Assembly: GCF_036346855.1 (NCBI RefSeq)
Contig: NZ_CP107841.1
Location: forward strand, 1,488,001-1,552,000
Direction of reading: 5' to 3'
DNA from: Streptomyces europaeiscabiei
GTDB taxonomy: Bacteria > Actinomycetota > Actinomycetes > Streptomycetales > Streptomycetaceae
DNA: 64,000 bases
Below the pieces are notes generated by a model. The model made no database searches. It was not told the origin of the DNA and saw only the letters and a program-made list of their open reading frames with translations. The first letter of the stretch is position 1; each line of letters opens with the position of its first letter. Below are positions 1-64,000 of this stretch, piece by piece. Both the position numbers and the translations under genes were made by a program.

Positions 1-2586
1 TTCTGGGGCGGCGTTCTCTCGGCCCGGATGGCCTGCAGGCCCAGGGGCGCCACCTACGTCACGGTCAAGCTGTGGGGCTCGGAGAGCGGCGCCGAACTCG
101 GCCGGCTCCAGCTGTTCGCCGAGGGCAAGCAGGTCGGCCACTACCACCTGGGCGCCGTCGACCCCTTGGACATCGCGAGCGAGGACCCACGCTCCCCGGA
201 GCGGTTCTTCTTCCACACGCTTCCGCTGCCCCTCGGCCTCACCGAGGGCAAGAAGTCGATCTCGTTGGAGATCCGGTCCATGGGCCGGATCTCGGGGTAC
301 GGGGCGACGGCCGACGCCTACTACAAGGCGATGGAGGGACCGAGCCGCACGATCTACCGCCTCTACACGCACGACGTGCCCTACTTCGATCCCGCCCACG
401 ACGACATCACCGGCACCGTGCCGGCCGCGGCCACCCGCACCTCCCCCGGCACCGCGATCATCGGCACGATCAACGACCGCATCCTCGCGAGGGCCGCGTC
501 CGAAGCGTCCCGTACCAGCGCCCAACTCGACCTGTGGTACCTGGAGTTCCTGGCCCGCGCGTACGGCATGCCGGCGACGGCCGCGTACCGGAACATCGCC
601 GTGCCGCCACAGATCGCCCGGAGTCTGGACGGCGTCTACTGGAAGTACCTCGCCGACCCCACCGTGATGACCGGCTCCAGCCAGCAGTGGATGGGCCTGG
701 GCCGGGCCGGCCTGGTCGTGCTGGCGCTGGCGGACGACCTGGAACCGCTGCTCGACGAGCCGGTCCTCGGTTCGCCGTACGGACTGACCAACCCGGGCTT
801 CGAGTTCGGTACGACCGGCTGGACGCCCTCCACCTGGTCCGGCAGGGGCACCGCCTCCCGCGACACCACCGTGCACCGCACCGGCCACGCCTCCGCGAAG
901 GTGACGATCCCCGGCACGGGCACCATCGGCTACAGCACCTCGGCGAAGATCCCCGTCGACCGGGGGACGTACACGTACGGCGCCTGGATCAGGACCGACG
1001 GCGTCGGCACCGACAGCGCCTACCTGGACATCCTGTTCCACGACGCGAACGGCGCCCTGGTCGGCACGGACAACAAGGTCCACGCCTCGGCCGGCACCCA
1101 CGACTGGGAGCAGGTGACGGCCTCACTCACCACACCCGCCACGGCCACCCAGGTGACGATCGGCGTCCGGCTGTCGGGCACGGGCACCGCCTGGTTCGAC
1201 GACCTGACCATGACCGGGCCCGACGGCTCGTCGTACACGCCCGTCGTACGCCGGGACGCCTGGGCGAAGATGCTCCTCGACAGCCGTGAGTACTGGCGGC
1301 AGCACATCCCGCAGTACACCAACCAGGCCATCATCTGCGCCATCGGTCTCTACCTCGCCGACCGGGGGCTGAGCCTGCTCGGCTCCGGCAAGGCCTGGGG
1401 CGAGGAGAAGGCCCGCGACCACATCTACCAGTCGGTCGGCCTGGTCCCCTGGCTCGGCCCGGAGGACGAGGACGGCACCCCGACCAGGCCGCTGGGCGGC
1501 TCGTACCACCAGGTCACCAGGAAGGGCATCTCCAAGGAGCTGGGCTACGCGGGCAGTTACGGTGAGCTGCAGGAGTGGCTGTCGCTGGTGTACGACGCGG
1601 TGACGGGCATCGGCGGCGTCGAGGACGGCACGCTCCGCGACCACCTGGTCAAGATGGCCAAGGCCCGCATGGTCTTCCGCCACCCGTCCCTGGACCGCGA
1701 CGGCTACCGGGCGATGCGTCTGGAGACCATGATCGGCTGGCGTGACACCGAGTACCCGGGCAAGGTCGCCTACGACGAGGACACCAAGTGGGACGGCCAC
1801 GCCCTGAAGATGGCCGCGCTGATCAAGGACCCGGACCTCACGTCGTACGCGCGGCAGTCCCTCGCCGACGGCCAGGCGTTCCAGTCCCTCGCCGACTCCC
1901 ACGCGATGACGGTCTCCGCCCGCACCAACCTCAACCTGGTGACCGCGGCCGACGACTACGCGTACGTCAGCGCAGCCACCGGCAGCGGTGCGAAGCTCCC
2001 CATGACGCCGGGAGCGCCGGACTTCGTCTTCTCCGACGAGGAGAACGGCCTGCTCGCGGTCAAGCACGGCGACGAGATCCTCTACGCGTCCCTGTACTGG
2101 CGGGCCCGCTGGGGCGTCAACCGGCTCGCCCGTGTCCATCACATCAGCGCGGCGGGCGTGGAGCGTTCGGCCACGGTCTGGCAGGACGTGAAGTACGTCG
2201 CGGACGGTCGTGCCTTCAGCGAACCCGACTGGGTCAACTGGGAGTTCACGGTCGGTGATCTCGACATCCCGGACGGGGGTTTCGACCCGCCCGGTGACAC
2301 CCTGCGCCAGGCGTTCGCGGGACAGGTGCTGCCCCTGGCCAAGGCCCCGGACGACATGCCGGAGCGCGCGGTGGGCGTCGAGACCCCGTACGCCGGACGC
2401 GCCTCCTTCTACCGGTGCGAGTACGGCCCGTACCTGATCGCCATGAACACCACCGACGACCGCCACTTCACCCTCGGTACGAAGGGGTTCGGCGCTTCGA
2501 CGAACCTGGTGACCGGCGCGAGGGTGGGCGGGAACGCGACGCTGCGGGTGAAGCCCGGCACGACCGTGGTGCTGCGCAGGCGTTGA
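1..2586 (+). CDS. Secreted carbohydrate-active-like protein with CBM4/9-like module, 5' end outside the window
   Basis: The reading frame is open from base 1, so the true start and any signal peptide lie upstream; the first in-window ATG (28) is not a convincing start. The visible part is about 860 residues. Residues 30-130 form a beta-rich region (GRLQLFAEGKQVGHYHLG, then RFFFHTLPLPLGLTEGKKSI and a YRLYTHDVPYF motif) that I know from large Tat-exported Gram-positive proteins of unassigned activity. Residues 250-400 look like a CBM4/9 or carbohydrate-binding jelly roll (starts LTNPGFEFGTTGW, ends TAWFDDLTMTGPDG). The rest is helical, then beta-rich, as in heparinase or alginate-lyase-like proteins, but I see no diagnostic catalytic motif. 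A polysaccharide-degrading role is inferred from the CBM only. Confidence 0.75.
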   Translation, partial: FWGGVLSARMACRPRGATYVTVKLWGSESGAELGRLQLFAEGKQVGHYHLGAVDPLDIASEDPRSPERFFFHTLPLPLGLTEGKKSISLEIRSMGRISGYGATADAYYKAMEGPSRTIYRLYTHDVPYFDPAHDDITGTVPAAATRTSPGTAIIGTINDRILARAASEASRTSAQLDLWYLEFLARAYGMPATAAYRNIAVPPQIARSLDGVYWKYLADPTVMTGSSQQWMGLGRAGLVVLALADDLEPLLDEPVLGSPYGLTNPGFEFGTTGWTPSTWSGRGTASRDTTVHRTGHASAKVTIPGTGTIGYSTSAKIPVDRGTYTYGAWIRTDGVGTDSAYLDILFHDANGALVGTDNKVHASAGTHDWEQVTASLTTPATATQVTIGVRLSGTGTAWFDDLTMTGPDGSSYTPVVRRDAWAKMLLDSREYWRQHIPQYTNQAIICAIGLYLADRGLSLLGSGKAWGEEKARDHIYQSVGLVPWLGPEDEDGTPTRPLGGSYHQVTRKGISKELGYAGSYGELQEWLSLVYDAVTGIGGVEDGTLRDHLVKMAKARMVFRHPSLDRDGYRAMRLETMIGWRDTEYPGKVAYDEDTKWDGHALKMAALIKDPDLTSYARQSLADGQAFQSLADSHAMTVSARTNLNLVTAADDYAYVSAATGSGAKLPMTPGAPDFVFSDEENGLLAVKHGDEILYASLYWRARWGVNRLARVHHISAAGVERSATVWQDVKYVADGRAFSEPDWVNWEFTVGDLDIPDGGFDPPGDTLRQAFAGQVLPLAKAPDDMPERAVGVETPYAGRASFYRCEYGPYLIAMNTTDDRHFTLGTKGFGASTNLVTGARVGGNATLRVKPGTTVVLRRR

Positions 2587-2599
2587 ACGGCCGGCCGAC

Positions 2600-2620
2600 G
2601 GCCCGCCGCGGCGGCGGGCC
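2600..2620 (+). terminator. GC-rich hairpin after the first gene
   Basis: Near-perfect inverted repeat GGCCCGCCG / CGGCGGGCC starting 14 bases after the stop codon and followed by TTCGG. Position and stem fit a factor-independent terminator; Streptomyces terminators often lack a long U tract. It also lies just past the end of the convergent gene at 2644-3171. Confidence 0.5.
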
Positions 2621-2643
2621 TTCGGCATCCGGTCAGCTCCTGA

Positions 2644-3171
2644 TCATTCCCCACCGGATGCCGAGAGGTCTCCCTGCACGGCCCGGTCCCACAGGTTCAG
2701 TCCCGCGCGCAGGAGTGCGCGCACCGCGGCGGTTTCCTCGACCGTCCACGCTCCGTCACCGGCGTCCGTCGCCAGCGCCTCGCCGCCGAAGATCTTCTCG
2801 TAGGCGTTGTCGTGGACCGGGCCTTGTGAGGTAAGGGCGGACTCGGCCTTCAGAGTGTGGGAGAGGTCGTCGAAGAAGTTCCACGCGTCCAGCAGCAGCC
2901 CGGCGGAGACCGAACCTTGGGGCGGGTGGAGGTGCGGGTGCTCGACCCATCCGCGTACATCGTCCAGGTCGAGGGTGCCCTCCCCCTCGCTGACGAGTCC
3001 CCAGCCGTTGTCCTCACAGTGCCGCTGAAGTCTGTCCAGGTCGGGGAATGCGAGGAGGCGGCCGACGTCGTCGACGGCGAGTGCGTCAGGTGCGTCGTCC
3101 TTCCCCGGCTGCCAGATCAGGATCAGGTCGGCTCGTCCCGAGGCGATGCGGTACGGGTAGTGGTCAGCCAT
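2644..3171 (-). CDS. Hypothetical protein, 175 aa
   Basis: Begins MADHYPYRIASGRADLILIW and reads as an acidic, soluble protein with no signal peptide or membrane segment. Codon use (G/C in third position) and a clean ATG start support it as real. The middle holds a DDVGRLLAFPDLDRLQRHCE stretch and a C-terminal half rich in Trp and Asp, similar in style to small actinomycete proteins of immunity or SMI1 type, but I do not recognise a family. It converges with the large gene at 1-2586. Function unknown. Confidence 0.7.
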   Translation of the reverse strand: MADHYPYRIASGRADLILIWQPGKDDAPDALAVDDVGRLLAFPDLDRLQRHCEDNGWGLVSEGEGTLDLDDVRGWVEHPHLHPPQGSVSAGLLLDAWNFFDDLSHTLKAESALTSQGPVHDNAYEKIFGGEALATDAGDGAWTVEETAAVRALLRAGLNLWDRAVQGDLSASGGE

Positions 3172-3413
3172 GGACGGCTCCGAAGATCGTCATGGTTCCA
3201 CTGTCGCGGCTCTCCTCACCCCCGGGCCAACGGACATACGGATATCCGATCCGCCCGGGGCTCATCACCGTGTTCTCCGCGCCGGCCGCCGTCGCCGTGG
3301 GTGCCGTCGAGATCGGCCCTCGGTACTGGTGGAGGTGTCGGTAAGAACGCTGTCACCGATCCTGCTGGCTTGTTCCGTGAGGCGGTCCACGGTCCAGCGC
3401 GTCCACGCCACGG

Positions 3414-3606
3414 TCAGCAGGAGAGACGGCGGAGGCGGGGCCAGGTCTCCTCGCCGACCACACCGTCCTCGTCCAGGCTGCCCCTGCAGGCGTCGTCGTA
3501 GATTTCCTGGAACCTCTTCGCCGCCGCCTTGGAGTTGCGGCCGAAGACGCCGTCGACCGTCCCCGGGTTGTAGCCGTGGTACTTCAGGATGCACTGCGCT
3601 TCCTGA
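3414..3606 (-). pseudogene. Peptidoglycan-binding-domain remnant
   Basis: Translating the minus strand gives EAQCILKYHGYNPGTVDGVF, then GRNSKAAAKRFQE, a VVGEETWPRL motif and a TGA at 3414-3416. This is the classic PG_binding_1 fold (paired G-x-x-D/VDGxFGxxT repeats). There is no start codon or signal peptide in frame; upstream the frame runs straight into the TerD remnant in another frame. It is therefore a 3' fragment of a secreted or lysozyme-like gene joined to unrelated sequence by deletion. What is seen is the motif; the deletion scenario is inferred. Confidence 0.55.
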
Positions 3607-3820
3607 CGCGCGGGCCTGCTTCGAGTGGCTGGTTGTAGAAGACCAGGTCGTCGTCGGAGCCCACCTTGCCGTCCGCCGCCACCAGCAGAGCGCTGAGGTC
3701 GACCGTGCCGCCCACGGCGTGCGGTTCGGCGACGACGGTCCCGGGCCCCACCGCGATGTTCTCGCCCTTGCGCAGCTCAGGCGTGCCGCCCACGCCTCGA
3801 ACAGTCCCCCGCGACCTCAC
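3584..3820 (-). pseudogene. TerD-family N-terminal remnant
   Basis: Contains ELRKGENIAVGPGTVVAEP, then VDLSALLVAADGKVGSDDDL and VFYNQP, the hallmark N-terminal half of TerD/TerZ stress proteins (calcium-binding beta sandwich with the D-x-S-A-L-L and S-D-x-D-F-V-F-Y-N-Q motifs). A full TerD domain is about 180-190 residues; here only about 55 remain before the frame leaves the family at YNQPLEAGPRV and stops. Streptomyces carry many ter paralogues, so this is probably a degraded copy. It abuts the peptidoglycan-binding remnant. Confidence 0.6.
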
Positions 3821-3973
3821 GCCACCCTGTCACATCCGGCCGGATCGGAACCGCGTTCCCACGGACCGGACGGCCTCACGGCCACCGCCTCACCACTCAA
3901 GGGCACGATCATCGAGACCGGCCGCCTCGCCCACCGCCACCACGTCGCGTCTCAGCCGCTGTCCGGAGTGAGG

Positions 3974-4444
3974 TCAGGGGCCGGCGTGTCGTTGCAGCAA
4001 GGAACGGACGCTGAGCGGCTGCACCTCTTGCAGGACGATGGCGGTGTTGGAACGGACAACGCCAGGCGCTTCGAGCAGCAGGTTCGTAATGCGGTGCAGG
4101 TCGTCGGTGTCCTGGGCGACAACGCGGGCGAGGAGGTCGCTGTCGCCGGTGGTGACGAGCAGCTCGACCACCTCGGGGATGCGCAGGATCGCCTCGCGGG
4201 TGGGCTGCCCCACTCGCTGGCTGATCGACATCGTGATCAGGGCCAGCAGGGGATAGCCGAGAGCTGAGGGGTCCACGCGCCGGCTGGGCTCCCTCAGTCG
4301 GCCGTCTTCTTCAAGCCGCTTCAGACGAGCCTGCACGGTGTTGCGGGCCAGACCGAGCCGGTCGGCCAGAGCAATCGTTGTGGCCCGTGGATCCGCGTCG
4401 AGCGCCAGAAGGATTCGGGCGTCGAGGGCATCGACGTTTCGCAT
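3974..4444 (-). CDS. Lrp/AsnC family transcriptional regulator
   Basis: 156 residues, the usual length. Residues 1-55 are the winged helix-turn-helix (LDARILLALDADPRATTIAL, ARNTVQARLKRLEEDG); residues 65-145 form the RAM ligand-binding domain with the TGDSDLLARVVAQD and LLLEAPGVVRSNTAIVL signatures. Such regulators bind amino acids or related effectors and assemble as octamers. It is transcribed away from the PLP decarboxylase at 4546, 101 bases apart, so regulation of that decarboxylase and of itself is the natural inference; an inverted repeat at 4480-4494 lies between them. Confidence 0.9.
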   Translation of the reverse strand: MRNVDALDARILLALDADPRATTIALADRLGLARNTVQARLKRLEEDGRLREPSRRVDPSALGYPLLALITMSISQRVGQPTREAILRIPEVVELLVTTGDSDLLARVVAQDTDDLHRITNLLLEAPGVVRSNTAIVLQEVQPLSVRSLLQRHAGP

Positions 4445-4479
4445 GATGCCCAGTATCTCACATCACCCTCGGCCAGGAT

Positions 4480-4494
4480 TGAGCGTTCTGCTCA
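4480..4494. promoter_or_regulatory. Putative Lrp/AsnC operator in the divergent promoter region
   Basis: Perfect inverted repeat TGAGC-GTTCT-GCTCA, 15 bp with a 5-bp spacer, the size and symmetry of Lrp/AsnC half-site pairs. It is 36 bases from the regulator start and 51 from the decarboxylase start, so it could control both. No binding evidence beyond position and symmetry. Confidence 0.45.
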
Positions 4495-4545
4495 CTATTT
4501 TCTCCACATATTGCGCAGTTCGCTGGGGCTTTCTAGGTTCTGGCC

Positions 4546-5937
4546 ATGCAAAAAGCGCAATGCGAAAACACCTCGATGAATGAGGCCTCCCGTGTCGGCC
4601 GCCGAGTGTGGGGTGACGAGGACGAGGTCGTGGCGACTGCCATGGACTACGCGTGGCGGCGCATCATGCAGGCTCCGGATCCGGTGGCAGGCGCCCGCTC
4701 CGCCAGGGATCTGGCTGTCGCGGCCGGTGCGGCCATCACCCGCCGGGGAATCGGCAGCGCCGCAGCCCTCAAACTGTTCGACCAGGTCCTGGCACCCGCC
4801 ACTCGCGCCCAGAACGGGCCGACGAACCTCGCGTACATCCCCGCGGCACCTACTCGTGCCGCACTTGCCTTCGAGGCGGTCACCGGAGCGGCGAACATCT
4901 TCGCGGGAACCTGGGAAGCGGGAGCCGGTGCCATCCACGCCGAGAACGAGGCGTTGACCTGGCTCACCCAGCTCCTCGGATGGCCCCCCGCCGCAGCAGG
5001 ATGCTTCGTCAACGGCGGCACCATGGGCAATCTCTCCGCTCTCATCACGGCCCGCGCCGCTGCCGGCGCCTTGCGGGGCCGGCCGGCAGACGGCTGGAAA
5101 ATCGTGTGCGCCGACAGCGCCCACTCCTCGATCGCATCCGCCGCCCGCGCGATGGATGCGGAGATCGTCACCGCGCCGGTGGACCAGCGGGGGCACCTCA
5201 CCGGATCCGCCGTGAACGCGGTCCTGGAGTCCACCACAGGCGTCTTCGCCGTGGTCGCAACTGCCGGCACTACGAATGCCGGCCTGATCGACGATCTCGA
5301 CGACATCGCCGACGCGTGCGAACGCCACCACGTGTGGCTGCACATCGACGGCGCCTACGGCGGAGCAGGCCTGGCGGCGCCCAGCGTGCGGCATCTCTAC
5401 ACCGGCATCGAACGCGCCGACAGCTTCATCGTCGATCCACACAAATGGCTCTTCGCACCCTACGACTGCTGCGCGCTGCTCTACCGGGATCCGGCCTCGG
5501 CGCGCGCCGCGCACAGTCAGTCGGCGCACTATCTCGACGCCATCGACCGCGATGTCCACAATCCGGCGGACCTGGCCCTCCACCTCAGCCGCCGTGCCCG
5601 CGGTCTGCCGTTCTGGTTCAGCCTGGCCGTCCACGGAACCGACCGGTACGCGCACGCCGTGGAACGGACACTGGCCACCAGCCGACGGGTCACCGATGCC
5701 ATACGCGCCAGCGACCATCTACGCCTGACCATCGATCCCGAGTTGTCCGTCGTGCTCTTCGAACGGCCGGGGTGGGGCCCGCAGGACTACGCGTCATGGT
5801 CCGCCCGGGCTGCCGAAACGGGCACCGTCCTGTGCGTGCCGACACTATGGAACGGCTCAACGGTTCTGCGCATGGCCTTCGTCAACCCGGACACCCACGC
5901 CGACGACGTCATCCACACGCTCCACACACTCCGCTAG
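4546..5937 (+). CDS. Group II PLP-dependent decarboxylase (aromatic amino acid/glutamate decarboxylase family)
   Basis: 463 residues. The PLP-binding lysine lies in FIVDPHKWLFAPYDCCALLY, and the upstream HIDGAYGG motif supplies the aspartate that contacts the pyridine nitrogen. N-terminal helical segment, large PLP domain (about 80-330) and small C-terminal domain follow the AADC/GAD order. These enzymes decarboxylate L-amino acids (tyrosine, tryptophan, DOPA, glutamate, diaminobutyrate); the substrate cannot be told from sequence alone. ATG at 4546 is 101 bases from the divergent AsnC-type regulator, suggesting amino-acid-responsive control. Soluble, cytoplasmic. Confidence 0.9.
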   Translation: MQKAQCENTSMNEASRVGRRVWGDEDEVVATAMDYAWRRIMQAPDPVAGARSARDLAVAAGAAITRRGIGSAAALKLFDQVLAPATRAQNGPTNLAYIPAAPTRAALAFEAVTGAANIFAGTWEAGAGAIHAENEALTWLTQLLGWPPAAAGCFVNGGTMGNLSALITARAAAGALRGRPADGWKIVCADSAHSSIASAARAMDAEIVTAPVDQRGHLTGSAVNAVLESTTGVFAVVATAGTTNAGLIDDLDDIADACERHHVWLHIDGAYGGAGLAAPSVRHLYTGIERADSFIVDPHKWLFAPYDCCALLYRDPASARAAHSQSAHYLDAIDRDVHNPADLALHLSRRARGLPFWFSLAVHGTDRYAHAVERTLATSRRVTDAIRASDHLRLTIDPELSVVLFERPGWGPQDYASWSARAAETGTVLCVPTLWNGSTVLRMAFVNPDTHADDVIHTLHTLR

Positions 5938-6455
5938 CCGGTGAACCCGAGCCGCCCCCTCGCGGTCTGCATTGGCTCGAATGACGTATCACGCTCATGG
6001 GCAGGCAGAAGCAACTCCCACGCGCTGGTCGGGGTTGTCGACAGAGGCTCGGCTGAGGCTGAACAGGAGCATGGCCACTCTCGTGCGAAACACGGCGAGG
6101 GGCCCCAAGTCGCCCACGGGATACGTGTGCAAGCAAGAGCGCCCCGGACCAGCAGTGGTCAGACAGGCGAAGTCACCAGGCCCGTCCGATCATCGGACGA
6201 CGATGACCGCTTCTGGCGGAGGTGGCCCCGCCGTCACGGCCCGTTCTGGGTGGGCGGCAGGGGTGTTGCCTCATTCCGGCCGACTGTTGGAGGGCAAGGG
6301 CTCGCTTTCGCGTGAACGGCACCGAGGTGCAGGCATGGACGGATGTCGGGGTCGGAATCCACCTGGTGCGCCGGCTCGGACCCACGGTGCGGGTGCTGCG
6401 CGCGCTGGGCCGGCTGCGACAGCAGGAAACCCGGGCCGCCTTGCAGGGGGCGGCG
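5938..6455. other. Gap without a convincing gene
   Basis: About 520 bases between the decarboxylase and the chitin-binding remnant. Open frames exist but none shows a family motif, ribosome-binding site or consistent codon pattern. The last 150 bases read in plus as VQAWTDVGVGIHLVRRLG and an Arg/Leu-rich helix in frame with the remnant downstream; this may be the tail of a lost gene. Nothing else seen. Confidence 0.5.
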
Positions 6456-6761
6456 ATGGAACGCAAGCAGTTCTTCTGCCTGGGCGTCGGACTGGTCCTG
6501 CCGTGCTGGGCCGCCGCCCTGGCACAGCCTGGGGCCGCCGCGGACGGGCCGGTGGACTTCTACGACTGCACGGGCAAGCCCGACGGCAACTACGTCCATC
6601 CGTTCGACTGCACCAAGTTCATCAGCTGCGCTCCCGTGGGCCAGCCATTCGTCCCGGAAGTTTGGAATCACTCGTTGGCCGGCGGGACGTCGGCAGGTCT
6701 CTCGATCGCCGGATCGGGGAGAAGACCAGGATCAGCGCGGCGAGCGGGATCCCCGCTGTAG
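6456..6761 (+). pseudogene. Truncated secreted chitin-binding (CBM14/peritrophin-A-like) protein
   Basis: From ATG 6456 (GGGGG upstream) the product starts MERKQFFCLGVGLVLPCWAA and ends its signal at about residue 29 (ALAQPGAAA). Next comes DFYDCTGKPDGNYVHPFDCT and KFISC, the first half of a type-2 chitin-binding domain, with the usual spacing of the first three cysteines. The second half (the C-x-x-G-L-x-F and C-D-W parts) is missing: after PEVWNHS the frame runs antisense into the 3' end of the MFS gene. The domain cannot fold with its normal disulphides, so I call it a 3'-truncated gene. Confidence 0.55.
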
Positions 6762-7929
6762 TGATGGCCATGGCGGTGCGGATGCCGAGCGCGGTTCCGA
6801 GCGCGCCGCCGAGCAGTGCTCCGAGGGGGATCGTTCCGTAGCTGAGGAACGCGGTGCTTGCGGTGAGGCGGCCGAGGAGGTTCGGCGGGCAGTAGCGTTG
6901 CTGGAAGCTCGCCTTGATGATGTTGCCGGCCACGACGCCCGCGGAGACGCTGAAACCGCCCGTCACAAAGAGCAGGATCCCGGCTCCGCCGAAGGTCAGC
7001 GGGATGAGCAGAGCGAGCATGGGAAGTCCCAGTTCGAACAGCAGTGTCGCGCGGGCCGTGCCGATCCGGTGAGCGACCCGGCGTGCGGCGAATGCCCCGG
7101 CCACGCCTCCGGCGCTAGTGGCCGCGATGAGTGCGCCGACCGTCCCTGGGGTCAGGCCGACGCTCCGGACCAGGAAGACCACCTGGATTGACTGGTATCC
7201 CATCAGGGCCAGGTTGGAGGCGGCTCCGAAGAGGGTGAGTGTGCGAAACCAGGGGTCGGCGGCGATCAACCGCAGGCCTTCGCGGACTTCGCTGACCAGT
7301 GAACTGGGGCGATGCTCGGCTCTGGTGACGCGTGGCTCGCGGTGCCGGATGCTCGCCAGGCAGAGGAGGGAGACGAGGAATGTCGCGGCGTTGGCGAACA
7401 TTCCGTTCACGGCACCCGCCAGCTGTGCGATCAGGCCGCCGGAGCCGAGTCCGGCGATCTGTGCGGCGGACGCGCTGCCGTGCAGCTTGGCGTTGCCTTC
7501 GGGCTGGTCATCGGGTTCCAGAATGCTGGGGAGGTAGGCGCCGTAGGCGGTCTGGAAGAACACTGCTGCCGTGCCTGTCAGCAGTGCGACGGCCAGCAGT
7601 AGTCCGATACTCAACCAGCCAAACCATGCGGCGACCGGGACGCCGGCGAAGAGCAAGAGGGAGACCGCGGCGGAGGCCAGCATGATCGGTCTGCGCCGCA
7701 GCCGGTCCACCCAGGCACCGACAGGGAGACCGATGATCAGCCAAGGGGTCCAGGCGGCAGCGCTCACCAGACCGACCTCGAACGTGCTGGCGTGCAAGGT
7801 GGAGACGGCGACCAGCGGCATCGCCACCCCGGTGACGGACGCGCCGAATTTGCCGGCCGTCTCGCCGCACCACAACAGGCGGAAATCGCGATGGCGACGC
7901 AGTAGACCACCGCGTATGCCATGGCTCAT
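6622..7929 (-). CDS. MFS exporter, DHA3/EntS-like
   Basis: 435 residues with about 12 hydrophobic segments. Motif A-like GAWVDRLRRRPIML follows TM2, and the N-terminus (RHRDFRLLWCGETAGKFGAS) is typical of DHA3 drug or siderophore exporters such as EntS. The start codon overlaps the stop of the upstream ArsR-type gene (ATGA at 7926-7929), so the two are translationally coupled and the repressor probably controls this pump. The 3' end overlaps the convergent chitin-binding remnant by 140 bases, and the last residues (RRSRDLPTSRRPTSDSKLPG) may be altered by the rearrangement. Substrate unknown, likely a drug or metabolite. Confidence 0.85.
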   Translation of the reverse strand: MSHGIRGGLLRRHRDFRLLWCGETAGKFGASVTGVAMPLVAVSTLHASTFEVGLVSAAAWTPWLIIGLPVGAWVDRLRRRPIMLASAAVSLLLFAGVPVAAWFGWLSIGLLLAVALLTGTAAVFFQTAYGAYLPSILEPDDQPEGNAKLHGSASAAQIAGLGSGGLIAQLAGAVNGMFANAATFLVSLLCLASIRHREPRVTRAEHRPSSLVSEVREGLRLIAADPWFRTLTLFGAASNLALMGYQSIQVVFLVRSVGLTPGTVGALIAATSAGGVAGAFAARRVAHRIGTARATLLFELGLPMLALLIPLTFGGAGILLFVTGGFSVSAGVVAGNIIKASFQQRYCPPNLLGRLTASTAFLSYGTIPLGALLGGALGTALGIRTAMAITTAGIPLAALILVFSPIRRSRDLPTSRRPTSDSKLPGRMAGPRERS

Positions 7930-8531
7930 GCGGTGCCACGCTCCTTGCGGGGGAAAGACTGGAGCTGCACGACGACAGGAAGCGCGTCCGGGGCAGGCTC
8001 GGCATCCTGGGCTGGGGTGTGGCGGGCGATGACGGCCATCAGCTCCGCGTTGAGCGCCTCCAGCTGAGTCGGGGTCATCCGCAGGTCACTCCAGTCCGAG
8101 ACGGTGCCGACGCCCCGCCACGTGTCGTCCCAGTCCTCGCTGATGTAGTTCACGACCCGGCTGAAGTACTGCTGCACCAGCTCGTGCAGGTAGACCGACA
8201 GTGCGCCCCGGGTGTCGGGATCGTCGCGGAAATCGGCAGTGTTCAGCTCATTCGTGACGTCGACCCTTCTCCACCAGCGCTCGCGTTTCGTGCCCCGTCC
8301 GGTTTCCTCCTCGATGAAGCCGTGCTCGGCGAGGTGGCGCAAGTGCCAACTGATGGTGCCGGTGTTCTCCCCGAGGCGTTCGGCGAGCCTGGTGGCGGTG
8401 GCAGGGCCGTCCAGACTGAGCAGTTCGAAGATGTTCATCCGCAGCGGATGAGCCAGCCCCCGCAGGCTGCGCGCATCGAGGCGCCGGGCGGGCCCGGCCG
8501 GCTGTGGTGTGCGTTCGGGTTCGTCGGACAT
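7926..8531 (-). CDS. ArsR-type winged-helix transcriptional regulator
   Basis: 201 residues from ATG 8531 ([19 protein letters not shown]). Residues 20-90 form the winged helix ([52 protein letters not shown]). No ArsR metal-binding cysteine box is seen, so this is the organic-ligand type of HTH_20/ArsR protein often paired with MFS pumps. The C-terminal half is helical, probably for dimerisation or effector binding. A longer frame upstream runs through the palindromes at 8547-8582, so the 8531 start is preferred. It overlaps the MFS start by 4 bases. Confidence 0.85.
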
Positions 8532-8546
8532 GCCAACAACATAGAT

Positions 8547-8582
8547 TGCAGAGAGTTCTCTGCATAGAAGTCTCTGCAGAGA
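8547..8582. promoter_or_regulatory. Two adjacent palindromes, likely operator of the ArsR-MFS operon
   Basis: TGCAGAGA-GT-TCTCTGCA (8547-8564) is a perfect 8+8 bp inverted repeat; TCTCTGCAGAGA (8571-8582) is a perfect 12-bp palindrome with the same core. They lie 16 to 51 bases upstream of the regulator ATG, where an autoregulatory repressor would block the promoter. Core TCTCTGCAGAGA-like half-sites 20 bp apart suggest two dimers on the same face. Confidence 0.65.
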
Positions 8583-8810
8583 AGACTCTGTAAAACTGCG
8601 CCGCGGCTCGGCGTGACCCCGCTGCCTGCGTGGTGGCCGCCTGAGGGAACTGGAGCTGCTGAAGGACGAGCAGGCGCTCGTGTCCGGCAAGCGTGGTGCG
8701 ACGTTCGGGGACGGGAACCAAGTGGTTGCGGCGGAATCGGCCGACCTCGCCCTCGACGCCACCCTTCTCGTGGGCACCCTCGATGCCCGGCTGGCAGGAG
8801 AGGACCGCGC

Positions 8811-9026
8811 GCACGGTCGGTGCGTACCTCGGCGGGGAGCTCAACACCCTGGCGGCGCGCTTCCCCGAGATCGGCGCCGTCTACGGGGAGGGCCTCTACC
8901 GCGGGTCGACATCGTCGTACCGGGCGGCGACAAGGAGCCGGCGCCCGCCGCCGCGACCCAGATGTGCGAACGCATGCTCGAACTCGGTGTCGTCATCCAA
9001 CCCACCGGAGTCGAGCTCAACGTCCG
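8811..9026 (+). pseudogene. Class III aminotransferase C-terminal remnant, frameshifted
   Basis: One frame gives [20 protein letters not shown] then [13 protein letters not shown]; a +1 shift near 8910 continues as VDIVVPGGDKEPAPAAATQM and CERMLELGVVIQPTG. Joined, they match the C-terminal segment of class III (GabT/AGXT2-like) aminotransferases, where the same phrases precede a conserved NVLKIKPP motif; here the sequence decays after ELNV. No PLP lysine region remains. The sequence between 8583 and 8810 has no recognisable gene. Confidence 0.6.
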
Positions 9027-9073
9027 GCACGAGCGGTGGGCATCGGTAGAGGCGACGGCCGTCGTCGGGATCG

Positions 9074-9585
9074 TCAGACGGCGATGATCTACCACTGCTG
9101 CCGCTTCAGTGACGGGTACGGCTGTTGCTCGATGGTGGCTCCGTCGGCGGCGCTGCCCTCGTCGACGGCGAGGCAGAGCCCGCTGTAGCGGTTGATGAGG
9201 AAGTAGTAGCCGTCACCCGTGGGCGTGATGGCCCGGTACTGCTGGCGGCGTTGGCGTCCCCCAGATGACCACGTTGCCGCCGTCGGCGCGGGAGAGACCC
9301 GCGGCCTCCAGCAGCCTGCCGCTGCCCAGACCCTTGATCTCGCACTAGCCGTCGCCGGTCTTGGAGAAGGTCCACTTCTCGTTCGCCTTCCTGAGACAGG
9401 GCCACTGCAGGACGTTGGCGCGGTTCGCCATGCCCCCGCGCTCCACGTCGGCGGCCTTGCCGCTGTGCCGCACGAAACCGACGTTCCGGGCGGGCCATTC
9501 GGCCACCTTGGGGGTCTGGTTGCCGACCCAGGTGCCGGAGGCGACCTGGGTGAAGTTCGTGCCGTCGGTGCTGGTGGAGATGCGA
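9074..9585 (-). pseudogene. Remnant of secreted discoidin/ricin-lectin protein with two amber stops
   Basis: Minus-strand translation begins in a discoidin tail (STDGTNFTQVASGTWVGNQ, ARNVGFVRHSG) and continues as a ricin B-type lectin (NVLQWPCLRKANEKWTFSKT; GSGRLLEAAGLSRADGGNVV; YYFLINRYSGLCLAVDEGSA). It is broken by TAG at 9345-9347 where the family has Tyr, a frameshift near 9250-9262, and TAG at 9089-9091 where the family has Gln just before the terminal IIAV. The original was probably a glycoside hydrolase with C-terminal lectin. Nothing recognisable remains between 9586 and 9783. Confidence 0.7.
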
Positions 9586-9783
9586 AGGCGTCTTGTAGGT
9601 GGCTCAGCCGCTCGGCAGTGAGATCGAGGGGCTCCATGTCGGTGCGGTGCTTTTCAGGGCCCGCAGTGCCGTCCTGTCGAGGGCCGACAGGGGCTCGGAG
9701 TCGGAGTCTGGGAAGGGATGAGGAACTGCTCGGGCATCTCGGTGCCGGGGTGGAGCGAGGGGGCGTCCCACCCCGGCCCGGTC

Positions 9784-11052
9784 TCATCGGATGTGCTTCG
9801 CCGGCTTGGTGGCGGCGTTGAGGAGGTATTCCAGGGGGCCTCGGCGGAAGAAGCGGGACCAGATCGCGGCGAACACGGTCGCCCCGAGGACGAACATGAG
9901 CAGCGGCACCCATGATTGCTGGGTGCCGGTCCCGGCGGGCACGGACAGCGCGGACTGGGCGAGGAAGTGGCCGACGTAGGCGGTCAGGGACATGGTGCCC
10001 ACGGCGATGACCGGCTTCGCCAGGCGGCGCAGTCGCGGCAGGCGGTCCATCGCCACCGTCGCGCCCACGATCACGAGGATCGCGACGCCCACGCTGCCGA
10101 TGATGTCGAACGTGGTCCCGCTGTGCGGCCCGGCCTTCAGCAGGAACGACGCGGACATCTCGGGGAACGACCCCCCGTCCGGGGGCATCGAACCGCTGGC
10201 GGGGGGCATCGAACCGGAGCTGCCGGACGACGACCCGTCTTCCGCCAGGCTCCTCAACGCGCCCGATCCGGCGAGCAGCAGGGACATGCTGTAGGCGACC
10301 GCTGTGAGGGAGGCGCCGAGCGCGGCGAGGCGCTTCTGAACGGTGCCGGAGGACAGGTCGAGGCGGCCCAGTGCCATGCCCGCGATCACGAAGGACATCC
10401 ACGTGAGCGCCGGGTAGAAGCCGGTGAACAGCAGGTCGAGCACTCCCACCTCGCTGAGGCGGCGGAGCGGGTCGTAGGCGTTGATGCTCTCCTGGACCGA
10501 CGAAGTCAGCAGCGAGGTCAGGACGAACGCCAACTGCGGTGTGACGAGGGCGAACGCGGCCGCGATGATCGCGAGTGTCCTGGCACGCAGTCGCACCAGG
10601 GGCAGGGCGAGGAGGAAGTAGACCCCGTAGAAGCCGAGGATGATCACTCCCCCGTACTCCATCGCCAGCACGGTGCCCAGCACCAGCAGGACCACGGCGC
10701 GGATCGCGATGCGGGCCTTCGCCTGCCGGCCCGCCAGGCCCGTCTTCGGCTCGCGGCGACCTGCGATCAGCATCAGCGAGAACCCGGCGAGAGTGGCGAA
10801 CAGGACCGACGAGTGGCCGTCCGCTAGGTAGCGGATCCAGCTCGCCACGCCGGTCGTGGCGGACAGCGGGGGGCCGATGTGCACGATGTACATGCCGAAC
10901 ACCGCCAGCGCGCGGGCCAGGTCGACCCCGACGAGGCGTCCCATCGAGGGACCGGCCGAGGCCGGCACGGCGGACTCGGGGGAGGTTCGGGGCGGCGGAG
11001 GTGAGTTCTCCGGGAGAGCTGACGTCTCCTGCGGCGGCTGCGTCTGTGTCAT
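9784..11052 (-). CDS. Multi-pass membrane protein, DUF418/HGSNAT-like acyltransferase family
   Basis: 422 residues with a 30-residue Pro/Ser-rich N-terminus and about 10 predicted membrane spans. RLVGVDLARALAVFGMYIVH is the signature of the heparan-alpha-glucosaminide acetyltransferase-like/DUF1624 N-terminus, and the C-terminus (MSLTAYVGHFLAQSALS) matches the DUF418 end. Such proteins are thought to move acyl groups across the membrane, mostly without known substrates. A Ser/Gly/Met-Pro-rich loop around residues 270-300 looks extracytoplasmic. Divergent from the small membrane gene at 11267. Confidence 0.75.
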   Translation of the reverse strand: MTQTQPPQETSALPENSPPPPRTSPESAVPASAGPSMGRLVGVDLARALAVFGMYIVHIGPPLSATTGVASWIRYLADGHSSVLFATLAGFSLMLIAGRREPKTGLAGRQAKARIAIRAVVLLVLGTVLAMEYGGVIILGFYGVYFLLALPLVRLRARTLAIIAAAFALVTPQLAFVLTSLLTSSVQESINAYDPLRRLSEVGVLDLLFTGFYPALTWMSFVIAGMALGRLDLSSGTVQKRLAALGASLTAVAYSMSLLLAGSGALRSLAEDGSSSGSSGSMPPASGSMPPDGGSFPEMSASFLLKAGPHSGTTFDIIGSVGVAILVIVGATVAMDRLPRLRRLAKPVIAVGTMSLTAYVGHFLAQSALSVPAGTGTQQSWVPLLMFVLGATVFAAIWSRFFRRGPLEYLLNAATKPAKHIR

Positions 11053-11266
11053 ACGGCAAACCTCGCGCGGAGCTCAGGGGGCGGGCCATCCGGCAGGCGT
11101 CGGTAACGCCCCCGCCGACCGGCGGGTACCGCCCTGCCGACCGGCGGAACCTCGTCCCCGACCCGGTCCGGTGCGACCGGGAGGTGGTCTTGTCCAGCCA
11201 CTCGGCGGGGGTGGACCCGACGGTTGCCGGATGGATGCGGGGCGGCCGGGCTTCCAGGGTGGAGGC

Positions 11267-11482
11267 ATGACACACCGTGCGCGGCACACGGAGCCCGACA
11301 CCTCCCACGCCTCACCAGCCGACGAACCGAGGCATGACGTGGTCCCTCGCAGGGGCGACTTCCTGGAGTTCCTCGGCCTGGTGCTGGCTGCGGGCGCCCT
11401 CGTCCTGGTCGTCGTACGCCCTGAGCTCCCCGAAGCGTTGGTACGCGCCCTTTCCTCGAGCACAGCCGGACTCGTCCGCTGA
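11267..11482 (+). CDS. Small single-span membrane protein, 71 aa
   Basis: ATG 11267 is preceded by GGTGGAGGC. The product has a polar N-terminal half ([20 protein letters not shown]) and one hydrophobic helix, [18 protein letters not shown]. It stops 76 bases before the ABC exporter, on the same strand, with a strong hairpin between. No family recognised. It could be a small partner of the exporter or an independent stress peptide. Some doubt remains because it is short. Confidence 0.5.
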
Positions 11483-11502
11483 GCCGGCACACCATCACTC
11501 CC

Positions 11503-11540
11503 GGTTCGCCCGGCACCGTCCATGCGGTGCCGGGCGAACC
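11503..11540 (+). terminator. Long perfect hairpin between the small membrane gene and the ABC exporter gene
   Basis: GGTTCGCCCGGCACCG, loop TCCATG, CGGTGCCGGGCGAACC: a 16-bp perfect stem with a 6-base loop. It begins 20 bases after the small gene stop and ends 18 bases before the ABC start, next to its ribosome-binding site. It can act as terminator of the upstream gene, or as a leader hairpin influencing exporter expression. Confidence 0.6.
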
Positions 11541-11558
11541 GCAGAAGGAAGGAATGTT

Positions 11559-13346
11559 GTGAACACCGCATCCGCCCCGGCGAAGGATGAGACGTCCCTG
11601 TCTGCCCGGGAGACGGTCAGGGCGCTGTACGGGTATGTCCGGCCGCATCGTTGGTTTGTGGCCCTTGGTCTGTTGTGTGCCCTGGTCGGGGCCGCCGGGG
11701 CGCTGTTGCAGCCGCTGGCCACGAAGGCGCTGGTGGACCGGATGGCCTCCGGTGGGACGATCACCGGGATCCTGATCGGGCTCACCGTGCTGGTGGTGGT
11801 GGGCACGGCGGTCGAGGCGTTCGGCGCGTATGTGCTGGAGCGGACGGCGGAGTCGGTGGTCCTGGCCGCTCGACGCACCGTGGTGGGGCGGCTGTTGCGG
11901 CTGCGACTCGCGGAGTTCGAGCGGATCCCGCCGGGTGATCTGATGTCCCGGGTCACCTCGGACACGACGCTGCTGCGGGCGGTCAGCACCCAGGCGGTCG
12001 TCTCCGCGGCCACCGGCGCGGTCGCGTTCGTCGCGGCGATCGTGATGATGGCGTTCCTCAACGCCGTGCTGCTGGGTGTGACGCTCGGCGTGGTCGTGCT
12101 GGTCGGCGGGGCCGCCGCGCTGGTGATGCCGCGGATCGCGCGGGCCACCGAACGCTCGCAGGAGGCGGTCGGGGAGATCTCCGTCGCGCTGGAGCGGGCC
12201 TTCGGGGCGTTCCGTACGGTGAAGGCGTCCGGTGCCGAGGGCCGGGAGACCGCCCGGGTGGAGGCGGCGGCACGGCGGGCGTGGCGGCACGGCGTGAAGA
12301 GCGCGAAGTGGGAGGCCGCGGCGGGCTCGGCCGACGAACTCGCCGTACAGCTGGCCTTTCTCGCGGTGCTCGCCGTCGGCGGGGCGCGCGTGGCGTCCGG
12401 GCAGATCCCGGTCTCCACCCTCATCGCCTTCCTGCTGTACCTCTTCTATCTGATGGAGCCGGTGTCCCGGCTGGTCGACGCCGCGTCCTCCTACCAGGAG
12501 GGGTCGGCCGCCATCTCCCGGATCGCGGCCGTGGAACGTCTGGCGACGGAGCCGGTCATCGGGCGGCAGGACACCCCGCCCCGGCAGGAGGCGGCGGTGC
12601 CGGGCCCGGCGTCGGTCCGCTTCGAGGACGTGTCCTTCCGCTACCTGCCCGGTCTGCCGTACGTCCACCACCAGGTCGGCTTCGAGGTGCCGGGCATTGG
12701 GACGACGGCCTTCGTCGGTCCCTCGGGCGCGGGCAAGTCGACGGTGTTCGCGCTCATCGAGCGGTTCCACGAGGTCACCGGCGGCCGGGTCCTGGTCGAC
12801 GGCAGGGACGTCCAGGACTGGTCCCTGCCCGAGCTGCGGTCTGCCATCGGGTACGTGGAACAGGACGCGCCCGTCCTGGCCGGCACCCTGCGGGAGAACC
12901 TCGTCTTCGCGACGCCCGGCGCGACGGACGACGACATCCGCGACGTCCTGGCCCGGACGAAGCTCGACACCCTCGTCGAGCGCCTGCCCCACGGCCTGGA
13001 CACCCCGGTCGGACACCGCGGCTCCAAGCTGTCCGGCGGCGAGCGGCAGCGCGTCGCCATCGCCCGTGCCCTGCTGCGCAGGCCCCGCCTGCTGCTCCTG
13101 GACGAGGCGACCTCGCAGCTCGACGCCGTCAACGAGCTGGCGCTGCGGGACGTCCTCGCGGAGGTGGCGCGGGAGACCACCGTGCTGGTGGTGGCCCACC
13201 GCCTGTCGACGGTGACCGGCGCCGACCGGATCGTCGTCATGGACTCCGGACGGGTCCGCGCCATCGGCACCCACGAGGAACTGGTGGATGAGGACCCGCT
13301 GTACGCACAACTGGCAGCCACCCAGCTCCTGACCCCCGCCCGATGA
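11559..13346 (+). CDS. ABC exporter, fused membrane and ATPase domains
   Basis: GTG 11559 follows GAAGGAAGGA; the product is 595 residues ([20 protein letters not shown]). Residues 30-320 are the six-helix type IV transmembrane domain; the ATPase domain has Walker [12 protein letters not shown] (about 387), signature KLSGGERQR, Walker [13 protein letters not shown] and switch histidine in VVAHRLSTV. Homodimeric half-transporters of this kind export lipids, peptides or drugs. The nearest partner is the small membrane protein upstream; no biosynthetic gene points to a substrate. Confidence 0.92.
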
Positions 13347-13650
13347 CCCCACCACACGCGAGGTGGTCCAGTCGGCCACTGCCCCACGCCCGGCCGGACA
13401 ACCACCCACACCCACACCCACACAGACCAAGACCGCGAAAGGCCCCCATGTACATGGTCATGGGTGCGTTCCCCCTGGGCTGCCCAAGTCCCCAAATCCC
13501 CACCGGTCACTGTGGGTTCGGAGCATGTCTAGCCGAAGAGAGGGGAAACCGACCAGACGGGTGCCATCGTGGCCGACATTCCACGGAGACTCTCCTGTTG
13601 CAGCTGTGGCCGTGGTGGACACGTAGGGGCAGAAGCTACGGAAGGAAGCC
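13347..13650. other. Intergenic region with possible ECF-type promoter
   Basis: No gene seen. Contents: a CACACC-rich stretch (about 13405-13430), the palindrome CCATGTACATGG at 13446-13457, and GGAAAC at 13544-13549 followed 17 bases later by TCGTGG. The last resembles the GGAAC/CGT promoter class read by many ECF sigma factors and sits 80 bases before the truncated sigma gene, so autoregulation is plausible. Confidence 0.3.
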
Positions 13651-14094
13651 ATGCCCATCGACACCGAGGCCGAGTTCACGGACGTGTACCGGGCCCACTA
13701 CGAGGACGTGCTGAGGTTCGTACGCCGTCGCGCCCATCCCATGAACGTGGACGACGTCGTCGGCGAGACGTTCCTCGCGGCGTGGCGCAGGCGCCGCGAA
13801 CTCCCCGCCGACCCGCGCCCCTGGCTGTTCGGCACCGCCCGCAAGGTGATGCTCAACGACAGCCGGGGCATGCGCCGGCACACCGCGCTCGCCGTCCGCG
13901 TCCAACGGGCCGCCGAGACCGGCGGTCGCACCCTGGCCGCCGACCCGGCCGCGCTGGTGGACGGCCGGATGGACCTCGCCGCCGCCTGGCAGGCCCTCGC
14001 ACCCGCCGACCAGGAGGTCCTGGCCCTGCACGTGTGGGAGCAGCTCTCCGCCAAGGACGCTTTCTCCATCGGCCTCTCGAACTCCTCTACTTGA
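13651..14094 (+). pseudogene. ECF sigma factor truncated in region 4
   Basis: MPIDTEAEFTDVYRAHYEDV and LRFVRRRAHPMNVDDVVGET are sigma region 2; LAPADQEVLALHVWEQLSAK DA begins region 4.1. The normal continuation (a helix-turn-helix for the -35 element) is missing: after AKDA the frame reads FSIGLSNSST and stops. A functional ECF factor of this class needs about 35 more residues for region 4.2. The IS630 transposase remnant starts within 30 bases, so insertion and loss of the 3' part, and of any anti-sigma gene, is likely. ATG 13651 is preceded by GGAAGG. Confidence 0.75.
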
Positions 14095-14122
14095 GGTTGA
14101 ACTCGTGGTGTCGTGTCGCTGA

Positions 14123-14397
14123 TCAGGCGGGTCCGATGGTCAGGCCGGTCTCAGCGAGGCAGCCGCCTATGAGGTGACTGCGGTACTGGATGAGGCGCAA
14201 GCCGCGTCGGATGGGCTGGTCAAGGTGTTCGGGGGTACTGAAGGCGACGTTGGAGAGACATCCGCGTCGCAGGAGAGACCAGATGCCTTCGACGGGGTTG
14301 AGGTCGGGTGCGTAGGACGGCAGGTAGTAGATGGTCAGCCACTCCCGGGCTGCCGCCCACTGCCGCAGGTCGGCGGCTTTGTGGACGTTGAGGATTC
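14123..14397 (-). pseudogene. IS630-family transposase, C-terminal remnant
   Basis: Minus-strand translation reads NVHKAADLRQWAAAREWLTI, YYLPSYAPDLNPVEGIWSLL and FSTPEHLDQPIRRGLRLIQY, ending LTIGPA and TGA. YAPDLNPVEGIW is the DDE_3 motif carrying the last catalytic glutamate of IS630/Tc1-type transposases. Only about 90 of some 180 residues remain; the first two catalytic aspartates are lost, so it is inactive. It lies against the truncated ECF sigma gene. Confidence 0.8.
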
Positions 14398-14505
14398 CCT
14401 ATGTTGCGTCAAGCGGCAGAAGGCGGCACAGCGGGGGGGTGACGGCGGCTGAAGTTGACCGTAGATCTCAGAGGGCGGTTGCGGGCGCGCGATAGGTTGC
14501 CCGCC

Positions 14506-15045
14506 ATGACTGAACTGGGGTCCGTCACCTGGCCACCTGCCCCGATCAGGACCGAGCAGCTCATGCTCCGTGAGCCCGCGGCCCGGGACCGTGCGGCGTT
14601 CATCGAGTTGCACACCTCGCCGGAGGTGCACACCTACCTCGGCGGTCCCCGGCCGCGTGACGAGCTTGAGCGCGAGATGCCCGAGGTGCCCGGGCTGCGG
14701 CCCGGGAGTTTCGTCGTTGATCTCGACGGGGCGATGATCGGCCAGATCCTGCTCAGGAGAGCGACGGAGCACCGTCGCCCGGCTGCCGTGGGGAAGGTCG
14801 ATCTCGGCTACCTGTTCCTGCCGTCGGCGTGGGGATTCGGGTACGCCACCGAAGGGTGCGCGGCGGCGCTCGGCTGGTTCGACGGCGTTTTTCCCGGCGA
14901 GCCGGTGGTGCTCACCACTCAGACCGCCAACGTCGGGTCGATGCGCCTTGCGGCAAAGCTGGGGTTCACCGAGGTGGAGCGGTTCCAGGCCTGGGACGCC
15001 GAACAGTGGCTCGGCCTGCGCCCCCCGGTCACTCCGTCCGCTTGA
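14506..15045 (+). CDS. GNAT family N-acetyltransferase (RimJ/RimL-like)
   Basis: 179 residues from ATG 14506 (MTELGSVTWPPAPIRTEQLM). Family features: LRTERLxLR-like N-terminus, VDLGYLFLPSAWGFGYATEG (beta4 and acetyl-CoA pyrophosphate loop) and NVGSMRLAAKLGFTEVERFQ (C-terminal CoA contact). It would acetylate an amine on a protein N-terminus, antibiotic or small molecule; the substrate cannot be read from sequence. It stands alone beside an insertion scar. Confidence 0.85.
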   Translation: MTELGSVTWPPAPIRTEQLMLREPAARDRAAFIELHTSPEVHTYLGGPRPRDELEREMPEVPGLRPGSFVVDLDGAMIGQILLRRATEHRRPAAVGKVDLGYLFLPSAWGFGYATEGCAAALGWFDGVFPGEPVVLTTQTANVGSMRLAAKLGFTEVERFQAWDAEQWLGLRPPVTPSA

Positions 15046-15473
15046 GCCCGTGCTCGAAAAGGGTGGCGCGCCGACCGTCCCTGTCACCGGCCTTGTCCGC
15101 GGGGCCGGGCGGGTTCTCGACCCGCCGGTCGTCGAGCCGTGGCCCTGGGCGCGGTGGGGGCCGCCCTTTCGGGAAGCCGGCTCCTCGGGGCTCCGCCCAA
15201 AGGCGCCGCGCGTGGCCGACGCCGTGCACGCCGACGGCGGTGCTCTCGCCGCCGCCGACCTCGGTGAACTGTCCCGCACCGTGGCGCCGTTCGCCCGCGA
15301 AGCCCTGGAGACAGGCCTCGACCTCGGTATCCACGTCCGCGCCGGAGCGAGCCTCGTCACAGCGGTGATCGCCACCCTGGGGCTGCGGCCGTGTCGGCAG
15401 CGGCGCTGCGGCGACCGACACAGGCGCCTCAGGCCCTATTGAATGCTTGATTCAGCAGCCCTAGCCTCTTTCG
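15046..15473 (+). other. Region with a coding-like but unrecognised fragment
   Basis: From about 15190 to 15380 one plus frame reads like real protein (RVADAVHADGGALAAADLGE, LSRTVAPFAREALETGLDLG, AGASLVTAVIATLGL) but has no start codon and I do not know the family; it is probably the 3' fragment of a lost gene. The end of the region carries the inverted repeat at 15440-15454. Confidence 0.35.
15440..15454. promoter_or_regulatory. Inverted repeat TGAAT-N5-ATTCA upstream of the GH84 gene
   Basis: TGAATGCTTGATTCA, a perfect 5+5 bp inverted repeat 20 bases before the GH84 start. The TGAAT/ATTCA half-sites resemble those in front of the SIS, RpiR-adjacent and GH3 genes (19584-19631, 20682-20722, 23037-23058), so the RpiR-type regulator may act here too. 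A/T-rich signals of this kind stand out in this G+C background. Confidence 0.4.
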
Positions 15474-18400
15474 ATGGCTTCAATCACCTCTCCCCTCCCA
15501 CGCCTCGCACACCCCCACAGACCCCCCACACCCCACAGAGCCGGCGGGTCCCGGCATCTGCGCCGGGCTCTGCTCCTGGCCTTGAGCCTGAGCCTCCCCT
15601 CACTTCCGTCAGCCGCCGCCGCTCCATCCGCTCCGTCCACCCTGTCCGCGCCGTCCGCTCCGAAGAGCCAGGCGATCCCCGAGGTGTGGCCGACACCCCG
15701 GCACATCGAAGGCGGCGGGCGCCAACTCACCGTCCCCGAACGGGTGGTGGAGGTCGTCGGGTCGGACACCGACCCCGCCGCCCGTCGGGTCGTCGAGACC
15801 GCGCTGCGAGCGGCCGGGGCCGACCGGATCGTCACCGTGCCGGCCGGGGAACGTCCGCCCGCCGCCGGGCTCACCGTCTTCGTCGGCGGGCCCGGCGAGA
15901 ACCCGGCCACGAAGGGCGCGTTGCGGCGGCTGGGCGTCAAGTCCCCTGCCGGGCTGCCCGCGGAGGGATATGTCCTGGCCTCCGGTCGGCACGCCGGGCG
16001 CGCCCTGCTCGCCCTCTCCGGCACCGACACCACCGGCACCTTCTACGCCGCCCAGACCCTCCGCCAACTCCTCACCGGCAAACGTCTGCCCGAGGTGACG
16101 GTCCGCGACTGGCCCACGGCGAAGCTGCGCGGTGTCATCGAGGGCTTCTACGGCACGCCGTGGACCCACGCCGAGCGGCTGAGCCAACTCGACTTCTACG
16201 GCCGCACCAAGCAGAACGTGTACGTCTACTCCCCCAAGGACGCCCCCTATCTCCGGGAACGCTGGCGCGACGAGTACCCGGCCGCCCAGCTGGACCGGTT
16301 GCGCGAACTCGTCGACCGGGCCGCCGCCGACCACGTCCGCTTCACCTACGCCCTCTCGCCCGGCCTGTCGGTCTGCTACTCCTCCGCCGACGACATCACC
16401 GCGCTGGTCCGCAAGTTCGCCTCGCTGTACGACATCGGCGTGCGCTCCTTCGCGATCCCGCTGGACGACATCAGCTACACGAAGTGGAACTGCGCCGCGG
16501 ACGAGGAGAGGTTCGGCAGCGGGGGCGGGGCCGCAGGTGCCGCTCAGGCCCATCTGCTGAACCGGGTGTGGGAGGAGTTCTCCGCCGACCGCGCCGGACT
16601 CGACCCGCTGGAGATGGTCCCCACCGAGTACTCCGACCTCGCCGACACCCCGTACAAGACCGCGCTGCGCGGCCAGTTGGACCCGGACGTGGTCGTCGAG
16701 TGGACCGGTGTCGGCGTGATCGCGCCGACCATCACCGCCGCGCAGGTGCGTCGGGCCCGCGAGGTCTACGGTCATCCGATCCTGGTCTGGGACAACTATC
16801 CGGTCAACGACTACGTCACCAGCCGTCTCCTGCTCGGCCCCTACACGGGCCGGGAGGCCGGCGTGGCCCGTGCGTCCGTCGGCGTCACCGCCAACCCGAT
16901 GGTCCAGGCCGAGGCGAGCAAGCTCGCGCTGTTCACCTCGGCCGCCTGGCTGTGGAACCCGGACTCCTATGAACCCCGGGCCGCCTTCCTCGCCTCCGTC
17001 CGCGATCTGGCCGGGTCTGCGGAGACCGGGAAGGCGGGATCCGGGGAAGCGGGATCCGGGGAAGCGGTACCGGGGAAGCCGAAGGTCGCGAAATGGCTGC
17101 GGATCCTCGCCGAGAACAGCTACTCCTCCCAGCTCGACCCCACCGAGTCCCCGACGCTGACCCGGCTCGTCGCCGCCTTCCGGAAGGCGTACGAGGCGTA
17201 CGAGGCGTACGAGGCGTACGAGGCGTACGAGGCGTACGAGGCGTACGAGGCAGATAGCGACCTCGACCTGGCGGCGGCCGCACTGCGGTCCTACTTCACC
17301 GACATGGCGGCCACACCCGCCGAGTTGCGCGCCCATCTCGCCAACCCCGGTTTCCTGAAGGAGACTTCGCCCTGGCTCGACAAGCTCGGCTCGTACGGCG
17401 GCGCCGGACTGACCGCCGTGGATCTGCTGCTGGCCGGCAAGCGCGGTGACACCGAGGCCGTGTCGACGTACTGGAACCGGCTGCGCGGTGAGCGCAAGGC
17501 GCTCGACGCGGTCCCGCAGCAGGTGTCGCCGGGGGTGATGGACCAGTTCCTGTACACGGCGATGCTCCAGCACGCCCCCGACCCCGGCGTCGACGCCTCC
17601 TTCGCCCCCGCCTCGCGCTCCTTGAAACCCGGCGCCTCCGAAACGGTGACCCTCCGCTTCTCGTCCGACGAGAAACGGACGGTCACCTGGGCGCTCGACG
17701 TGCCGGACGGGGTCACCGCCTCGCCGGCCGGGGGCACCGTGACCGTCCCGGCCGGGAGCGGCGCCTCGGCCGACGTCACCCTGACCGGTGTCACCGAGGG
17801 CGTCCGTTCCCTCGTGGTGTCCGGCTCGGGCGTCCTCGACCGGGCGATCCCGGTCCGGGTCACCGACGGGAACGGCACCCCGAGAGCGCTGACGGCCAAC
17901 TTCAGTGGTGCGTCGGTCAGTTCGATCGACCTGTCCTCCGGCAGGAGCACGGACATCGCCGTGGGCGACAACCCCGGTGAAGTGGTCGTGAGCGCCGACG
18001 GCCGTACCGCCTACGGCGCGAACCAGGGCTCCGACACCGTCAGCGTCATCGACGTGGCGCGCGGCGAGGTCACCGCCACGGTCGCCGTGGGCCGTGTTCC
18101 CGCCGGGCTCGCGCTCACGCCGGACGGCGACACGCTGTGGGTCGCCAACTACACGGACGGCACGGTCCAGCCGGTGGACACCGGCACGCTGAAGGCGGGC
18201 TCGGCCGTCACGGTCGGATCGGGGCCGGAGAACATGGCGATCACTCCGGACGGCCGGACCCTGTACGTGGCGAACATCCACGACAACACCGTCACCCCGG
18301 TCGGCCTCGCCACCCGCGAGGCCGGTCCGGCGATCCCCGTCGGCCCGCGCCCTTTCAACGTCGTCGCCGCGCCGGACGGGAAGCGGGTGTACGTGTCCAA

Positions 18401-18767
18401 CTCCGGTGGATCGACGGTGACCCCGATCGACACGGCGACCGACGACACCGAGCCGACGCTGCTGGTCTCCGGCCAGGCGTACGGCCTCGGTCTGTCACCG
18501 GACGGTCGGACGCTGTGGGTGAGCCCCAGTACCGGGGACTCCGTCACGCCCGTCGACACGGTGACCGGGGCTCCCGGCGCGAAGGTCACCGTCGGCAGGT
18601 CCGCCTTCGACGTGGCCCTGGACTGGGACGGCGGCACGGCCTATGTCACGACGGCCGACGGGAACCGGCTGGTGCCGGTCGACACCGCGTCCGGCACCGC
18701 CGGGGCGCCGCTGACGACGGGCGCCCATCCGCTGGCGGTCGCGCTGACGCCCGTACCGGTGTCCTAG
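15474..18767 (+). CDS. Secreted GH84 beta-N-acetylglucosaminidase with C-terminal YVTN beta-propeller
   Basis: 1097 residues. A signal peptide ends near residue 48 ([21 protein letters not shown]). Residues 65-200 are the GH20b/GH84 N-terminal domain ([10 protein letters not shown]). The GH84 barrel follows: [32 protein letters not shown] and the catalytic aspartate pair in [14 protein letters not shown] (D331-D332), which act by substrate-assisted catalysis. Linkers are low-complexity, including seven AYE repeats. Residues 810-1095 hold about seven 40-residue YVTN-type blades ([18 protein letters not shown]). The likely substrate is beta-linked GlcNAc in glycans, hyaluronan or chitin-like polymers. 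It ends 14 bases from the convergent SIS gene. Confidence 0.9.
   Translation: [1097 protein letters not shown]
17185..17251 (+). repeat. In-frame 9-bp tandem repeat (GAGGCGTAC) inside the GH84 gene
   Basis: About seven perfect copies encode Ala-Tyr-Glu repeats in a helical linker. The repeat length is a multiple of three, so copy-number change would lengthen or shorten the linker without a frameshift. Confidence 0.9.
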
Positions 18768-18781
18768 ACATCCGGGGGTGA

Positions 18782-19569
18782 TCAGCCGGCGGTACGCCGG
18801 ATCCGTCCGGCGTACCGCTCTTCCAGTGCCAGGTTGCGCTCGAACTCGCCAGGCACGTTGGCGGAGACGTAGACCGGGGGCGATCGCCCGAGGCGAGGAG
18901 TTGGGCGGCCGCCTCGGCGACCGTCATCTGCACGAGCATGACGCCGGTCAGTGTGGACAGCGCGCACACGGCACCGCCGGTCGGCAGCTCCAGCAGCGCG
19001 TCGCCGCGCGGGGCCGCGTTGTCGAGGACGACGTCGGCGAGGTCGGCGAGCTTCTTGCCGCTCGGGTGGGTGGCGGGGACGGACGCGGTGTGGGCGAGGG
19101 AGGTGAGGGCGAGGACGCGGTGGCCGCGCTCCTTGGCGTGCAGGGCCATCTCGACGATGACGCTGTTGACGCCGGAGTTGGAGATGACGACGAAGAGGTC
19201 CTGGGGGCGGGGGTCGGCCAGCTCGTAGAGGCGGACCGCTATGCCGGGCTCGCGCTCCAGGAGCGGATCGTCGAGGCCGCTGGGGTGGTCGCCGCCGAAG
19301 AGGACGAGGTCGGCCATCTGGATCCGGTTGGTGGGCACGAAGCCACCGGCGCGGCCGGCGAGTTCGAGGACCATGGCCTGGGAGTGGCCGGTGCCGAAGG
19401 CCTGGACGACGCCGTCCGCGCGGACGCAGTCGGCGATCAGTGCGGCAGCGGCGTGCACGTCGGCGCGCGCGGACTCGGTGAGGCGGTGCAGGACGGCCAG
19501 GCCCTCGCGCGCGAAACGGTCGGCGCTCACCGGCTCGGTCACGGACCCGTTGGCGGACTCGACGGACAC
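18782..19569 (-). pseudogene. SIS-domain sugar-phosphate protein with a single-base frameshift near its 3' end
   Basis: From GTG 19569 (GGGGAG six bases upstream) the protein has the SIS fold: VQAFGTGHSQAMVLELAGRA, LFVVISNSGVNSVIVEMALH and ALTSLAHTASVPATHPSGKK. These domains bind or isomerise phosphorylated (amino)sugars; MurQ-like roles are possible but not shown. At the C-run 18876-18880 the frame shifts; adding one base restores the family ending PPVYVSANVPGEFERNLALE ERYAGRIRRTAG with stop at 18782. As given, the frame runs on to 18646 with unrelated Arg/Pro sequence. This is either a homopolymer sequencing error or a real loss of the last 37 residues. It is divergent from the RpiR regulator. 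Confidence 0.75.
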
Positions 19570-19583
19570 CTGGGACTCCCCAC

Positions 19584-19631
19584 TGGTGGATTGAACCACC
19601 CCCTACACACCTATTAGTGAATCACTGAATC
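19584..19631. promoter_or_regulatory. Operator-like repeats between the SIS gene and the RpiR regulator
   Basis: On the minus strand GGGGTGGTTCAATCCACCA (about 19583-19601) is nearly identical to GGGGTGGTTCAATCAACCA at 20704-20722 (18 of 19 bases). Next to it, TGATTCAGTGATTCA (about 19616-19630) is a direct repeat of a 7-mer. Both lie upstream of the SIS start chosen above. Likely target of the adjacent RpiR-type regulator. Confidence 0.55.
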
Positions 19632-19738
19632 ACGGCTCGGCATCGAGGGCAATGGCGCAGTTCACCCCCGGATGCCGACCCCAAGCCCGGTCCTGGTATT
19701 CAGCCGCTACGCCAACGGGTGGCTGGTACCTTCTGTCC

Positions 19739-20623
19739 ATGCCCTCGACCGATGTCACCACCCTGATCCGCACCGAGTTGCCCCGGCTGGCCGGCTCCCT
19801 GCGGAAGGTCGGCGAGCTGATCCTGGAGGATCCGGCCGCCGTCACCCACTGCTCGGCCGCGGAGCTGGGCCGCCGCACCGGCACCTCCCAGGCCACCGTC
19901 ACCCGGTTCTGCCGGGCCATCGGCCTCGACTCGTACCAGCACCTGCTGATCGAGCTGGCCCAGGAGCGGGGCCGGGGCGAGTCCTCCGAGTGGGGCAGCG
20001 CCGAGATCGGCCCGGACATCTCGCCCGACGACAGCCTGGAGCGGGTCGTCCAGGTCGTCGGCACCGCCGACCTGCGGGCCGTCCAGCAGACCATCGACCG
20101 TATCGACCTCGACTCGGTCGAGCGTGCGGCCCAGGCCGTGGCCCGCGCCCGGCGCGTGGACGTGTACGGCGTCGGCGGCAGCGGCGCGGTCGCGCAGGAG
20201 ACGGAGACCCGGCTGTTCCGCATCGGCTGCGCGGTGCGCGGCTGGACCGAGGTGCACGCGGCGACCACCTCCGCCGCCCTGCTCACCCCGGCGGACGTGG
20301 CGATCGGCATCTCCCACTCGGGTGCCACCCGGGAGACGATCGAGCCGTTCGAGCTGGCCAAGGAGCGCGGCGCCACCACCGTCGCGCTCACCGCCGACCC
20401 GCGCTCGCCGCTGGCCCGCGCCGCCGACATCCGGCTGATCTCCTCCTCCTCGGAGACCAGCTTCCGCACCGGCAGCATCGGTGCCCGCCACTCCGTGCTG
20501 ATGCTCATCGACTGCCTGTACGTCCGCGTCGGCCAGCTCTCCTACCAGCGGGCGAGCGCCTCCCTGGCACTGACCGACCACATCGCGGGAGCACACGCGG
20601 TGAAGTCCCGGCGCCCTCGCTGA
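19739..20623 (+). CDS. MurR/RpiR family transcriptional regulator
   Basis: 294 residues from ATG 19739 (MPSTDVTTLIRTELPRLAGS); an earlier in-frame start is possible but lacks family similarity. Residues 1-80 are the RpiR helix-turn-helix (VTHCSAAELGRRTGTSQATV, TRFCRAIGLDSYQHL). Residues 125-265 form a SIS domain (VDVYGVGGSGAVAQETETRL, ADVAIGISHSGATRETIEPF) that senses a phosphosugar, typically MurNAc-6-P, GlcN-6-P or GlcNAc-6-P. With a divergent SIS protein and nearby GH84 and GH3 enzymes, control of amino-sugar salvage is the natural inference. C-terminal STSFRTGSIGARHS-like loop intact. Confidence 0.9.
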   Translation: MPSTDVTTLIRTELPRLAGSLRKVGELILEDPAAVTHCSAAELGRRTGTSQATVTRFCRAIGLDSYQHLLIELAQERGRGESSEWGSAEIGPDISPDDSLERVVQVVGTADLRAVQQTIDRIDLDSVERAAQAVARARRVDVYGVGGSGAVAQETETRLFRIGCAVRGWTEVHAATTSAALLTPADVAIGISHSGATRETIEPFELAKERGATTVALTADPRSPLARAADIRLISSSSETSFRTGSIGARHSVLMLIDCLYVRVGQLSYQRASASLALTDHIAGAHAVKSRRPR

Positions 20624-20681
20624 CCGGGCGGGGCACCGGCCGCCGGGCCGACACCGGACCACCACCACCCCTGCATGGATG

Positions 20682-20722
20682 AATCAACCAACACTCCATC
20701 GCATGGTTGATTGAACCACCCC
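20682..20722. promoter_or_regulatory. Inverted repeat AATCAACCA-N13-TGGTTGATT with shared GGTTCAATC motif
   Basis: AATCAACCA (20682-20690) and TGGTTGATT (20704-20712) are perfect 9-bp arms; the right arm continues into GAACCACCCC, matching the site upstream of the SIS gene. It sits 95 bases before the first recognisable codon of the decayed glycoside hydrolase, so it was probably that gene's promoter region. Confidence 0.6.
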
Positions 20723-20817
20723 ACGCTGCCAGGATGGGGCTCCGCCGAGCACTCGTAGGAGCCCCTCGGCTTTCCCCTGCCCCGCCACGCGGCAACGGGC
20801 ATACACCCCGGCCCTGA

Positions 20818-21279
20818 ACGACCGCCCACGGCGCCCCCGAGCCGCACATCCCGGCGGCCGACGCCCCCGACTTCGCGCGTGCGACCCTCCTGAACGCGGC
20901 CGGCTGCGCCCGCCTGTGGGGCGTCACCTGGTGGTGTTCCCACGACGTCGACCGCTCCCTGGCCGACTTTCCGGAACTGGAGTACACGCTCGGCCTGTTC
21001 GACTGCACGGGCCGTCCCAAGCCGATCGCGGACGCCCTGTCCGCGACGGTCGCGGAGATCCGCACCGCGGCCGTCCCGCCCGCTCCCCGTACGACGGCCC
21101 TGGTCCTGGACTGCACCCCGTCCACGCGCTCGGTCTCCGGTCCTGGCGGCGCCTTCTTCGACGCCTGGATGCGGCTGCGGCAGGAGGGCGTCCGTCCGGC
21201 GGTCGTCCTGGCGGAGCACGCGCGGGACACGGCGTACCTCGGGGCGAGGGGGATCACGGAACTGATCACCGGAGAGTGA
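20818..21279 (+). pseudogene. C-terminal remnant of a glycoside hydrolase (GH5-like family)
   Basis: A plus frame reads TTAHGAPEPHIPAADAPDFA, RATLLNAAGCARLWGVTWWC, SHDVDRSLADFPELEYTLGL and ends LGARGITELITGE TGA at 21279. WGVTWWCSHDV followed by DFPELEYTLGLFDCTGRPKP is the end of the (beta/alpha)8 barrel of a Streptomyces glycosidase family that sits next to amino-sugar or cellulose genes. The N-terminal two thirds and the catalytic glutamates are absent, and the promoter-like repeat lies immediately upstream, so an internal deletion joined promoter and 3' end. Confidence 0.6.
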
Positions 21280-21363
21280 GGCGGGCGGGGCGGTGGCGGT
21301 GGCGGAGGCGCCGATCGGAGGGACTCCGGCTCCGGCCTCAGCCACCTCCTCCGCCACCACCAC

Positions 21364-21420
21364 GCCACCGCCACCGCCACCGCCACCGCCACCGCCACCG
21401 CCACCGCCACCGCCACCGCC
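21364..21420 (+). repeat. (GCCACC)n hexanucleotide tandem repeat, about 9.5 copies
   Basis: Perfect 57-bp hexamer array between the decayed glycosidase and the convergent GH3 gene. It is outside any real gene, so copy-number change would be neutral for protein. G-rich on the minus strand. Confidence 0.9.
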
Positions 21421-21503
21421 AGGATGGCGCTCGTACGAAAGCCCGCCCCGTGGGGGTGTTCGCCCGCGTGAGGGCCTCCGCCCGGCGGGAGCGCCCCCGG
21501 CGG

Positions 21504-22997
21504 TCAGGCCATGCGTCCCGCCAGGACCTCGGCCACCGCCCGCAGATTCACCCGTCCCCTCCCGTGCGCGGCCACCCCACCAGCCGCCTCCGGCAACCCG
21601 GTCGAGACCACCAGCGCGTCCGGTCGAGCCGCCAGCAGCGCGTCCCGCAGACGGCCCTGCCAGGGGTACAGCTCCGCATCGCACACGGCGACGACCAGCG
21701 GACGCCCCTCGGCGGCCCGCAGCACCTCCCCCACGACGGCCCAGAGGCCGTCCGGCTCCCCGGCGACCGCCGTCCCCGTGGCCGTCGGATCGAGGGCGCG
21801 GATCTCGGTCAGCAGGTCCTCGCCGCCCCAGTTGAGGGCGGGGTGCGGGAGCGGGAAGCAGTCGACGACATGGGCGCCCGGCACCGGTTCCGGCAGCGGC
21901 CCCCCGCTCCGTACTGCCCGTCGCGCCGCAGCCGGGTCGGCGTCCGCGTCCCACGCGGCCACGGCACCCGGCCGGTACGGCACCGCGTACCGCAGCGCGA
22001 GCCGGCGGACCCGTTCCGCCGCCTCGGCCACGCGCCCCTCGGCGAGGTCGCCCGTCCGCAGGGCGTCGAGCACGGCGTCGCGGCAGGCGAGCGTGACCTC
22101 CAGGTCCGGTACGGCGACGATGACCTGGTCCGCTCCGGCGGCGAGGGCGAGCCGGGCGCCGACCGCCTCGCCGTAGCGGTCGGCGATGGCCTTCATCTCC
22201 AGCGCGTCGCTGACGAGGACGCCGTCGAAGCCGAGTCCGCCGCGCAGCAGCTCGGAGAGGATGCGCGGGCTGAGGGTGGCGGGCAGGTCGGGGTCGAGGG
22301 CCGGGAAGACGACGTGGGCGCTCATCAGCATGGGCACGCCCGCGTCGACGGCGGCCCGGAAGGGCGCGAGGTCGAGTCGGTCGTAGGGCCGTGGGTCGAC
22401 CGCCAGGTCGTGGTGGCTGTCGGTGACGGTGCCGCCGTGGCCGGGGAAGTGCTTGGCGCAGGAGGCCACGCCGCGTGCCTCGGTGGCCTCGATCCAGGCG
22501 CGCAGATGCCGGGAGACCAACTCGGGGTCGGCGCCGAAGGCGCGGGTGCGCACGATCGGGTTCTCGGGCCGGCTCTGGACGTCGGCGACGGGGGCGTAGG
22601 AGGCGGTGATGCCGAGCGAGAGCAGGTGCCCGGCGAGAGCGTCGGCGCACGCGGCGGTAAGCGTCGGGTCGTCGGCGACGCCGAGTGCCCACGATCCGGG
22701 CACCTTGGGGGCGCCCGCGGCGACCAGGTGGCCGATGCCGCCGCCCTCGTTGTCGATGCCGACCAGCAGGTCCGGCCGCAACGCCCTCAGGGTGCCGGTG
22801 AGTTCGCGGACCTGGTCGGCGTCGCGGATGTTGCGGGTGAACAGGATGACTCCGCCCAGCCCGCGGTCGATGAGCCGCTTGAGGGCGTCGGGGACGGTCG
22901 TCGTACCGTCGAAGCCCGCGACGAGGCAGCGGTGGGCTGCCTCGTCGAGGACCGCGGGGAGGACCGGGCCGACAGGCCCGGCGGCGGTGGGTTTCAC
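21504..22997 (-). CDS. GH3 beta-N-acetylhexosaminidase, NagZ-like
   Basis: 497 residues from GTG 22997 (MKPTAAGPVGPVLPAVLDEA). No signal peptide, so cytoplasmic. NagZ hallmarks: GIDNEGGGIGHL, KHFPGHGGTVTDSHHDLAVD with the mobile-loop histidine acid/base, and GVLVSDALEM with the nucleophilic aspartate. It would remove GlcNAc from muropeptide or chitooligosaccharide fragments. The C-terminal 170 residues form an extra domain seen in actinomycete homologues. A start at 23060 is possible but would place the operator and promoter inside the gene. With SIS protein and RpiR regulator it fits amino-sugar recycling. Confidence 0.9.
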   Translation of the reverse strand: MKPTAAGPVGPVLPAVLDEAAHRCLVAGFDGTTTVPDALKRLIDRGLGGVILFTRNIRDADQVRELTGTLRALRPDLLVGIDNEGGGIGHLVAAGAPKVPGSWALGVADDPTLTAACADALAGHLLSLGITASYAPVADVQSRPENPIVRTRAFGADPELVSRHLRAWIEATEARGVASCAKHFPGHGGTVTDSHHDLAVDPRPYDRLDLAPFRAAVDAGVPMLMSAHVVFPALDPDLPATLSPRILSELLRGGLGFDGVLVSDALEMKAIADRYGEAVGARLALAAGADQVIVAVPDLEVTLACRDAVLDALRTGDLAEGRVAEAAERVRRLALRYAVPYRPGAVAAWDADADPAAARRAVRSGGPLPEPVPGAHVVDCFPLPHPALNWGGEDLLTEIRALDPTATGTAVAGEPDGLWAVVGEVLRAAEGRPLVVAVCDAELYPWQGRLRDALLAARPDALVVSTGLPEAAGGVAAHGRGRVNLRAVAEVLAGRMA

Positions 22998-23003
22998 CTC
23001 TCG

Positions 23004-23058
23004 AATCCTCTGGCTGGTCAAGCCTAAAGTCAACATCTCGGTGGATGAATGATTCACC
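23004..23058 (-). promoter_or_regulatory. Promoter and operator of the GH3 gene, likely leaderless
   Basis: Minus-strand TTGACT (23028-23033) and AGGATT (23004-23009) are 18 bases apart, and the GTG start at 22997 is about 7 bases past the -10 box, which would make a leaderless mRNA. Just upstream, TGGTGAATCATTCATCCACC (about 23037-23056) contains the palindrome TGAAT-C-ATTCA and flanking GGTG/CACC, related to the other RpiR-region sites. Confidence 0.5.
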
Positions 23059-23175
23059 AAGCCTGGCGGTGGCCCGAGGCCGGCCCGTCCCGGTGACGGT
23101 TGTGGCGCCGCCTCCGCCGCCAGTCGCTTCGGCGCACACCGATGGCCGAGGTCTCCCGTGCACGCACCTGCCCTG

Positions 23176-23850
23176 TCAGTCGCCTCTCGCTTGCTCCCGA
23201 TGCCGTGCGGCCGGGTGACGGGGCGGCTGCGAGGAGGCCCTCGGCCGTGCGCGCACCCAGTCGAGCAGCACCACCGAGCACAGGGCGGCGAAGGCGCACC
23301 AGGTCGAGACGAACTCCATCTGCCACAGGGTCCAGCAGATCGAGGCGCCGACGGCGGCCAGGATCCCGAGCACCACGAGTCGCCGGTCGCCCGAGAGGAG
23401 GAGGGAACCGACGGTGGCGAGGAGGTAGCCGGCGACGAGGAGCACCGGGTGGGGGAGACCGATCGTGTAGCCGACGGTACGGCCGCGGATCTCGGCCGTC
23501 ACCGGGCTGGCGGCGAGACCGTGCGCGAGCAACGCGGCGGTCGCGGCTCCGATGACGAGGAACACGACGAGCCTGGCCCGGGCGGACGGCGGGGCCGCGC
23601 ACCACACGCCCGCGGGCACCCACACGGCCAGCAACGGCAGCGCGACGACGGCCCAGGCCATGGTGGCCGGTCCACTTCCTCCGCCCGAGGACCAGACCAC
23701 CGACTCCACGATCTGATGGGCCCCCAGCAGCAGCGGCAGCGCGGCGAGCGGCACATCCCGCCCGCTGCGCACCAGCGCCACACAGGCCACCCCGACTGCC
23801 GCGACAGCGCTGCCCGCCACAAGATCGGCCGTCGCACTCCAGCACATCAC
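23176..23850 (-). CDS. DUF6629-like integral membrane protein
   Basis: 224 residues from ATG 23850 (MCWSATADLVAGSAVAAVGV), the standard start of this actinomycete family; 27 upstream residues in frame look non-coding. Seven or so hydrophobic helices; conserved points are the N-terminal MCWS, the LLLGAHQIVESVVW motif and the WQMEFVSTWCAFAAL motif near the end. No known function. It stands alone, 115 bases from the GH3 gene and 210 from the DinB-like gene. Confidence 0.75.
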   Translation of the reverse strand: MMCWSATADLVAGSAVAAVGVACVALVRSGRDVPLAALPLLLGAHQIVESVVWSSGGGSGPATMAWAVVALPLLAVWVPAGVWCAAPPSARARLVVFLVIGAATAALLAHGLAASPVTAEIRGRTVGYTIGLPHPVLLVAGYLLATVGSLLLSGDRRLVVLGILAAVGASICWTLWQMEFVSTWCAFAALCSVVLLDWVRARPRASSQPPRHPAARHREQARGD

Positions 23851-24022
23851 GCCACCATGGGGTCGCCCGTCATCAGCGCGGGCCACGCTACGTCGCACCC
23901 GGCGGACGTTCGCGGGGCGACACGGGGGCAACGAGCCACGGGAGCCATTGGCACCACATGGCTGCCCAGGGCGCGGCGGGGGTTACGGGCCCTCGGGCTC
24001 TTGGACCCCGGGCTCTCGGGCT

Positions 24023-24062
24023 CTCGGCTACTCGGCTACTCGGCTACTCGGCTACTCGGCTA
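24023..24062 (+). repeat. 8-bp tandem repeat (CTCGGCTA), 5 copies
   Basis: Perfect array at the 3' end of the minus-strand DinB-like gene; its last copy supplies the TAG stop codon (24060-24062). Copy-number change would not alter the protein because the stop comes first in transcription order. Confidence 0.9.
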
Positions 24063-24695
24063 CGACAGCGTGGCCACGAGCTTCTCCACTCCCGGGCCGG
24101 AGACGCCCGTGAGCCCCGCAGGCCGCCCCGTCGCCAGGAGGAGCAGGTCGGCCAGCGGTCCGCGCACCTCGTCGGGGCCGGTGCCGGTCGTCCAGGTCGC
24201 GTCGGTCGCCACCAGCCGCACCGCCCGGAGCCGTTTACGTGCCCCGTAGAACGGGCTGGCCACGACGTGGGCGAGCGCGGCGGTGGCCTGTTCCGTGGGC
24301 ATCGGGCGGTCGCGTCCGAGGGGGCGCGCGATGTCCTGGCCGTGGACGAGGAAGTCGACGAGCGGGTCCAGGGGCGCGGCCAGGGGTGCGCGGCGGGGCG
24401 AGCCCGCCGTCTCACGGATCTGCGCGACGAGTTCGGCCGGCCCGAACCGGCCCGCCCGTTCCCGGGCGAAGTCGAACTCCATCCGGTTCCAGTCGCCCCG
24501 CGCCCGGATCGCGCCCTTGATCGTGCCGAGGAGCGTGGTGCGCGTCGACAGCGTCAGGTGAGCCGCCACGTCGTGCACCGTCCAGCCCGCGCAGAGCGAG
24601 GCCTCGCTCCAGTCGGGGCCGGCGAGGCCGTCGAGAAAGTCGGCGAGGCTCAGCCGCTCCGCCTCGGTCCATCGGAGAATCCGCTCACGGTCCAT
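24060..24695 (-). CDS. Maleylpyruvate isomerase family (DinB-like) mycothiol-dependent protein
   Basis: 211 residues from ATG 24695 (MDRERILRWTEAERLSLADF); an in-frame GTG 12 bases upstream is also possible. Conserved points: WTVHDVAAHLTLS with the first metal-binding histidine and FLVHGQDIARPLG with the second, the four-helix DinB/MDMPI fold. Family members use mycothiol as cofactor or detoxify electrophiles; many Streptomyces paralogues have no known substrate. Solitary gene. Confidence 0.85.
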   Translation of the reverse strand: MDRERILRWTEAERLSLADFLDGLAGPDWSEASLCAGWTVHDVAAHLTLSTRTTLLGTIKGAIRARGDWNRMEFDFARERAGRFGPAELVAQIRETAGSPRRAPLAAPLDPLVDFLVHGQDIARPLGRDRPMPTEQATAALAHVVASPFYGARKRLRAVRLVATDATWTTGTGPDEVRGPLADLLLLATGRPAGLTGVSGPGVEKLVATLS

Positions 24696-25128
24696 GTCGT
24701 CCGTCACTCCTTCGCGTGGGTCACGGATGGATGCCGGCGCTCGCATCGGCCCGTCGCCGCCCCACCGCTGTACTGCACTGCCGTACCGCTGTCGCCCCTC
24801 TTGACCGCTGCCGGCGGCCGAACTGATCGACACCCCGACGTGACCCACGTCACCGACGTCACCCACCCGCCGCACCTCGCGGACCGTGCTCTCCCGCACA
24901 TGGCCCCCACTGTTGAGGCCACGGCCGACCGTGGCCGTGCCCAGCCCCGGCCCCGGCCCCGGCCCCGGCCCCGGCCCCGGCCGACGGGCGATCTCACTGA
25001 TCGTGTACGGGCGTCGCGTCGCGCTTTTCCCACGTCGCGTGATGGCTTTTTGATGTGTTTCACCAGATTGAATGATGGGTTCGAGGTCCTCAGACTGGCA
25101 GAAACGCAAGGCTGCGAAAGGAGCCGCG
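24696..25128. other. Intergenic region with (CCCCGG)6 repeat
   Basis: 433 bases with no convincing gene. A perfect CCCCGG hexamer array spans 24945-24980. The 3' part is unusually A/T-rich for this window (TGATGTGTTTCACCAGATTG, about 25050-25070) and probably holds the promoter of the dioxygenase gene; ribosome-binding site AAAGGAG lies just before its start. Confidence 0.5.
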
Positions 25129-26307
25129 ATGTCCTCCATCGCTGCGGTGTCACGGACCTGGCTGACCGAGGCGGACTGCGATCTCGACACGTTCCGCGCG
25201 CTCGTCGAGCAGAGCACCGACCCCGCCGACCATCCCTCGGCCGAGCGGGTCGAGCTGAACGTGCCGCTTTACGACAGCGACCGGCTCCGCTCCCTGACGG
25301 CCGCTCCGGAGGGCCGCCGGGACGTGCAGGCCGAGCTGGTCCGGGCCCTTATGGAGGGCCCCGGGATCGTCGTGTTCAAGGGCGCGTTCACCGACCCGGC
25401 CGTCGTGGACCGGGCGTCAGCGGCCTTCCGGGAGCTGATCGAGGAGGAGCGGGCCGCGGGTACGGCACGGGGCGACCACTTCGCGAAGCCCGGCGCCAAC
25501 GACCGTGTCTGGAACGCTTTGGACAAGATGGCCGTGCGCGCGCCGGACGTCTTCGCCGACTACTACGCCAACGACATGCTGGGCCTGATCGCCGAAGCCT
25601 GGCTCGGCCCCGCCTACCAGGTCACGTCACAGGTCAACGTGGTCAACCCCGGTGGCGCCGCCCAGAGCCCCCACCGCGACTACCACCTGGGGTTCCTGTC
25701 GCAGCGGCAGGCCGCTTCCTACCCCGCGCACGTCCACCGCCTCTCCCCCGTCCTCACCCTCCAGGGCGCGGTCGCCCACTGCGACATGCCAGTCGAGTCC
25801 GGCCCCACGCTCTACCTGCCCCACTCTCAGAAGTACGAGCCCGGCTATCTCGCCTGGCGGCTCCCGGAGTTCGTCGAGTACTTCGACGCCCACCATGTCC
25901 AACTCCCCCTCGACAAGGGCGATGCGGCGTTCTTCAACCCCGCGCTCTTCCACGCCGCCGGGCACAACCGCTCGTCGGACGTCCGGCGCATGGCCAACCT
26001 GCTCCAGATCTCCTCAGCCTTCGGCCGCGCCATGGAGACCGTGGACCGCGAGGCGATGGCCAACGCACTCTTCCCGGTCCTGTCGCACCGCAGGTCCGAG
26101 GGGGCCACCGAGGACTGGCTGCGCCGCGTCGTCGCCGCCACCGCCGAGGGCTACGCCTTCCCCACCCACCTCGACCTCGACCCGCCCGTCGACGGCCTGG
26201 CCCCGCCCTCCCAGGCCGACCTGCTCTGGCAGGCCGTCAGCGAGAACTGGGCCCCGGAGCGGCTGCGCCGCGAACTGGAGGCGGCCGGCAGGCGCCGAGG
26301 ACGCTGA
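25129..26307 (+). CDS. Phytanoyl-CoA dioxygenase family (Fe(II)/2-oxoglutarate) protein
   Basis: 392 residues from ATG 25129 (MSSIAAVSRTWLTEADCDLD), 8 bases after AAAGGAG. The double-stranded beta-helix fold shows the iron ligands: H-x-D in QSPHRDYHLGFL and the distal histidine in ALFHAAGHNRSSD, whose arginine further on (VRRMANLLQ) would bind 2-oxoglutarate. Conserved YEPGYLAWRLPEFVEYF is typical of a Streptomyces subgroup. It would hydroxylate a small molecule or lipid; the substrate is unknown and neighbours give no hint. Confidence 0.85.
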   Translation: MSSIAAVSRTWLTEADCDLDTFRALVEQSTDPADHPSAERVELNVPLYDSDRLRSLTAAPEGRRDVQAELVRALMEGPGIVVFKGAFTDPAVVDRASAAFRELIEEERAAGTARGDHFAKPGANDRVWNALDKMAVRAPDVFADYYANDMLGLIAEAWLGPAYQVTSQVNVVNPGGAAQSPHRDYHLGFLSQRQAASYPAHVHRLSPVLTLQGAVAHCDMPVESGPTLYLPHSQKYEPGYLAWRLPEFVEYFDAHHVQLPLDKGDAAFFNPALFHAAGHNRSSDVRRMANLLQISSAFGRAMETVDREAMANALFPVLSHRRSEGATEDWLRRVVAATAEGYAFPTHLDLDPPVDGLAPPSQADLLWQAVSENWAPERLRRELEAAGRRRGR

Positions 26308-26477
26308 ACCGGCCGGTGACGCCCCGTCGACCGGCCCCTGCGATCGACCGCCCGACGGCGTTGTCAGTGGCTCCCCCTAATGTGGTGACCGTCGCTGAAG
26401 TGGCGTGTGTCCGCCGGTCAGCGGCTCGATCCGCGTGAGGTGGGCCGGGGGCCGGCACGGTCGGAAGGGGTGGGGGC

Positions 26478-29400
26478 GTGCGCCGCTGGGAGTATGTCGA
26501 AGGGAACTCTTCGAAGTTCTGGGAGGCCGAGGCGGACGGTGCCACGGTGACCGTCCGGTACGGACGTTGCGGTACGGAGGGCCGGATCCAGGTCAAGGAG
26601 TGCGCCTCCTCGGAGGAGGCCGCCGAGTACCTGCGGAAGACCGTCGCGGCCAAGGAGCGCAAGGGATATCGGGAGGCCGGCGCGGCTCCCGTCCACGCGG
26701 CTGCCGTCGAACCAGCTGCCGCCGACGGGGGCGGCGCGCCGACTCCGATCGCCGGCGACGACACCACCGCGTCCGCATCGGCTACGGCTACGGCTACGGC
26801 TACGGCTACGGCTACGGCTACGGCTACGGCTACGGCTACGGCGGATGGTGGTTCTGAGATGCCGGTCGTCGATGAGGACACCTTCGTACTGCCGGCCGCC
26901 TGGCATCGTCACCTCCATCCGCGGCGGGGCGGTATCCGCCGCAGGCCCGCGCCTCCACGCAAGGGCGCGGCGAGCGAAGCCGAGCAGCGGCTGCGCACGG
27001 GGGCCACCTGGGTACGGCTGTACCTGGACAGCCCGCGCAGTGACGTGGACCTGGTACGGGCCGCCGAGGCTCACCTCGCCGGTACGGCCGACCCGTTGGG
27101 CGCGGCCGTGCTGGCCGTCGCCTCCGACATGGCCTGGTCGGGCTCGGTCTGTGCCGATGCCTGGGTGGAGGCCCACGGACCGGTGTTCGCCGCCCGCGCG
27201 ACCGTCGAGCTCTTCGACATCGAGGCGCACTGCACCCAGCACGGCACCCGCCGCTTCGATCCGTACGTCGAGCGCGTCCCGAACAAGCCCTTCGCGGGCC
27301 AGGCCGAACGGGTGCGGGGCGTCGCGGACCGTATCCGCGCGCTGCTCGCCGCCGCCGACGAGGACACGTATCGCGCGGTGGTCGCGGCGCTCGGCGGAAT
27401 GCGGAGCAGCGCCCGCAGACGAGTGGTCGTCTCGTACCTCGTCCCCACCGAGACCGAATGGCTCGACGAGTGCGCGGGCGGCCCCGAGGCGAACCGGCCA
27501 CGCGGCAACGCCCTGCGCTCGATGCTGTTCTGTTCGTTCGACGACCCCGAGCAGGTCCGGCAGTTGGGCGGTGTGGCCGACCTGAGCTACGGCGCCTGGC
27601 CGATGCCGACGGTCGCCACCGTCGCCGAGGGCATCGGCACGGCGGTGGCACCCCTCGTGGCGGAGTCGTTGAGGGGCTCGTACGTCGAGTCGGACACCGT
27701 CAGGAAGGTCAACTCGATCCTGGTCGCGATTCCGTCCGACGAGGCGTTCGCCCTGCTGATGGGGCAGCTCGGCGACAAGCGGACACAGCCCTTCGTGACG
27801 AAGGCGGCCCGCCGCTACCCGAGGCGCGCCCTGCGCATGCTCGCCGAGGCCGTGGCGGCGGGCGGACCGAACACCGACGCCGTTCGGTCCGCGTTGCTGG
27901 TGCACGTGTCCGCCCACCCAGACGTGGCCCACGAGGCCCTCGCCTCCCTCTCACCGGAGGCGGCCCACGCCGTGGAAGCGCTGCTGAGTCCGCGGGACCG
28001 GGTGCCGGACGCCCCGGCCGCGTCCCTTCCCGACCTGCTCACGAGCCCTCCGTGGACCCGGCCGCGCGAGGTCGTGAAGGTCCGCACGGTCACCGTTCCG
28101 GTCGCCGAGGACGCCCCCGGGATCGTCTGGCTGCCCGGTGAACGGCAGGAGTGGGCGGACACCCCGTCCCGGGAGCGGGACTGGGCCTCGCGTTCCGAGT
28201 GGCCGGACGATCCGGACGCCCTGCTGGACGCGGTCCGCTCGGACAGGCTCGGCTCCATGGGGATCTTCCTCGACAAGCCCGAGGAGCTGGTCCGGCCACT
28301 GCTGGACGAGTGGACGCCGACGAGCCTGGACAGCGATGCCACGCTCAAGCCGATCGTCGCCCGGTTCGGCACGGACGCGCTGGGGGTGGTGCTGCGGGTG
28401 GCCCCCAAGTGGCCCGCGTCGCTCGCTCCGCTGCTGCTGCCCTATGTGAGCGTGGGTGCGGCCCGGCTGATCGCGGAGTGGGCCGTGCGGGTGAAGTCGG
28501 CGCGGGGGACGGCCCGTTCCTGGTTCCGGCGGCACGGGGAGGCCGCCGCCCCGCTGCTTGTGCCCGACGCCCTGGGCAAGGCGGGACCCGCGCGCCGACA
28601 TGCCCAGCAGGCGCTGCACACCATCATGGCCCTGCACGGGGAGCAGGTCGTACGGTCCGCCGCCGAGCGTTACGGCGCCGAGGCCGTGGCGGGGATCGGG
28701 GAGCTGCTGTCCGCCGATCCGCTGCGGACGGCGCTGCCGGCGAAGCTGCCCGAGCCCGTCGAGTGGGCCGAGCCGGTGCTGCTGCCGCAGATCCTGGTGC
28801 GCTCCGGTGGCGCCCTGCCCGCCGAAGCCACCCGGCATGTGGTGACGATGCTCGCGATGTCCCGGCCGGGCGAGCCGTATCCGGGGCTGGCCGTGGTCCG
28901 GGAGTTGTGCGCGCCGGAGTCGCTCGCCGAGTTCGCCTGGGCCCTGTTCGAGCAGTGGCGGCTCGCCGGAATGCCGAGCCAGGAGAGCTGGGCGCTGACG
29001 GCGCTGGGGCTGCTCGGTGACGACGGCACGGCACGCCGGCTCACACCGCTGGTGCGCGCCTGGCCCGGCGAGGGTGCGCACCAGCGGGCGGTGGACGGGC
29101 TCGGTGCACTGGCCGCGATCGGCACCGATGTGGCGCTGATGCATCTGCACGGCGTGGCACAGCGCGTGAAGTTCAAGGCTCTCAAGTCCCGTGCCCAGGA
29201 GAAGATCGCCGAGCTCGCGGAGGCCCTCGGGCTGACCGGTGAGCAGCTCGCCGACCGGCTGGTGCCCGACTTCGGCCTGGACGCGCGGGGCACCACGGTC
29301 ATCGACTACGGCAGCCGTACGTTCACCGTCGGTTTCGACGAACAGCTGCGACCCTTCGTCCAGGACCCCGGCGGCGGGCGTCGCAAGGATCTGCCCCAGC

Positions 29401-30185
29401 CGGGCGCACGGGACGACGCGGAGCTGGCCCCTGCCGAGCGCAAGCGGTTCATGGCGTTGAAGAAGGACGTACGGACCGTCGCCGCCGACCAGGTGCGGCG
29501 GCTGGAGTCGGCCATGGTGCAGGGCCGTTCGTGGTCGGCGGCCGAGTTCCGTGAGCTGTTCGTGGGGCATCCGCTGCTGGGGCATCTCGTCCGGCGGCTG
29601 GTGTGGCTGAGCGACACGGACGGCACGACGACCGCCTTCCGGGTGGCGGAGGACCGTACGTTCGCGGATGTCGAGGACAGCGCGTTCACCCTGCCCGACG
29701 CGGCGGCCGTACGGATCCCGCACCCGCTGCACCTGGCGGGCGAACTCGACGTCTGGGCGGAGCTGTTCGCGGACCACGGGATCCTCCAGCCGTTCCCGCA
29801 GCTGGAGCGGCGGGTGTTCGAGCTGAGTGCGGGGGACGCCGCCGGCCCGCTCCTGGAGCGCTTCGAGGGCCTCACGGTGACGACCGGCCGGCTCGTCGGT
29901 CTGGAGCGGCGCGGGTGGCGGCGCGGCCGGCCGCTGGACGCGGGTGTCGAGCGCTGGATCTCCAAGGAGCTCGCCCCGAACCGCTTCGCGGTGCTCACCC
30001 CGGACCGCGGCATCGCCGTCGGCTTCTTCGATCCCGCCGAGCAGCAGAAGGTGGAGCACATCTGGCTCGCCACCCGGCCGGGCGACTACTGGCCCAGTGA
30101 CACCCACAGCATCCGCTTCGACGAGATCGACCCGGTCGCGGTGTCCGAACTGCTGGCCGATCTGGCGGAGTTGACGGCCCCATGA
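26478..30185 (+). CDS. WGR-domain and DUF4132 protein
   Basis: 1235 residues from GTG 26478. Residues 1-65 are a WGR domain (MRRWEYVEGNSSKFWEAEAD, TVRYGRCGTEGRIQVKE), known from PARPs and bacterial conflict proteins to bind nucleic acid ends. Residues 66-150 are low-complexity with an Ala-Thr repeat. A long HEAT-like helical middle follows, then the C-terminal DUF4132 (GWRRGRPLDAGVERWISKEL; FDPAEQQKVEHIWLA). In many bacteria this protein opens an operon with a MoxR AAA+ ATPase, DUF5682, DUF5691 and VWA proteins, proposed as an NTP-dependent conflict or stress system. Here the stop overlaps the start of the MoxR gene by 4 bases but that gene is cut short. Confidence 0.88.
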   Translation: MRRWEYVEGNSSKFWEAEADGATVTVRYGRCGTEGRIQVKECASSEEAAEYLRKTVAAKERKGYREAGAAPVHAAAVEPAAADGGGAPTPIAGDDTTASASATATATATATATATATATATADGGSEMPVVDEDTFVLPAAWHRHLHPRRGGIRRRPAPPRKGAASEAEQRLRTGATWVRLYLDSPRSDVDLVRAAEAHLAGTADPLGAAVLAVASDMAWSGSVCADAWVEAHGPVFAARATVELFDIEAHCTQHGTRRFDPYVERVPNKPFAGQAERVRGVADRIRALLAAADEDTYRAVVAALGGMRSSARRRVVVSYLVPTETEWLDECAGGPEANRPRGNALRSMLFCSFDDPEQVRQLGGVADLSYGAWPMPTVATVAEGIGTAVAPLVAESLRGSYVESDTVRKVNSILVAIPSDEAFALLMGQLGDKRTQPFVTKAARRYPRRALRMLAEAVAAGGPNTDAVRSALLVHVSAHPDVAHEALASLSPEAAHAVEALLSPRDRVPDAPAASLPDLLTSPPWTRPREVVKVRTVTVPVAEDAPGIVWLPGERQEWADTPSRERDWASRSEWPDDPDALLDAVRSDRLGSMGIFLDKPEELVRPLLDEWTPTSLDSDATLKPIVARFGTDALGVVLRVAPKWPASLAPLLLPYVSVGAARLIAEWAVRVKSARGTARSWFRRHGEAAAPLLVPDALGKAGPARRHAQQALHTIMALHGEQVVRSAAERYGAEAVAGIGELLSADPLRTALPAKLPEPVEWAEPVLLPQILVRSGGALPAEATRHVVTMLAMSRPGEPYPGLAVVRELCAPESLAEFAWALFEQWRLAGMPSQESWALTALGLLGDDGTARRLTPLVRAWPGEGAHQRAVDGLGALAAIGTDVALMHLHGVAQRVKFKALKSRAQEKIAELAEALGLTGEQLADRLVPDFGLDARGTTVIDYGSRTFTVGFDEQLRPFVQDPGGGRRKDLPQPGARDDAELAPAERKRFMALKKDVRTVAADQVRRLESAMVQGRSWSAAEFRELFVGHPLLGHLVRRLVWLSDTDGTTTAFRVAEDRTFADVEDSAFTLPDAAAVRIPHPLHLAGELDVWAELFADHGILQPFPQLERRVFELSAGDAAGPLLERFEGLTVTTGRLVGLERRGWRRGRPLDAGVERWISKELAPNRFAVLTPDRGIAVGFFDPAEQQKVEHIWLATRPGDYWPSDTHSIRFDEIDPVAVSELLADLAELTAP
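26781..26840 (+). repeat. In-frame (GCTACG)10 hexamer repeat in the WGR-DUF4132 gene
   Basis: Ten perfect copies encode alternating Ala-Thr between the WGR domain and the helical body. As the unit is two codons, slippage would change linker length only. Confidence 0.9.
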
Positions 30186-30490
30186 CGGCGAAGAAGACGC
30201 CATGGGCGGCGGACGCGCTGCAGCGGCCACCCGCCGAGGTGCGCCACGCCGACGAACCGACCGCGCCGCGCGCCGCAGACAGCGGACCTCGTCCGCCCGG
30301 CTGGGAGTCGGGCCTGCGGGCGGCGCGCCGTTTCGCCGTCGGCGACGAAGGGGCGGGCATCAGAGGGAAGTTCGCGGGGAACCCCTCGCTGGTCGAGCGT
30401 TCCCCGGTGACGCCGGCGCCCCGTCGCGGGCTGAGGCTCATCGGAGAGCCGGGCACGTCACCACGGCCGGCCCCGGCCAGCGACTCTTGA
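30182..30490 (+). pseudogene. MoxR-type AAA+ ATPase truncated at Walker A
   Basis: ATG 30182 overlaps the DUF4132 stop. Product: MTAKKTPWAADALQRPPAEV, then PRPPGWESGLRAARRFAVGD and KFAGNPSLVERSPVTPA. The family continues RGLMLIGEPGTAKSLLSELL; here it reads RGLRLIGEPGTS PRPAPASDS and stops, so the GxPGxxKS loop has lost its lysine and the whole ATPase domain (about 280 residues) is missing. Several other family positions are changed to Pro or Ser. The partner genes (DUF5682, DUF5691, VWA) are not in the window, so the system has decayed. Confidence 0.65.
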
Positions 30491-30685
30491 CCGGCTCGGC
30501 CGAGAGCGATGCCACGCAGGCCGGAAAGGCCCCCGGAAAACACCCCCGCCGCCTCGGCGGACCACGTGAAGCGGCCCTCATGACCGGCTGCCCGGGTCTC
30601 CATGAGTCGCGGGGGCGCGTGGCGGATGTCGTCGCGAGGGGTTGACGGCGCCGTGTGTGACGGCCACCTTCGATAGCGCGCACCT

Positions 30686-30699
30686 TGGGAGCGCTCCCA
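30686..30699. promoter_or_regulatory. CebR operator upstream of the CE2 esterase
   Basis: TGGGAGCGCTCCCA, the exact 14-bp palindrome bound by the cellobiose repressor CebR in Streptomyces (established knowledge). It lies 26 bases before the CE2 start, so expression should be induced by cello-oligosaccharides. Confidence 0.85.
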
Positions 30700-30724
30700 C
30701 ACTCCGTGTGTCGAAGGGACGGCC

Positions 30725-31843
30725 ATGCAGATGCCTCGCCAGTTATCCCGACGGACGGTGGTCGCGGCCACCGCCGCAGGCCTCGTCGCCACCGTCGTGT
30801 CCCCCGCACGGGCCGCCGAAGCGCGGGCGGCCCGGTTCCACACGGTCGGCCGGGTCAGGAAGGCTGCCGACGGGACCGTGCAGTACAGCTGGCCCGGGAT
30901 CTCCTTCGAGGGGCGGTTCCACGGGACCGGCGTCGGGGTGGTCCTCGACGACTCCGACAACGACTACGACGTCCAGGTCGACGGGACGACCGTCGCCACC
31001 CTCGTCACCCCGGGCCGGACCGTCTCCTGGATCGACGGCCTCCCCGACGGCGGACACCGCGTGCGGGTCGTGAAGCGGACGGAGAGCCCGTGGGCGGCCG
31101 GCCGGTTCGGCGGTTTCGTCGCGGCTCCCGGTGGCGCGATTCTCGCGAGACCCCGGGCGCGGAGCAGGCAGATCGAGTTCATCGGCGACTCGTACACCGC
31201 CGGTTACGGCAATGTCTCCGGCACCCAGGACTGTTCCGGCAACGGCGGGGTCAACCGGAACAGCAACGCGGATCTCGCTTTCGGCGCACTCACCGCCCGG
31301 AAGCTGGACGCCGACCACCAGATCAACGCCTTCTCCGGCCGGGGAATGGTCCGCAACTACAACGGCGGCGATCCCGGAACCGACTTCCGGACGTACTACG
31401 ACCGGGCCCTGCTGAACGTCGAGGGCGATGTCTGGCGGAAGCCGGACAGCTGGCGTCCGCAGGTCGTCGTGGTCGGGCTCGGTATCAACGACTTCTCGAC
31501 GCCCCTCAACCCCGGGGAGCGCTGGAGCACGACGGCCGAGCTGGTCGCCGCCTACGAGAGCGCCTTTCACGGGTTCCTCGACAAGCTGCGCGCCCGGTAC
31601 GGGCGCAGGACGTTCCTCGTGGTCGCCGCGGCCCGCCTCTGGAACACCACCGCGCTCGCGGAGGCCACCCTGCGGATCGTCGAGGAGCGGGGCCGGCGGG
31701 GCGACGGCAGGGTCAGTCACTGGTACTACGACGACCCCGGCCTCGATCACCTGGGCTGCGACTGGCATCCCTCGCTCCACGACCACCGGATCATCTCCGG
31801 GCTGCTGGACGACCACCTCGCCGGGCTGTCCCTGCGCTGGTAG
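30725..31843 (+). CDS. Secreted CE2-type acetyl (xylan) esterase, SGNH fold
   Basis: 372 residues from ATG 30725. Tat-like signal SRRTVVAATAAGLVATVVSP ends near residue 31. Residues 35-130 are the CE2 jelly-roll domain (VQYSWPGISFEGRFHGTGVG); residues 145-370 are the SGNH hydrolase with nucleophile serine in EFIGDSYTAGYGN, an oxyanion glycine/asparagine in GLGINDFST and the histidine in LDHLGCDWHPS. CE2 enzymes remove acetyl groups from hemicellulose and some bind cellulose through the same cleft. The CebR box directly upstream supports a role in plant cell-wall use. Confidence 0.88.
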   Translation: MQMPRQLSRRTVVAATAAGLVATVVSPARAAEARAARFHTVGRVRKAADGTVQYSWPGISFEGRFHGTGVGVVLDDSDNDYDVQVDGTTVATLVTPGRTVSWIDGLPDGGHRVRVVKRTESPWAAGRFGGFVAAPGGAILARPRARSRQIEFIGDSYTAGYGNVSGTQDCSGNGGVNRNSNADLAFGALTARKLDADHQINAFSGRGMVRNYNGGDPGTDFRTYYDRALLNVEGDVWRKPDSWRPQVVVVGLGINDFSTPLNPGERWSTTAELVAAYESAFHGFLDKLRARYGRRTFLVVAAARLWNTTALAEATLRIVEERGRRGDGRVSHWYYDDPGLDHLGCDWHPSLHDHRIISGLLDDHLAGLSLRW

Positions 31844-31871
31844 CGGGGCTACGGGGGTGGGCCGGGCGGGC

Positions 31872-32393
31872 TCAGGCCGTCAGGGCCTGCCCCGGCTGCA
31901 GCGCGGCGAGCAGGCCGGCGTGGTGCAGCGTGGCGACGGGGGCGAGGAGGTCGGGGTGGCGGAGCAGCGCGGCCGCCCGGCGGTCGAATTCGCCGGGGGT
32001 GAGGAGGCGGCGGAACTCGGCGGGTGAACCGGCCGTGCGGGGGGAACCGGTGAGGGCGGCCACGGCGGCGTGGGCCATCCCGGGGTCGGCGAGCAGGCAG
32101 GCCGCCCAGCTGGCCACGACCTCGTCCACCCAGGTCCGCCAGGCGTACTCGTCGGGTGTCAGGTCCTCGTCGAAGCCGGTGATCCAGTCGAGCCGGGCGG
32201 TGCCGCCCGGTCCCGCCACGCCGACGAGCGCGGCGTCCATCGGCGTCGGATAGCGGAGCCGGGCGGCCACGGTGACGGCCTGCCGGGCCTGCGCCTCGGC
32301 GAGGGCGCCGTCCACGGCGCCGCCGCCCGCCGGGTAGGCGCGCGTCAGCCATTGGGTGGTCGCCGCTATGAGCGGGGAGAGGTCTGCGAGCAC
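31872..32393 (-). CDS. Hypothetical protein, 173 aa
   Basis: Starts best at GTG 32393 (MLADLSPLIAATTQWLTRAY); a longer frame exists upstream but is Arg-rich and unconvincing. Soluble, Ala-rich, with a YPTPMDAALVGVAGPGGTAR stretch and a WRTWVDEVVASWAACLLADP helix. Typical actinomycete codon use. Family not recognised. Convergent with the CE2 esterase and 198 bases from the divergent reductase gene. Confidence 0.6.
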   Translation of the reverse strand: MLADLSPLIAATTQWLTRAYPAGGGAVDGALAEAQARQAVTVAARLRYPTPMDAALVGVAGPGGTARLDWITGFDEDLTPDEYAWRTWVDEVVASWAACLLADPGMAHAAVAALTGSPRTAGSPAEFRRLLTPGEFDRRAAALLRHPDLLAPVATLHHAGLLAALQPGQALTA

Positions 32394-32590
32394 ACCGGGC
32401 CGTCCTTGGGTACTGGGGGAACGCCTGGCACAACGTAGCCGTGCGTCGTCGCGGCCGGAAATGGCGCAGGCCACGGAACGGACGTGCCCTGGGCCACATC
32501 CCCTCTTCGACGGCGTCGCACCGCCGACCACTCTCAGCCGGAAACCGTCCCGCGGACCGTGGGCGTACGAAACCCCCTACCTTTCCCACC

Positions 32591-33430
32591 ATGAAGCTCC
32601 TGATCATCGGCGGCAGCGGGTTCCTCGGCGACGCGCTGCTGCGCCGGGCCCCGGCGGCGGGGTTCGCGACGGCCGCGACCTACTCCACCCGGCCGCCGGA
32701 CACCGCGGGGGACGTCTCCTGGCACCGGCTCGACGTCCGTGATCCCGCGCAGGTGACCGGGGTGCTGGACGAGGTGGCTCCGTCGGTGGTCGTCAACGCG
32801 TCCAGCGGCGGCGCCGACTGGGCGGTCACCGCCGAGGGCGCGGTCCGGGTGGCGATGGCCGCGGCCGAGCGGGGCCGCCGCCTGGTCCATGTGTCCAGCG
32901 ACGCCGTGTTCTCGGGCGATCGGGGTGGCTACGACGAGACCTGCCTGCCCGATCCCGTCACGCCGTACGGTGCCGCGAAGGCCGCGGCGGAGACCGGTGT
33001 CCGGCTGGTGGCGCCGCACGCGGTCGTGGCACGGACCTCGCTGATCCTCGGGGACGGGAGCCCCCTGTCCGTGCATGAAAGGCATGTGCACGACCTGGTG
33101 GCCGGCACCCGCGACGGTGTGCTGTTCACCGACGTCGTGCGCTGCCCGGTGCAGGTGGCGGACCTGGCCGCCGCGCTGCTGGAACTGGCCGCTTCCGACG
33201 AAGCGGGCGTCCGGCACATCGCCGGGCCGGACGCCCTCACCCGGCACGAACTGGGTGTCCTCATCGCCGGCCGCGACGGCCTGGACGCGTCGCGGCTGCC
33301 GGCCGGACGCCTGGGCGGCACCTCCCTGCGGGGAGCGCTCGACGTCCGGCTGGACAGCCGGGCGACCCGGCGAGGTCTGCGCACCCGGTTGCGTGGCGCC
33401 CGGGAGTTCCTCGCGGAACGGCGGGGTTGA
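32591..33430 (+). CDS. RmlD-type NAD(P)-dependent sugar-nucleotide reductase/epimerase
   Basis: 279 residues from ATG 32591 (MKLLIIGGSGFLGDALLRRA). Rossmann motif GGSGFLG, then VVNASSGGADWAV and the catalytic pair in DPVTPYGAAKAAAE (Tyr and Lys three residues later), the extended SDR layout of dTDP-4-dehydrorhamnose reductases. Without rfb genes nearby the substrate is unclear; many actinomycetes carry such stand-alone sugar-nucleotide-binding proteins. It converges with the aminotransferase at 33454. Confidence 0.82.
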   Translation: MKLLIIGGSGFLGDALLRRAPAAGFATAATYSTRPPDTAGDVSWHRLDVRDPAQVTGVLDEVAPSVVVNASSGGADWAVTAEGAVRVAMAAAERGRRLVHVSSDAVFSGDRGGYDETCLPDPVTPYGAAKAAAETGVRLVAPHAVVARTSLILGDGSPLSVHERHVHDLVAGTRDGVLFTDVVRCPVQVADLAAALLELAASDEAGVRHIAGPDALTRHELGVLIAGRDGLDASRLPAGRLGGTSLRGALDVRLDSRATRRGLRTRLRGAREFLAERRG

Positions 33431-33453
33431 AGGACGGGTGCCGGACGGTGTTC

Positions 33454-34635
33454 TCAGGGTGCGGTGCGCGCGAGGCCCGCCATGACCTCGACCGTGCGGT
33501 CGAGTTCGGCCTCGGTGTTGTAGTAGTGCGGGGAGAGCCGGACCAGGGGGTGGACGCCTCGGCGTTCGGTGTCGAACTGGGTGTGTTCGGGGACGGTAGT
33601 GGTGACGTTGATCCCCTGCCCGGCGAGGGCGGCGGCGACCTCGGAGGTGGGCATGCCCTGGATCTTGGCGGTCACGATGGCGCAGCGGTGCTCGCCGAGG
33701 TCGTGGGTGGTGACGCCGGGGAGGGCGTCCAGCCGGTCGCGAAGGTACGCGCCCAGGACGACGGCTCGTTCGCCGATGCGGTCCAGGCCCAGGTCGAGGG
33801 CCTGGCGTACGGCCGCGTCGAGGCCCAGGACGTTGGCGTAGCTCACCTCCCAGGTCTCGAACCGGCGGGCGCCGGGCCGCCAGGTGAAGCCTCGTCCGCC
33901 GTCCCAGTCGGCCGCCTGGATCTCGGTGACGTACGGGTCGAGGTACGCCAGCGCCTCGGAGCGCACCCAGAGGAAGCCCGTGCCGCGCGGGCCGCGCAGG
34001 AACTTGCGGCCGGTGGCGGTGAGCATGTCGCAGCCGATGGCCTCGACGTCCACGGGGAACTGGCCCACGGACTGGGTGGCGTCGAGGAGGAACGGGACAC
34101 CTGCGGCCCGTGTGATCCGCCCGATCTCGGCCGCCGGGTTGACCAGGCCGCCGCTGGTGGGGACGTGACTGACCCCGACCAGTCGGGTGCGCTCGTCGAT
34201 CAGATCGGCGAGGGCGGCGGTGTCGAGCTGTCCGGACGCGTCGTCGGGGACGACCACGATCTCCGCGCCGGTGCGCCGGGCGACCTGGAGGTAGGCGAGC
34301 ACGTTGCTGCCGTACTCGGCCCGGCCGGTGAGGATGCGGTCGCCCGGCTTGAAGGTCAGCGCGTAGAACGCCGCGTTCCAGGCCCGGGTGGAGTTGTCGA
34401 ACAGCGCGATCTCGTCGGGCCGACCGCCGACCAGCCGGGCGAGGTTCGTGTAGGTGGCGTCGATCCGGTCCCGCTCCTGCCCGGCCGCCTCGTATCCGCC
34501 GATGGCCGCTTCGAGTTCCAGGTGGGAGGTGATGGCCGCCAGGGTACGCCGGGAGAGCAGGGCCGCTCCGGCGTTGTTGAGGTGCACTCGGTTGGCGGTG
34601 CCGGGGGTGTCCCGGCGCAGTGCGTCGATGTCCAT
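33454..34635 (-). CDS. Class V PLP aminotransferase (cysteine desulfurase/isopenicillin N epimerase-like)
   Basis: 393 residues from ATG 34635 (MDIDALRRDTPGTANRVHLN). The N-terminus VHLNNAGAALLSRR, the PLP contact region VPFLLDATQSVGQFPVDVEA and the Schiff-base lysine in MLTATGRKFLRGPRGTGFLW are family standard. No cysteine in the position of the SufS/IscS active loop is obvious, and the C-terminus (LVRLSPHYYNTEAELDRTVE) resembles the epimerase/EgtE-like subgroup. Activity on a sulphur compound or amino acid is likely but unassigned. The gene lies 20 bases downstream of the broken expansin. Confidence 0.82.
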   Translation of the reverse strand: MDIDALRRDTPGTANRVHLNNAGAALLSRRTLAAITSHLELEAAIGGYEAAGQERDRIDATYTNLARLVGGRPDEIALFDNSTRAWNAAFYALTFKPGDRILTGRAEYGSNVLAYLQVARRTGAEIVVVPDDASGQLDTAALADLIDERTRLVGVSHVPTSGGLVNPAAEIGRITRAAGVPFLLDATQSVGQFPVDVEAIGCDMLTATGRKFLRGPRGTGFLWVRSEALAYLDPYVTEIQAADWDGGRGFTWRPGARRFETWEVSYANVLGLDAAVRQALDLGLDRIGERAVVLGAYLRDRLDALPGVTTHDLGEHRCAIVTAKIQGMPTSEVAAALAGQGINVTTTVPEHTQFDTERRGVHPLVRLSPHYYNTEAELDRTVEVMAGLARTAP

Positions 34636-34655
34636 GCCCACACCCTTCCCACGCG

Positions 34656-34916
34656 TCAGCGCTTCGCGAACTGGGCGCGGCCCGGCTGATCGGTGTTCGG
34701 GGTGAGGGTGATGCCGCTGTCGGTGAGGGTCTGGCCGTGGATGTCGGTGACGCGGATGTCGGAGCCGCAGCCGGTGCCGTCCGCCGAGACGAAGAAGTTG
34801 TATTCCTGACGCGGCAGTTGACGCCAGGTCGTACCGGTGCGGACCTCCAGGGTGGCGACGGGGTTGCGGTGGTTGCGCACCTGGATCCCGCACCACCACT
34901 GTGTGGACCCCTCCTT
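34656..34916 (-). pseudogene. Expansin C-terminal domain (CBM63) fragment
   Basis: KEGSTQWWCGIQVRNHRNPV, ATLEVRTGTTWRQLPRQEYN and FFVSADGTGCGSDIRVTDIH are the second domain of bacterial expansins (EXLX1 type), with aromatic residues that bind cellulose. It ends at 34656 after AQFAKR. Its 5' side is joined exactly to the end of the IS200/IS605-like remnant, and the first expansin domain between the two fragments is gone. Confidence 0.75.
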
Positions 34917-35180
34917 TTGACATCCTCGCCTGCGTGAACGCAGGCGATTCCGGTCAGCACCGCTACGCGGTGCTCCCTCGGGTTCCTGCTTCATCGGCCC
35001 CTGCCACCCGAGGGTGGTCTGACAAGGTCTCCACAGGCTTGACGTCCCGCCAGTCCGGCGGTAGGTCCGCCAACCACGTTGTCGGACAAGGCGAATTTAG
35101 CAGTGTCGCTGCGGCCCTCCGGGCCGCTGGGTTCAGGATGCCCTACACCTCCACCCTGAAGGGTGGATCCCTGGGCAAGT
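34917..35180 (-). mobile_element. IS200/IS605-like 3'-end remnant with structured RNA scaffold, inside the expansin gene
   Basis: On the minus strand the segment holds four consecutive hairpins: CCACCC-TT-CAGGGTGG type at about 35153-35169, GCGGCCC/GGGCCGC at about 35112-35128, CCACCCTCGGGTGG at about 35005-35020, and GAGCACCGC/GCGGTGCT at about 34958-34976, ending with GCCTGCGTTCACGCAGGC and GAGGATGTCAA. That last hairpin plus GAGGATGTCAA is the usual right end of actinobacterial TnpB-carrying IS605 elements and the 3' end of their omega RNA scaffold (established for the family; recognised here by eye). No tnpA or tnpB remains. Confidence 0.6.
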
Positions 35181-35302
35181 GTTCGGTAGAAGGTGCCCTC
35201 GCCGGAGTAGGTGACGCCGGGCCGGACGCCGGCGTACGCCGGTGCCGTGGAGGTGGTCAGGAAGGCCGTGACGGCGGCCAGGAGAACGATTCGGCTGCGC
35301 AT
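35181..35302 (-). pseudogene. Expansin N-terminal fragment (signal peptide)
   Basis: ATG 35302 gives MRSRIVLLAAVTAFLTTSTA, PAYAG signal cleavage site and VTYSGEGTFYRT, the start of the expansin double-psi beta-barrel (family pattern GEGTYYG). The frame is lost where the mobile-element remnant begins. Together with 34656-34916 this shows one expansin gene cut in two. Confidence 0.65.
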
Positions 35303-35540
35303 GTCGATGCCTTTCGAGGACGGTGGGGCGTGCTCGGGCGCCGAGATCCTGGCATCGTTGAAAGCTCAAGTGAAGCCTGGTTACGGCCATACGTCCAGAA
35401 ACGCCCCGGTCGCACCCGGACTCTTGTCACCCACGGACGAACTCCGGCCCCTCGGGACTCATCTCCCGCACACAGAACGCCGATCGGCCCGGTCCGCCCC
35501 TGAGCCGCTGCCATATTCGGAAGCCACTTCGGAGGTGGCT

Positions 35541-37151
35541 GTGACACTAGAGGTGACGACATCCCGGGCGGGGCGGTTGGCGGAGCGGGCGGCCGGCCGT
35601 CTGCCCGACCCGGTCACTGAACGATCCGTCGACCGGACCGCCGACCGCGTCGCCGACCTGGAGGCCCGCCGGGTCCGGGCGGTCGCGCCGGCCGGACCCA
35701 GGAGACGTGGGGAGTACGGCGCCCGGGAGCGGATCGATCTGCTGCTGGACGCGGGTTCGTTCACGGAGACCGGCCTGTTCGTGCGGGCCCGCCCCACCGG
35801 GGAGGCCGCCGGGCGCCCGTACGGCGACGGGGTGGTCACCGGGCACGGCACCATCGACGGCCGGCCCGTGTGTGTCTTCGCCCAGGACTCCACGGTGTTC
35901 GGCGGCAGCATGGGCGAGGCCTTCGGTGAGAAGACCATCGCGCTGATGGACCTCGCCCTGAAGACGGGCTGTCCGGTCATCGGCCTCAACGACGGCGGCG
36001 GCGCCCGCATCCAGGAGGGCGTCACCTCGCTCGCCCTCTACGCCGAGCTGGTGCGCCGCAACGTGCGGGCGTCCGGGGTGATCCCGCAGATCTCGGTCGT
36101 CCTGGGCCCGTGCGCCGGCGGGGCCGCGTACTCGCCCGCCATCACCGACTTCACCGTGATGGTGGACGGCGCCTCGCACATGTTCGTCACCGGGCCCGAC
36201 GTCATCGAGGCGGTCACCGGCGAGCGCACCGGCGCCGAGGAACTGGGCGGCGCCCGCACCAGCAACACCGTCAACGGCAACGCCCACTTCCTCGCCGCCG
36301 ACGAGGTGGACGCCCTCGACACGGTGCGCGACCTGCTGTCGTACCTGCCCGCCAACAACCTGGAGCGGCCCCCGCAGTACGCGCCGGGGGCCGCGCCCGC
36401 CGGGCCGGGGCTCGACGCGGTCGTGCCGGACCGGCTCGGGCAGGCCTACGACATGCGGGACATCCTGCGCGCGGTCGTCGACGACGGCGAACTCCTGGAG
36501 ATCCAGGAGCTGTTCGCGCCGAACATCATCTGCGCGCTGGCCCTGGTCGAGGGCGCCGCGGTCGGCGTCGTCGCCAACCAGCCGCTGCACGCCGCCGGTG
36601 TCCTCGACATCGACGCCTCCGAGAAGGCCGCGCGGTTCGTACGGTTCTGCGACGCGTTCGGCATCCCGCTGCTGACCTTCGTCGACGTCCCCGGCTATCT
36701 CTCCGGCGTCCGCCAGGAGCAGGCCGGCATCATCCGGCGCGGCGCGAAACTCCTGTACGCGTACGCCGAGGCGACCGTCCCCAAGGTCACGGTGGTGGTG
36801 CGCAAGGCGTACGGCGGCGGATACGCGGTGATGGGCTCCAAACACCTGGGCGCCGACATCAACCTGGCCTGGCCCACCGCCCGGATCGCCGTCATGGGCG
36901 CCGAGGGCGCGGTGGGGGTCCTGCACCGCCGCGAACTCGCCGCCGCGGCCGACCCCGAGGCCCTGCGCGCCCGCCTCGTCACGGCGTACGAAAGCACGTA
37001 CGGCACCCCGTACCTCGCCGCCGAGCGCGGCTACGTCGACGCCGTCATCGCACCGCGCGACACCCGCGCCCACATCTGCCGCGCCCTACGAGCCCTGCGT
37101 GGCAAGCGCGCCCCGATGCCGGAACGCCGCCACGGCAACATCCCGCTCTGA
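35541..37151 (+). CDS. Acyl-CoA carboxylase beta (carboxyltransferase) subunit, AccD/PccB family
   Basis: 536 residues from GTG 35541 (GGAGG 6 bases upstream; product starts MTLEVTTSRAGRLAERAAGR). Carboxyltransferase hallmarks: GLNDGGGARIQEGVTSL, VVLGPCAGGAAYSPAITDF, the biotin/CoA pocket around FVDVPGYLSGVRQEQAGII and AYGGGYAVMGSKHLGADI. It moves a carboxyl group from biotin on a separate alpha subunit (not in this window) to an acyl-CoA. It opens the locus with the FadD32-like ligase and Pks13-like synthase, exactly the partner role AccD4 plays in mycolate synthesis; chain-length preference cannot be read by eye, so AccD4 orthology is inference. Confidence 0.9.
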   Translation: MTLEVTTSRAGRLAERAAGRLPDPVTERSVDRTADRVADLEARRVRAVAPAGPRRRGEYGARERIDLLLDAGSFTETGLFVRARPTGEAAGRPYGDGVVTGHGTIDGRPVCVFAQDSTVFGGSMGEAFGEKTIALMDLALKTGCPVIGLNDGGGARIQEGVTSLALYAELVRRNVRASGVIPQISVVLGPCAGGAAYSPAITDFTVMVDGASHMFVTGPDVIEAVTGERTGAEELGGARTSNTVNGNAHFLAADEVDALDTVRDLLSYLPANNLERPPQYAPGAAPAGPGLDAVVPDRLGQAYDMRDILRAVVDDGELLEIQELFAPNIICALALVEGAAVGVVANQPLHAAGVLDIDASEKAARFVRFCDAFGIPLLTFVDVPGYLSGVRQEQAGIIRRGAKLLYAYAEATVPKVTVVVRKAYGGGYAVMGSKHLGADINLAWPTARIAVMGAEGAVGVLHRRELAAAADPEALRARLVTAYESTYGTPYLAAERGYVDAVIAPRDTRAHICRALRALRGKRAPMPERRHGNIPL

Positions 37152-37224
37152 GCACGCCGACCCCACCGTGTCCCGTCACCGCTCTGACCGCAAGCCGTCC
37201 CCGCGACGTGAGGAGCCATGCCCG

Positions 37225-38973
37225 ATGGACAACCGCCGCCCCCCGCTCGCGCCCGTGTTCCGCAGTCTGCCGGAGTATGTGCGGCACTGGGCCGAGACCA
37301 CCCCCGACCGCCGGGCGTTCACCTTCGTCGACCATCCCGCGCCGCACTCGCGGGGCGTCCACCGCACCCTGACCTGGCGCAGGCTGGACCTGCGGATGCG
37401 GGCCGTGGCCGCCCGGCTCGCGGCGGAGGCCGAGCCCGGGGCGCGGGTCGCGGTGCTGTGCCCGCAGGGGACGGAGTACGTCACCGCCTTCCTCGGGGCG
37501 CTCGCCGCCGGCCTGGTCGCCGTACCGCTGTACCCGCCCGGTCTGCCCGGGCAGGGCGACCGGCTGTCGGCGGTCCTGACGGACGCGTGCCCGGCGGTCG
37601 TCGTCACTACGGGCCACACCCTCGCCGAGGTACGGGAGGTGTGCGAGGGCCGGGCGGTGAAGGTCGTAGCCGTGGACCACGTGCCGGACGCCGCCGCCGA
37701 CGACCGGGGGCAGTCCACGCCCGACGACACCGCCGTCGCCTACCTCCAGTACACCTCCGGCTCGACCCGCACCCCGGCGGGCGTGGAGATCACCCATGCC
37801 AACGTCGTCGCCAACGCCCGCCAGGCCCTGTCCGCCTACGGTGCCGACGCCCATCCGGTGACCTGTGTGGGCTGGCTGCCGCTGTACCACGACATGGGGC
37901 TCGTGCTGAGTGTCGCGGCGCCGGTGGTGCGGGGGCTGCTGTCGGTGCTCATGGACCCGGTGGCCTTCCTGCACGAGCCCGTGCGCTGGCTGCGGCTGCT
38001 GGCCGCGCACCCGCGCGCGCTGAGCGCGGCGCCCAACTTCGCCTACGACTACTGTGCTTCGACGGTCACCGAGGCGCAGAAGTCCGGGCTGCGGCTGGAC
38101 GGCGTCGCCGCGCTGATCAACGGCAGCGAGCCGGTCCGCCCCGGCACGGCCGACCGTTTCCACGCCGCGTTCGCCGCGCAGGGCCTCGTCCCGGAGACGC
38201 ACTGCCCGTCGTACGGGCTGGCCGAGGCGACCGTCTTCGTCAGTGCCGCCCGCCCCGGGGAGCAGCTGCGCGGGTTCGCGCTCGACCGGGACGCCCTGGC
38301 CGCCGGGAAGGCCCTGCCCGCGCGGCCCGACGATCCGAGGGCGGTGCTGCTGGCCGGCTGCGGCGCACCGGCCGGCCAGCGGGTGCGGATCGCCGACCCG
38401 GTGTCGCGGGCCGCCCTGTCCGAGGGGGAGGTCGGCGAGATCTGGGTGCAGGGCCCCAACGTGGGGCGGGGCTACCGGAACCAGGACCGGCAGACGCGGC
38501 GTGTCTTCGGCGCCGTACTCGCCGATGCGACGGCGGGTCCGGGCGAGTGGCTGCGGACCGGCGACCTGGGGACGGTCCTGGACGGGCAGTTGATCGTCAC
38601 CGGGCGGCTGAAGGACCTCATCGTCGTCGACGGGCGCAACCACTACCCGCAGGACGTGGAGGCCACGGCCCAGGACGCGCATCAGGCCGTACGGCGGGAC
38701 CGGCTCGCCGCGTTCGGTGTGCCGGGCGGCTCCGGGGAGCGGGTGGTCGTCGTCGCGGAGCACGCGCGGACCGTGCCGCTCGCCGACATCGACGTACCGG
38801 CCTTCGTGCGGACCGTACGCGCGGCCGTCTCCGCCCGGCACGGGCTGCGGCTCTCCGCCGTCGTCCTCGTCCCACCGGGCACGGTGCCCCGTACGTCCAG
38901 CGGGAAGGTCTCGCGGGCACTGACCCGTGAACGCTATCTGGCGGGTGCCTACGCGGTGGGGGGCGCGGAATGA
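37225..38973 (+). CDS. Fatty acyl-AMP ligase, FadD32-like (FAAL)
   Basis: 582 residues from ATG 37225, preceded by GAGGAG. Adenylation motifs: LQYTSGSTRTPAGVEITHAN, WLPLYHDMGLVLS, CPSYGLAEATVFV and TGDLG. The hinge region KDLIIVVDGRNHYPQDVEAT-type (seen: VVDGRNHYPQDVEATAQDAH) closely matches mycobacterial FadD32, which activates a long fatty acid as acyl-AMP and passes it to the N-terminal ACP of Pks13 rather than to CoA. The C-terminal lysine lies in PRTSSGKVSRAL. Its stop overlaps the Pks13-like start by 4 bases, so the two are made together. Cytoplasmic. Confidence 0.92.
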   Translation: MDNRRPPLAPVFRSLPEYVRHWAETTPDRRAFTFVDHPAPHSRGVHRTLTWRRLDLRMRAVAARLAAEAEPGARVAVLCPQGTEYVTAFLGALAAGLVAVPLYPPGLPGQGDRLSAVLTDACPAVVVTTGHTLAEVREVCEGRAVKVVAVDHVPDAAADDRGQSTPDDTAVAYLQYTSGSTRTPAGVEITHANVVANARQALSAYGADAHPVTCVGWLPLYHDMGLVLSVAAPVVRGLLSVLMDPVAFLHEPVRWLRLLAAHPRALSAAPNFAYDYCASTVTEAQKSGLRLDGVAALINGSEPVRPGTADRFHAAFAAQGLVPETHCPSYGLAEATVFVSAARPGEQLRGFALDRDALAAGKALPARPDDPRAVLLAGCGAPAGQRVRIADPVSRAALSEGEVGEIWVQGPNVGRGYRNQDRQTRRVFGAVLADATAGPGEWLRTGDLGTVLDGQLIVTGRLKDLIVVDGRNHYPQDVEATAQDAHQAVRRDRLAAFGVPGGSGERVVVVAEHARTVPLADIDVPAFVRTVRAAVSARHGLRLSAVVLVPPGTVPRTSSGKVSRALTRERYLAGAYAVGGAE

Positions 38974-41900
38974 GAGTAGTGCGGGACGACCGGGACGACC
39001 TGCGGCGGCCGGCCACCGGTGGTGAGGAGGGCACGGTGCGACGGCTGATCGCCGAGCAGGTGGCCGCCTGGAGCGGTGGGTCCGCCGAGGACGTGCCGAT
39101 GGACCGGCCGCTCGCGGATCTCGGGATGTCCTCGCGGGACGCGGTCGTCCTGGCCGGGGAGCTGTCCCGGGCGACCGGCCGTGAACTGCCGGCGACGCTG
39201 GTGTGGGAGGCGGCCACGGGGGACGCACTGGTGGCACGCCTGTGCCGTACGGCGGCGGACATCGCCCCGGTGGCGGCCCCGCTCCGTGAGGCACCCGCGC
39301 CCGGTGAGCCCGTCGCGGTCGTCGGGATCGGCTGCCGGCTGCCCGGGGGCGTGCACGGCCCGGCGGAGTACTGGCGGTCGCTCTGCGCGGGTGCCGACGC
39401 GATCCGGCGGGTCCCCGAGGACCGGTGGCGGGACTTCACGCCGTACCCGCCCGCCGACGCACTGCCGTACGGCGGCTACCTGGACGACATCGCCGGGTTC
39501 GACGCGGACTTCTTCCGCATCACCCCGCGCGAGGCGGCCGTCATGGACCCGCAGCAGCGGATCCTTCTGGAGGTCGTCCAGGAGGCCCTCGACCACGCCG
39601 CCGTCCCGGCCGCGTCCCTCGCGGGCAGCGCCACCGGTGTCTTCGTCGGCGTCTCCGCGCCCGAATACGGACAGCTCACCGGCGCCGACCCGGCCGCCGT
39701 CGACCCGTGGGCGCCTGCCGGCGGGGCGCTGAGCGTGGCGGCGGGCCGACTGGCGTACGTCCTGGACACGCGGGGGCCGAGCATGGCCGTCGACACCGCG
39801 TGTTCGTCGTCGCTGGTGGCCGTGCACCACGCGTGTGTCAGCCTGCGCACGGGCGAGAGCGATCTCGCGATCGCCGCCGGGGTCAACCTGCTGCTCTCCC
39901 CGGCCGTCACGGTCGCTTTCCGGCGGGCGGGCGCCCTCGCGCCGGACGGGCGGTGCAAGCCGTTCTCGGCGGCGGCCGACGGCATCGGCCGGGGCGAGGG
40001 CTGCGCGGCCGTGCTCCTGAAGCGGCTGTCCGACGCCGAGCGGGACGGCGACCGCGTCCTCGCCGTCGTCCGCGCCACCGCCGTCAACTCCGACGGCCGC
40101 TCCAACGGCCTCCTGGCACCCAACCCCGCCGCCCAGCAGGCCCTGCTGACCACCGCCTACGCGCGGGCCGGTCTCTCCCCCGCGCACATCGACCACGTCG
40201 AGGCGCACGGCACGGGCACCCCGCTGGGCGACCCGATCGAGGCGGGCGCGCTCGGCGCGGTGCTCGGGACGGGCCGTGACCCCGACCAGCCGCTGCTCCT
40301 CGGCTCCGTCAAGGGCAACCTGGGCCACCTGGAGTCCGCCGCGGGCATCGCCGGCCTGGTGAAGACGGTGCTCGCACTGCACCACGACCTGATTCCGCCC
40401 TCGCTGCACTGCGCCGAGGGCAGCGCCCTGAAGGACGACACACGGCTGCGGGTCGTGACGGAGGCCGAGCCGTGGCCCCGGTACGGCGGTACGGCCACCG
40501 CCGGGGTCTCCGGGTTCGGGTTCGGCGGCACCAACGCCCACGCGGTCCTGGAGGAATGGCGGCCCGGCGCCCTGCTTCCGCCCCCGGCCGAGGAACCCCC
40601 GGCCCGCCTCCACCTCCTGTCCGACACCGACGCCACCCGCGTCCGCGACACCGCCGACCGGCTGGCGGACTGGCTCGCCACGCCCGAGGGCAGCGCCGCG
40701 CACCCCGCCGACGTGGCGCGCACGCTCGCCGGACGCGCGGGGAGAGGTTCCGTGCGGGCCGCGATCGTGGCGGGAAGCCGCGCCGAACTGGCGGACGGAC
40801 TCGACGCGTTGGCCGACGGGCGACCCCACGCGCGGGTCATGGTGGGCGACCGGGATCTCGCAGGACGCGGCCCGGTGTGGGTCTTCTCCGGGTACGGCAG
40901 CCAGTGGTCCGGCATGGGACGCCGGCTGCTCGCCGAGGAACCCGCCTTCGCCGCGGCCGTGGAGAAGCTCGACGCGCAACTGGCCCCCGAGTGCGGGCTC
41001 TCCCTCTACGACCACCTGGCCACGGGTGGCGGCCTCGACCGTCTGGAGGTCGCCCAACCCGTCCTCTTCGGACTCCAGTTGGCGCTGGCCGAGCTGTGGC
41101 GGGCACACGGGGTCGAGCCCGCCGCCGTCATCGGCCACTCCCTGGGCGAGGTGGCGGCCGCGGTGTGCGCGGGCGCGCTGGAGGTGTCGGACGCGGCCCG
41201 GGTCGTCGCGCTACGGGCCCGGCTGCTCAGCGGGCTGCGGGGCGGGGCGATGGCGGTGGTGGACCTCGCGGACGACGAACTCGCCCTTCTGGAAAGGGAC
41301 TTCCCGGGCGTGCATGTCGCCGTGCACTCCTCGCCCGGCCAGAAGGTGGTCACCGGGGAGGAGGAGGCGGTGGCCCGGCTGGTGCGCCGACTGGAGGAGG
41401 AGGGGCGGGCCGCGCGTGCGATGCGCGTGGTCGGGGCGGGCCACTCCCCCCAAGTGGATCCGCTTCTGCCGGAGTTGACGGCAGGGCTCGCGGACATCCG
41501 GGCCGGGCTCCCCCAGGTCCCCGTCTACTCCACCGTGCTGGACGACCCGCGTGGCGACTGTGTGTTCGACGCCGCGCACTGGGCCGCCAACCTGCGGCGA
41601 CCCGTGCGCCTCGACCGGGCCGTCGCCGCTGCCGCCGCCGACGGCCACACCGCGTTCGTCGAACTCTCCCCCCACCCGGTCCTGACCCTCGCGATCACGG
41701 ACACCGCCCCCGGAACGCTCGCCCTCGGCACCCTCCACCGCGACGCCGACACCCCTGCCGACTTCCTCACCCAGGTGGGCACCCTGCACACCGCCGGGTA
41801 CCGGCTCCCCCTGCCGCCGGGCCGCGTCATCGACCTGCCCGGGCCACGCTGGCGGCATGTGCGGCATTGGTGGACGGACGGGAGGCCGGGGGTCACGGCG

Positions 41901-43466
41901 GCGGGCTGGGCGACGGCGGGCGGGGGGGAGAGGCACCACGAGCCCGGCGGGATCCACGTGAGGACCGGGGGCCCCGAACCGGGCCGGGTCACCGTGACGA
42001 CCGAAGGCCGCGTGACGCCCGACGGCCACGAACCAGGCCGGGTCACCATGACGCCCGACGGCCACGAACCAGGCCGGGTCACCATGACGACCGACGGCCG
42101 CGTGGCGCCCGGACGGCACATGCCGCAGGCGGACCGTCCGGCGGCAGGAGGCCACGTCGCGGAAAGGGGCCACGTCGTGGCAGGGGGCCCCGGACCGGAT
42201 GGCAGCCGGCAACCGGACGGGCGTCGTGGACCGGATGGCAGCTGCGGGCCACAAGGGCGGCGCGTCGCGGAAGACATATCCCTCTCCGTCTCCGCCCGCC
42301 TCTGTCACCACATCGCCGCCGTCACCGGGCATTCCCCGACCCGCATCACCCCGGCCACCGCCTTCGCCGAGCTGGGCCTGGACTCCCTGATGGCGGTGCG
42401 CATCCGCGCCGCGCTGCAACGTGAGTTCAGCATCGAACTCCCCCTGCGCGACCTGCTGGGCGCCGCCACGGTCGAGGACGCGGCGGCCCACATCATGCGG
42501 GCGTTGCCGGGGGAGACGGCGCCGCCCCGAGACGTCGAGCGGCCGGTGTCACCGACCGGGCCCGAGGGGGCGTCGCGTGAGAACGCCCCGCCCCTCCCCC
42601 TTCACACCGCCGACTCCCACCCCTGGCTTCGGCGCTTCGACACGCCCGGCCCCCACCCCTCACTCCAGCCCTCGAACACCCCCGGCCCCCACCCCCCGCT
42701 CTTCCTCGTCCACGCCGCCGGCGGCACCACCGACGTGTACCGGTCCCTCGTGGAACGGCTCGGCGGGGAGCGGCCGGTGTACGGGCTGGAGCGGGTCGAG
42801 GAGGCCCGTACGGTCGTGGAGAAGGCGCGTCGTTACGCCGAGACGGTTGCCGCCGTGCACCCCGACGGGCCCTGCCTGTTGGGCGGTTGGTCGTTCGGCG
42901 GCTTCGTCGCCCAGGAGGTGGCGCGGCAGCTCACGGCCGCCGGGCGGGACGTACGGCTGGTGGTGCTCCTGGATTCCGTACGGCCGCTCCCCCACCCCGA
43001 GGGCACGCCGGCCGAGCGGATCCGCGCCCACTTCACCGGCTTCGCCCGCCATGCCGCCGACACCTACGGAGCCGAACTGGCACTGCCGTACGACGAGTTG
43101 GCCGCGACGGAGGACGACGGCGAGCGCGTCGACACGGTGCTGCGGGCCCTGCGGGAGGCGGCCGACGTGCCGCAGGCAGCCCTCGATCACCAGCGGGCCT
43201 CCTATCTGGACCTGCGGATCGGCGAGGCACACCGGCCGGGCTGCCACGACGGGCGGGTGGTGCTGTACCGGGCCACCGAGCCGGCCCCGCACACCGTGCG
43301 CGACCCGGCGTACGAGCGGGACGACGAGGCGCTCGGGTGGGACGAGGTGTGCCCGCGTCTGACCGTCGTCCGGGTCACGGGCCACCATCTGTCGCTGCTC
43401 GACCCGCCGCACATCGACGAGATCGCCGCCCATCTGCGGCGGGAGCTCGCCGGGGAGACCCGCTGA
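38970..43466 (+). CDS. Pks13-like condensing enzyme, ACP-KS-AT-ACP-TE
   Basis: 1498 residues. Domains in order: N-terminal ACP (about 22-92) with phosphopantetheine serine S55 in LGMSSRDAV; KS (113-540) with C278 in DTACSSS, H413 in EAHGTGTPLGDP and H453 in KGNLGHLES; AT (630-930) with S724 in GHSLGEV and R749, the carboxylate-binding arginine 25 residues on; a Gly/Pro-rich linker (960-1095) with a 12-residue repeat; second ACP (1105-1180) with S1139 in LGLDSL; TE (1240-1495) with S1308 in GWSFGG. No KR, DH or ER. This unusual order, the SSRDAV N-ACP and the FAAL/AccD neighbours are those of mycobacterial Pks13, which condenses two fatty acyl chains to a beta-keto product and transfers it through the TE. 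Confidence 0.93.
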   Translation: MRVVRDDRDDLRRPATGGEEGTVRRLIAEQVAAWSGGSAEDVPMDRPLADLGMSSRDAVVLAGELSRATGRELPATLVWEAATGDALVARLCRTAADIAPVAAPLREAPAPGEPVAVVGIGCRLPGGVHGPAEYWRSLCAGADAIRRVPEDRWRDFTPYPPADALPYGGYLDDIAGFDADFFRITPREAAVMDPQQRILLEVVQEALDHAAVPAASLAGSATGVFVGVSAPEYGQLTGADPAAVDPWAPAGGALSVAAGRLAYVLDTRGPSMAVDTACSSSLVAVHHACVSLRTGESDLAIAAGVNLLLSPAVTVAFRRAGALAPDGRCKPFSAAADGIGRGEGCAAVLLKRLSDAERDGDRVLAVVRATAVNSDGRSNGLLAPNPAAQQALLTTAYARAGLSPAHIDHVEAHGTGTPLGDPIEAGALGAVLGTGRDPDQPLLLGSVKGNLGHLESAAGIAGLVKTVLALHHDLIPPSLHCAEGSALKDDTRLRVVTEAEPWPRYGGTATAGVSGFGFGGTNAHAVLEEWRPGALLPPPAEEPPARLHLLSDTDATRVRDTADRLADWLATPEGSAAHPADVARTLAGRAGRGSVRAAIVAGSRAELADGLDALADGRPHARVMVGDRDLAGRGPVWVFSGYGSQWSGMGRRLLAEEPAFAAAVEKLDAQLAPECGLSLYDHLATGGGLDRLEVAQPVLFGLQLALAELWRAHGVEPAAVIGHSLGEVAAAVCAGALEVSDAARVVALRARLLSGLRGGAMAVVDLADDELALLERDFPGVHVAVHSSPGQKVVTGEEEAVARLVRRLEEEGRAARAMRVVGAGHSPQVDPLLPELTAGLADIRAGLPQVPVYSTVLDDPRGDCVFDAAHWAANLRRPVRLDRAVAAAAADGHTAFVELSPHPVLTLAITDTAPGTLALGTLHRDADTPADFLTQVGTLHTAGYRLPLPPGRVIDLPGPRWRHVRHWWTDGRPGVTAAGWATAGGGERHHEPGGIHVRTGGPEPGRVTVTTEGRVTPDGHEPGRVTMTPDGHEPGRVTMTTDGRVAPGRHMPQADRPAAGGHVAERGHVVAGGPGPDGSRQPDGRRGPDGSCGPQGRRVAEDISLSVSARLCHHIAAVTGHSPTRITPATAFAELGLDSLMAVRIRAALQREFSIELPLRDLLGAATVEDAAAHIMRALPGETAPPRDVERPVSPTGPEGASRENAPPLPLHTADSHPWLRRFDTPGPHPSLQPSNTPGPHPPLFLVHAAGGTTDVYRSLVERLGGERPVYGLERVEEARTVVEKARRYAETVAAVHPDGPCLLGGWSFGGFVAQEVARQLTAAGRDVRLVVLLDSVRPLPHPEGTPAERIRAHFTGFARHAADTYGAELALPYDELAATEDDGERVDTVLRALREAADVPQAALDHQRASYLDLRIGEAHRPGCHDGRVVLYRATEPAPHTVRDPAYERDDEALGWDEVCPRLTVVRVTGHHLSLLDPPHIDEIAAHLRRELAGETR
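42018..42089 (+). repeat. 36-bp perfect direct repeat in the AT-ACP linker of the Pks13-like gene
   Basis: Two adjacent copies encode PDGHEPGRVTMT; degenerate copies flank them. In-frame expansion of an interdomain linker. Confidence 0.85.
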
Positions 43467-43488
43467 ACCCGATCCGAGGAGAGCCGCC

Positions 43489-44613
43489 GTGCCCGACCAC
43501 ACCGACCGTCACACCGACCGTACCGACCACAACGACCTCACTGCCCCCGCCGACCACACCGACCTCACCGACCGCCTTGGCCGTACCACCGGAGTGTCCC
43601 GACGCTCCGTCACCAGGGCGGCCGCCACCACCGCCGTGGCCGCCCTCTTCGGCGCCGCGACCACCGGCACGGCCGGGGCAACCACCCGCCGGACCACCTC
43701 CAGCCGGACCACCAGCCGCGCCGGCGCAGGCCGGGCCGCCGCCGCAGCCACCACCCCGACCATCCCCACCGCCCGGTCCGTCACCCGCCTCGGCCCCCGT
43801 ACCGTCGACGTCTCCCTCCCCTCCGCCGCCCTGGGCCGGAACGCCACGGTCCGGCTGATCCTCCCCTCCTCGTTCGACGCGCGGCCCGCCCGGACGTACC
43901 CCGTGCTGTATCTGCTCCACGGCGCCCACGACGACTACACGTCATGGACCCGGGAGACGGACATCGAGGCGTTCACGGCGGGCCGGGAGCTGATCGTGGC
44001 GATGCCGGACGCGGGCCCGACCGGCATCCCCACCGCCTGGCGGGGCGGCCCGGACTACGAGACGTTCCAGGTGGGCGAGGTCCCGGCGCTGCTCGCCCGC
44101 GACTACCGGGCGTCCGGGGTCCGGGCGGTCGCCGGGGTCTCCACCGGCGGCTACGGGGCGATGGCGCACGCGGCACGTCACCCGGGGACGTTCAGGGCGG
44201 CGGCCTCGTACAGCGGCATCCTCGACACGACGGCACCCGGGGTGCCGACCCTGATGGACGCCATCGTGGCCCGCGAGAACCTGGCGCCCCTGTCACTGTG
44301 GGGCAACCCGATCCTGAACCTGCTCACCTGGCGGGACTTCAACCCGCGCTCCCGGGCGGCGGGGCTGCGCGGCACCTCCCTGTACGTGTCGAGCGGCAGC
44401 GGAGTTGTCGGCGGCATCGGCGACTGGCTTCCCGAGGCGCTGGAGAGCGTGCTGTGGCCGTCCGCCCACGCGTTCACGGACACGCTAGCCCTGTTGCGGG
44501 TCCCGGTGACCACACACTTCTACGCCGGCGGAGGGCACGGCTGGGCCTACTGGAAGCGGGAGTTCGCGGCGTCGTGGCCGGTGCTCGCCGGTGCGCTGGG
44601 GGTGCCGGCGTGA
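43489..44613 (+). CDS. Secreted antigen-85/esterase D family acyltransferase
   Basis: 374 residues from GTG 43489, 22 bases after the Pks13-like gene (GAGGAGAG upstream). A Tat signal (SRRSVTRAAATTAVAALFGA) follows a Thr/Asp-rich N-terminus and is followed by a Ser/Thr/Arg linker. The alpha/beta hydrolase domain begins near residue 100 (RTYPVLYLLHGAHDDYTSWT); nucleophile S218 in AGVSTGGYGAMAHA; histidine in GGGHGWAYWKREF. This is the PF00756 family that includes the Ag85 mycolyltransferases FbpA-C and FbpD. Coupling to the Pks13-like gene supports transfer of its lipid to a cell-surface acceptor, but a plain esterase activity cannot be excluded. Confidence 0.85.
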   Translation: MPDHTDRHTDRTDHNDLTAPADHTDLTDRLGRTTGVSRRSVTRAAATTAVAALFGAATTGTAGATTRRTTSSRTTSRAGAGRAAAAATTPTIPTARSVTRLGPRTVDVSLPSAALGRNATVRLILPSSFDARPARTYPVLYLLHGAHDDYTSWTRETDIEAFTAGRELIVAMPDAGPTGIPTAWRGGPDYETFQVGEVPALLARDYRASGVRAVAGVSTGGYGAMAHAARHPGTFRAAASYSGILDTTAPGVPTLMDAIVARENLAPLSLWGNPILNLLTWRDFNPRSRAAGLRGTSLYVSSGSGVVGGIGDWLPEALESVLWPSAHAFTDTLALLRVPVTTHFYAGGGHGWAYWKREFAASWPVLAGALGVPA

Positions 44614-44735
44614 GGCCGGTGCCGTCGGGGCACGGAACGGAGCGCAGGGGACGTCCGTCCAACCCAGGACTGACCCCTCGCCCCACGGGCACCGGCCCGC
44701 GGGTGAGCCGCTTCCGGGTGAAAGGAGGGTCCGCC

Positions 44736-45968
44736 TTGGCTGCCCCCACCCCGCCGCACGGTGTACCGGACGGCCCCGACGCCGCCCCGGTACCGCCCGA
44801 ACTGGCCAAACTGCTGCGCGACCAGTTGGAGGAGGTCGCCGACCAGGTGGAGGAGGAGGTGTGCAGACAGGTCCCGGAATACGCCTCCCGGTCGGTTGAC
44901 GGAGCGAGCCGCGCACTGCTCAGATCGGGGGTCGTGCAGGCGCTCACCCTGTTCGTCGACCACATCGCCGATCCACGCGGCCGGGGAGACTCGATCACCG
45001 CGATCTACCACGAGCTGGGGCGTGGCGAGGCGCTGGAGGGCCACAGCCTCGAAACGCTGCAGTCCGCGCTGCGGGTCGGGGGGCTGCACGCCTGGCGGCT
45101 GCTGGGCCGCACGACGGAGGAACTCGGGTTGGACTCCTCGGTCATGGCCGGGCTGGGTGAACTGGCGTTCCGGACGGTGCACGAGGTGGCCGAAGCCGCG
45201 GCGGCGGGGTACGCGGAGGGCCGGCTGCGCAGCACGGACGAGCTGGAACGGCGCCGGGGGCGGCTGCTCGCCCTGTTGCTGGGCGAAAGGCCGGTGTTGC
45301 CGGAGGCGGTGCGTGACCTGGCGCACGGCGCCCAGTGGTCCGTGCCGACGCACGTCGCGGTCGTCGTCCTCGCGGCCTCGCCCGACCGGCGGGAGGAGCG
45401 GCCGTTGGCCGCCGCCGGGGCGCTGGTGGATATGGAGTCCCGGCCACCACGGATGCTCGTGCCCGACCCGGACGGCTCGGGCGGCTTCGGCGGCCGGGCG
45501 TTCACGCTCGCGCTGCGGGGGCGGCCGGCGGCGATCGGGCCTTCGGTTCCGCTCACGGAGGCCGCCAGTTCGCTGCGCTGGGCCACCCGTGCGCTCGGGC
45601 TGATGGGGCGCGGCATCCTGCCCCGGCAGGGCGTGGTGCGCTGCGCCGACCATCTGTCGACGCTGCTGCTGCACAGCGACGAACCGATGCTCGCCCAGCT
45701 CCGGACACAAGTGCTGGCCCCGCTGGACACGGTCGCGGAGGGGCCGCGCGGCCGGCTCGCCGAAACCCTCCTGGCGTGGCTGCTCGGCGGCAGCAACGTG
45801 CCCGAGGTCGCCGCCCGCCTCCACATCCACCCGCAGACGGTCCGCTACCGCCTGCGCCAGCTGGAGAAGCTCTTCGGCGACGCCCTGCACGACCCCGGCG
45901 CGCGTCTGGACCTCATCCTCGCCCTGCGCGCGGAGGCATTGCGGGACGATGACACGTTCACCTCATAA
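44736..45968 (+). CDS. PucR/FasR-type transcriptional regulator
   Basis: 410 residues from TTG 44736, placed 6 bases after AAAGGAGGG; GTG 44703 is an alternative. The C-terminal helix-turn-helix (PEVAARLHIHPQTVRYRLRQ LEKLFG) followed by DPGARLDLILALRAE is the PucR/CdaR type. The N-terminal helical part (LRDQLEEVADQVEEEVCRQV) and middle domain match FasR-like regulators that control fatty acid synthesis in Streptomyces. In this locus it would be a lipid-responsive controller; its target sites are not known. Confidence 0.85.
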   Translation: MAAPTPPHGVPDGPDAAPVPPELAKLLRDQLEEVADQVEEEVCRQVPEYASRSVDGASRALLRSGVVQALTLFVDHIADPRGRGDSITAIYHELGRGEALEGHSLETLQSALRVGGLHAWRLLGRTTEELGLDSSVMAGLGELAFRTVHEVAEAAAAGYAEGRLRSTDELERRRGRLLALLLGERPVLPEAVRDLAHGAQWSVPTHVAVVVLAASPDRREERPLAAAGALVDMESRPPRMLVPDPDGSGGFGGRAFTLALRGRPAAIGPSVPLTEAASSLRWATRALGLMGRGILPRQGVVRCADHLSTLLLHSDEPMLAQLRTQVLAPLDTVAEGPRGRLAETLLAWLLGGSNVPEVAARLHIHPQTVRYRLRQLEKLFGDALHDPGARLDLILALRAEALRDDDTFTS

Positions 45969-46119
45969 GAATACCGACTCGCCTCGGGCGGACTCACTTC
46001 GGAACAAAAACGAGGGTGAATTCTGAATTCCCGTCCATAACACTGGGTCCGGCCAAGCGAATACCTTCGGGACGTCCTTTCCACAGGCGCACTCCGCGCC
46101 CCACCCTCAAAGGATCCCC

Positions 46120-46761
46120 ATGCGTATCCGCTTGTGCCTCGCCGCCCTCTCGCTGGCCGGCGGGGCCGGACTGGCCACCGTCTCGGCACCCACGGCCACG
46201 GCCGCGGCCTGCACGGACATCGACGTCGTCGCGGCTCGCGGCACGTTCGAGCCGGGCACGCTCGGCTTCATCGTCGGCGACCCCGTGTATTCCGCGCTGC
46301 AGAAGAAAATCGCGGGCAAATCCCTGTCCAGCTACAAGGTGAACTACCCCGCGGACCTTTCTCTCACCTCGGCCGCACAGGGCAACACGGATCTGGTGAA
46401 CCATGTCAGGAGCCAGGCCGCCTCCTGTCCGAACCAGCGTTTCATTCTCGTCGGCTATTCACAGGGCGCGAACGTCGTCGACAACTCCATCGGCATCAGC
46501 AGTGCCGGCGCGGTGGTCGGCAGCCCCATCGTGGCCACCATCCCCGCCGCGCTCGAACCCCGGGTCTTTGCGGTGCTGCTGTTCGGCAACCCCATCCGGG
46601 CCATCGGCAAGAGCGTCACCGGCACCTATCAGAGCCGCACCATCGACTTCTGCGCGGCCGGTGACCCCGTCTGCGAGAACGGCGGCGGGGACGTGGGCGC
46701 CCACCTCGGCTACCGCGCGAACGCCGATGCGGCGGCTGCCTTCGCCGCGACCAAGGTCTGA
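46120..46761 (+). CDS. Secreted cutinase-family hydrolase
   Basis: 213 residues from ATG 46120 (AAAGGA upstream). Signal peptide ends near residue 29 (TATAAAC). Cutinase features: CTDIDVVAARGTFEPGTLG, the GYSQG nucleophile S114, D182 in AAGDPVCENGGGD and H195 in GAHLGY, with four cysteines in the usual pairs. Family members cleave cutin or polyester, but mycobacterial Culp6 next to fadD32-pks13 acts as phospholipase/thioesterase on envelope lipids. The same neighbourhood here supports a lipid role; plant cutin degradation is the alternative. Confidence 0.9.
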   Translation: MRIRLCLAALSLAGGAGLATVSAPTATAAACTDIDVVAARGTFEPGTLGFIVGDPVYSALQKKIAGKSLSSYKVNYPADLSLTSAAQGNTDLVNHVRSQAASCPNQRFILVGYSQGANVVDNSIGISSAGAVVGSPIVATIPAALEPRVFAVLLFGNPIRAIGKSVTGTYQSRTIDFCAAGDPVCENGGGDVGAHLGYRANADAAAAFAATKV

Positions 46762-46782
46762 CCCCACGCACGCACCAGGGCG

Positions 46783-46811
46783 AAGGGCCCGGGAGATCCT
46801 CCCGGGCCCTT
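46783..46811. terminator. Bidirectional terminator after the cutinase
   Basis: AAGGGCCCGGGAG-ATC-CTCCCGGGCCCTT, a perfect 13-bp stem with 3-base loop, 21 bases after the cutinase stop and 18 before the convergent hydrolase stop. Closes the locus on this side. Confidence 0.8.
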
Positions 46812-46829
46812 CTTCCATGGGGGCGATGG

Positions 46830-48560
46830 CTACTCGGGGTCCCGCGCGAACCCGGTCAGGCTCGTGGAGACCGGCTCGGGACGGCCGTTGTTCTGGGTGG
46901 GCGCGGCGGTCAGTACGTCCAGGTGCTGGTAGCCGTCGGCGACCACGGGGTCGAGATCGGCCGGGACCCGGCCCGCCAGCAGCCCGTCGCCCGCGAGCAC
47001 GGTGAGCGTCGGGTTGGCGGTGAGCCCCGCCGGGTGGACGACGAGCCGCTTCACCTGGGGTGACGTGGCCAGTTGGAGGTCGGTGACCAGCTTGGTCGGG
47101 AAATACTGCTCGGTGAAGTCCAGCGGCTGCTGGGCCATGCTGCGGGCCAGCTCCTGGATGTCGGTGACCTCCTTGCCCGCGTCGGTGAACGGGGTCCCGT
47201 CGGCCGACCGGTACCCGGGGTCGTCGGCATCGCCCACGCGGTCGTAGTTCCGCCAGGTGTAGAGCGGGCCGCCCGGCCGGTCGGGGATGGCCTTGTACTC
47301 ACTGCCGAACAGCGCCGGTTGCTCCTCGCCCCCGTTGGCGACGGGGAAGTTCTTGTCGACGACCGGCCCGCCATCGAAGAAGCCCACGCTGCTCTGCAGA
47401 AACGCAAGCGGTACGGAGTGGTCGTCCATCAGCGCGCCGAGGATCGCCTCGTTGGTGAGCCGGAAGTCCCTCACCGCCGGTGAGCCGGACAGGAAGGTGG
47501 CAGTGTCCTCGGAGAACAGGAAGCGGTTGCTGACCTCGATGTTGGTGTTGCGGGGCAGATGGTCCGGCAGGGTGGCCTCGCCGTCCGGGTCCTGCAGCGC
47601 GCCCAGGCCGGCGATGGCCAGCAGAGTCATCATCTCGGGGTTGAGGAGCACCGGCGCGGACAGCGAGCGCGGCAGCAGTCCGCTGTCGAGCCCGGCCTGC
47701 ACGGCGCCGTGACCGAGGCCCACGTCGGGCAGGTTGGTGTCGTCCGGGATGCTGCCGCTCAGATCGGCGAGCGAGGTGGAGACGGTGGTGTCGAGGGCGA
47801 AGTGGCCGGCGCACTGGTTGTACCCGGCGTCCGCCGTGGTGGACCGGTCGCCGTCGAAGTCGGCGGTCGCGAAGTACCCGGTGATGACACCGCCCAGGGA
47901 GTGCCCGCCGCACAGCACCTTCTCCTTGCGCACCCGCTGGTCGGGCAGCTCGGCGGTGAGCAGGTCGTACTGGTCGCGGACGGTTCGCTCGATGCCGAGC
48001 CTCGCCATCCAGCCCAGGTCCGCGTTGCCGACGAACCCGTCGAAGGTGCGGCCCGCGACCTGCTTGTCACGGTAGTAGTAGTCGACGGCCGTGTGCTGGT
48101 CGCCGGAGGCCACCCCGGTGCGGTCCTCCAGGCAGTTGGAGCGCCGGTCCAGGGCCCAGAACTCGATGTGCCGGCCCTGTGCGGCGGCGCGGGCGACGGT
48201 GTTGCGGGCAACGCTGTCGAAGGCTCCGGCGCCTTCGAGGATGCCCGGCTGGGCGACGAGGATCCGGTCGGCGTCGGCCGAGGCCGCCGGCCCGTCGGCG
48301 GACCGGTAGCGCAGGTACGACAGCCAGTCGCACGCCGCCGGCCGCGCCCCGAAGGACGCCGGCAGTGGCGCCCTCACCCGCACCACCGTCTCGGTCACCC
48401 CGCCGACCGGGCTCGTCGACGCCACGGCGGTCTCGGTCCGCGCCTCCCCGCCCCGGGCGTCCGGGGCGGCCCCGGCCAGCGCCCCGACGGTCAGCAGCAC
48501 CGCCGGCGCGACACCTCTCAGCGCCCTGAGGGTCTTCCCTTTCCTGCGACTCGTGTTCAT
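46830..48560 (-). CDS. Secreted alpha/beta hydrolase (lipase-like)
   Basis: 576 residues from ATG 48560 (MNTSRRKGKTLRALRGVAPA); signal peptide to about residue 38 (LAGAAPDARG). The serine elbow is KVLCGGHSLGGVITGYFA. RPAACDWLSYLRYRSADG and LDRRSNCLEDRTGVASGDQH are conserved in a family of large actinomycete secreted hydrolases without assigned activity. The C-terminal histidine is probably in VADGYQHLDVLTAAPTQNN. Together with the cutinase across the terminator it makes a small cluster of secreted esterases. Confidence 0.78.
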   Translation of the reverse strand: MNTSRRKGKTLRALRGVAPAVLLTVGALAGAAPDARGGEARTETAVASTSPVGGVTETVVRVRAPLPASFGARPAACDWLSYLRYRSADGPAASADADRILVAQPGILEGAGAFDSVARNTVARAAAQGRHIEFWALDRRSNCLEDRTGVASGDQHTAVDYYYRDKQVAGRTFDGFVGNADLGWMARLGIERTVRDQYDLLTAELPDQRVRKEKVLCGGHSLGGVITGYFATADFDGDRSTTADAGYNQCAGHFALDTTVSTSLADLSGSIPDDTNLPDVGLGHGAVQAGLDSGLLPRSLSAPVLLNPEMMTLLAIAGLGALQDPDGEATLPDHLPRNTNIEVSNRFLFSEDTATFLSGSPAVRDFRLTNEAILGALMDDHSVPLAFLQSSVGFFDGGPVVDKNFPVANGGEEQPALFGSEYKAIPDRPGGPLYTWRNYDRVGDADDPGYRSADGTPFTDAGKEVTDIQELARSMAQQPLDFTEQYFPTKLVTDLQLATSPQVKRLVVHPAGLTANPTLTVLAGDGLLAGRVPADLDPVVADGYQHLDVLTAAPTQNNGRPEPVSTSLTGFARDPE

Positions 48561-48670
48561 GTGGGGACGGTAGGACCGCGACAACGGCCCCACCGCCCCA
48601 TGCTCACAACAACGCAGCTACCGTCGGCACCTTTGTCACCAGGCTCCAACTCACTGTTCCACAGCCATGG

Positions 48671-49273
48671 TTACAGCCCGTCGCTCACCATCGCGGCGAC
48701 GATCCGGACGTGCCGGTCGGCCGCCGTGCCGGAGAACTCGTTGTCGTAGTTCAGTCCGTACGGCCAGAAGTGGCCACCGCCGGTGGAGATCTTCGCGCTC
48801 GACCCGTCGTACTGCCGGACGAGCGCCGTGGCCCGCGCACCGGTCCACGTACCGCTGCCGCCCAGTCGCGACCAGCCCGAACTGGTGCCCACGCCTATGG
48901 TGTGCGCGATCTCGTGCAGCGCGGTCCGCTCGTTCATGTAGCTGCGGTTGCTGCCGAAGCGGATGGTCCCGTTGATGTTCCCGTCGGCGGTGGGGACGCC
49001 GGGCTCGTAGCGGACGGTGATGTTCTTCCCCAGGTCGCTGAGGTTGTTGTACCGGGCGATCGCGGCGTTCATGGCCGATGTGATGAGGTTGTACGCCGTC
49101 TGCTGGTCCTGCGTCGGGTTGCTCGCCCGTACGAGGGTCCACGTGATGGTGGCCGCCGCGGCCTGCTCCCGGGGTACGGGCGCGGCCTGCGGTGCGGCGT
49201 GCGCGACACCGGGTCCGGCGAGCAACGCGGCCGCCAGCGCGGCCACGACCACCTTCTTGCGCGGTGAGTTCAT
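48671..49273 (-). CDS. Small secreted zinc metalloprotease
   Basis: 200 residues from ATG 49273 (GCAGGAGAG upstream). Signal peptide to about residue 27 (LLAGPGVAHAAP). The zinc motif HEIAHTIGVG gives H-E-x-x-H with a downstream Gly; the third ligand is probably the histidine in GGGHFWPYGLNYDNEFS. The compact size and the LHEIAHTIGVGTSSGWSRL context match small Streptomyces metzincin-like secreted proteins often followed by lectin domains elsewhere. Role probably in extracellular protein use. Confidence 0.78.
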   Translation of the reverse strand: MNSPRKKVVVAALAAALLAGPGVAHAAPQAAPVPREQAAAATITWTLVRASNPTQDQQTAYNLITSAMNAAIARYNNLSDLGKNITVRYEPGVPTADGNINGTIRFGSNRSYMNERTALHEIAHTIGVGTSSGWSRLGGSGTWTGARATALVRQYDGSSAKISTGGGHFWPYGLNYDNEFSGTAADRHVRIVAAMVSDGL

Positions 49274-49293
49274 CGGGGTCTCTCCTGCGTTTC

Positions 49294-49329
49294 GTGGGGG
49301 GTGTGGGGGGTGTGGGGGGTGTGGGGGAT
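49294..49329 (+). repeat. 9-bp tandem repeat (GTGGGGGGT), 4 copies
   Basis: Between the metalloprotease start and the pectate lyase stop; last copy diverged. G-runs of six could form a quadruplex on the plus strand. Non-coding. Confidence 0.85.
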
Positions 49330-49331
49330 GC

Positions 49332-50324
49332 TCAGGCACCGATCCTTCCGGTGCCTGCCCCGGCCCGTACGAGGGCCGGGACGTTCGCGGCGGGGTCCAG
49401 CGTGTAGGAGTAGTAGGTGCGCGGCTCGGTCACCGTGCCGTTGGTCTCGCAGGTGCCGGACCCTGCGAAGTGGTTGTTCCGCTGGACCAGCCGGCCCGGC
49501 CCGGAGGCGTCGTAACCACTCGCGGAGTAGCACGGGTTGGGGACCCCCTCGAAGTGGTTGCCCTCGACCACGACGCCCGCGTTCATGGTCGAGGCGACGC
49601 CGTAGACGGCGTTCCCCTTGTAGTAGTTGTTGTAGACGTGCACCGGTTCGCCGAAGCGGACCCGAGGGTGCCGTTGCCGTGAGCCGTCGAAGAAGTTGTG
49701 GTGGATCGAGACCTTCAACTTCCCCGCGTCCTGGCTGCCGTTGCCGTCGGAGTGGCCGAGCAGCATGCTCTTGTCGGTCTTGTTGAACCAGTTCCAGGAC
49801 ACGGTGACGTACTCGGCGCCGCGCACGACGTCGACGGCCCCGTCGAGGGGCGCCACGAACTCGTTGTGGTCGATCCAGATGTGGTGGGACCCCTGGCCGA
49901 CGTTGACGGCGTCGTCCTCGGCGCCCGTGAACCTGATGTTCCGCACGATGACGTTGTACGAGCGGTAGAAGTCCAGCCCGCCGCCGTTGACGACGGCCGA
50001 GGAGCCGACGCCGACGATCGTCTTGTGGGGCCGGACGCCCTGCTTGCTGGTGATGTCGACGGTGCCCTGCACCCGGATGACGAGCGGGCCCACCGTGTCG
50101 ATGTACTCCAGGAACTGCTCGGTGGTGGTGGCGGTCACGGTCGCGCCACCCGCTCCCCCGGTGGTGCCGTTCTGCCCGAGCGCGTCGACGGCGGCGAAAC
50201 CGGTGGGGGACGTCTCCGCCCGGGGTGCCGCTTCCGTGCCGGCGACGGTATCCGCCTCGACGGGCGCGGTCGCGCCGAGCAGCAGGGCGAGCGTGAGCGC
50301 GGGGACTGTACGTAACGACCTCAT
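49332..50324 (-). CDS. Secreted pectate lyase, PL1
   Basis: 330 residues from ATG 50324 (MRSLRTVPALTLALLLGATA); signal ends about residue 25. The parallel beta-helix shows PL1 motifs: VNVGQGSHHIWIDHNEFVAP with calcium-binding aspartates, VDVVRGAEYVTVSWNWFNKT, and the catalytic arginine in RQRHPRVRFGEPVHVYNNYY. It cleaves polygalacturonate by calcium-dependent beta-elimination. Divergent from the GH30 galactanase with a shared palindrome between, so both probably respond to pectin fragments. Confidence 0.92.
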   Translation of the reverse strand: MRSLRTVPALTLALLLGATAPVEADTVAGTEAAPRAETSPTGFAAVDALGQNGTTGGAGGATVTATTTEQFLEYIDTVGPLVIRVQGTVDITSKQGVRPHKTIVGVGSSAVVNGGGLDFYRSYNVIVRNIRFTGAEDDAVNVGQGSHHIWIDHNEFVAPLDGAVDVVRGAEYVTVSWNWFNKTDKSMLLGHSDGNGSQDAGKLKVSIHHNFFDGSRQRHPRVRFGEPVHVYNNYYKGNAVYGVASTMNAGVVVEGNHFEGVPNPCYSASGYDASGPGRLVQRNNHFAGSGTCETNGTVTEPRTYYSYTLDPAANVPALVRAGAGTGRIGA

Positions 50325-50415
50325 GTGGTCTCTCCCGGGACGAGTGGGGGACGTTCCTGGGCCGTGCCGATCGGTCGTGCGAATCCGTCGTGCGAATCCA
50401 TGCGCACAAGGACTA

Positions 50416-50427
50416 GAAAGCGCTTTC
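50416..50427. promoter_or_regulatory. LacI-type operator between the pectate lyase and the galactanase
   Basis: GAAAGCGCTTTC, a perfect 12-bp palindrome with the central CG typical of LacI-family repressor sites, 92 bases upstream of the lyase and 78 upstream of the galactanase. Different from the CebR box, so another repressor is expected. Confidence 0.6.
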
Positions 50428-50504
50428 AGTTTCCTGAATGCTAAGCACGTGTTTTGGCCATGTCAACGGAATCGCGTTCGTCTCGTGTTGTGGAAGGGAG
50501 TGTC

Positions 50505-53500
50505 GTGACCCCACGACATCGCATCGTCAGGGCATTGGCGCCCATGGTCCCCCTGGTGCTCGGCGCCGGCCTGATGTCCGCCCCGCCGGCAACCGCGGAC
50601 GCGACGGTCTCGGCGGCGCAGAACGCCGTCACCGTACGGATCGACCCGTCGTACCAGCAGCAGGAGTTCGAGGGTTGGGGCACGAGCCTCGTCTGGTTCG
50701 CCAACGCCACGGGCAACTACCCGGAGCCCATCCGAAGACGGCTCGTCGACATGCTGTTCGGTGAGGACGGGCTCAATCTCAATATCGCGCGCTACAACAT
50801 CGGCGGCGGCAACGCCCCGGACGTCCGCAAGGACTACATGAAGGCCGGCGCGACGATGGACGGCTTCTGGAAGGCCCCCGAGGGCACCACCCGGCAGGAC
50901 ATGGAGTGGTGGGACCCCGAGAACCCGGACCACTGGGACTGGGACGCCGACTCCGGCCAACGCTGGTGGGTGGACCAGGTCAAGGACAAGATCACCAAGT
51001 GGGAGGCGTTCAGCAACTCACCGCCCTGGTTCCAGACCGTCAACGGCTATGTCTCCGGCGGTTTCGACGCGAACACCGACCAGATCCGAGCGGACCGCGT
51101 CGACGAGTTCGCCGCCTATCTGGTGCGTGTGACCGAGGAGATGGAGAAGCGGCACGGCATCGACTTCGACACCATCGCCCCGCTGAACGAGCCCAACACC
51201 AACTACTGGGGCACCCAGATCGGTGCCAACGGCCAGCCCACCGGCGGCCGTCAGGAAGGCGCGCACGCGGGCCCGGCGCTCCAGCAGAAGGTTCTTCTCG
51301 CGCTCGACAAGGCGCTCCAGGGAGCCGCGACCGACGCCGAGATCTCGGCGATGGACGAGACCAACCCCACGATCTTCACCCAGAACTGGAACGCGTACGA
51401 CGCCGCCGCGCGGGCGGCCGTCCCCCAGCTGAACGTGCACACCTACGGCACCGGCATGCGCACCAGCGCGCGTGACATCGCCAAGGGCGCGGACAAGAAG
51501 CTCTGGATGAGCGAGGTCGAGGGCACCTGGGGCACCGGCAGCGACTTCACGAGCATGGAGCCGGGCCTCGGCATCGCCACCCGCATGGTGGACGACATGC
51601 GTGAACTGGAGCCCTCCGCCTGGGTGTTCTGGCAGCCCGTCGAGGACTCCATTCCGCAGGCCGCGGCGGGCAAGAACTGGGGCAGCATCCACGTCCCGTT
51701 CAACTGCACGGCCACGGACACCCTGGAGACCTGCCCGATCCGGGCCAACTCCAAGTTCCACACCATCCGGAACTTCACCCACCACATCCGCCCCGGCGAC
51801 CACTTCGTGAAGGTCGACGACCCGTCCAGCGTCGCCGCCGTCAGGAAGTCCGGCCGTTCGGCCACCGTGGTCCATGTGAACAGCGGTACCACCGCCCGTT
51901 CCGTCACCCTCGACCTCTCGCGCTTTCGCAAGGTCGCCTCCGACGCCACCGTCACCCCCGTCGTGACGAGCGCCGACGGCGCCCTCGTCAAGGGCACCCC
52001 GGTCCCGGTGACCGACCTCTCGGCCACCCTCGACGTCCCCGCCAAGTCCGTCACCACGTTCCTGGTCGAGGGCGTCCGCGGTGCGGCGAAGGACGCCTCC
52101 CTCGTCCAGCCCGACCACGTCTACCGCCTCCAGGGCACGCAGAGCGGCAAGTCGCTCACCCCGTCGGAGGACGGCACCGGCGTCGTCCTGCGCACGAACG
52201 ACGCCGCGAGCGTGCGGCAGTTGTGGGCGGTGAAGCAGCTGACCCCCGGCACCGACAACCGCGAGCGCTACGCCCTGACCAACGCGGGCACCGGCAAGCG
52301 GCTCGCCGTGCGCGACAACCAGGCCGTCCTCGACGACCCGGCCGACGGCGAGGTCCCGGCGGCCGCGCAGTGGGTCATGTCGACCACCGGCGACGGCAGT
52401 TGGACGTTCGTGAACGCCGCCACCGGCCGTCTCCTCGACGTCACCGGGCAGTCGTCGGCGGACGGCGCCAAGGTGTCGACGTACACCCCGACCTCGGCGA
52501 ACAACCAGCTCTGGGCGGTGCGGGACGAGACCGTGCAGAGCACCGAGCCGGCCGAGGCGTTCACCGTCCCGGATGTGCGGCCGAAGCTTCCGGAGACGGT
52601 GACTCCGGTGTTCCCGGACGGTGCCCGTGGCTCCCTGCCCGTGGAATGGAACCTGCCGGCGGACCGTAAGTGGCGCAAGCCCGGGACCGTACGCGTCAAG
52701 GGTGAGGCGACCGATGTCCTCGGCCGGAAGATCCCCGCGGAGGCCCTCGTCACCGTCGACACGATCACCTCGACCGCCCCGGGCCGCGCCAAGACCTACG
52801 AGGGCGGCGAGCCCGCACTCCCGACGACGGTGGTCGGCATCGGCCGGCACGGCGGCCGGACCAGCCTCCCGGTGACCTGGGACGCGGCACCCGACGGGGC
52901 GTTCGACAAGACCGGCGTCGTGACCCTGTCCGGTACGGCGGAGGTGGTCGACGGCTCCACGGTCGACGCGACCGTACGCGTCCAGGTCACCGAAGCCGCG
53001 GAGACCAACATCGCGCCCGACACGGGCGTCTCCGTCGCCGCCACCTTCACCGAGAGCGGTTACTCCGCCGAGCGGCTGCGCAACGGCAACACCGCCGAGA
53101 AGGCCTGGTCCAACTGGAAGTCGGGCACCAAGAACCCGTCCGACACGATCACCTTCGGCCTCCCGAAGGCCCGCGACCTCAACCGGATCGTCGCCCACTT
53201 CCACCGGGACGGGACCAACGTCTCCTTCCCCCAGAGCCTGAAGGTGCAGGTCCAGGCCACCGCGAACGGTCCGTGGACCGACGCGGGCGGTTCCGTCGCG
53301 GTCGGCACGGAGGGCACACCGGTGATCGACGTCCCGCTCGACGCGGGCCCGGTGACCGGAGTGCGCGTGGTCATGACCGCGCGTCAGGGCGGCTACATCA
53401 CCATGGGTGAGATCGAGGTGTACGCCAAGACACCGGGCGTCTCCTCGGACGCCGCCGCCTCCTCCGTCGAGGTGGCCGGCAAGCCGATCGGCTCCTTCGA

Positions 53501-53705
53501 CCCCGACACCACCGCCTACCGGGTCGTCACCGACGACCCGGCCCGAGCGGAGGTCACGGCGACGGCGCGCGACCCGTACGCGACCGTCACCGTGGACCGT
53601 GACGACGAGGCCGACGGTTCCGGCCGGATCTCGGCCGTCGTCACCGTGCGCAGCGAGGACGGTTCGCAGACCCGGAAGTACCGGATCGAGCTGGTGCGAG
53701 GCTGA
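50505..53705 (+). CDS. Secreted GH30 (subfamily 5-like) endo-beta-1,6-galactanase, multidomain
   Basis: 1066 residues from GTG 50505 (GGAAGGGAG upstream; MTPRHRIVRALAPMVPLVLG). Catalytic domain 35-530: FEGWGTSLVWFANATGNYPE, ARYNIGGGN, acid/base Glu in IAPLNEPNTNYWG and nucleophile Glu in KLWMSEVEGTWG. A ricin B-type lectin follows (YRLQGTQSGKSLTPSEDGTG; QSSADGAKVSTYTPTSANNQ), then two bacterial Ig-like domains, an F5/8C discoidin domain (ETNIAPDTGVSVAATFTESG) and a C-terminal cadherin-like strand set. GH30_5 cuts beta-1,6-galactan side chains of arabinogalactan and pectin, matching the neighbouring lyase. Confidence 0.9.
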   Translation: MTPRHRIVRALAPMVPLVLGAGLMSAPPATADATVSAAQNAVTVRIDPSYQQQEFEGWGTSLVWFANATGNYPEPIRRRLVDMLFGEDGLNLNIARYNIGGGNAPDVRKDYMKAGATMDGFWKAPEGTTRQDMEWWDPENPDHWDWDADSGQRWWVDQVKDKITKWEAFSNSPPWFQTVNGYVSGGFDANTDQIRADRVDEFAAYLVRVTEEMEKRHGIDFDTIAPLNEPNTNYWGTQIGANGQPTGGRQEGAHAGPALQQKVLLALDKALQGAATDAEISAMDETNPTIFTQNWNAYDAAARAAVPQLNVHTYGTGMRTSARDIAKGADKKLWMSEVEGTWGTGSDFTSMEPGLGIATRMVDDMRELEPSAWVFWQPVEDSIPQAAAGKNWGSIHVPFNCTATDTLETCPIRANSKFHTIRNFTHHIRPGDHFVKVDDPSSVAAVRKSGRSATVVHVNSGTTARSVTLDLSRFRKVASDATVTPVVTSADGALVKGTPVPVTDLSATLDVPAKSVTTFLVEGVRGAAKDASLVQPDHVYRLQGTQSGKSLTPSEDGTGVVLRTNDAASVRQLWAVKQLTPGTDNRERYALTNAGTGKRLAVRDNQAVLDDPADGEVPAAAQWVMSTTGDGSWTFVNAATGRLLDVTGQSSADGAKVSTYTPTSANNQLWAVRDETVQSTEPAEAFTVPDVRPKLPETVTPVFPDGARGSLPVEWNLPADRKWRKPGTVRVKGEATDVLGRKIPAEALVTVDTITSTAPGRAKTYEGGEPALPTTVVGIGRHGGRTSLPVTWDAAPDGAFDKTGVVTLSGTAEVVDGSTVDATVRVQVTEAAETNIAPDTGVSVAATFTESGYSAERLRNGNTAEKAWSNWKSGTKNPSDTITFGLPKARDLNRIVAHFHRDGTNVSFPQSLKVQVQATANGPWTDAGGSVAVGTEGTPVIDVPLDAGPVTGVRVVMTARQGGYITMGEIEVYAKTPGVSSDAAASSVEVAGKPIGSFDPDTTAYRVVTDDPARAEVTATARDPYATVTVDRDDEADGSGRISAVVTVRSEDGSQTRKYRIELVRG

Positions 53706-53710
53706 AGCGA

Positions 53711-53740
53711 CCGGCGGGGACCGGTGACGGTCCCCGCCGG
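53711..53740. terminator. Bidirectional terminator between GH30 and GH5 genes
   Basis: CCGGCGGGGACC-GGTGAC-GGTCCCCGCCGG, a perfect 12-bp stem with 6-base loop, 6 bases after the galactanase stop and 18 before the convergent mannanase stop. Confidence 0.8.
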
Positions 53741-53757
53741 CCGGCGCGCGTCCCGGG

Positions 53758-55431
53758 TCAGGTGCTCGTGCAGGCCGCCCCGTTGAGCGTGAAGCTCGTC
53801 GGTGCGGTGTTCGTGGCGCCCTTGCTGCCGATGAACCCGGCCGTCACGGAGCCCGCGGCCGGGATGGTGGAGGTGTAGGAGACGGGCTTCACGCTCACCG
53901 CGCCACCGCTCTGCGTGGCGGTCCCGCCCCACATGTTGGTGATCGTCTGACCGTTGGCGAAGGTGAAGGCCAGCGTCCAGCCGCTGACGGCGGTGGCGCC
54001 GGTGTTGCGGATGACGATCTCGCCCTGGAAGCCGCCGGGCCACTCGTTGGTGGCCCGGTACGTCACGGAGCAGTTCCCGGCGGGTGTGCCGCCGCCCTCG
54101 TCCGTCGTCACGTTCACCGTGCCCGACCGGTTCGACCGGTTCCCGGCGGCGTCACGGGCGTAGACGGCCAAGGTGTACGCCGTGTCGGCGGTGAGGCCGG
54201 TCAGGGTGACGGAGTGGGTGGTGGAGGCGGCGAGCTTGGTCTCGGTGGAGCCGCTCACCCGGACGATGTCGTAGCCGGTGACGCCGACGTTGTCCGTGGC
54301 GGCGGTCCAGGAGAGCGTGGCGGAGGTCGCCGTCACCGCGGAGGCGGTCGGGGTGCCCGGGGTGGTCGGCGCCTGGGTGTCGCCCGGGGTGCCGCCGCCG
54401 AAGACCGTGGCTTCCTTCGCCGTCTGCGCGATGCCGTCGGCGCCGTTGAAGATGCGCTGGCCCCAGGCGCTGAGCTGCGTGGGGTCGAAGCCGATCGACA
54501 GGTCGAGCACCGGGTCGGTGTTGCCGCTCCAGGACCAGGCCAGGTAGCCGAGGTCCAGCTCCTCGGCGGTGGCCATCATGGTGTCCTCGTCCGGATCGCC
54601 CCACTGGTCGGCGGGCCCGCCGAACTCGCCGATGAGGAGGGGCAGTCCGGCGTCCACGAAGGCGCCCAGGTAGTCGGTGATCTCGGCGGCGGTGTCGAAG
54701 ACGCTGTACATGTGGATCGAGAAGATCAGGTTGCCGGTGGTGTCGGCGTCGTACACGGACTGGGCGTTGGCGCGCATGACGCCCTGCCAGTCCTGGCCCC
54801 AGTTGGGCGCGTCCACCATGATCGTGTGCTCGAAGCCGGCGGCCCGCAGTTTCTGCACGGCGGCGATGGTGGGGGCGGTCCAGCCCGCCGGGTTGGTGTT
54901 GCCCCAGGGCTCGTTGCCGATGTTGACGATGACGTAGTTCTCCTCGCCGGCGAGGACGCCCTTGAGGCTGATCCAGTAGTCGGCCGCGTGGTCGAGCGTG
55001 CCGGCCGCGGCCTCCTCGCCGTATCCGGTGGTGTCGTGCACCTCCAGGACGCAGATGAGCCGGTTGGCCTTGCACTGGGCGACGACGTTCGCCACGTCGG
55101 CGGGGCTGTTCCTGGTCCAGCGGTGTCCGTCGGACAGGACGACGCGGACGGTGTTGGCGCCCAGCGCCTTGATGTCGGCCAGCGACTGCGTCTCGCCCGG
55201 GTACCAGGTGTGGGCGTGGTTGACGCCGCGCATCACGAAATCGTTGCCGTTGCCCTCCAGCAACCGGCCGTCGCTGATGTGCAGGCCGGTGGCCCGGACG
55301 TCGGGCGCCGACTGGGCCAGGGCGACGGCCGGGGCGAGCACTCCGAGGAGCGTGAGGCCGATCAGGCCCGCGAGTCCGGCCAGAAGGGCGCTCAGGGGGT
55401 TTCTTCGCTGCGTGCTTCTTCCAGTTCTCAT
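53758..55431 (-). CDS. Secreted GH5 (subfamily 8-like) beta-mannanase with FN3 and CBM2
   Basis: 557 residues from ATG 55431; signal ends near residue 40 (PAVALAQSAP). GH5 domain 45-345: GNDFVMRGVNHAHTWYPGET (GH5_8 marker), acid/base Glu in VIVNIGNEPWGNTN and nucleophile Glu in LPLLIGEFGGPADQWGD. Then FN3 (TPTASAVTATSATLSWTAAT) and a C-terminal CBM2 (CSVTYRATNEWPGGFQGEIV; surface Trp residues). It would cut beta-1,4-mannan or galactomannan while bound to cellulose. A perfect CebR box lies 80 bases upstream. Confidence 0.92.
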   Translation of the reverse strand: MRTGRSTQRRNPLSALLAGLAGLIGLTLLGVLAPAVALAQSAPDVRATGLHISDGRLLEGNGNDFVMRGVNHAHTWYPGETQSLADIKALGANTVRVVLSDGHRWTRNSPADVANVVAQCKANRLICVLEVHDTTGYGEEAAAGTLDHAADYWISLKGVLAGEENYVIVNIGNEPWGNTNPAGWTAPTIAAVQKLRAAGFEHTIMVDAPNWGQDWQGVMRANAQSVYDADTTGNLIFSIHMYSVFDTAAEITDYLGAFVDAGLPLLIGEFGGPADQWGDPDEDTMMATAEELDLGYLAWSWSGNTDPVLDLSIGFDPTQLSAWGQRIFNGADGIAQTAKEATVFGGGTPGDTQAPTTPGTPTASAVTATSATLSWTAATDNVGVTGYDIVRVSGSTETKLAASTTHSVTLTGLTADTAYTLAVYARDAAGNRSNRSGTVNVTTDEGGGTPAGNCSVTYRATNEWPGGFQGEIVIRNTGATAVSGWTLAFTFANGQTITNMWGGTATQSGGAVSVKPVSYTSTIPAAGSVTAGFIGSKGATNTAPTSFTLNGAACTST

Positions 55432-55511
55432 TGCGACTCCAGGTGGGGGTGGGCGCCGAGAATTTCAGGCATCAAAGGTCCGGGGATGGCTTGGGAGGTC
55501 CGGGGATGGCA

Positions 55512-55525
55512 TGGGAGCGCTCCCA
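55512..55525. promoter_or_regulatory. CebR operator upstream of the mannanase
   Basis: TGGGAGCGCTCCCA, flanked by A and T to give a 16-bp palindrome, 81 bases from the mannanase start. Identical to the box before the CE2 esterase; CebR binding is established for this sequence in Streptomyces. Confidence 0.85.
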
Positions 55526-55567
55526 TGAACCCATCTCGTCCGGTGCACGTCAACCCTTCGGGCGTGC

Positions 55568-57733
55568 TCAGCCCCTCAGGCCCGCCCGGACCGCCGCGGC
55601 GACGACCGCTTCCCGCTCCGCGCCGGTGAGCCGGCCCTCTGACACCCACCCGTCGGCGAGGGCACGCACCGCACGCACGAACGCCTCGGAGGTGGGGAAC
55701 GGCGCCTGTGCCCAGAGCACGTCGAGGAAGGTCAGACCGTCGCCACGCGTACGGTTCGGGACGCCCGAGTGCGCCGTGCCGAACACGACGACGGGCTCGG
55801 AGCGCCTGAAGTAGGCGTGGTAGCGGACGTCGTCGCCGACGAAGAACGGTGCGAGGGTCAGCCCGTGCGTGGTGAAGTGCAGCGGCCTGCCCCCGGGGCG
55901 GACCGCGTCCGCGAGATCGCCGCGCAGGGTGAAGTCCTTGTAGAAGGAGAAGCTCCGGAACCCGGCCTCCTGGCTCCGCGCGACCAGCAGCAGCGGACCG
56001 AAGAACACCGACTGGACCGTGGGATCGTCCAGGGCCCGCTCCACCCGCAGCCGGTACGGCGCGGAGATTCCGACCCGGTCGCCGCGCCGCCAGTTCCGGC
56101 TCAGCGTGAGATACGACCCGGGCACGGCCTCGACCCGTTGCCGGACCCCGTTGACCGTGACGGTGAAGCCGCCCGTGGCCCAGGACGGCACCCGCAGCCT
56201 CAGGTCGAACGTGCCCCCGCCCTCCCGGAACGTCAGGGTGCGGACCCCCTCGGCCGGATAGGCGCTCGCCTGTTCGATGACAAGACCCCGCTCCGGCCAC
56301 CGCAGGGTCGAGGCGAGATACAGGTTCACATACAGCGCGTCGCCGTCGGCGGAGCGGAAGTACACCGAGTCCTGGTACTTGGTGTGGTTCTCCATACCGG
56401 TGCCGCCGCAGCAGGTGCCGGTGTTGCCGTACTCGCGCACAACCCCCGGGCCCATCCCGACGAAGTAGGTGACCTCCGGGCTGCCCGTGCTCGCCGCGTC
56501 CCGGCGGGAGGCAAGGATGTGGTTGGTCAGACCCCGCTCGTAGTAGTCCATACGGGCCGCGTCGGGCTCCCGGAAGAACAGCTGCCGGCTGAGCTTCAGC
56601 ATGTTGTACGTCGCGCAGGTCTCGGCGTTCTTGTCGTCCAGCGTGGCCGCGATGGCGCCCCGCGCCTTGAACATCTCGCCCTGCCCCGTACCGCCCAGAC
56701 TGTACGTCCGGGGCCCGGCGACCATGCCCCAGAAGTTCCGCGCGGCCTCGGCGTACCGCTCCTCCCCCGTCTCGTCGAACAGTCGCAGATATCCGGTGAA
56801 CTGCGGGATGTGCTGGTTGGCGTGCCGCCCGTCGAGGATGTCCCGGTCCTGGGCACAGGCGTCCAGCAGCGCGGTGTTGTCGAAGCAGCGGGCGGCGGCG
56901 AGGTGTTCCGCCTTGCCGGTGAGGGCGTGGAGATCGGCCATCACCTCGTTCATGCCGCCGTACTCACCGGCGATGTAGATGGACCACATGCGCTCCAGCT
57001 GCGCCTTGGGCAGCCCGCCGAGTCTGCTGTGCACCCAGTCGCCCATCTTCGAGGCGATGGCCAGGGCCTGCGCGTTCCCGGCCAGGGTGTGCGCGTCGAG
57101 GAGTCCCCGCATGATCTTGTGGCAGGTGTAGTACGGCGCCCAGATGGTCGGGTACGTCGTGTAGCTCTCCAGCAGGATGAACTGCGTCTCCGGGTAAGCC
57201 GCCAGAAAGCCGGGGTGACTCGGCCGCGGCGTACCGCGCTCCGCCAGCGCCGTCTGGCACTCCCCCAGTGCGCCGACCATGTGGTCCAGCTTGGTCTTGA
57301 GGGCCGCCTCCCTGGTGTCCGCGTACGCCTGGGCGATGAGGGTGAGGAAGTGGCCGCCGTAGTGGCCGCGCAGATTGCCGTCGGAGGTCTCCCAGCCGCC
57401 GGGCGGCAGGGCGCCCCGCGTGTCGAGACCGGCGTTGGCGCGGAAGACGGCCAGGACGCGGTCGGCCGGGTAGGACCGGGCATAGCCCAGCATCAGGTCG
57501 CGCTTGGCCTTGAACACCCCGTCTCCGAGGGTGACCTGGTCCAGGGGGAAGGGGCGTACGGACCAGGTGGAGGGGACGGGCTGCGGGGCGGCGGGGGCCT
57601 GGGCAGCGGGGGCCTGCGCGGCTTGCTCGGCCGTGGCGGCGTGCGCGAGCGAGGTCGCCTGCAGGAGCGGGGTGGTGGCCGCCGCTCCGGCCGCCAGGGT
57701 CAGCAGCCTTCGGCGGGTGGGGGGTTGGGACAT
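55568..57733 (-). CDS. Secreted GH127-family (DUF1680) beta-L-arabinofuranosidase
   Basis: 721 residues from ATG 57733. Tat signal RRRLLTLAAGAAATTPLLQA ends near residue 34. The (alpha/alpha)6 barrel shows GHYGGHFLTLIAQAYADTRE, YYTCHKIMRGLLDAHTLAGN, the ETCATYNMLKLSRQLF motif with the conserved Glu/Cys and the TGTCCGGTGMENHTKYQD cysteines that bind zinc in GH127, one acting as nucleophile. C-terminal beta domains follow (VRTLTFREGGGTFDLRLRVP). Family members release beta-L-arabinofuranose from pectin or extensin-type glycans. The secreted location suggests work on polymers. Confidence 0.88.
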   Translation of the reverse strand: MSQPPTRRRLLTLAAGAAATTPLLQATSLAHAATAEQAAQAPAAQAPAAPQPVPSTWSVRPFPLDQVTLGDGVFKAKRDLMLGYARSYPADRVLAVFRANAGLDTRGALPPGGWETSDGNLRGHYGGHFLTLIAQAYADTREAALKTKLDHMVGALGECQTALAERGTPRPSHPGFLAAYPETQFILLESYTTYPTIWAPYYTCHKIMRGLLDAHTLAGNAQALAIASKMGDWVHSRLGGLPKAQLERMWSIYIAGEYGGMNEVMADLHALTGKAEHLAAARCFDNTALLDACAQDRDILDGRHANQHIPQFTGYLRLFDETGEERYAEAARNFWGMVAGPRTYSLGGTGQGEMFKARGAIAATLDDKNAETCATYNMLKLSRQLFFREPDAARMDYYERGLTNHILASRRDAASTGSPEVTYFVGMGPGVVREYGNTGTCCGGTGMENHTKYQDSVYFRSADGDALYVNLYLASTLRWPERGLVIEQASAYPAEGVRTLTFREGGGTFDLRLRVPSWATGGFTVTVNGVRQRVEAVPGSYLTLSRNWRRGDRVGISAPYRLRVERALDDPTVQSVFFGPLLLVARSQEAGFRSFSFYKDFTLRGDLADAVRPGGRPLHFTTHGLTLAPFFVGDDVRYHAYFRRSEPVVVFGTAHSGVPNRTRGDGLTFLDVLWAQAPFPTSEAFVRAVRALADGWVSEGRLTGAEREAVVAAAVRAGLRG

Positions 57734-57901
57734 GCTTCTCGACTCCGATCGTCGGTCGTACGGCGGGGGTTGGAACTGTTCGCCAAGGAGTGCGCACAAG
57801 GTCGAGTTGGCTCGGTCGTGTGATCGTCCGCTTGCGGGCTCGCGGTGCCCTGGGCGGATCGGGCTAACGTGATCGTGCGACCTGGGACACCGGGTGCGGC
57901 G

Positions 57902-60900
57902 TCAGCGTGCGGGCCCCTGCTCCACCAGAGGATGGTTCAGGGCCTCCCGTCGCCCTCTGGCCGTGACCAATTGGCCAGGTCGCGCAGGGAACTGGCCTCC
58001 CGGGCCCGGACCACGCACAGGATGCGTGTCGCCGCCCCGGGGTCGAGTACACCGGGGACCAGCTCGCCCAGGACCGTTCGGGGCGCGCGGCTGAGCGGAC
58101 CCACCCCCGCTCAGTCCACAGGAACGGTGAGGGCTGGACGGGTGACCGCCCGCTCGACGAGGCAGGCGGTCACCCGGCAGTCCTGGAGGGCCCGTCACGG
58201 TGACGGTGGCCGTGGCGCGGTACGTGGTGCCCGCCACGGTTCCCTTCACCTCGAAGGTGCCGGGTTCGGCGTACTGTCCCGGCTCGACCGGGTCCCAGGT
58301 GACGCCGGTCCGGCTGTCCTTGGAGCCGTCGTTGTAGGTGGCGACGACGGTCGCCGGGAGCGTGGGCGCCCGGCCGGCGCGGGTGGTGACGTGCTCCTCG
58401 CCGAGGCTGGTGATCTCGACCGCGTCGGTCCGGCGTACCCACACGGTCGCGGTGACGGGCCGCGCGGCCCGGTCGGCGATGCCGGTGATCCGTACGCTCG
58501 TGCCACCCTCGGCGACCTGCTCCTCGGTCAGGGCGGGCCAGACGACGGGCGAGCGGGCCGTGGAGCCGTCCCCGTACACCAGCGTCACCTCGCCGGGCAG
58601 TTCCGGGATCGTGCCGCGCGGGGTGGGAACGTGGACCTCACCCACGGAGTCCGGCGTCTCGGCGTACACCTTCCACTCCTGGACGCCGAGGGCCAGGTTC
58701 GGATGCCCCGTGAGCCGGGCACGCAGGGCCGTCGTCGTGACAGGAGTGAAGGTGGTCCGGTTGTAGCCGTCCTCGGCTGTGCCGTAGCCGCTGGGTGCGG
58801 AGACCTCGCGCCAGGTGTCGCCGTCCCGGTACTCGATGACCCAGGACGCCGGAACCCCGACCCCGTCGCCCGCACCAGGCTGGGCGTCACGGAAGAAGTA
58901 CAGGTCGGAGCCGTCCACGCGGACCGGATCCTCCCAGGTGTACTGGACCCACTGGGTGCCCTTCTCCGGCCAGCTGCCCCAGCGCGGGGCGTCGGAGGAC
59001 GAGGCGGGTTCCCGGCCGTCGTTGATCGCGGCCACGGACTCCCAGCCGGAGGTGTAGGAAGCCGTCGCGGTCGCGGAGGGCGCCACGTTCACCTGCCCGT
59101 CGGACAGTCCCTCCGCCTTGACCACGACCTTCTTCGACGTCTCCGAGGAGCCGTCGGTGGCGGCGAGTTCGAGGGTGTAGGTGCCGGCCGCGGTGAAGCG
59201 GGCGACGGTCGTCACGGCACCCGGGTCGTCGAGGATGGCGGTTCCGCCGTCCGGGCCGTCCGTCACCTTCCACCCGGCGGAGAGCTTCCGCTCCGGGAGG
59301 CCGTCGTCCTCGACGATGCCCGTGAGCCGGACCTGACCGGGACGGCTGTACGCGGTGTCCCGCCATGCCTCGACGTAGGGGGCATGGTTGCGGGCGGCCG
59401 GGGGCCGGACGCCGGTGTGGAACGCCTGGATCTCCTTCAGGCCACTGGTGTGCCCGTCCCGGTGGCGCATCAGCACCCGCAGCTTCTGCGTCGTCACCTT
59501 CTTGAAGCGCACCTGGTTGAGATTGGCCCTCGGGTGGACCGGTGTCCTGGCGGGCCGGGCCACGTCCTGCCACCGCCCCTCACCGTCCTGGAACTGCACG
59601 GTGTAGAGCGCGGGCTCGGCGTATCCGCCCGGCCTTTTGTCGCTGTAGAAGTGGAGCCGGACGTCATCGACGTCCCGTGCGCGCCCGAAGTCGATCTCGT
59701 ACCAGTCCTCGGCGTTGCCCGAGCCGCGCGCGCCCCAGTGCGGCTCGTTGACGGTGAACCCGTCGACGGCTCCGGCCACGCCCCTCCCCTGGGCCTCGTG
59801 CGAGGCGCGGGCCGTGGCACCGGCGGCGAGGTTGTCCACAGCCGTGCCGGTCAGGTCCCGCCCGGCCTTGGCGAACAGGTCGGTGACCCGGTCCTCACGG
59901 CCGTACTCGACGTCCTGCGGTGCCGCCACGGCCGTACGCAGCCCGGTGGTTCTCGCCTTGGCGCCGCCACCGTCCGGGAAGGTCACCTTGCGGGTGACGG
60001 GGTCGTAGACGAGGCGGGTGAGACGGTCGGCGGTGAGGGCGAGTCTGCCGTCGAGGTAGAGGGAGTAGCCCTCGGGGACCTGCCGTCCGTACGGCCGTTT
60101 CCCGTCCCCGGGTTCGTCCCACAGCACCGCCACGTCGGTACCCCGGTAGTTGATGTCCGTGACGGCGAAGTGCGGCCAGTCGACGTCGATCGGTGACAGC
60201 TCGATCCTCCGGTCGTCGCGCGGGCGGAAGCCCATCGCGTCCTCGATCACGGTCCAGTTCGTGGTGCCGAGGATGGTGTGGTGGATCCAGGAGCGGTAGC
60301 CGACCTTCTGCGGGTCGGCGCTGCCGTCGGCCCAGAACTCGTTCTGGTCGGGCCACCGGTTGTCACCGTCGACGTACTGGGCCCAGGCGTTCCAGGAGAG
60401 CAGCTTCTTGTACCAGGTGCGGTCGATGTACCGGTTGGGGTACTTCCGCAACACGGAGGAGAGGAAGCGGAAGGTGACCGTGGAGTTGATGACGGAGAAG
60501 TTGTTGCTCCCCGGATGCCCCTGCTCCGCCGCCTCGGCCTTGTCGGCCTGGTTGGCCGTGAAGAACGGGAAGACCGGGTACTGCTTCGCGTCCGCCCACA
60601 GCCGCAGGGCTTCGAGGTACTGCGGGTCCTCGTCCGGCGTGGGCATCAGGCCCACGCTGTACGGGTAGTAGTTGTTGATCTCCTTCCAGGGCACCAGGCT
60701 GTCACTGGCCACGTGCCGGTGCTTGAGCAGCTTGTCCTCGGGGTCCCAGAGATGTTCGAGGACCGCGTCCTTCACGCGCTCGGCGATGCCGCGCATCTCC
60801 TTGGCCTTGGTGTCCTCGCCGAGCAGGTCGTACGCGCGGGCGGAGGCCGTGGCGTTGCTGTACACGTACGCCGACTCGGCCCGGTCCAGGTTCCCCGGCT

Positions 60901-62320
60901 TCCAGTCGAACGACACCGCGTCGGCGTCGTTGCCGGTCATGGCGCCCCAGTCGTACTCGATCAGTCCGTTGCCGTCGTGGTCGTAGGCCGCGAGCTGGCC
61001 CTTGACGTCCTTCTCCGCGTACCGGGCAAGGTTGCGCGGGATGCCGTCCGGCCCGCCGTGCACCTGGTAGGAGCGCCAGGCGGCCTCGGAGATGTACTGG
61101 GTGTAGCTGTTGGACCAGTTCTCCGGGTCGCCCGGGTTGTCGGAGTACTTGCCGTTCTTCGAGACTTCTCCGGCCGACACCCAGGGGCCGTACGAGTAGC
61201 TCGGGTCTCTCAGGTACTTGAGGTCGTCGACGAACATGCCGACGGTCAGCGCGATGGCGTTGTTGTAGCCGAGCACGCCCTCCATGGAGGTGGGGAACTG
61301 GTAGTCGTTGCCCGGGATGTCGGCGTCGAGGTAGTTGTAACGCAGCAGCCACCAGCGGTAGTAGAGCGTCTTCTCGATGTTGTCGTCCGGGAGGTCCATG
61401 AACGGCAGGTTCTCGGCCCACCAGCGGTTGTAGGCCTGCACATGCCCGCGGAAGGCGGCGGCCGGAGCCGCCCGGCGCACGGAGTCGTACGCCGGCCGGG
61501 ACTCGGTGATCTCCTCGGTGACGAAACCCAGTTGGACCTTGGTGGTGAGGGTGCGGCCCTCCGGGACGGTGAGGGTACGCGTCAGGGCCTCGCCCTCGGG
61601 CGCGAAGCCGTCACCGCTCAGCCGGGGGAAGACCGTGGTGAGGTTGTTCTTCGCGGCCACCGTGCCGGTGAGTTCACGGCCCTCCGGAGTGCCCGTGTAC
61701 GGGGACGAGGCGCGCAGGGTGATCTCGCGGCTCGCGGACCCGGCGTTGGTGAGGGCCAGGTTCGTCACGGCGACATCGGCGTCGGTGATGAACTTCGTCT
61801 GCGTGACCGTCAGCCCGGTCGCCTCGTGTGTGAACTCGCTGCGCCAGTAACTGGGCTTCTGAACACGGGAGTCGGTGTTCTCCCTGAGCGTGAGCCGCTC
61901 GCCGTCCACGGCCACGTCGACCGTGTACGCGGCCCGGTTGTCGAGGCTCTCCCAGTACGCGACCTTGCCGCCGAAGCCGAGCCGCGCGGGATCGTGCTCC
62001 TTCATGAACACCGCCCGGCCCCGGGTGAACAGCCAGTCACCCGCCGGGTCGTCGCCCTTGCGGGCCAGCATCCGGTCCATCCAGAAATCGGTGCCGTTCC
62101 CTGCTCTCCGATCGGCGTCGTACTGGGCGCGCATCGTGCGACGAACCGTGAACCCGGCGGGTAACTCCGGTACGGGCTCCGCCGATCCGGAGTACACGGG
62201 GTAGCCGATCGCCGAGTTGTCGGCCCGCGCCGGAGCGGCGGCGGCGAGCGGGACGAGCAGCCCTACGGCCAGCGCTCCGGCCAGGGCTGCGCGCCGGTGC
62301 CGTCTTCGTGGTCCGCGCAC
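57902..62320 (-). CDS. Secreted (alpha/alpha)6-barrel glycosidase with discoidin and Ig-like domains; probably frameshifted near its 3' end
   Basis: GTG 62320 lies 2 bases after the GH127 stop and in frame with a signal peptide (RAALAGALAVGLLVPLAAAA), so 1472 residues. The N-terminal beta domain leads into an MGH1/GH63- or GH142-like barrel: YYRWWLLRYNYLDADIPGND, IEYDWGAMTGNDADAVSFDW, YVYSNATASARAYDL, FRFLSSVLRKYPNRYID. Two discoidin domains follow (NLAAGATARASHEAQGRGVA; NVAPSATATASYTSGWESVA), then two Ig-like domains ending TYRATATVTVTG. After that the frame becomes Arg/Pro/Gly-rich for about 95 residues; a one-base shift near 58190 would end it at TGA 58170, next to a hairpin. Substrate unassigned. 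Confidence 0.78.
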   Translation of the reverse strand: MRGPRRRHRRAALAGALAVGLLVPLAAAAPARADNSAIGYPVYSGSAEPVPELPAGFTVRRTMRAQYDADRRAGNGTDFWMDRMLARKGDDPAGDWLFTRGRAVFMKEHDPARLGFGGKVAYWESLDNRAAYTVDVAVDGERLTLRENTDSRVQKPSYWRSEFTHEATGLTVTQTKFITDADVAVTNLALTNAGSASREITLRASSPYTGTPEGRELTGTVAAKNNLTTVFPRLSGDGFAPEGEALTRTLTVPEGRTLTTKVQLGFVTEEITESRPAYDSVRRAAPAAAFRGHVQAYNRWWAENLPFMDLPDDNIEKTLYYRWWLLRYNYLDADIPGNDYQFPTSMEGVLGYNNAIALTVGMFVDDLKYLRDPSYSYGPWVSAGEVSKNGKYSDNPGDPENWSNSYTQYISEAAWRSYQVHGGPDGIPRNLARYAEKDVKGQLAAYDHDGNGLIEYDWGAMTGNDADAVSFDWKPGNLDRAESAYVYSNATASARAYDLLGEDTKAKEMRGIAERVKDAVLEHLWDPEDKLLKHRHVASDSLVPWKEINNYYPYSVGLMPTPDEDPQYLEALRLWADAKQYPVFPFFTANQADKAEAAEQGHPGSNNFSVINSTVTFRFLSSVLRKYPNRYIDRTWYKKLLSWNAWAQYVDGDNRWPDQNEFWADGSADPQKVGYRSWIHHTILGTTNWTVIEDAMGFRPRDDRRIELSPIDVDWPHFAVTDINYRGTDVAVLWDEPGDGKRPYGRQVPEGYSLYLDGRLALTADRLTRLVYDPVTRKVTFPDGGGAKARTTGLRTAVAAPQDVEYGREDRVTDLFAKAGRDLTGTAVDNLAAGATARASHEAQGRGVAGAVDGFTVNEPHWGARGSGNAEDWYEIDFGRARDVDDVRLHFYSDKRPGGYAEPALYTVQFQDGEGRWQDVARPARTPVHPRANLNQVRFKKVTTQKLRVLMRHRDGHTSGLKEIQAFHTGVRPPAARNHAPYVEAWRDTAYSRPGQVRLTGIVEDDGLPERKLSAGWKVTDGPDGGTAILDDPGAVTTVARFTAAGTYTLELAATDGSSETSKKVVVKAEGLSDGQVNVAPSATATASYTSGWESVAAINDGREPASSSDAPRWGSWPEKGTQWVQYTWEDPVRVDGSDLYFFRDAQPGAGDGVGVPASWVIEYRDGDTWREVSAPSGYGTAEDGYNRTTFTPVTTTALRARLTGHPNLALGVQEWKVYAETPDSVGEVHVPTPRGTIPELPGEVTLVYGDGSTARSPVVWPALTEEQVAEGGTSVRITGIADRAARPVTATVWVRRTDAVEITSLGEEHVTTRAGRAPTLPATVVATYNDGSKDSRTGVTWDPVEPGQYAEPGTFEVKGTVAGTTYRATATVTVTGPPGLPGDRLPRRAGGHPSSPHRSCGLSGGGSAQPRAPNGPGRAGPRCTRPRGGDTHPVRGPGPGGQFPARPGQLVTARGRREALNHPLVEQGPAR
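58140..58175 (-). terminator. Hairpin at the inferred natural end of the large glycosidase gene
   Basis: GGGTGACCGCC and GGCGGTCACCC are perfect 11-bp arms with a 14-base loop. The position, overlapping the TGA reached by a one-base shift, supports this as the original transcript end. Confidence 0.5.
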
Positions 62321-62322
62321 GG

Positions 62323-64000
62323 CTACCGCCCCCTCCCGGTGTCGCTGTCGCTGTCCGGACTCTCGGACCGGCCCTCCTCGGCCGTCGTCGGCAGCCACAC
62401 CCGCATCGTCGAGGGGCCCCTGTCCGCCCAGGAGTGGTAGGGCACGAGGACGATCCCGGTGGGGCGGGCGGACCGCTGTCCGGTGGGGTGCTCCAGCGGC
62501 TCGTACGGCCAGGCCGCCTCGCTCCGCCCTGCCTGTACGGCGACCTCCCCGGCGACGACGACCGTGCCGCCCGTCCCCTCCGTACCGTCACCGCCCGGCC
62601 CGTCCTCGGGGTCGGCGGACGTGTCCACCCGGATCGCGTCGACCTCGTGGCCGTCCGGGAGGTCCACGGACTCGGCGCAGTACACCAGCGGACCGCGCTG
62701 GACGGCCACCGTGCCGCGTACGGCGTCGATGCGGGGGTCGGCGTGGATCCAGCGCGGGGCGACGGGCAGTTCGAGCCGTATCTCGTCGCCGGGCCGGAAA
62801 ATTCGGGTGACCGCCGTCGCGCCCGGGGTGACCGGGCGGCGTACGCCGTCGGGGCCGACCAGCCACGCCGGTGCGCCCGCCGCCCACGCGGGCACCCGCA
62901 GCGACAGGGTCCATGGGTGGGCGGGGGAACGGCCGATCCGGACGGTGACGGTCCCGCCGGACGGGTAGTCGGTGCGGACCCGCAGGGCGATGCTCCGGCC
63001 GCCCTTGAGCGAGGTGACGATCTCGGCGTCGGCGTACTGGTGCAGTTGCACCCCCTCGTCGTCCGCCGTCGCCAGGTAGGCCGGCAGGTGGGCCAGGGTC
63101 CGCGCCACGTTGGTCGGGCAGCACGACACCGCGAACCAGGGGGCGCGCAGTCCCGAGTCCGCCCGGGGGCTGTCGACGTCCGCCCGCGGTGCGACACCCC
63201 GGTGCCGCCGGTGCAGGGTGTTGGCGTAGAAGAAGGACCGGCCGTCCCCGGACGGCGAGGTCGCGACCACGTTGAACAGGGTCCGTTCGACGAGGTCGGC
63301 GAAGCGGGGTTCGCCCGTGGCGAGCAGCAGCCGCCAGCCGAGCATCACGGAGGCGACGCCGGCGCAGGTCTCCGAGTAGGCGCGGTCCGGGGGCAGGACG
63401 AAGTCGGCGCCGAAGGACTCGTCGCGGTGGTGGGAGCCCATGCCGCCGGTGAGGTAGGTACGGCGGGCGACCGCGGCCTCCCACTGGCGTACGACGGCGG
63501 CGAGCAGTTCGTCGTCGCCCCTCTCCACGGCCACGTCGACGGCTCCGGCGGCGAGGTAGAGGGCGCGGACGGCGTGACCGCGCAGGACCGTGGCACGGCG
63601 GACCGGGACGTCGTCCTGGAAGTAGGCGCGGCCGAACTCGCCCTCGGCGAGGGAGCCGTGGCCGCGCCGGTCGACGAACAGCGCGGCCTGGTCGAGGTAG
63701 CGCTGCCGGCCGGTGAGCCGGGCCAGTTCGACGAGGGCCGACTCGATCTGCGGATGACCGCAGACGGCCTCGGTGCCGCCCGGCCCGAAGGTGGCGCAGA
63801 CGTGGTCGGCGGCCCGCTGGGCGATCTTCGAGAGTTCGCCCGCGCCCCGGGCGCGGGCCTGGGCCACACCGGCCTGGACCAAATGCCCCTGGCAGTACAG
63901 CTCGTGGCCCTCTTCGAGGTCGCTGTACCGGGCGGTCTGTCCCGGGCGGCCGAAGGCGGTGCTCAGATAGCCGTCCGGGTCCTGGGCGGGGGCGACGAGG
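62323..64000 (-). CDS. GH127-family (DUF1680) beta-L-arabinofuranosidase, 5' end outside the window
   Basis: Open to base 64000; the first visible residues, LVAPAQDPDGYLSTAFGRPG and SDLEEGHELYCQGHLVQAGV, are the standard early part of GH127, with the HELYC motif, so the start lies beyond the window. Later: TYLTGGMGSHHRDESFGADF, SETCAGVASVMLGWRL (conserved Glu and Cys) and SCCPTNVARTLAHLP, the zinc-binding and nucleophilic cysteines. About 560 residues are visible. No signal peptide can be judged. It is followed after 2 bases by the large glycosidase, so the two are co-translated and probably act on the same arabinose-containing glycan. Confidence 0.9.
   Translation of the reverse strand, partial: LVAPAQDPDGYLSTAFGRPGQTARYSDLEEGHELYCQGHLVQAGVAQARARGAGELSKIAQRAADHVCATFGPGGTEAVCGHPQIESALVELARLTGRQRYLDQAALFVDRRGHGSLAEGEFGRAYFQDDVPVRRATVLRGHAVRALYLAAGAVDVAVERGDDELLAAVVRQWEAAVARRTYLTGGMGSHHRDESFGADFVLPPDRAYSETCAGVASVMLGWRLLLATGEPRFADLVERTLFNVVATSPSGDGRSFFYANTLHRRHRGVAPRADVDSPRADSGLRAPWFAVSCCPTNVARTLAHLPAYLATADDEGVQLHQYADAEIVTSLKGGRSIALRVRTDYPSGGTVTVRIGRSPAHPWTLSLRVPAWAAGAPAWLVGPDGVRRPVTPGATAVTRIFRPGDEIRLELPVAPRWIHADPRIDAVRGTVAVQRGPLVYCAESVDLPDGHEVDAIRVDTSADPEDGPGGDGTEGTGGTVVVAGEVAVQAGRSEAAWPYEPLEHPTGQRSARPTGIVLVPYHSWADRGPSTMRVWLPTTAEEGRSESPDSDSDTGRGR

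Follow-up and report, generated by a model that had tools for sequence, protein, structure and literature searches.

A probable Pks13-type condensation locus with a mycoloyltransferase homologue in Streptomyces europaeiscabiei

The window analysed here is a 64,000-nucleotide stretch of the Streptomyces europaeiscabiei contig NZ_CP107841.1 (positions 1,488,001 to 1,552,000, forward strand). It contains the following genes, given in window coordinates with the evidence for each assignment.

35541-37151, + strand: carboxyltransferase (CT) of the AccD4 clade (PF01039, 600.7 bits; clade with AccD4 at 96/92)
37225-38973, + strand: fatty acyl-AMP ligase (FAAL) with an AMP-binding and a DIP2-like C-terminal domain (NCBIfam FAAL models; tree with FadD32)
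38970-43466, + strand: Pks13-type synthase of 1498 aa, ACP-KS-AT-ACP-TE (Pfam/NCBIfam, alignment, KS and KS+AT trees)
43489-44613, + strand: predicted-secreted mycoloyltransferase homologue, PF00756 (sequence, fold, triad Ser218-Glu319-His350, N-terminus of the twin-arginine type)
44703-45968, + strand: PucR-type HTH regulator (start codon guessed; the ORF is open from 43944)
46120-46761, + strand: predicted-secreted cutinase, PF01083, a conserved neighbour (Pfam)
46830-48593, - strand: 587-aa protein with a signal-like N-terminal stretch and a GGHSLGG motif, conserved beside the block in Streptomyces

The FAAL and PKS reading frames share 4 bases (ATGA), the CT and FAAL genes are separated by 73 bases, and only 22 bases lie between the PKS and the mycoloyltransferase homologue. 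The operon-like run thus extends past the PKS into this homologue, and the cutinase gene is found slightly further on. A sequence-only reading of the window had placed a CT, a FAAL and a 1498-residue ACP-KS-AT-ACP-TE synthase in 35541..43466. Pfam confirmed these genes and their coordinates, but the locus had been ended too early, since the homologue and the cutinase follow the CT-FAAL-PKS block. No reductase or transporter was recognised by Pfam among the linked genes of the locus and its neighbours, where plant-polymer-degrading genes were found. The 587-aa protein had no match in Pfam or NCBIfam, and its AlphaFold model (mean pLDDT 31.5) was unusable.

Pks13 is the mycolate condensing synthase of the Mycobacteriales. 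In tuberculosis-type bacteria, its gene cluster serves to join two fatty acids to mycolic acid and to fix the product outside the cell. Counterparts of all five gene kinds of the mycobacterial mycolate cluster (AccD4-Pks13-FadD32-cutinase-Ag85) sit close together in this one Streptomyces genome, and a mycolate-like lipid can therefore be predicted for the locus. To our knowledge, no Streptomyces is known to produce mycolic acids. In the Pks13 loci used for comparison, two of the three genes first taken as cutinases proved to be luciferase-like, the cutinase being the adjoining gene.

Pfam recognised two PP-binding domains, a KS, an AT and a TE in the synthase, arranged as follows (all on the + strand; boundaries of the first four are approximate).

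39024-39254, +: N-terminal ACP, SSRDAV, Ser55 (Pfam PP-binding, alignment)
39300-40604, +: KS, Cys278, His413, His453 (Pfam, alignment)
40860-41849, +: AT, Ser724, motif GAGH ending at His825 (Pfam, alignment)
42270-42524, +: C-terminal ACP, Ser1139 (Pfam, alignment)
42663-43463, +: TE, Ser1308/Asp1335/His1472 (the Pks13 TE is its best match among solved structures)

The active-site residues, of which the sequence-only reading had counted six as present, were invariant in 121 of 121 aligned proteins, namely the window synthase and the 120 proteins listed among 7961 matches (Ser55 of the N-terminal ACP, Cys278, His413 and His453 of the KS, Ser724 and His825 of the AT, Ser1139 of the C-terminal ACP, and Ser1308, Asp1335 and His1472 of the TE). 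The same reading had described the enzyme as devoid of reductive domains, and indeed neither KR, DH nor ER was detected in the Pfam scan. Among solved structures, the TE scored 146.6 bits against the Pks13 TE and 73.9 bits against the next non-Pks13 match.

The KS phylogeny, on which the Pks13 assignment had been staked beforehand, separates the FAAL-linked synthases and nine Pks13 proteins (33 rows) from 25 modular or other rows with 100/98 support. The 58 rows of this tree were drawn from 217 raw matches, reduced to 82 by coverage, identity and locus, to 75 by removing 7 duplicates, fragments and outliers, and finally by removing 7 long-branch and 10 redundant rows. The same separation was obtained with KS+AT (56 rows, 100/99), and the AT alone (73 rows from 136 raw matches) also grouped with Pks13 apart from modular PKSs (100/95). 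When the long branches were kept, a quick KS tree of 75 rows gave the Pks13 grouping at 90 SH-aLRT. All non-reducing synthases, Pks13 included, formed one subclade with the KS alone and not with KS+AT.

The window synthase shares with Pks13 its ACP-KS-AT-ACP-TE order, the SSRDAV N-terminal ACP, the kinship of KS, AT and TE, a GA(G/S)H AT motif, and linked FAAL, CT, cutinase and mycoloyltransferase-type genes. The Pks13 equivalog NF040607 was its best-scoring model, and the domain order of this model, with both ACP serines, is found in the synthase; its score of 1185.4 bits, however, lies below the curated cut-off of 2100 bits. Pks13 ORFs are also longer (1752-1888 aa versus 1498 aa). According to one report, Pks13 carries a vestigial DH*/KR* region (PMC11649247). 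No such region was found by Pfam between the AT and the C-terminal ACP of the Streptomyces protein, which is too short for it and bears there a linker of about 165 residues, partly repetitive.

The FAAL tree, likewise named in advance as able to overturn the assignment, united the window FAAL, FadD32 and other locus-linked FAALs in 36 of 47 rows (from 137 raw matches) at 92/82, a moderate support. Two other mycobacterial FAALs and an NRPS-embedded FAAL of the same genome fell outside this group. FadD32 and one other mycobacterial FAAL (L216) formed their own branch inside it. Both ligases are encoded beside a PKS and fall into this broad, moderately supported clade; FadD32 is 40-41% identical to the window FAAL. 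The stretch earlier cited as a FadD32-like hinge is encoded by the DNA as GRNHYPQDVEATAQ. The FAAL scored 506.7 bits with the FadD32 model NF038339 (cut-off 975 bits) and 554.7 bits with the generic FAAL model. As both proteins score below the curated cut-offs, the synthase and the FAAL are to be regarded as relatives, not members, of Pks13 and FadD32.

Because of its high bit score against PccB, the window CT was at first taken as PccB-like, an assignment overturned by the CT tree (51 rows from 123 raw matches), in which it groups with the pks13-linked AccD4 apart from PccB/AccD5 (96/92). At the specificity position of PccB, the window CT has Ala, as do 9 of 9 AccD4, instead of the Asp of PccB. 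It differs from AccD4 in its identity (about 54% at best) and in its place, as accD4 follows pks13 in Mycobacteriales loci while the window CT is the first gene of the run. The predicted role of the CT is to supply the carboxylated extender, which may derive from a long acyl-CoA.

The choice of extender unit bears on the main alternative, in which one FAAL-loaded chain would be condensed with methylmalonyl-CoA to an alpha-methyl (or short alpha-alkyl) beta-oxo acyl chain and esterified to glucose by the secreted acyltransferase, the loci with DH and KR giving hydroxy forms. Such compounds are known from actinobacteria: in PMC4365757, glucolypsin, from a Streptomyces and a Nocardia, is described as a dimer of acylglucose whose chains are 2-methyl-3-hydroxy acyl groups, while fattiviracin comes from Streptomyces and cycloviracin from Kibdelosporangium. 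The likeness lies in their being actinobacterial acyl-sugar esters, with alpha-branched beta-hydroxy chains in glucolypsin; the structures described there differ in having a methyl or no alpha branch, together with hydroxyls (PMC4365757). No paper on the genes for these three compounds was among the literature matches listed. This alternative is consistent with the CT score against PccB, a methylmalonyl-making enzyme, and with sister loci that encode both DH and KR (L142, L258) or KR (L140), all with a mycoloyltransferase homologue. The window synthase, however, has no KR, and its linked CT belongs to the AccD4 clade, with Ala replacing the Asp of PccB. Moreover, two near-identical PccB-type CTs are encoded elsewhere in the genome, so plain methylmalonyl-CoA should need no linked CT. 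Finally, the AT motif GAGH matches that of Pks13 (GASH/GAGH), whereas the six modular ATs of the same genome carry HAFH, YASH or YGSH. A methylmalonyl-derived product is therefore considered unlikely, although it deserves more weight than the other alternatives.

The closest solved relatives of the homologue at 43489-44613 are mycoloyltransferases, by sequence as well as by fold. Its Ser-Glu-His triad is in register with theirs, whose residues agree with the Ag85C mutant entries S124A, E228Q and H260Q. It further shares an HxWxYW stretch and a signal-like N-terminus with Ag85 and PS1/MytA, but stands on a separate branch: its tree (58 rows from 124 raw matches) falls into two halves at 100/99, with one distant generic esterase as the sole such row. 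LGFP repeats occur in the PS1-like protein of one compared locus (L133), whereas Pfam detected none in the window homologue. The homologue likely transfers acyl chains to an acceptor outside the cell.

It could also be that a free alpha-alkyl beta-keto acid is made and turned into a long-chain ketone by decarboxylation, a beta-lactone or a pyrone, with the esterase and the cutinase being ordinary secreted lipid hydrolases that are neighbours by chance. In its favour, PF00756 is a broad family, as is that of the cutinases, genes for plant-polymer degradation are nearby, and no linked reductase or transporter was recognised. This reading is nevertheless quite improbable given the 22-base gap, the kinship to mycoloyltransferases and the recurrence of the homologue. 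Of the 61 Streptomyces loci, 56 have the homologue and five are on contigs that stop short of it; all nine Amycolatopsis-type loci have it too, with PKS, CT and homologue in a different order.

The order CT-FAAL-PKS-homologue was identical in all 51 Streptomyces loci holding the four genes, the contigs of the remaining 10 of 61 stopping inside the block. The flanks vary, each of the five upstream window genes tested recurring in at most 7 of the 61 loci. The loci were retrieved by matching short peptides of the query exactly, so that 61 is a lower bound and no census. Left out of this number are L100 and L125, at 52% identity, and the Paracoccus locus L127, which matches at 25% across a single KS stretch. 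A scan of 150 Streptomyces genomes with the Pks13 model, three candidates being scored per genome, is uninformative on prevalence, because in the genome of the window both matches reported for this model are modular PKSs and not the window PKS. Among the matches listed from the open literature, none described a Streptomyces locus of the Pks13 or the mycoloyltransferase type.

A giant modular PKS cluster lies upstream in the same genome, with 21 of the 39 KS matches of the genome at C1:1338-1455 kb, and the locus might supply it with an unusual starter or extender. This is highly improbable, since the locus starts at about C1:1523.5 kb, some 64 kb past L269, the last frame of a modular PKS that was found, since the 61 Streptomyces loci sharing the block differ in their flanks, and since the synthase has its own TE.

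Taken together, the established gene content, gene order, conservation, phylogeny and motifs suggest, with a probability of roughly 60%, that this Pks13-type locus joins two fatty acyl chains to an alpha-alkyl beta-keto acyl product that is moved outside by the mycoloyltransferase homologue. The earlier Pks13-type interpretation, which neither the KS tree nor the FAAL tree overturned, is supported by the KS, AT and KS+AT trees, the CT clade, the AT motif, the TE and the downstream genes, with scores below the curated Pks13 and FadD32 cut-offs. From these features we infer each of the following reactions, as well as secretion, chain lengths, the acceptor and any reduction in trans. The FAAL would convert a fatty acid into acyl-AMP and load it onto Ser55 of the N-terminal ACP, from which the chain would move to Cys278 of the KS. 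The CT, with biotin-carboxylase subunits presumably encoded elsewhere, would carboxylate a second acyl-CoA, and the AT, with its Pks13-type GAGH motif, would place this unit on Ser1139 of the C-terminal ACP. After Claisen condensation by the KS, the acyl chain would keep its beta-keto group on leaving, as no KR or DH follows. The Pks13-type TE would then either pass the chain to a sugar or set it free; outside the cell, the PS1/Ag85 homologue would trans-esterify the lipid, and the cutinase may trim or recycle it. An alpha-alkyl beta-keto acyl ester is the most likely product.

The odds seem about even for a broader proposal, in which the assembly of mycolate-type lipids reaches beyond the mycolic-acid bacteria. 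A complete condensation-and-transfer set of FAAL, Pks13-type synthase, AccD4-type CT, secreted mycoloyltransferase homologue and cutinase, carried by many Streptomyces and also by Amycolatopsis relatives, would produce alpha-alkyl beta-keto acyl esters and place them on the surface of hyphae or spores. Pks13 itself would represent a single branch of a larger family in actinobacteria, in which other members keep the DH and KR that are reduced to remnants in Pks13. As nested loci either have or lack a linked CT, extender choice by the AT can be tested directly.

Mycolic acids are characteristic of a single bacterial order and serve as a drug target. If a parallel system does exist in Streptomyces, it would show the origin of the mycolate pathway and provide a harmless model for its enzymes. 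According to PMC12159101, pigment production in Streptomyces lividans is induced by mycolic-acid bacteria but not by a pks13 mutant of Corynebacterium glutamicum; the present locus bears on this phenomenon, as some Streptomyces may own related lipids. Such a parallel system would also predict a class of surface lipids not yet seen in these antibiotic-producing soil bacteria.

The block is best accounted for by a Pks13-type condensation, to which we give a probability of about 60%. Two acyl chains would be joined to yield a predicted alpha-alkyl beta-keto product, which would be esterified and then moved outside. The genome carrying the window is 10.95 Mb in size, and the features discussed are the following.

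26478..30185, forward strand, 1235-aa protein with WGR and DUF4132
30725..31843, CE2-type esterase
35541..37151, forward strand, carboxyltransferase (CT)
37225..38973, forward strand, fatty acyl-AMP ligase (FAAL)
38970..43466, forward strand, 1498-aa synthase (PKS) of ACP-KS-AT-ACP-TE order
41990..42260, linker between the AT and C-terminal ACP, with repeats HEPGRVTMT, DGR and PDG
43489..44613, forward strand, PF00756 protein (mycoloyltransferase homologue)
46830..48593, reverse strand, 587-aa protein
49332..53705, pectate lyase and GH30-like protein with lectin domains

The four block genes are spaced by 73, -4 and 22 bases, and a PucR-type regulator and a cutinase lie downstream of the PF00756 gene. 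The CT, FAAL and synthase described in the sequence-only reading were found as such, and aligning the window synthase with its 120 best listed relatives (121 proteins in total) showed no variation at any of its catalytic residues. The claimed lack of reductive domains also held, as Pfam detected no KR or DH in the synthase. Among the matches listed, its nearest protein record is from S. europaeiscabiei (99% identity), and a contig of that species (L095) shares 99% (CT) and 98% (FAAL) identity with the window. Most listed relatives of the synthase are shorter, with lengths grouped at 1300-1340 aa. A KS search also located a large modular type I PKS region upstream of the window (G000:C1:1338000-1459400), where the longest open frame spans 8155 codons.

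Phylogenies included 9 to 14 Pks13 proteins from one family (f4, taken as Mycobacteriales), all above the curated Pks13 cut-off, together with modular PKSs from the window genome and others and other FAAL-linked synthases. In the KS tree, which had been proposed as a test of Pks13 kinship, the window synthase fell with Pks13 and apart from the modular rows: 33 FAAL-linked and Pks13 rows split from 25 others at 100/98 (90 in a quick 75-row tree retaining long branches). An inner group (97/93) held the window, its Streptomyces relatives, the Amycolatopsis L259 synthase and Pks13. The KS+AT tree gave the same outer split (100/99) and placed Pks13 outside a mixed group at 89/81. A constraint that kept the non-reducing synthases together cost 10.4 log units, with an AU p of 0.038; once L259 was removed, the cost fell to 3.8 log units and p rose to 0.159. 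Kinship with Pks13 is thus firm; the exact branching order within the clade is not.

In the FAAL tree, the other proposed test, the window FAAL shared a group with other locus FAALs and FadD32 at moderate support (92/82); of the same mycobacterial genome's other FAALs, two fell outside and a third (L216) beside FadD32. The TE best matched the Pks13 TE (146.6 bits; other TEs at most 73.9), which passes its product to trehalose (PMC11649247).

In the CT tree (51 rows), the window CT, Amycolatopsis-type CTs and AccD4 grouped at 96/92, away from the PccB/AccD5 type, in a clade that also takes in two paralogues from one AccD4 genome. By score, the best solved matches were PccB-type despite this placement. 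At the position that we take to be PccB Asp422, Ala occurred in 29/29 rows of the AccD4 clade, and the seven nearest rows outside had Asp (6) or Cys (1); the surrounding pattern was not located in 15 CT rows. The AT motif was GAGH in 59/59 window-type synthases (four flagged as CT-less should be the window, its CT copy removed as a duplicate, and the cut-off loci L065, L089 and L109) and in 9/9 Amycolatopsis-type ones. Fourteen Pks13 had GASH (10) or GAGH (4), and six modular ATs of the window genome had HAFH (4), YASH or YGSH (1 each). Ten related FAAL-linked loci, in which stretches of 12 to 24 kb contain no CT (just 12.2 kb for the contig of L137), showed GAGH (1), AAGH (4), VAGH (3) and GGAH (2). 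The AT motif points the same way as the CT tree; these rows share descent, so that the link with CT is a pattern rather than a test statistic. In the main rival reading, which we hold to be less likely, the product would be a glucolypsin-type glycolipid with an alpha-methyl branch, made from a single chain.

The M. tuberculosis cluster Rv3799c-Rv3804c comprises AccD4, Pks13, FadD32, the cutinase Rv3802, Ag85D and Ag85A (PMC2625445). The window has one counterpart for each of these five gene kinds, although its cutinase, which scored 21.8 bits with the Culp6 model (cut-off 570), belongs to another subfamily. In three Pks13 loci examined, PF01083 adjoins fadD32 (L129) or lies one gene off (L133, L134).

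A peptide-pattern scan of 84,980 species genomes returned 73 loci: 61 from close Streptomyces, two from Streptomyces at 52% (L100, L125), nine from Amycolatopsis/Herbihabitans and one unrelated. CT-FAAL-PKS-PF00756 collinearity was seen in 51/51 close Streptomyces loci holding all four genes; in the remaining 10 the contig ends within the block. The cutinase was present in 55/61, the other six contigs also ending early. None of the five genes preceding the CT in the window recurred in more than 7/61. Only 4/61 relatives share the pectate lyase, which lies with the GH30-like protein on one side of the block, and only 7/61 the CE2 esterase on the other. The Amycolatopsis-type order is FAAL-PKS-CT-PF00756, its first three genes matching fadD32-pks13-accD4 of true Pks13 loci. 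The FAAL was found in 8/9 of these loci (L124 is a cut-off contig) and the cutinase in 7/9, about 1.3 kb further on the opposite strand. The 587-aa protein, present in 49/61 Streptomyces and 0/9 Amycolatopsis-type loci, has a signal-like N-terminus and a GGHSLGG motif, gave no match in Pfam or NCBIfam, and is 80-90% identical among five aligned relatives; it is a candidate new secreted lipase family.

Amycolatopsis vancoresmycina (G338) carries three FAAL-PKS-mycoloyltransferase-homologue loci, with a CT linked at L101/L261 and none within 20 kb at the other two, whose synthases are non-reducing (L259) or bear DH and KR (L258). Such loci also occur in two genomes of one genus outside Streptomyces (L142, L143), with the odd AT motif GGAH.

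Pfam detected neither KR nor DH in the synthases of the window, L125, L139 and L259 or in the Pks13 of L136. Both domains were present in L104, L108, L142 and L258, and at L140 a KR lies on the next ORF. Pks13 itself is described as keeping pseudo-DH and dysfunctional KR remnants (PMC11649247). A reducing ancestor followed by one or more losses would account for the reducing and non-reducing synthases and for the Pks13 remnants.
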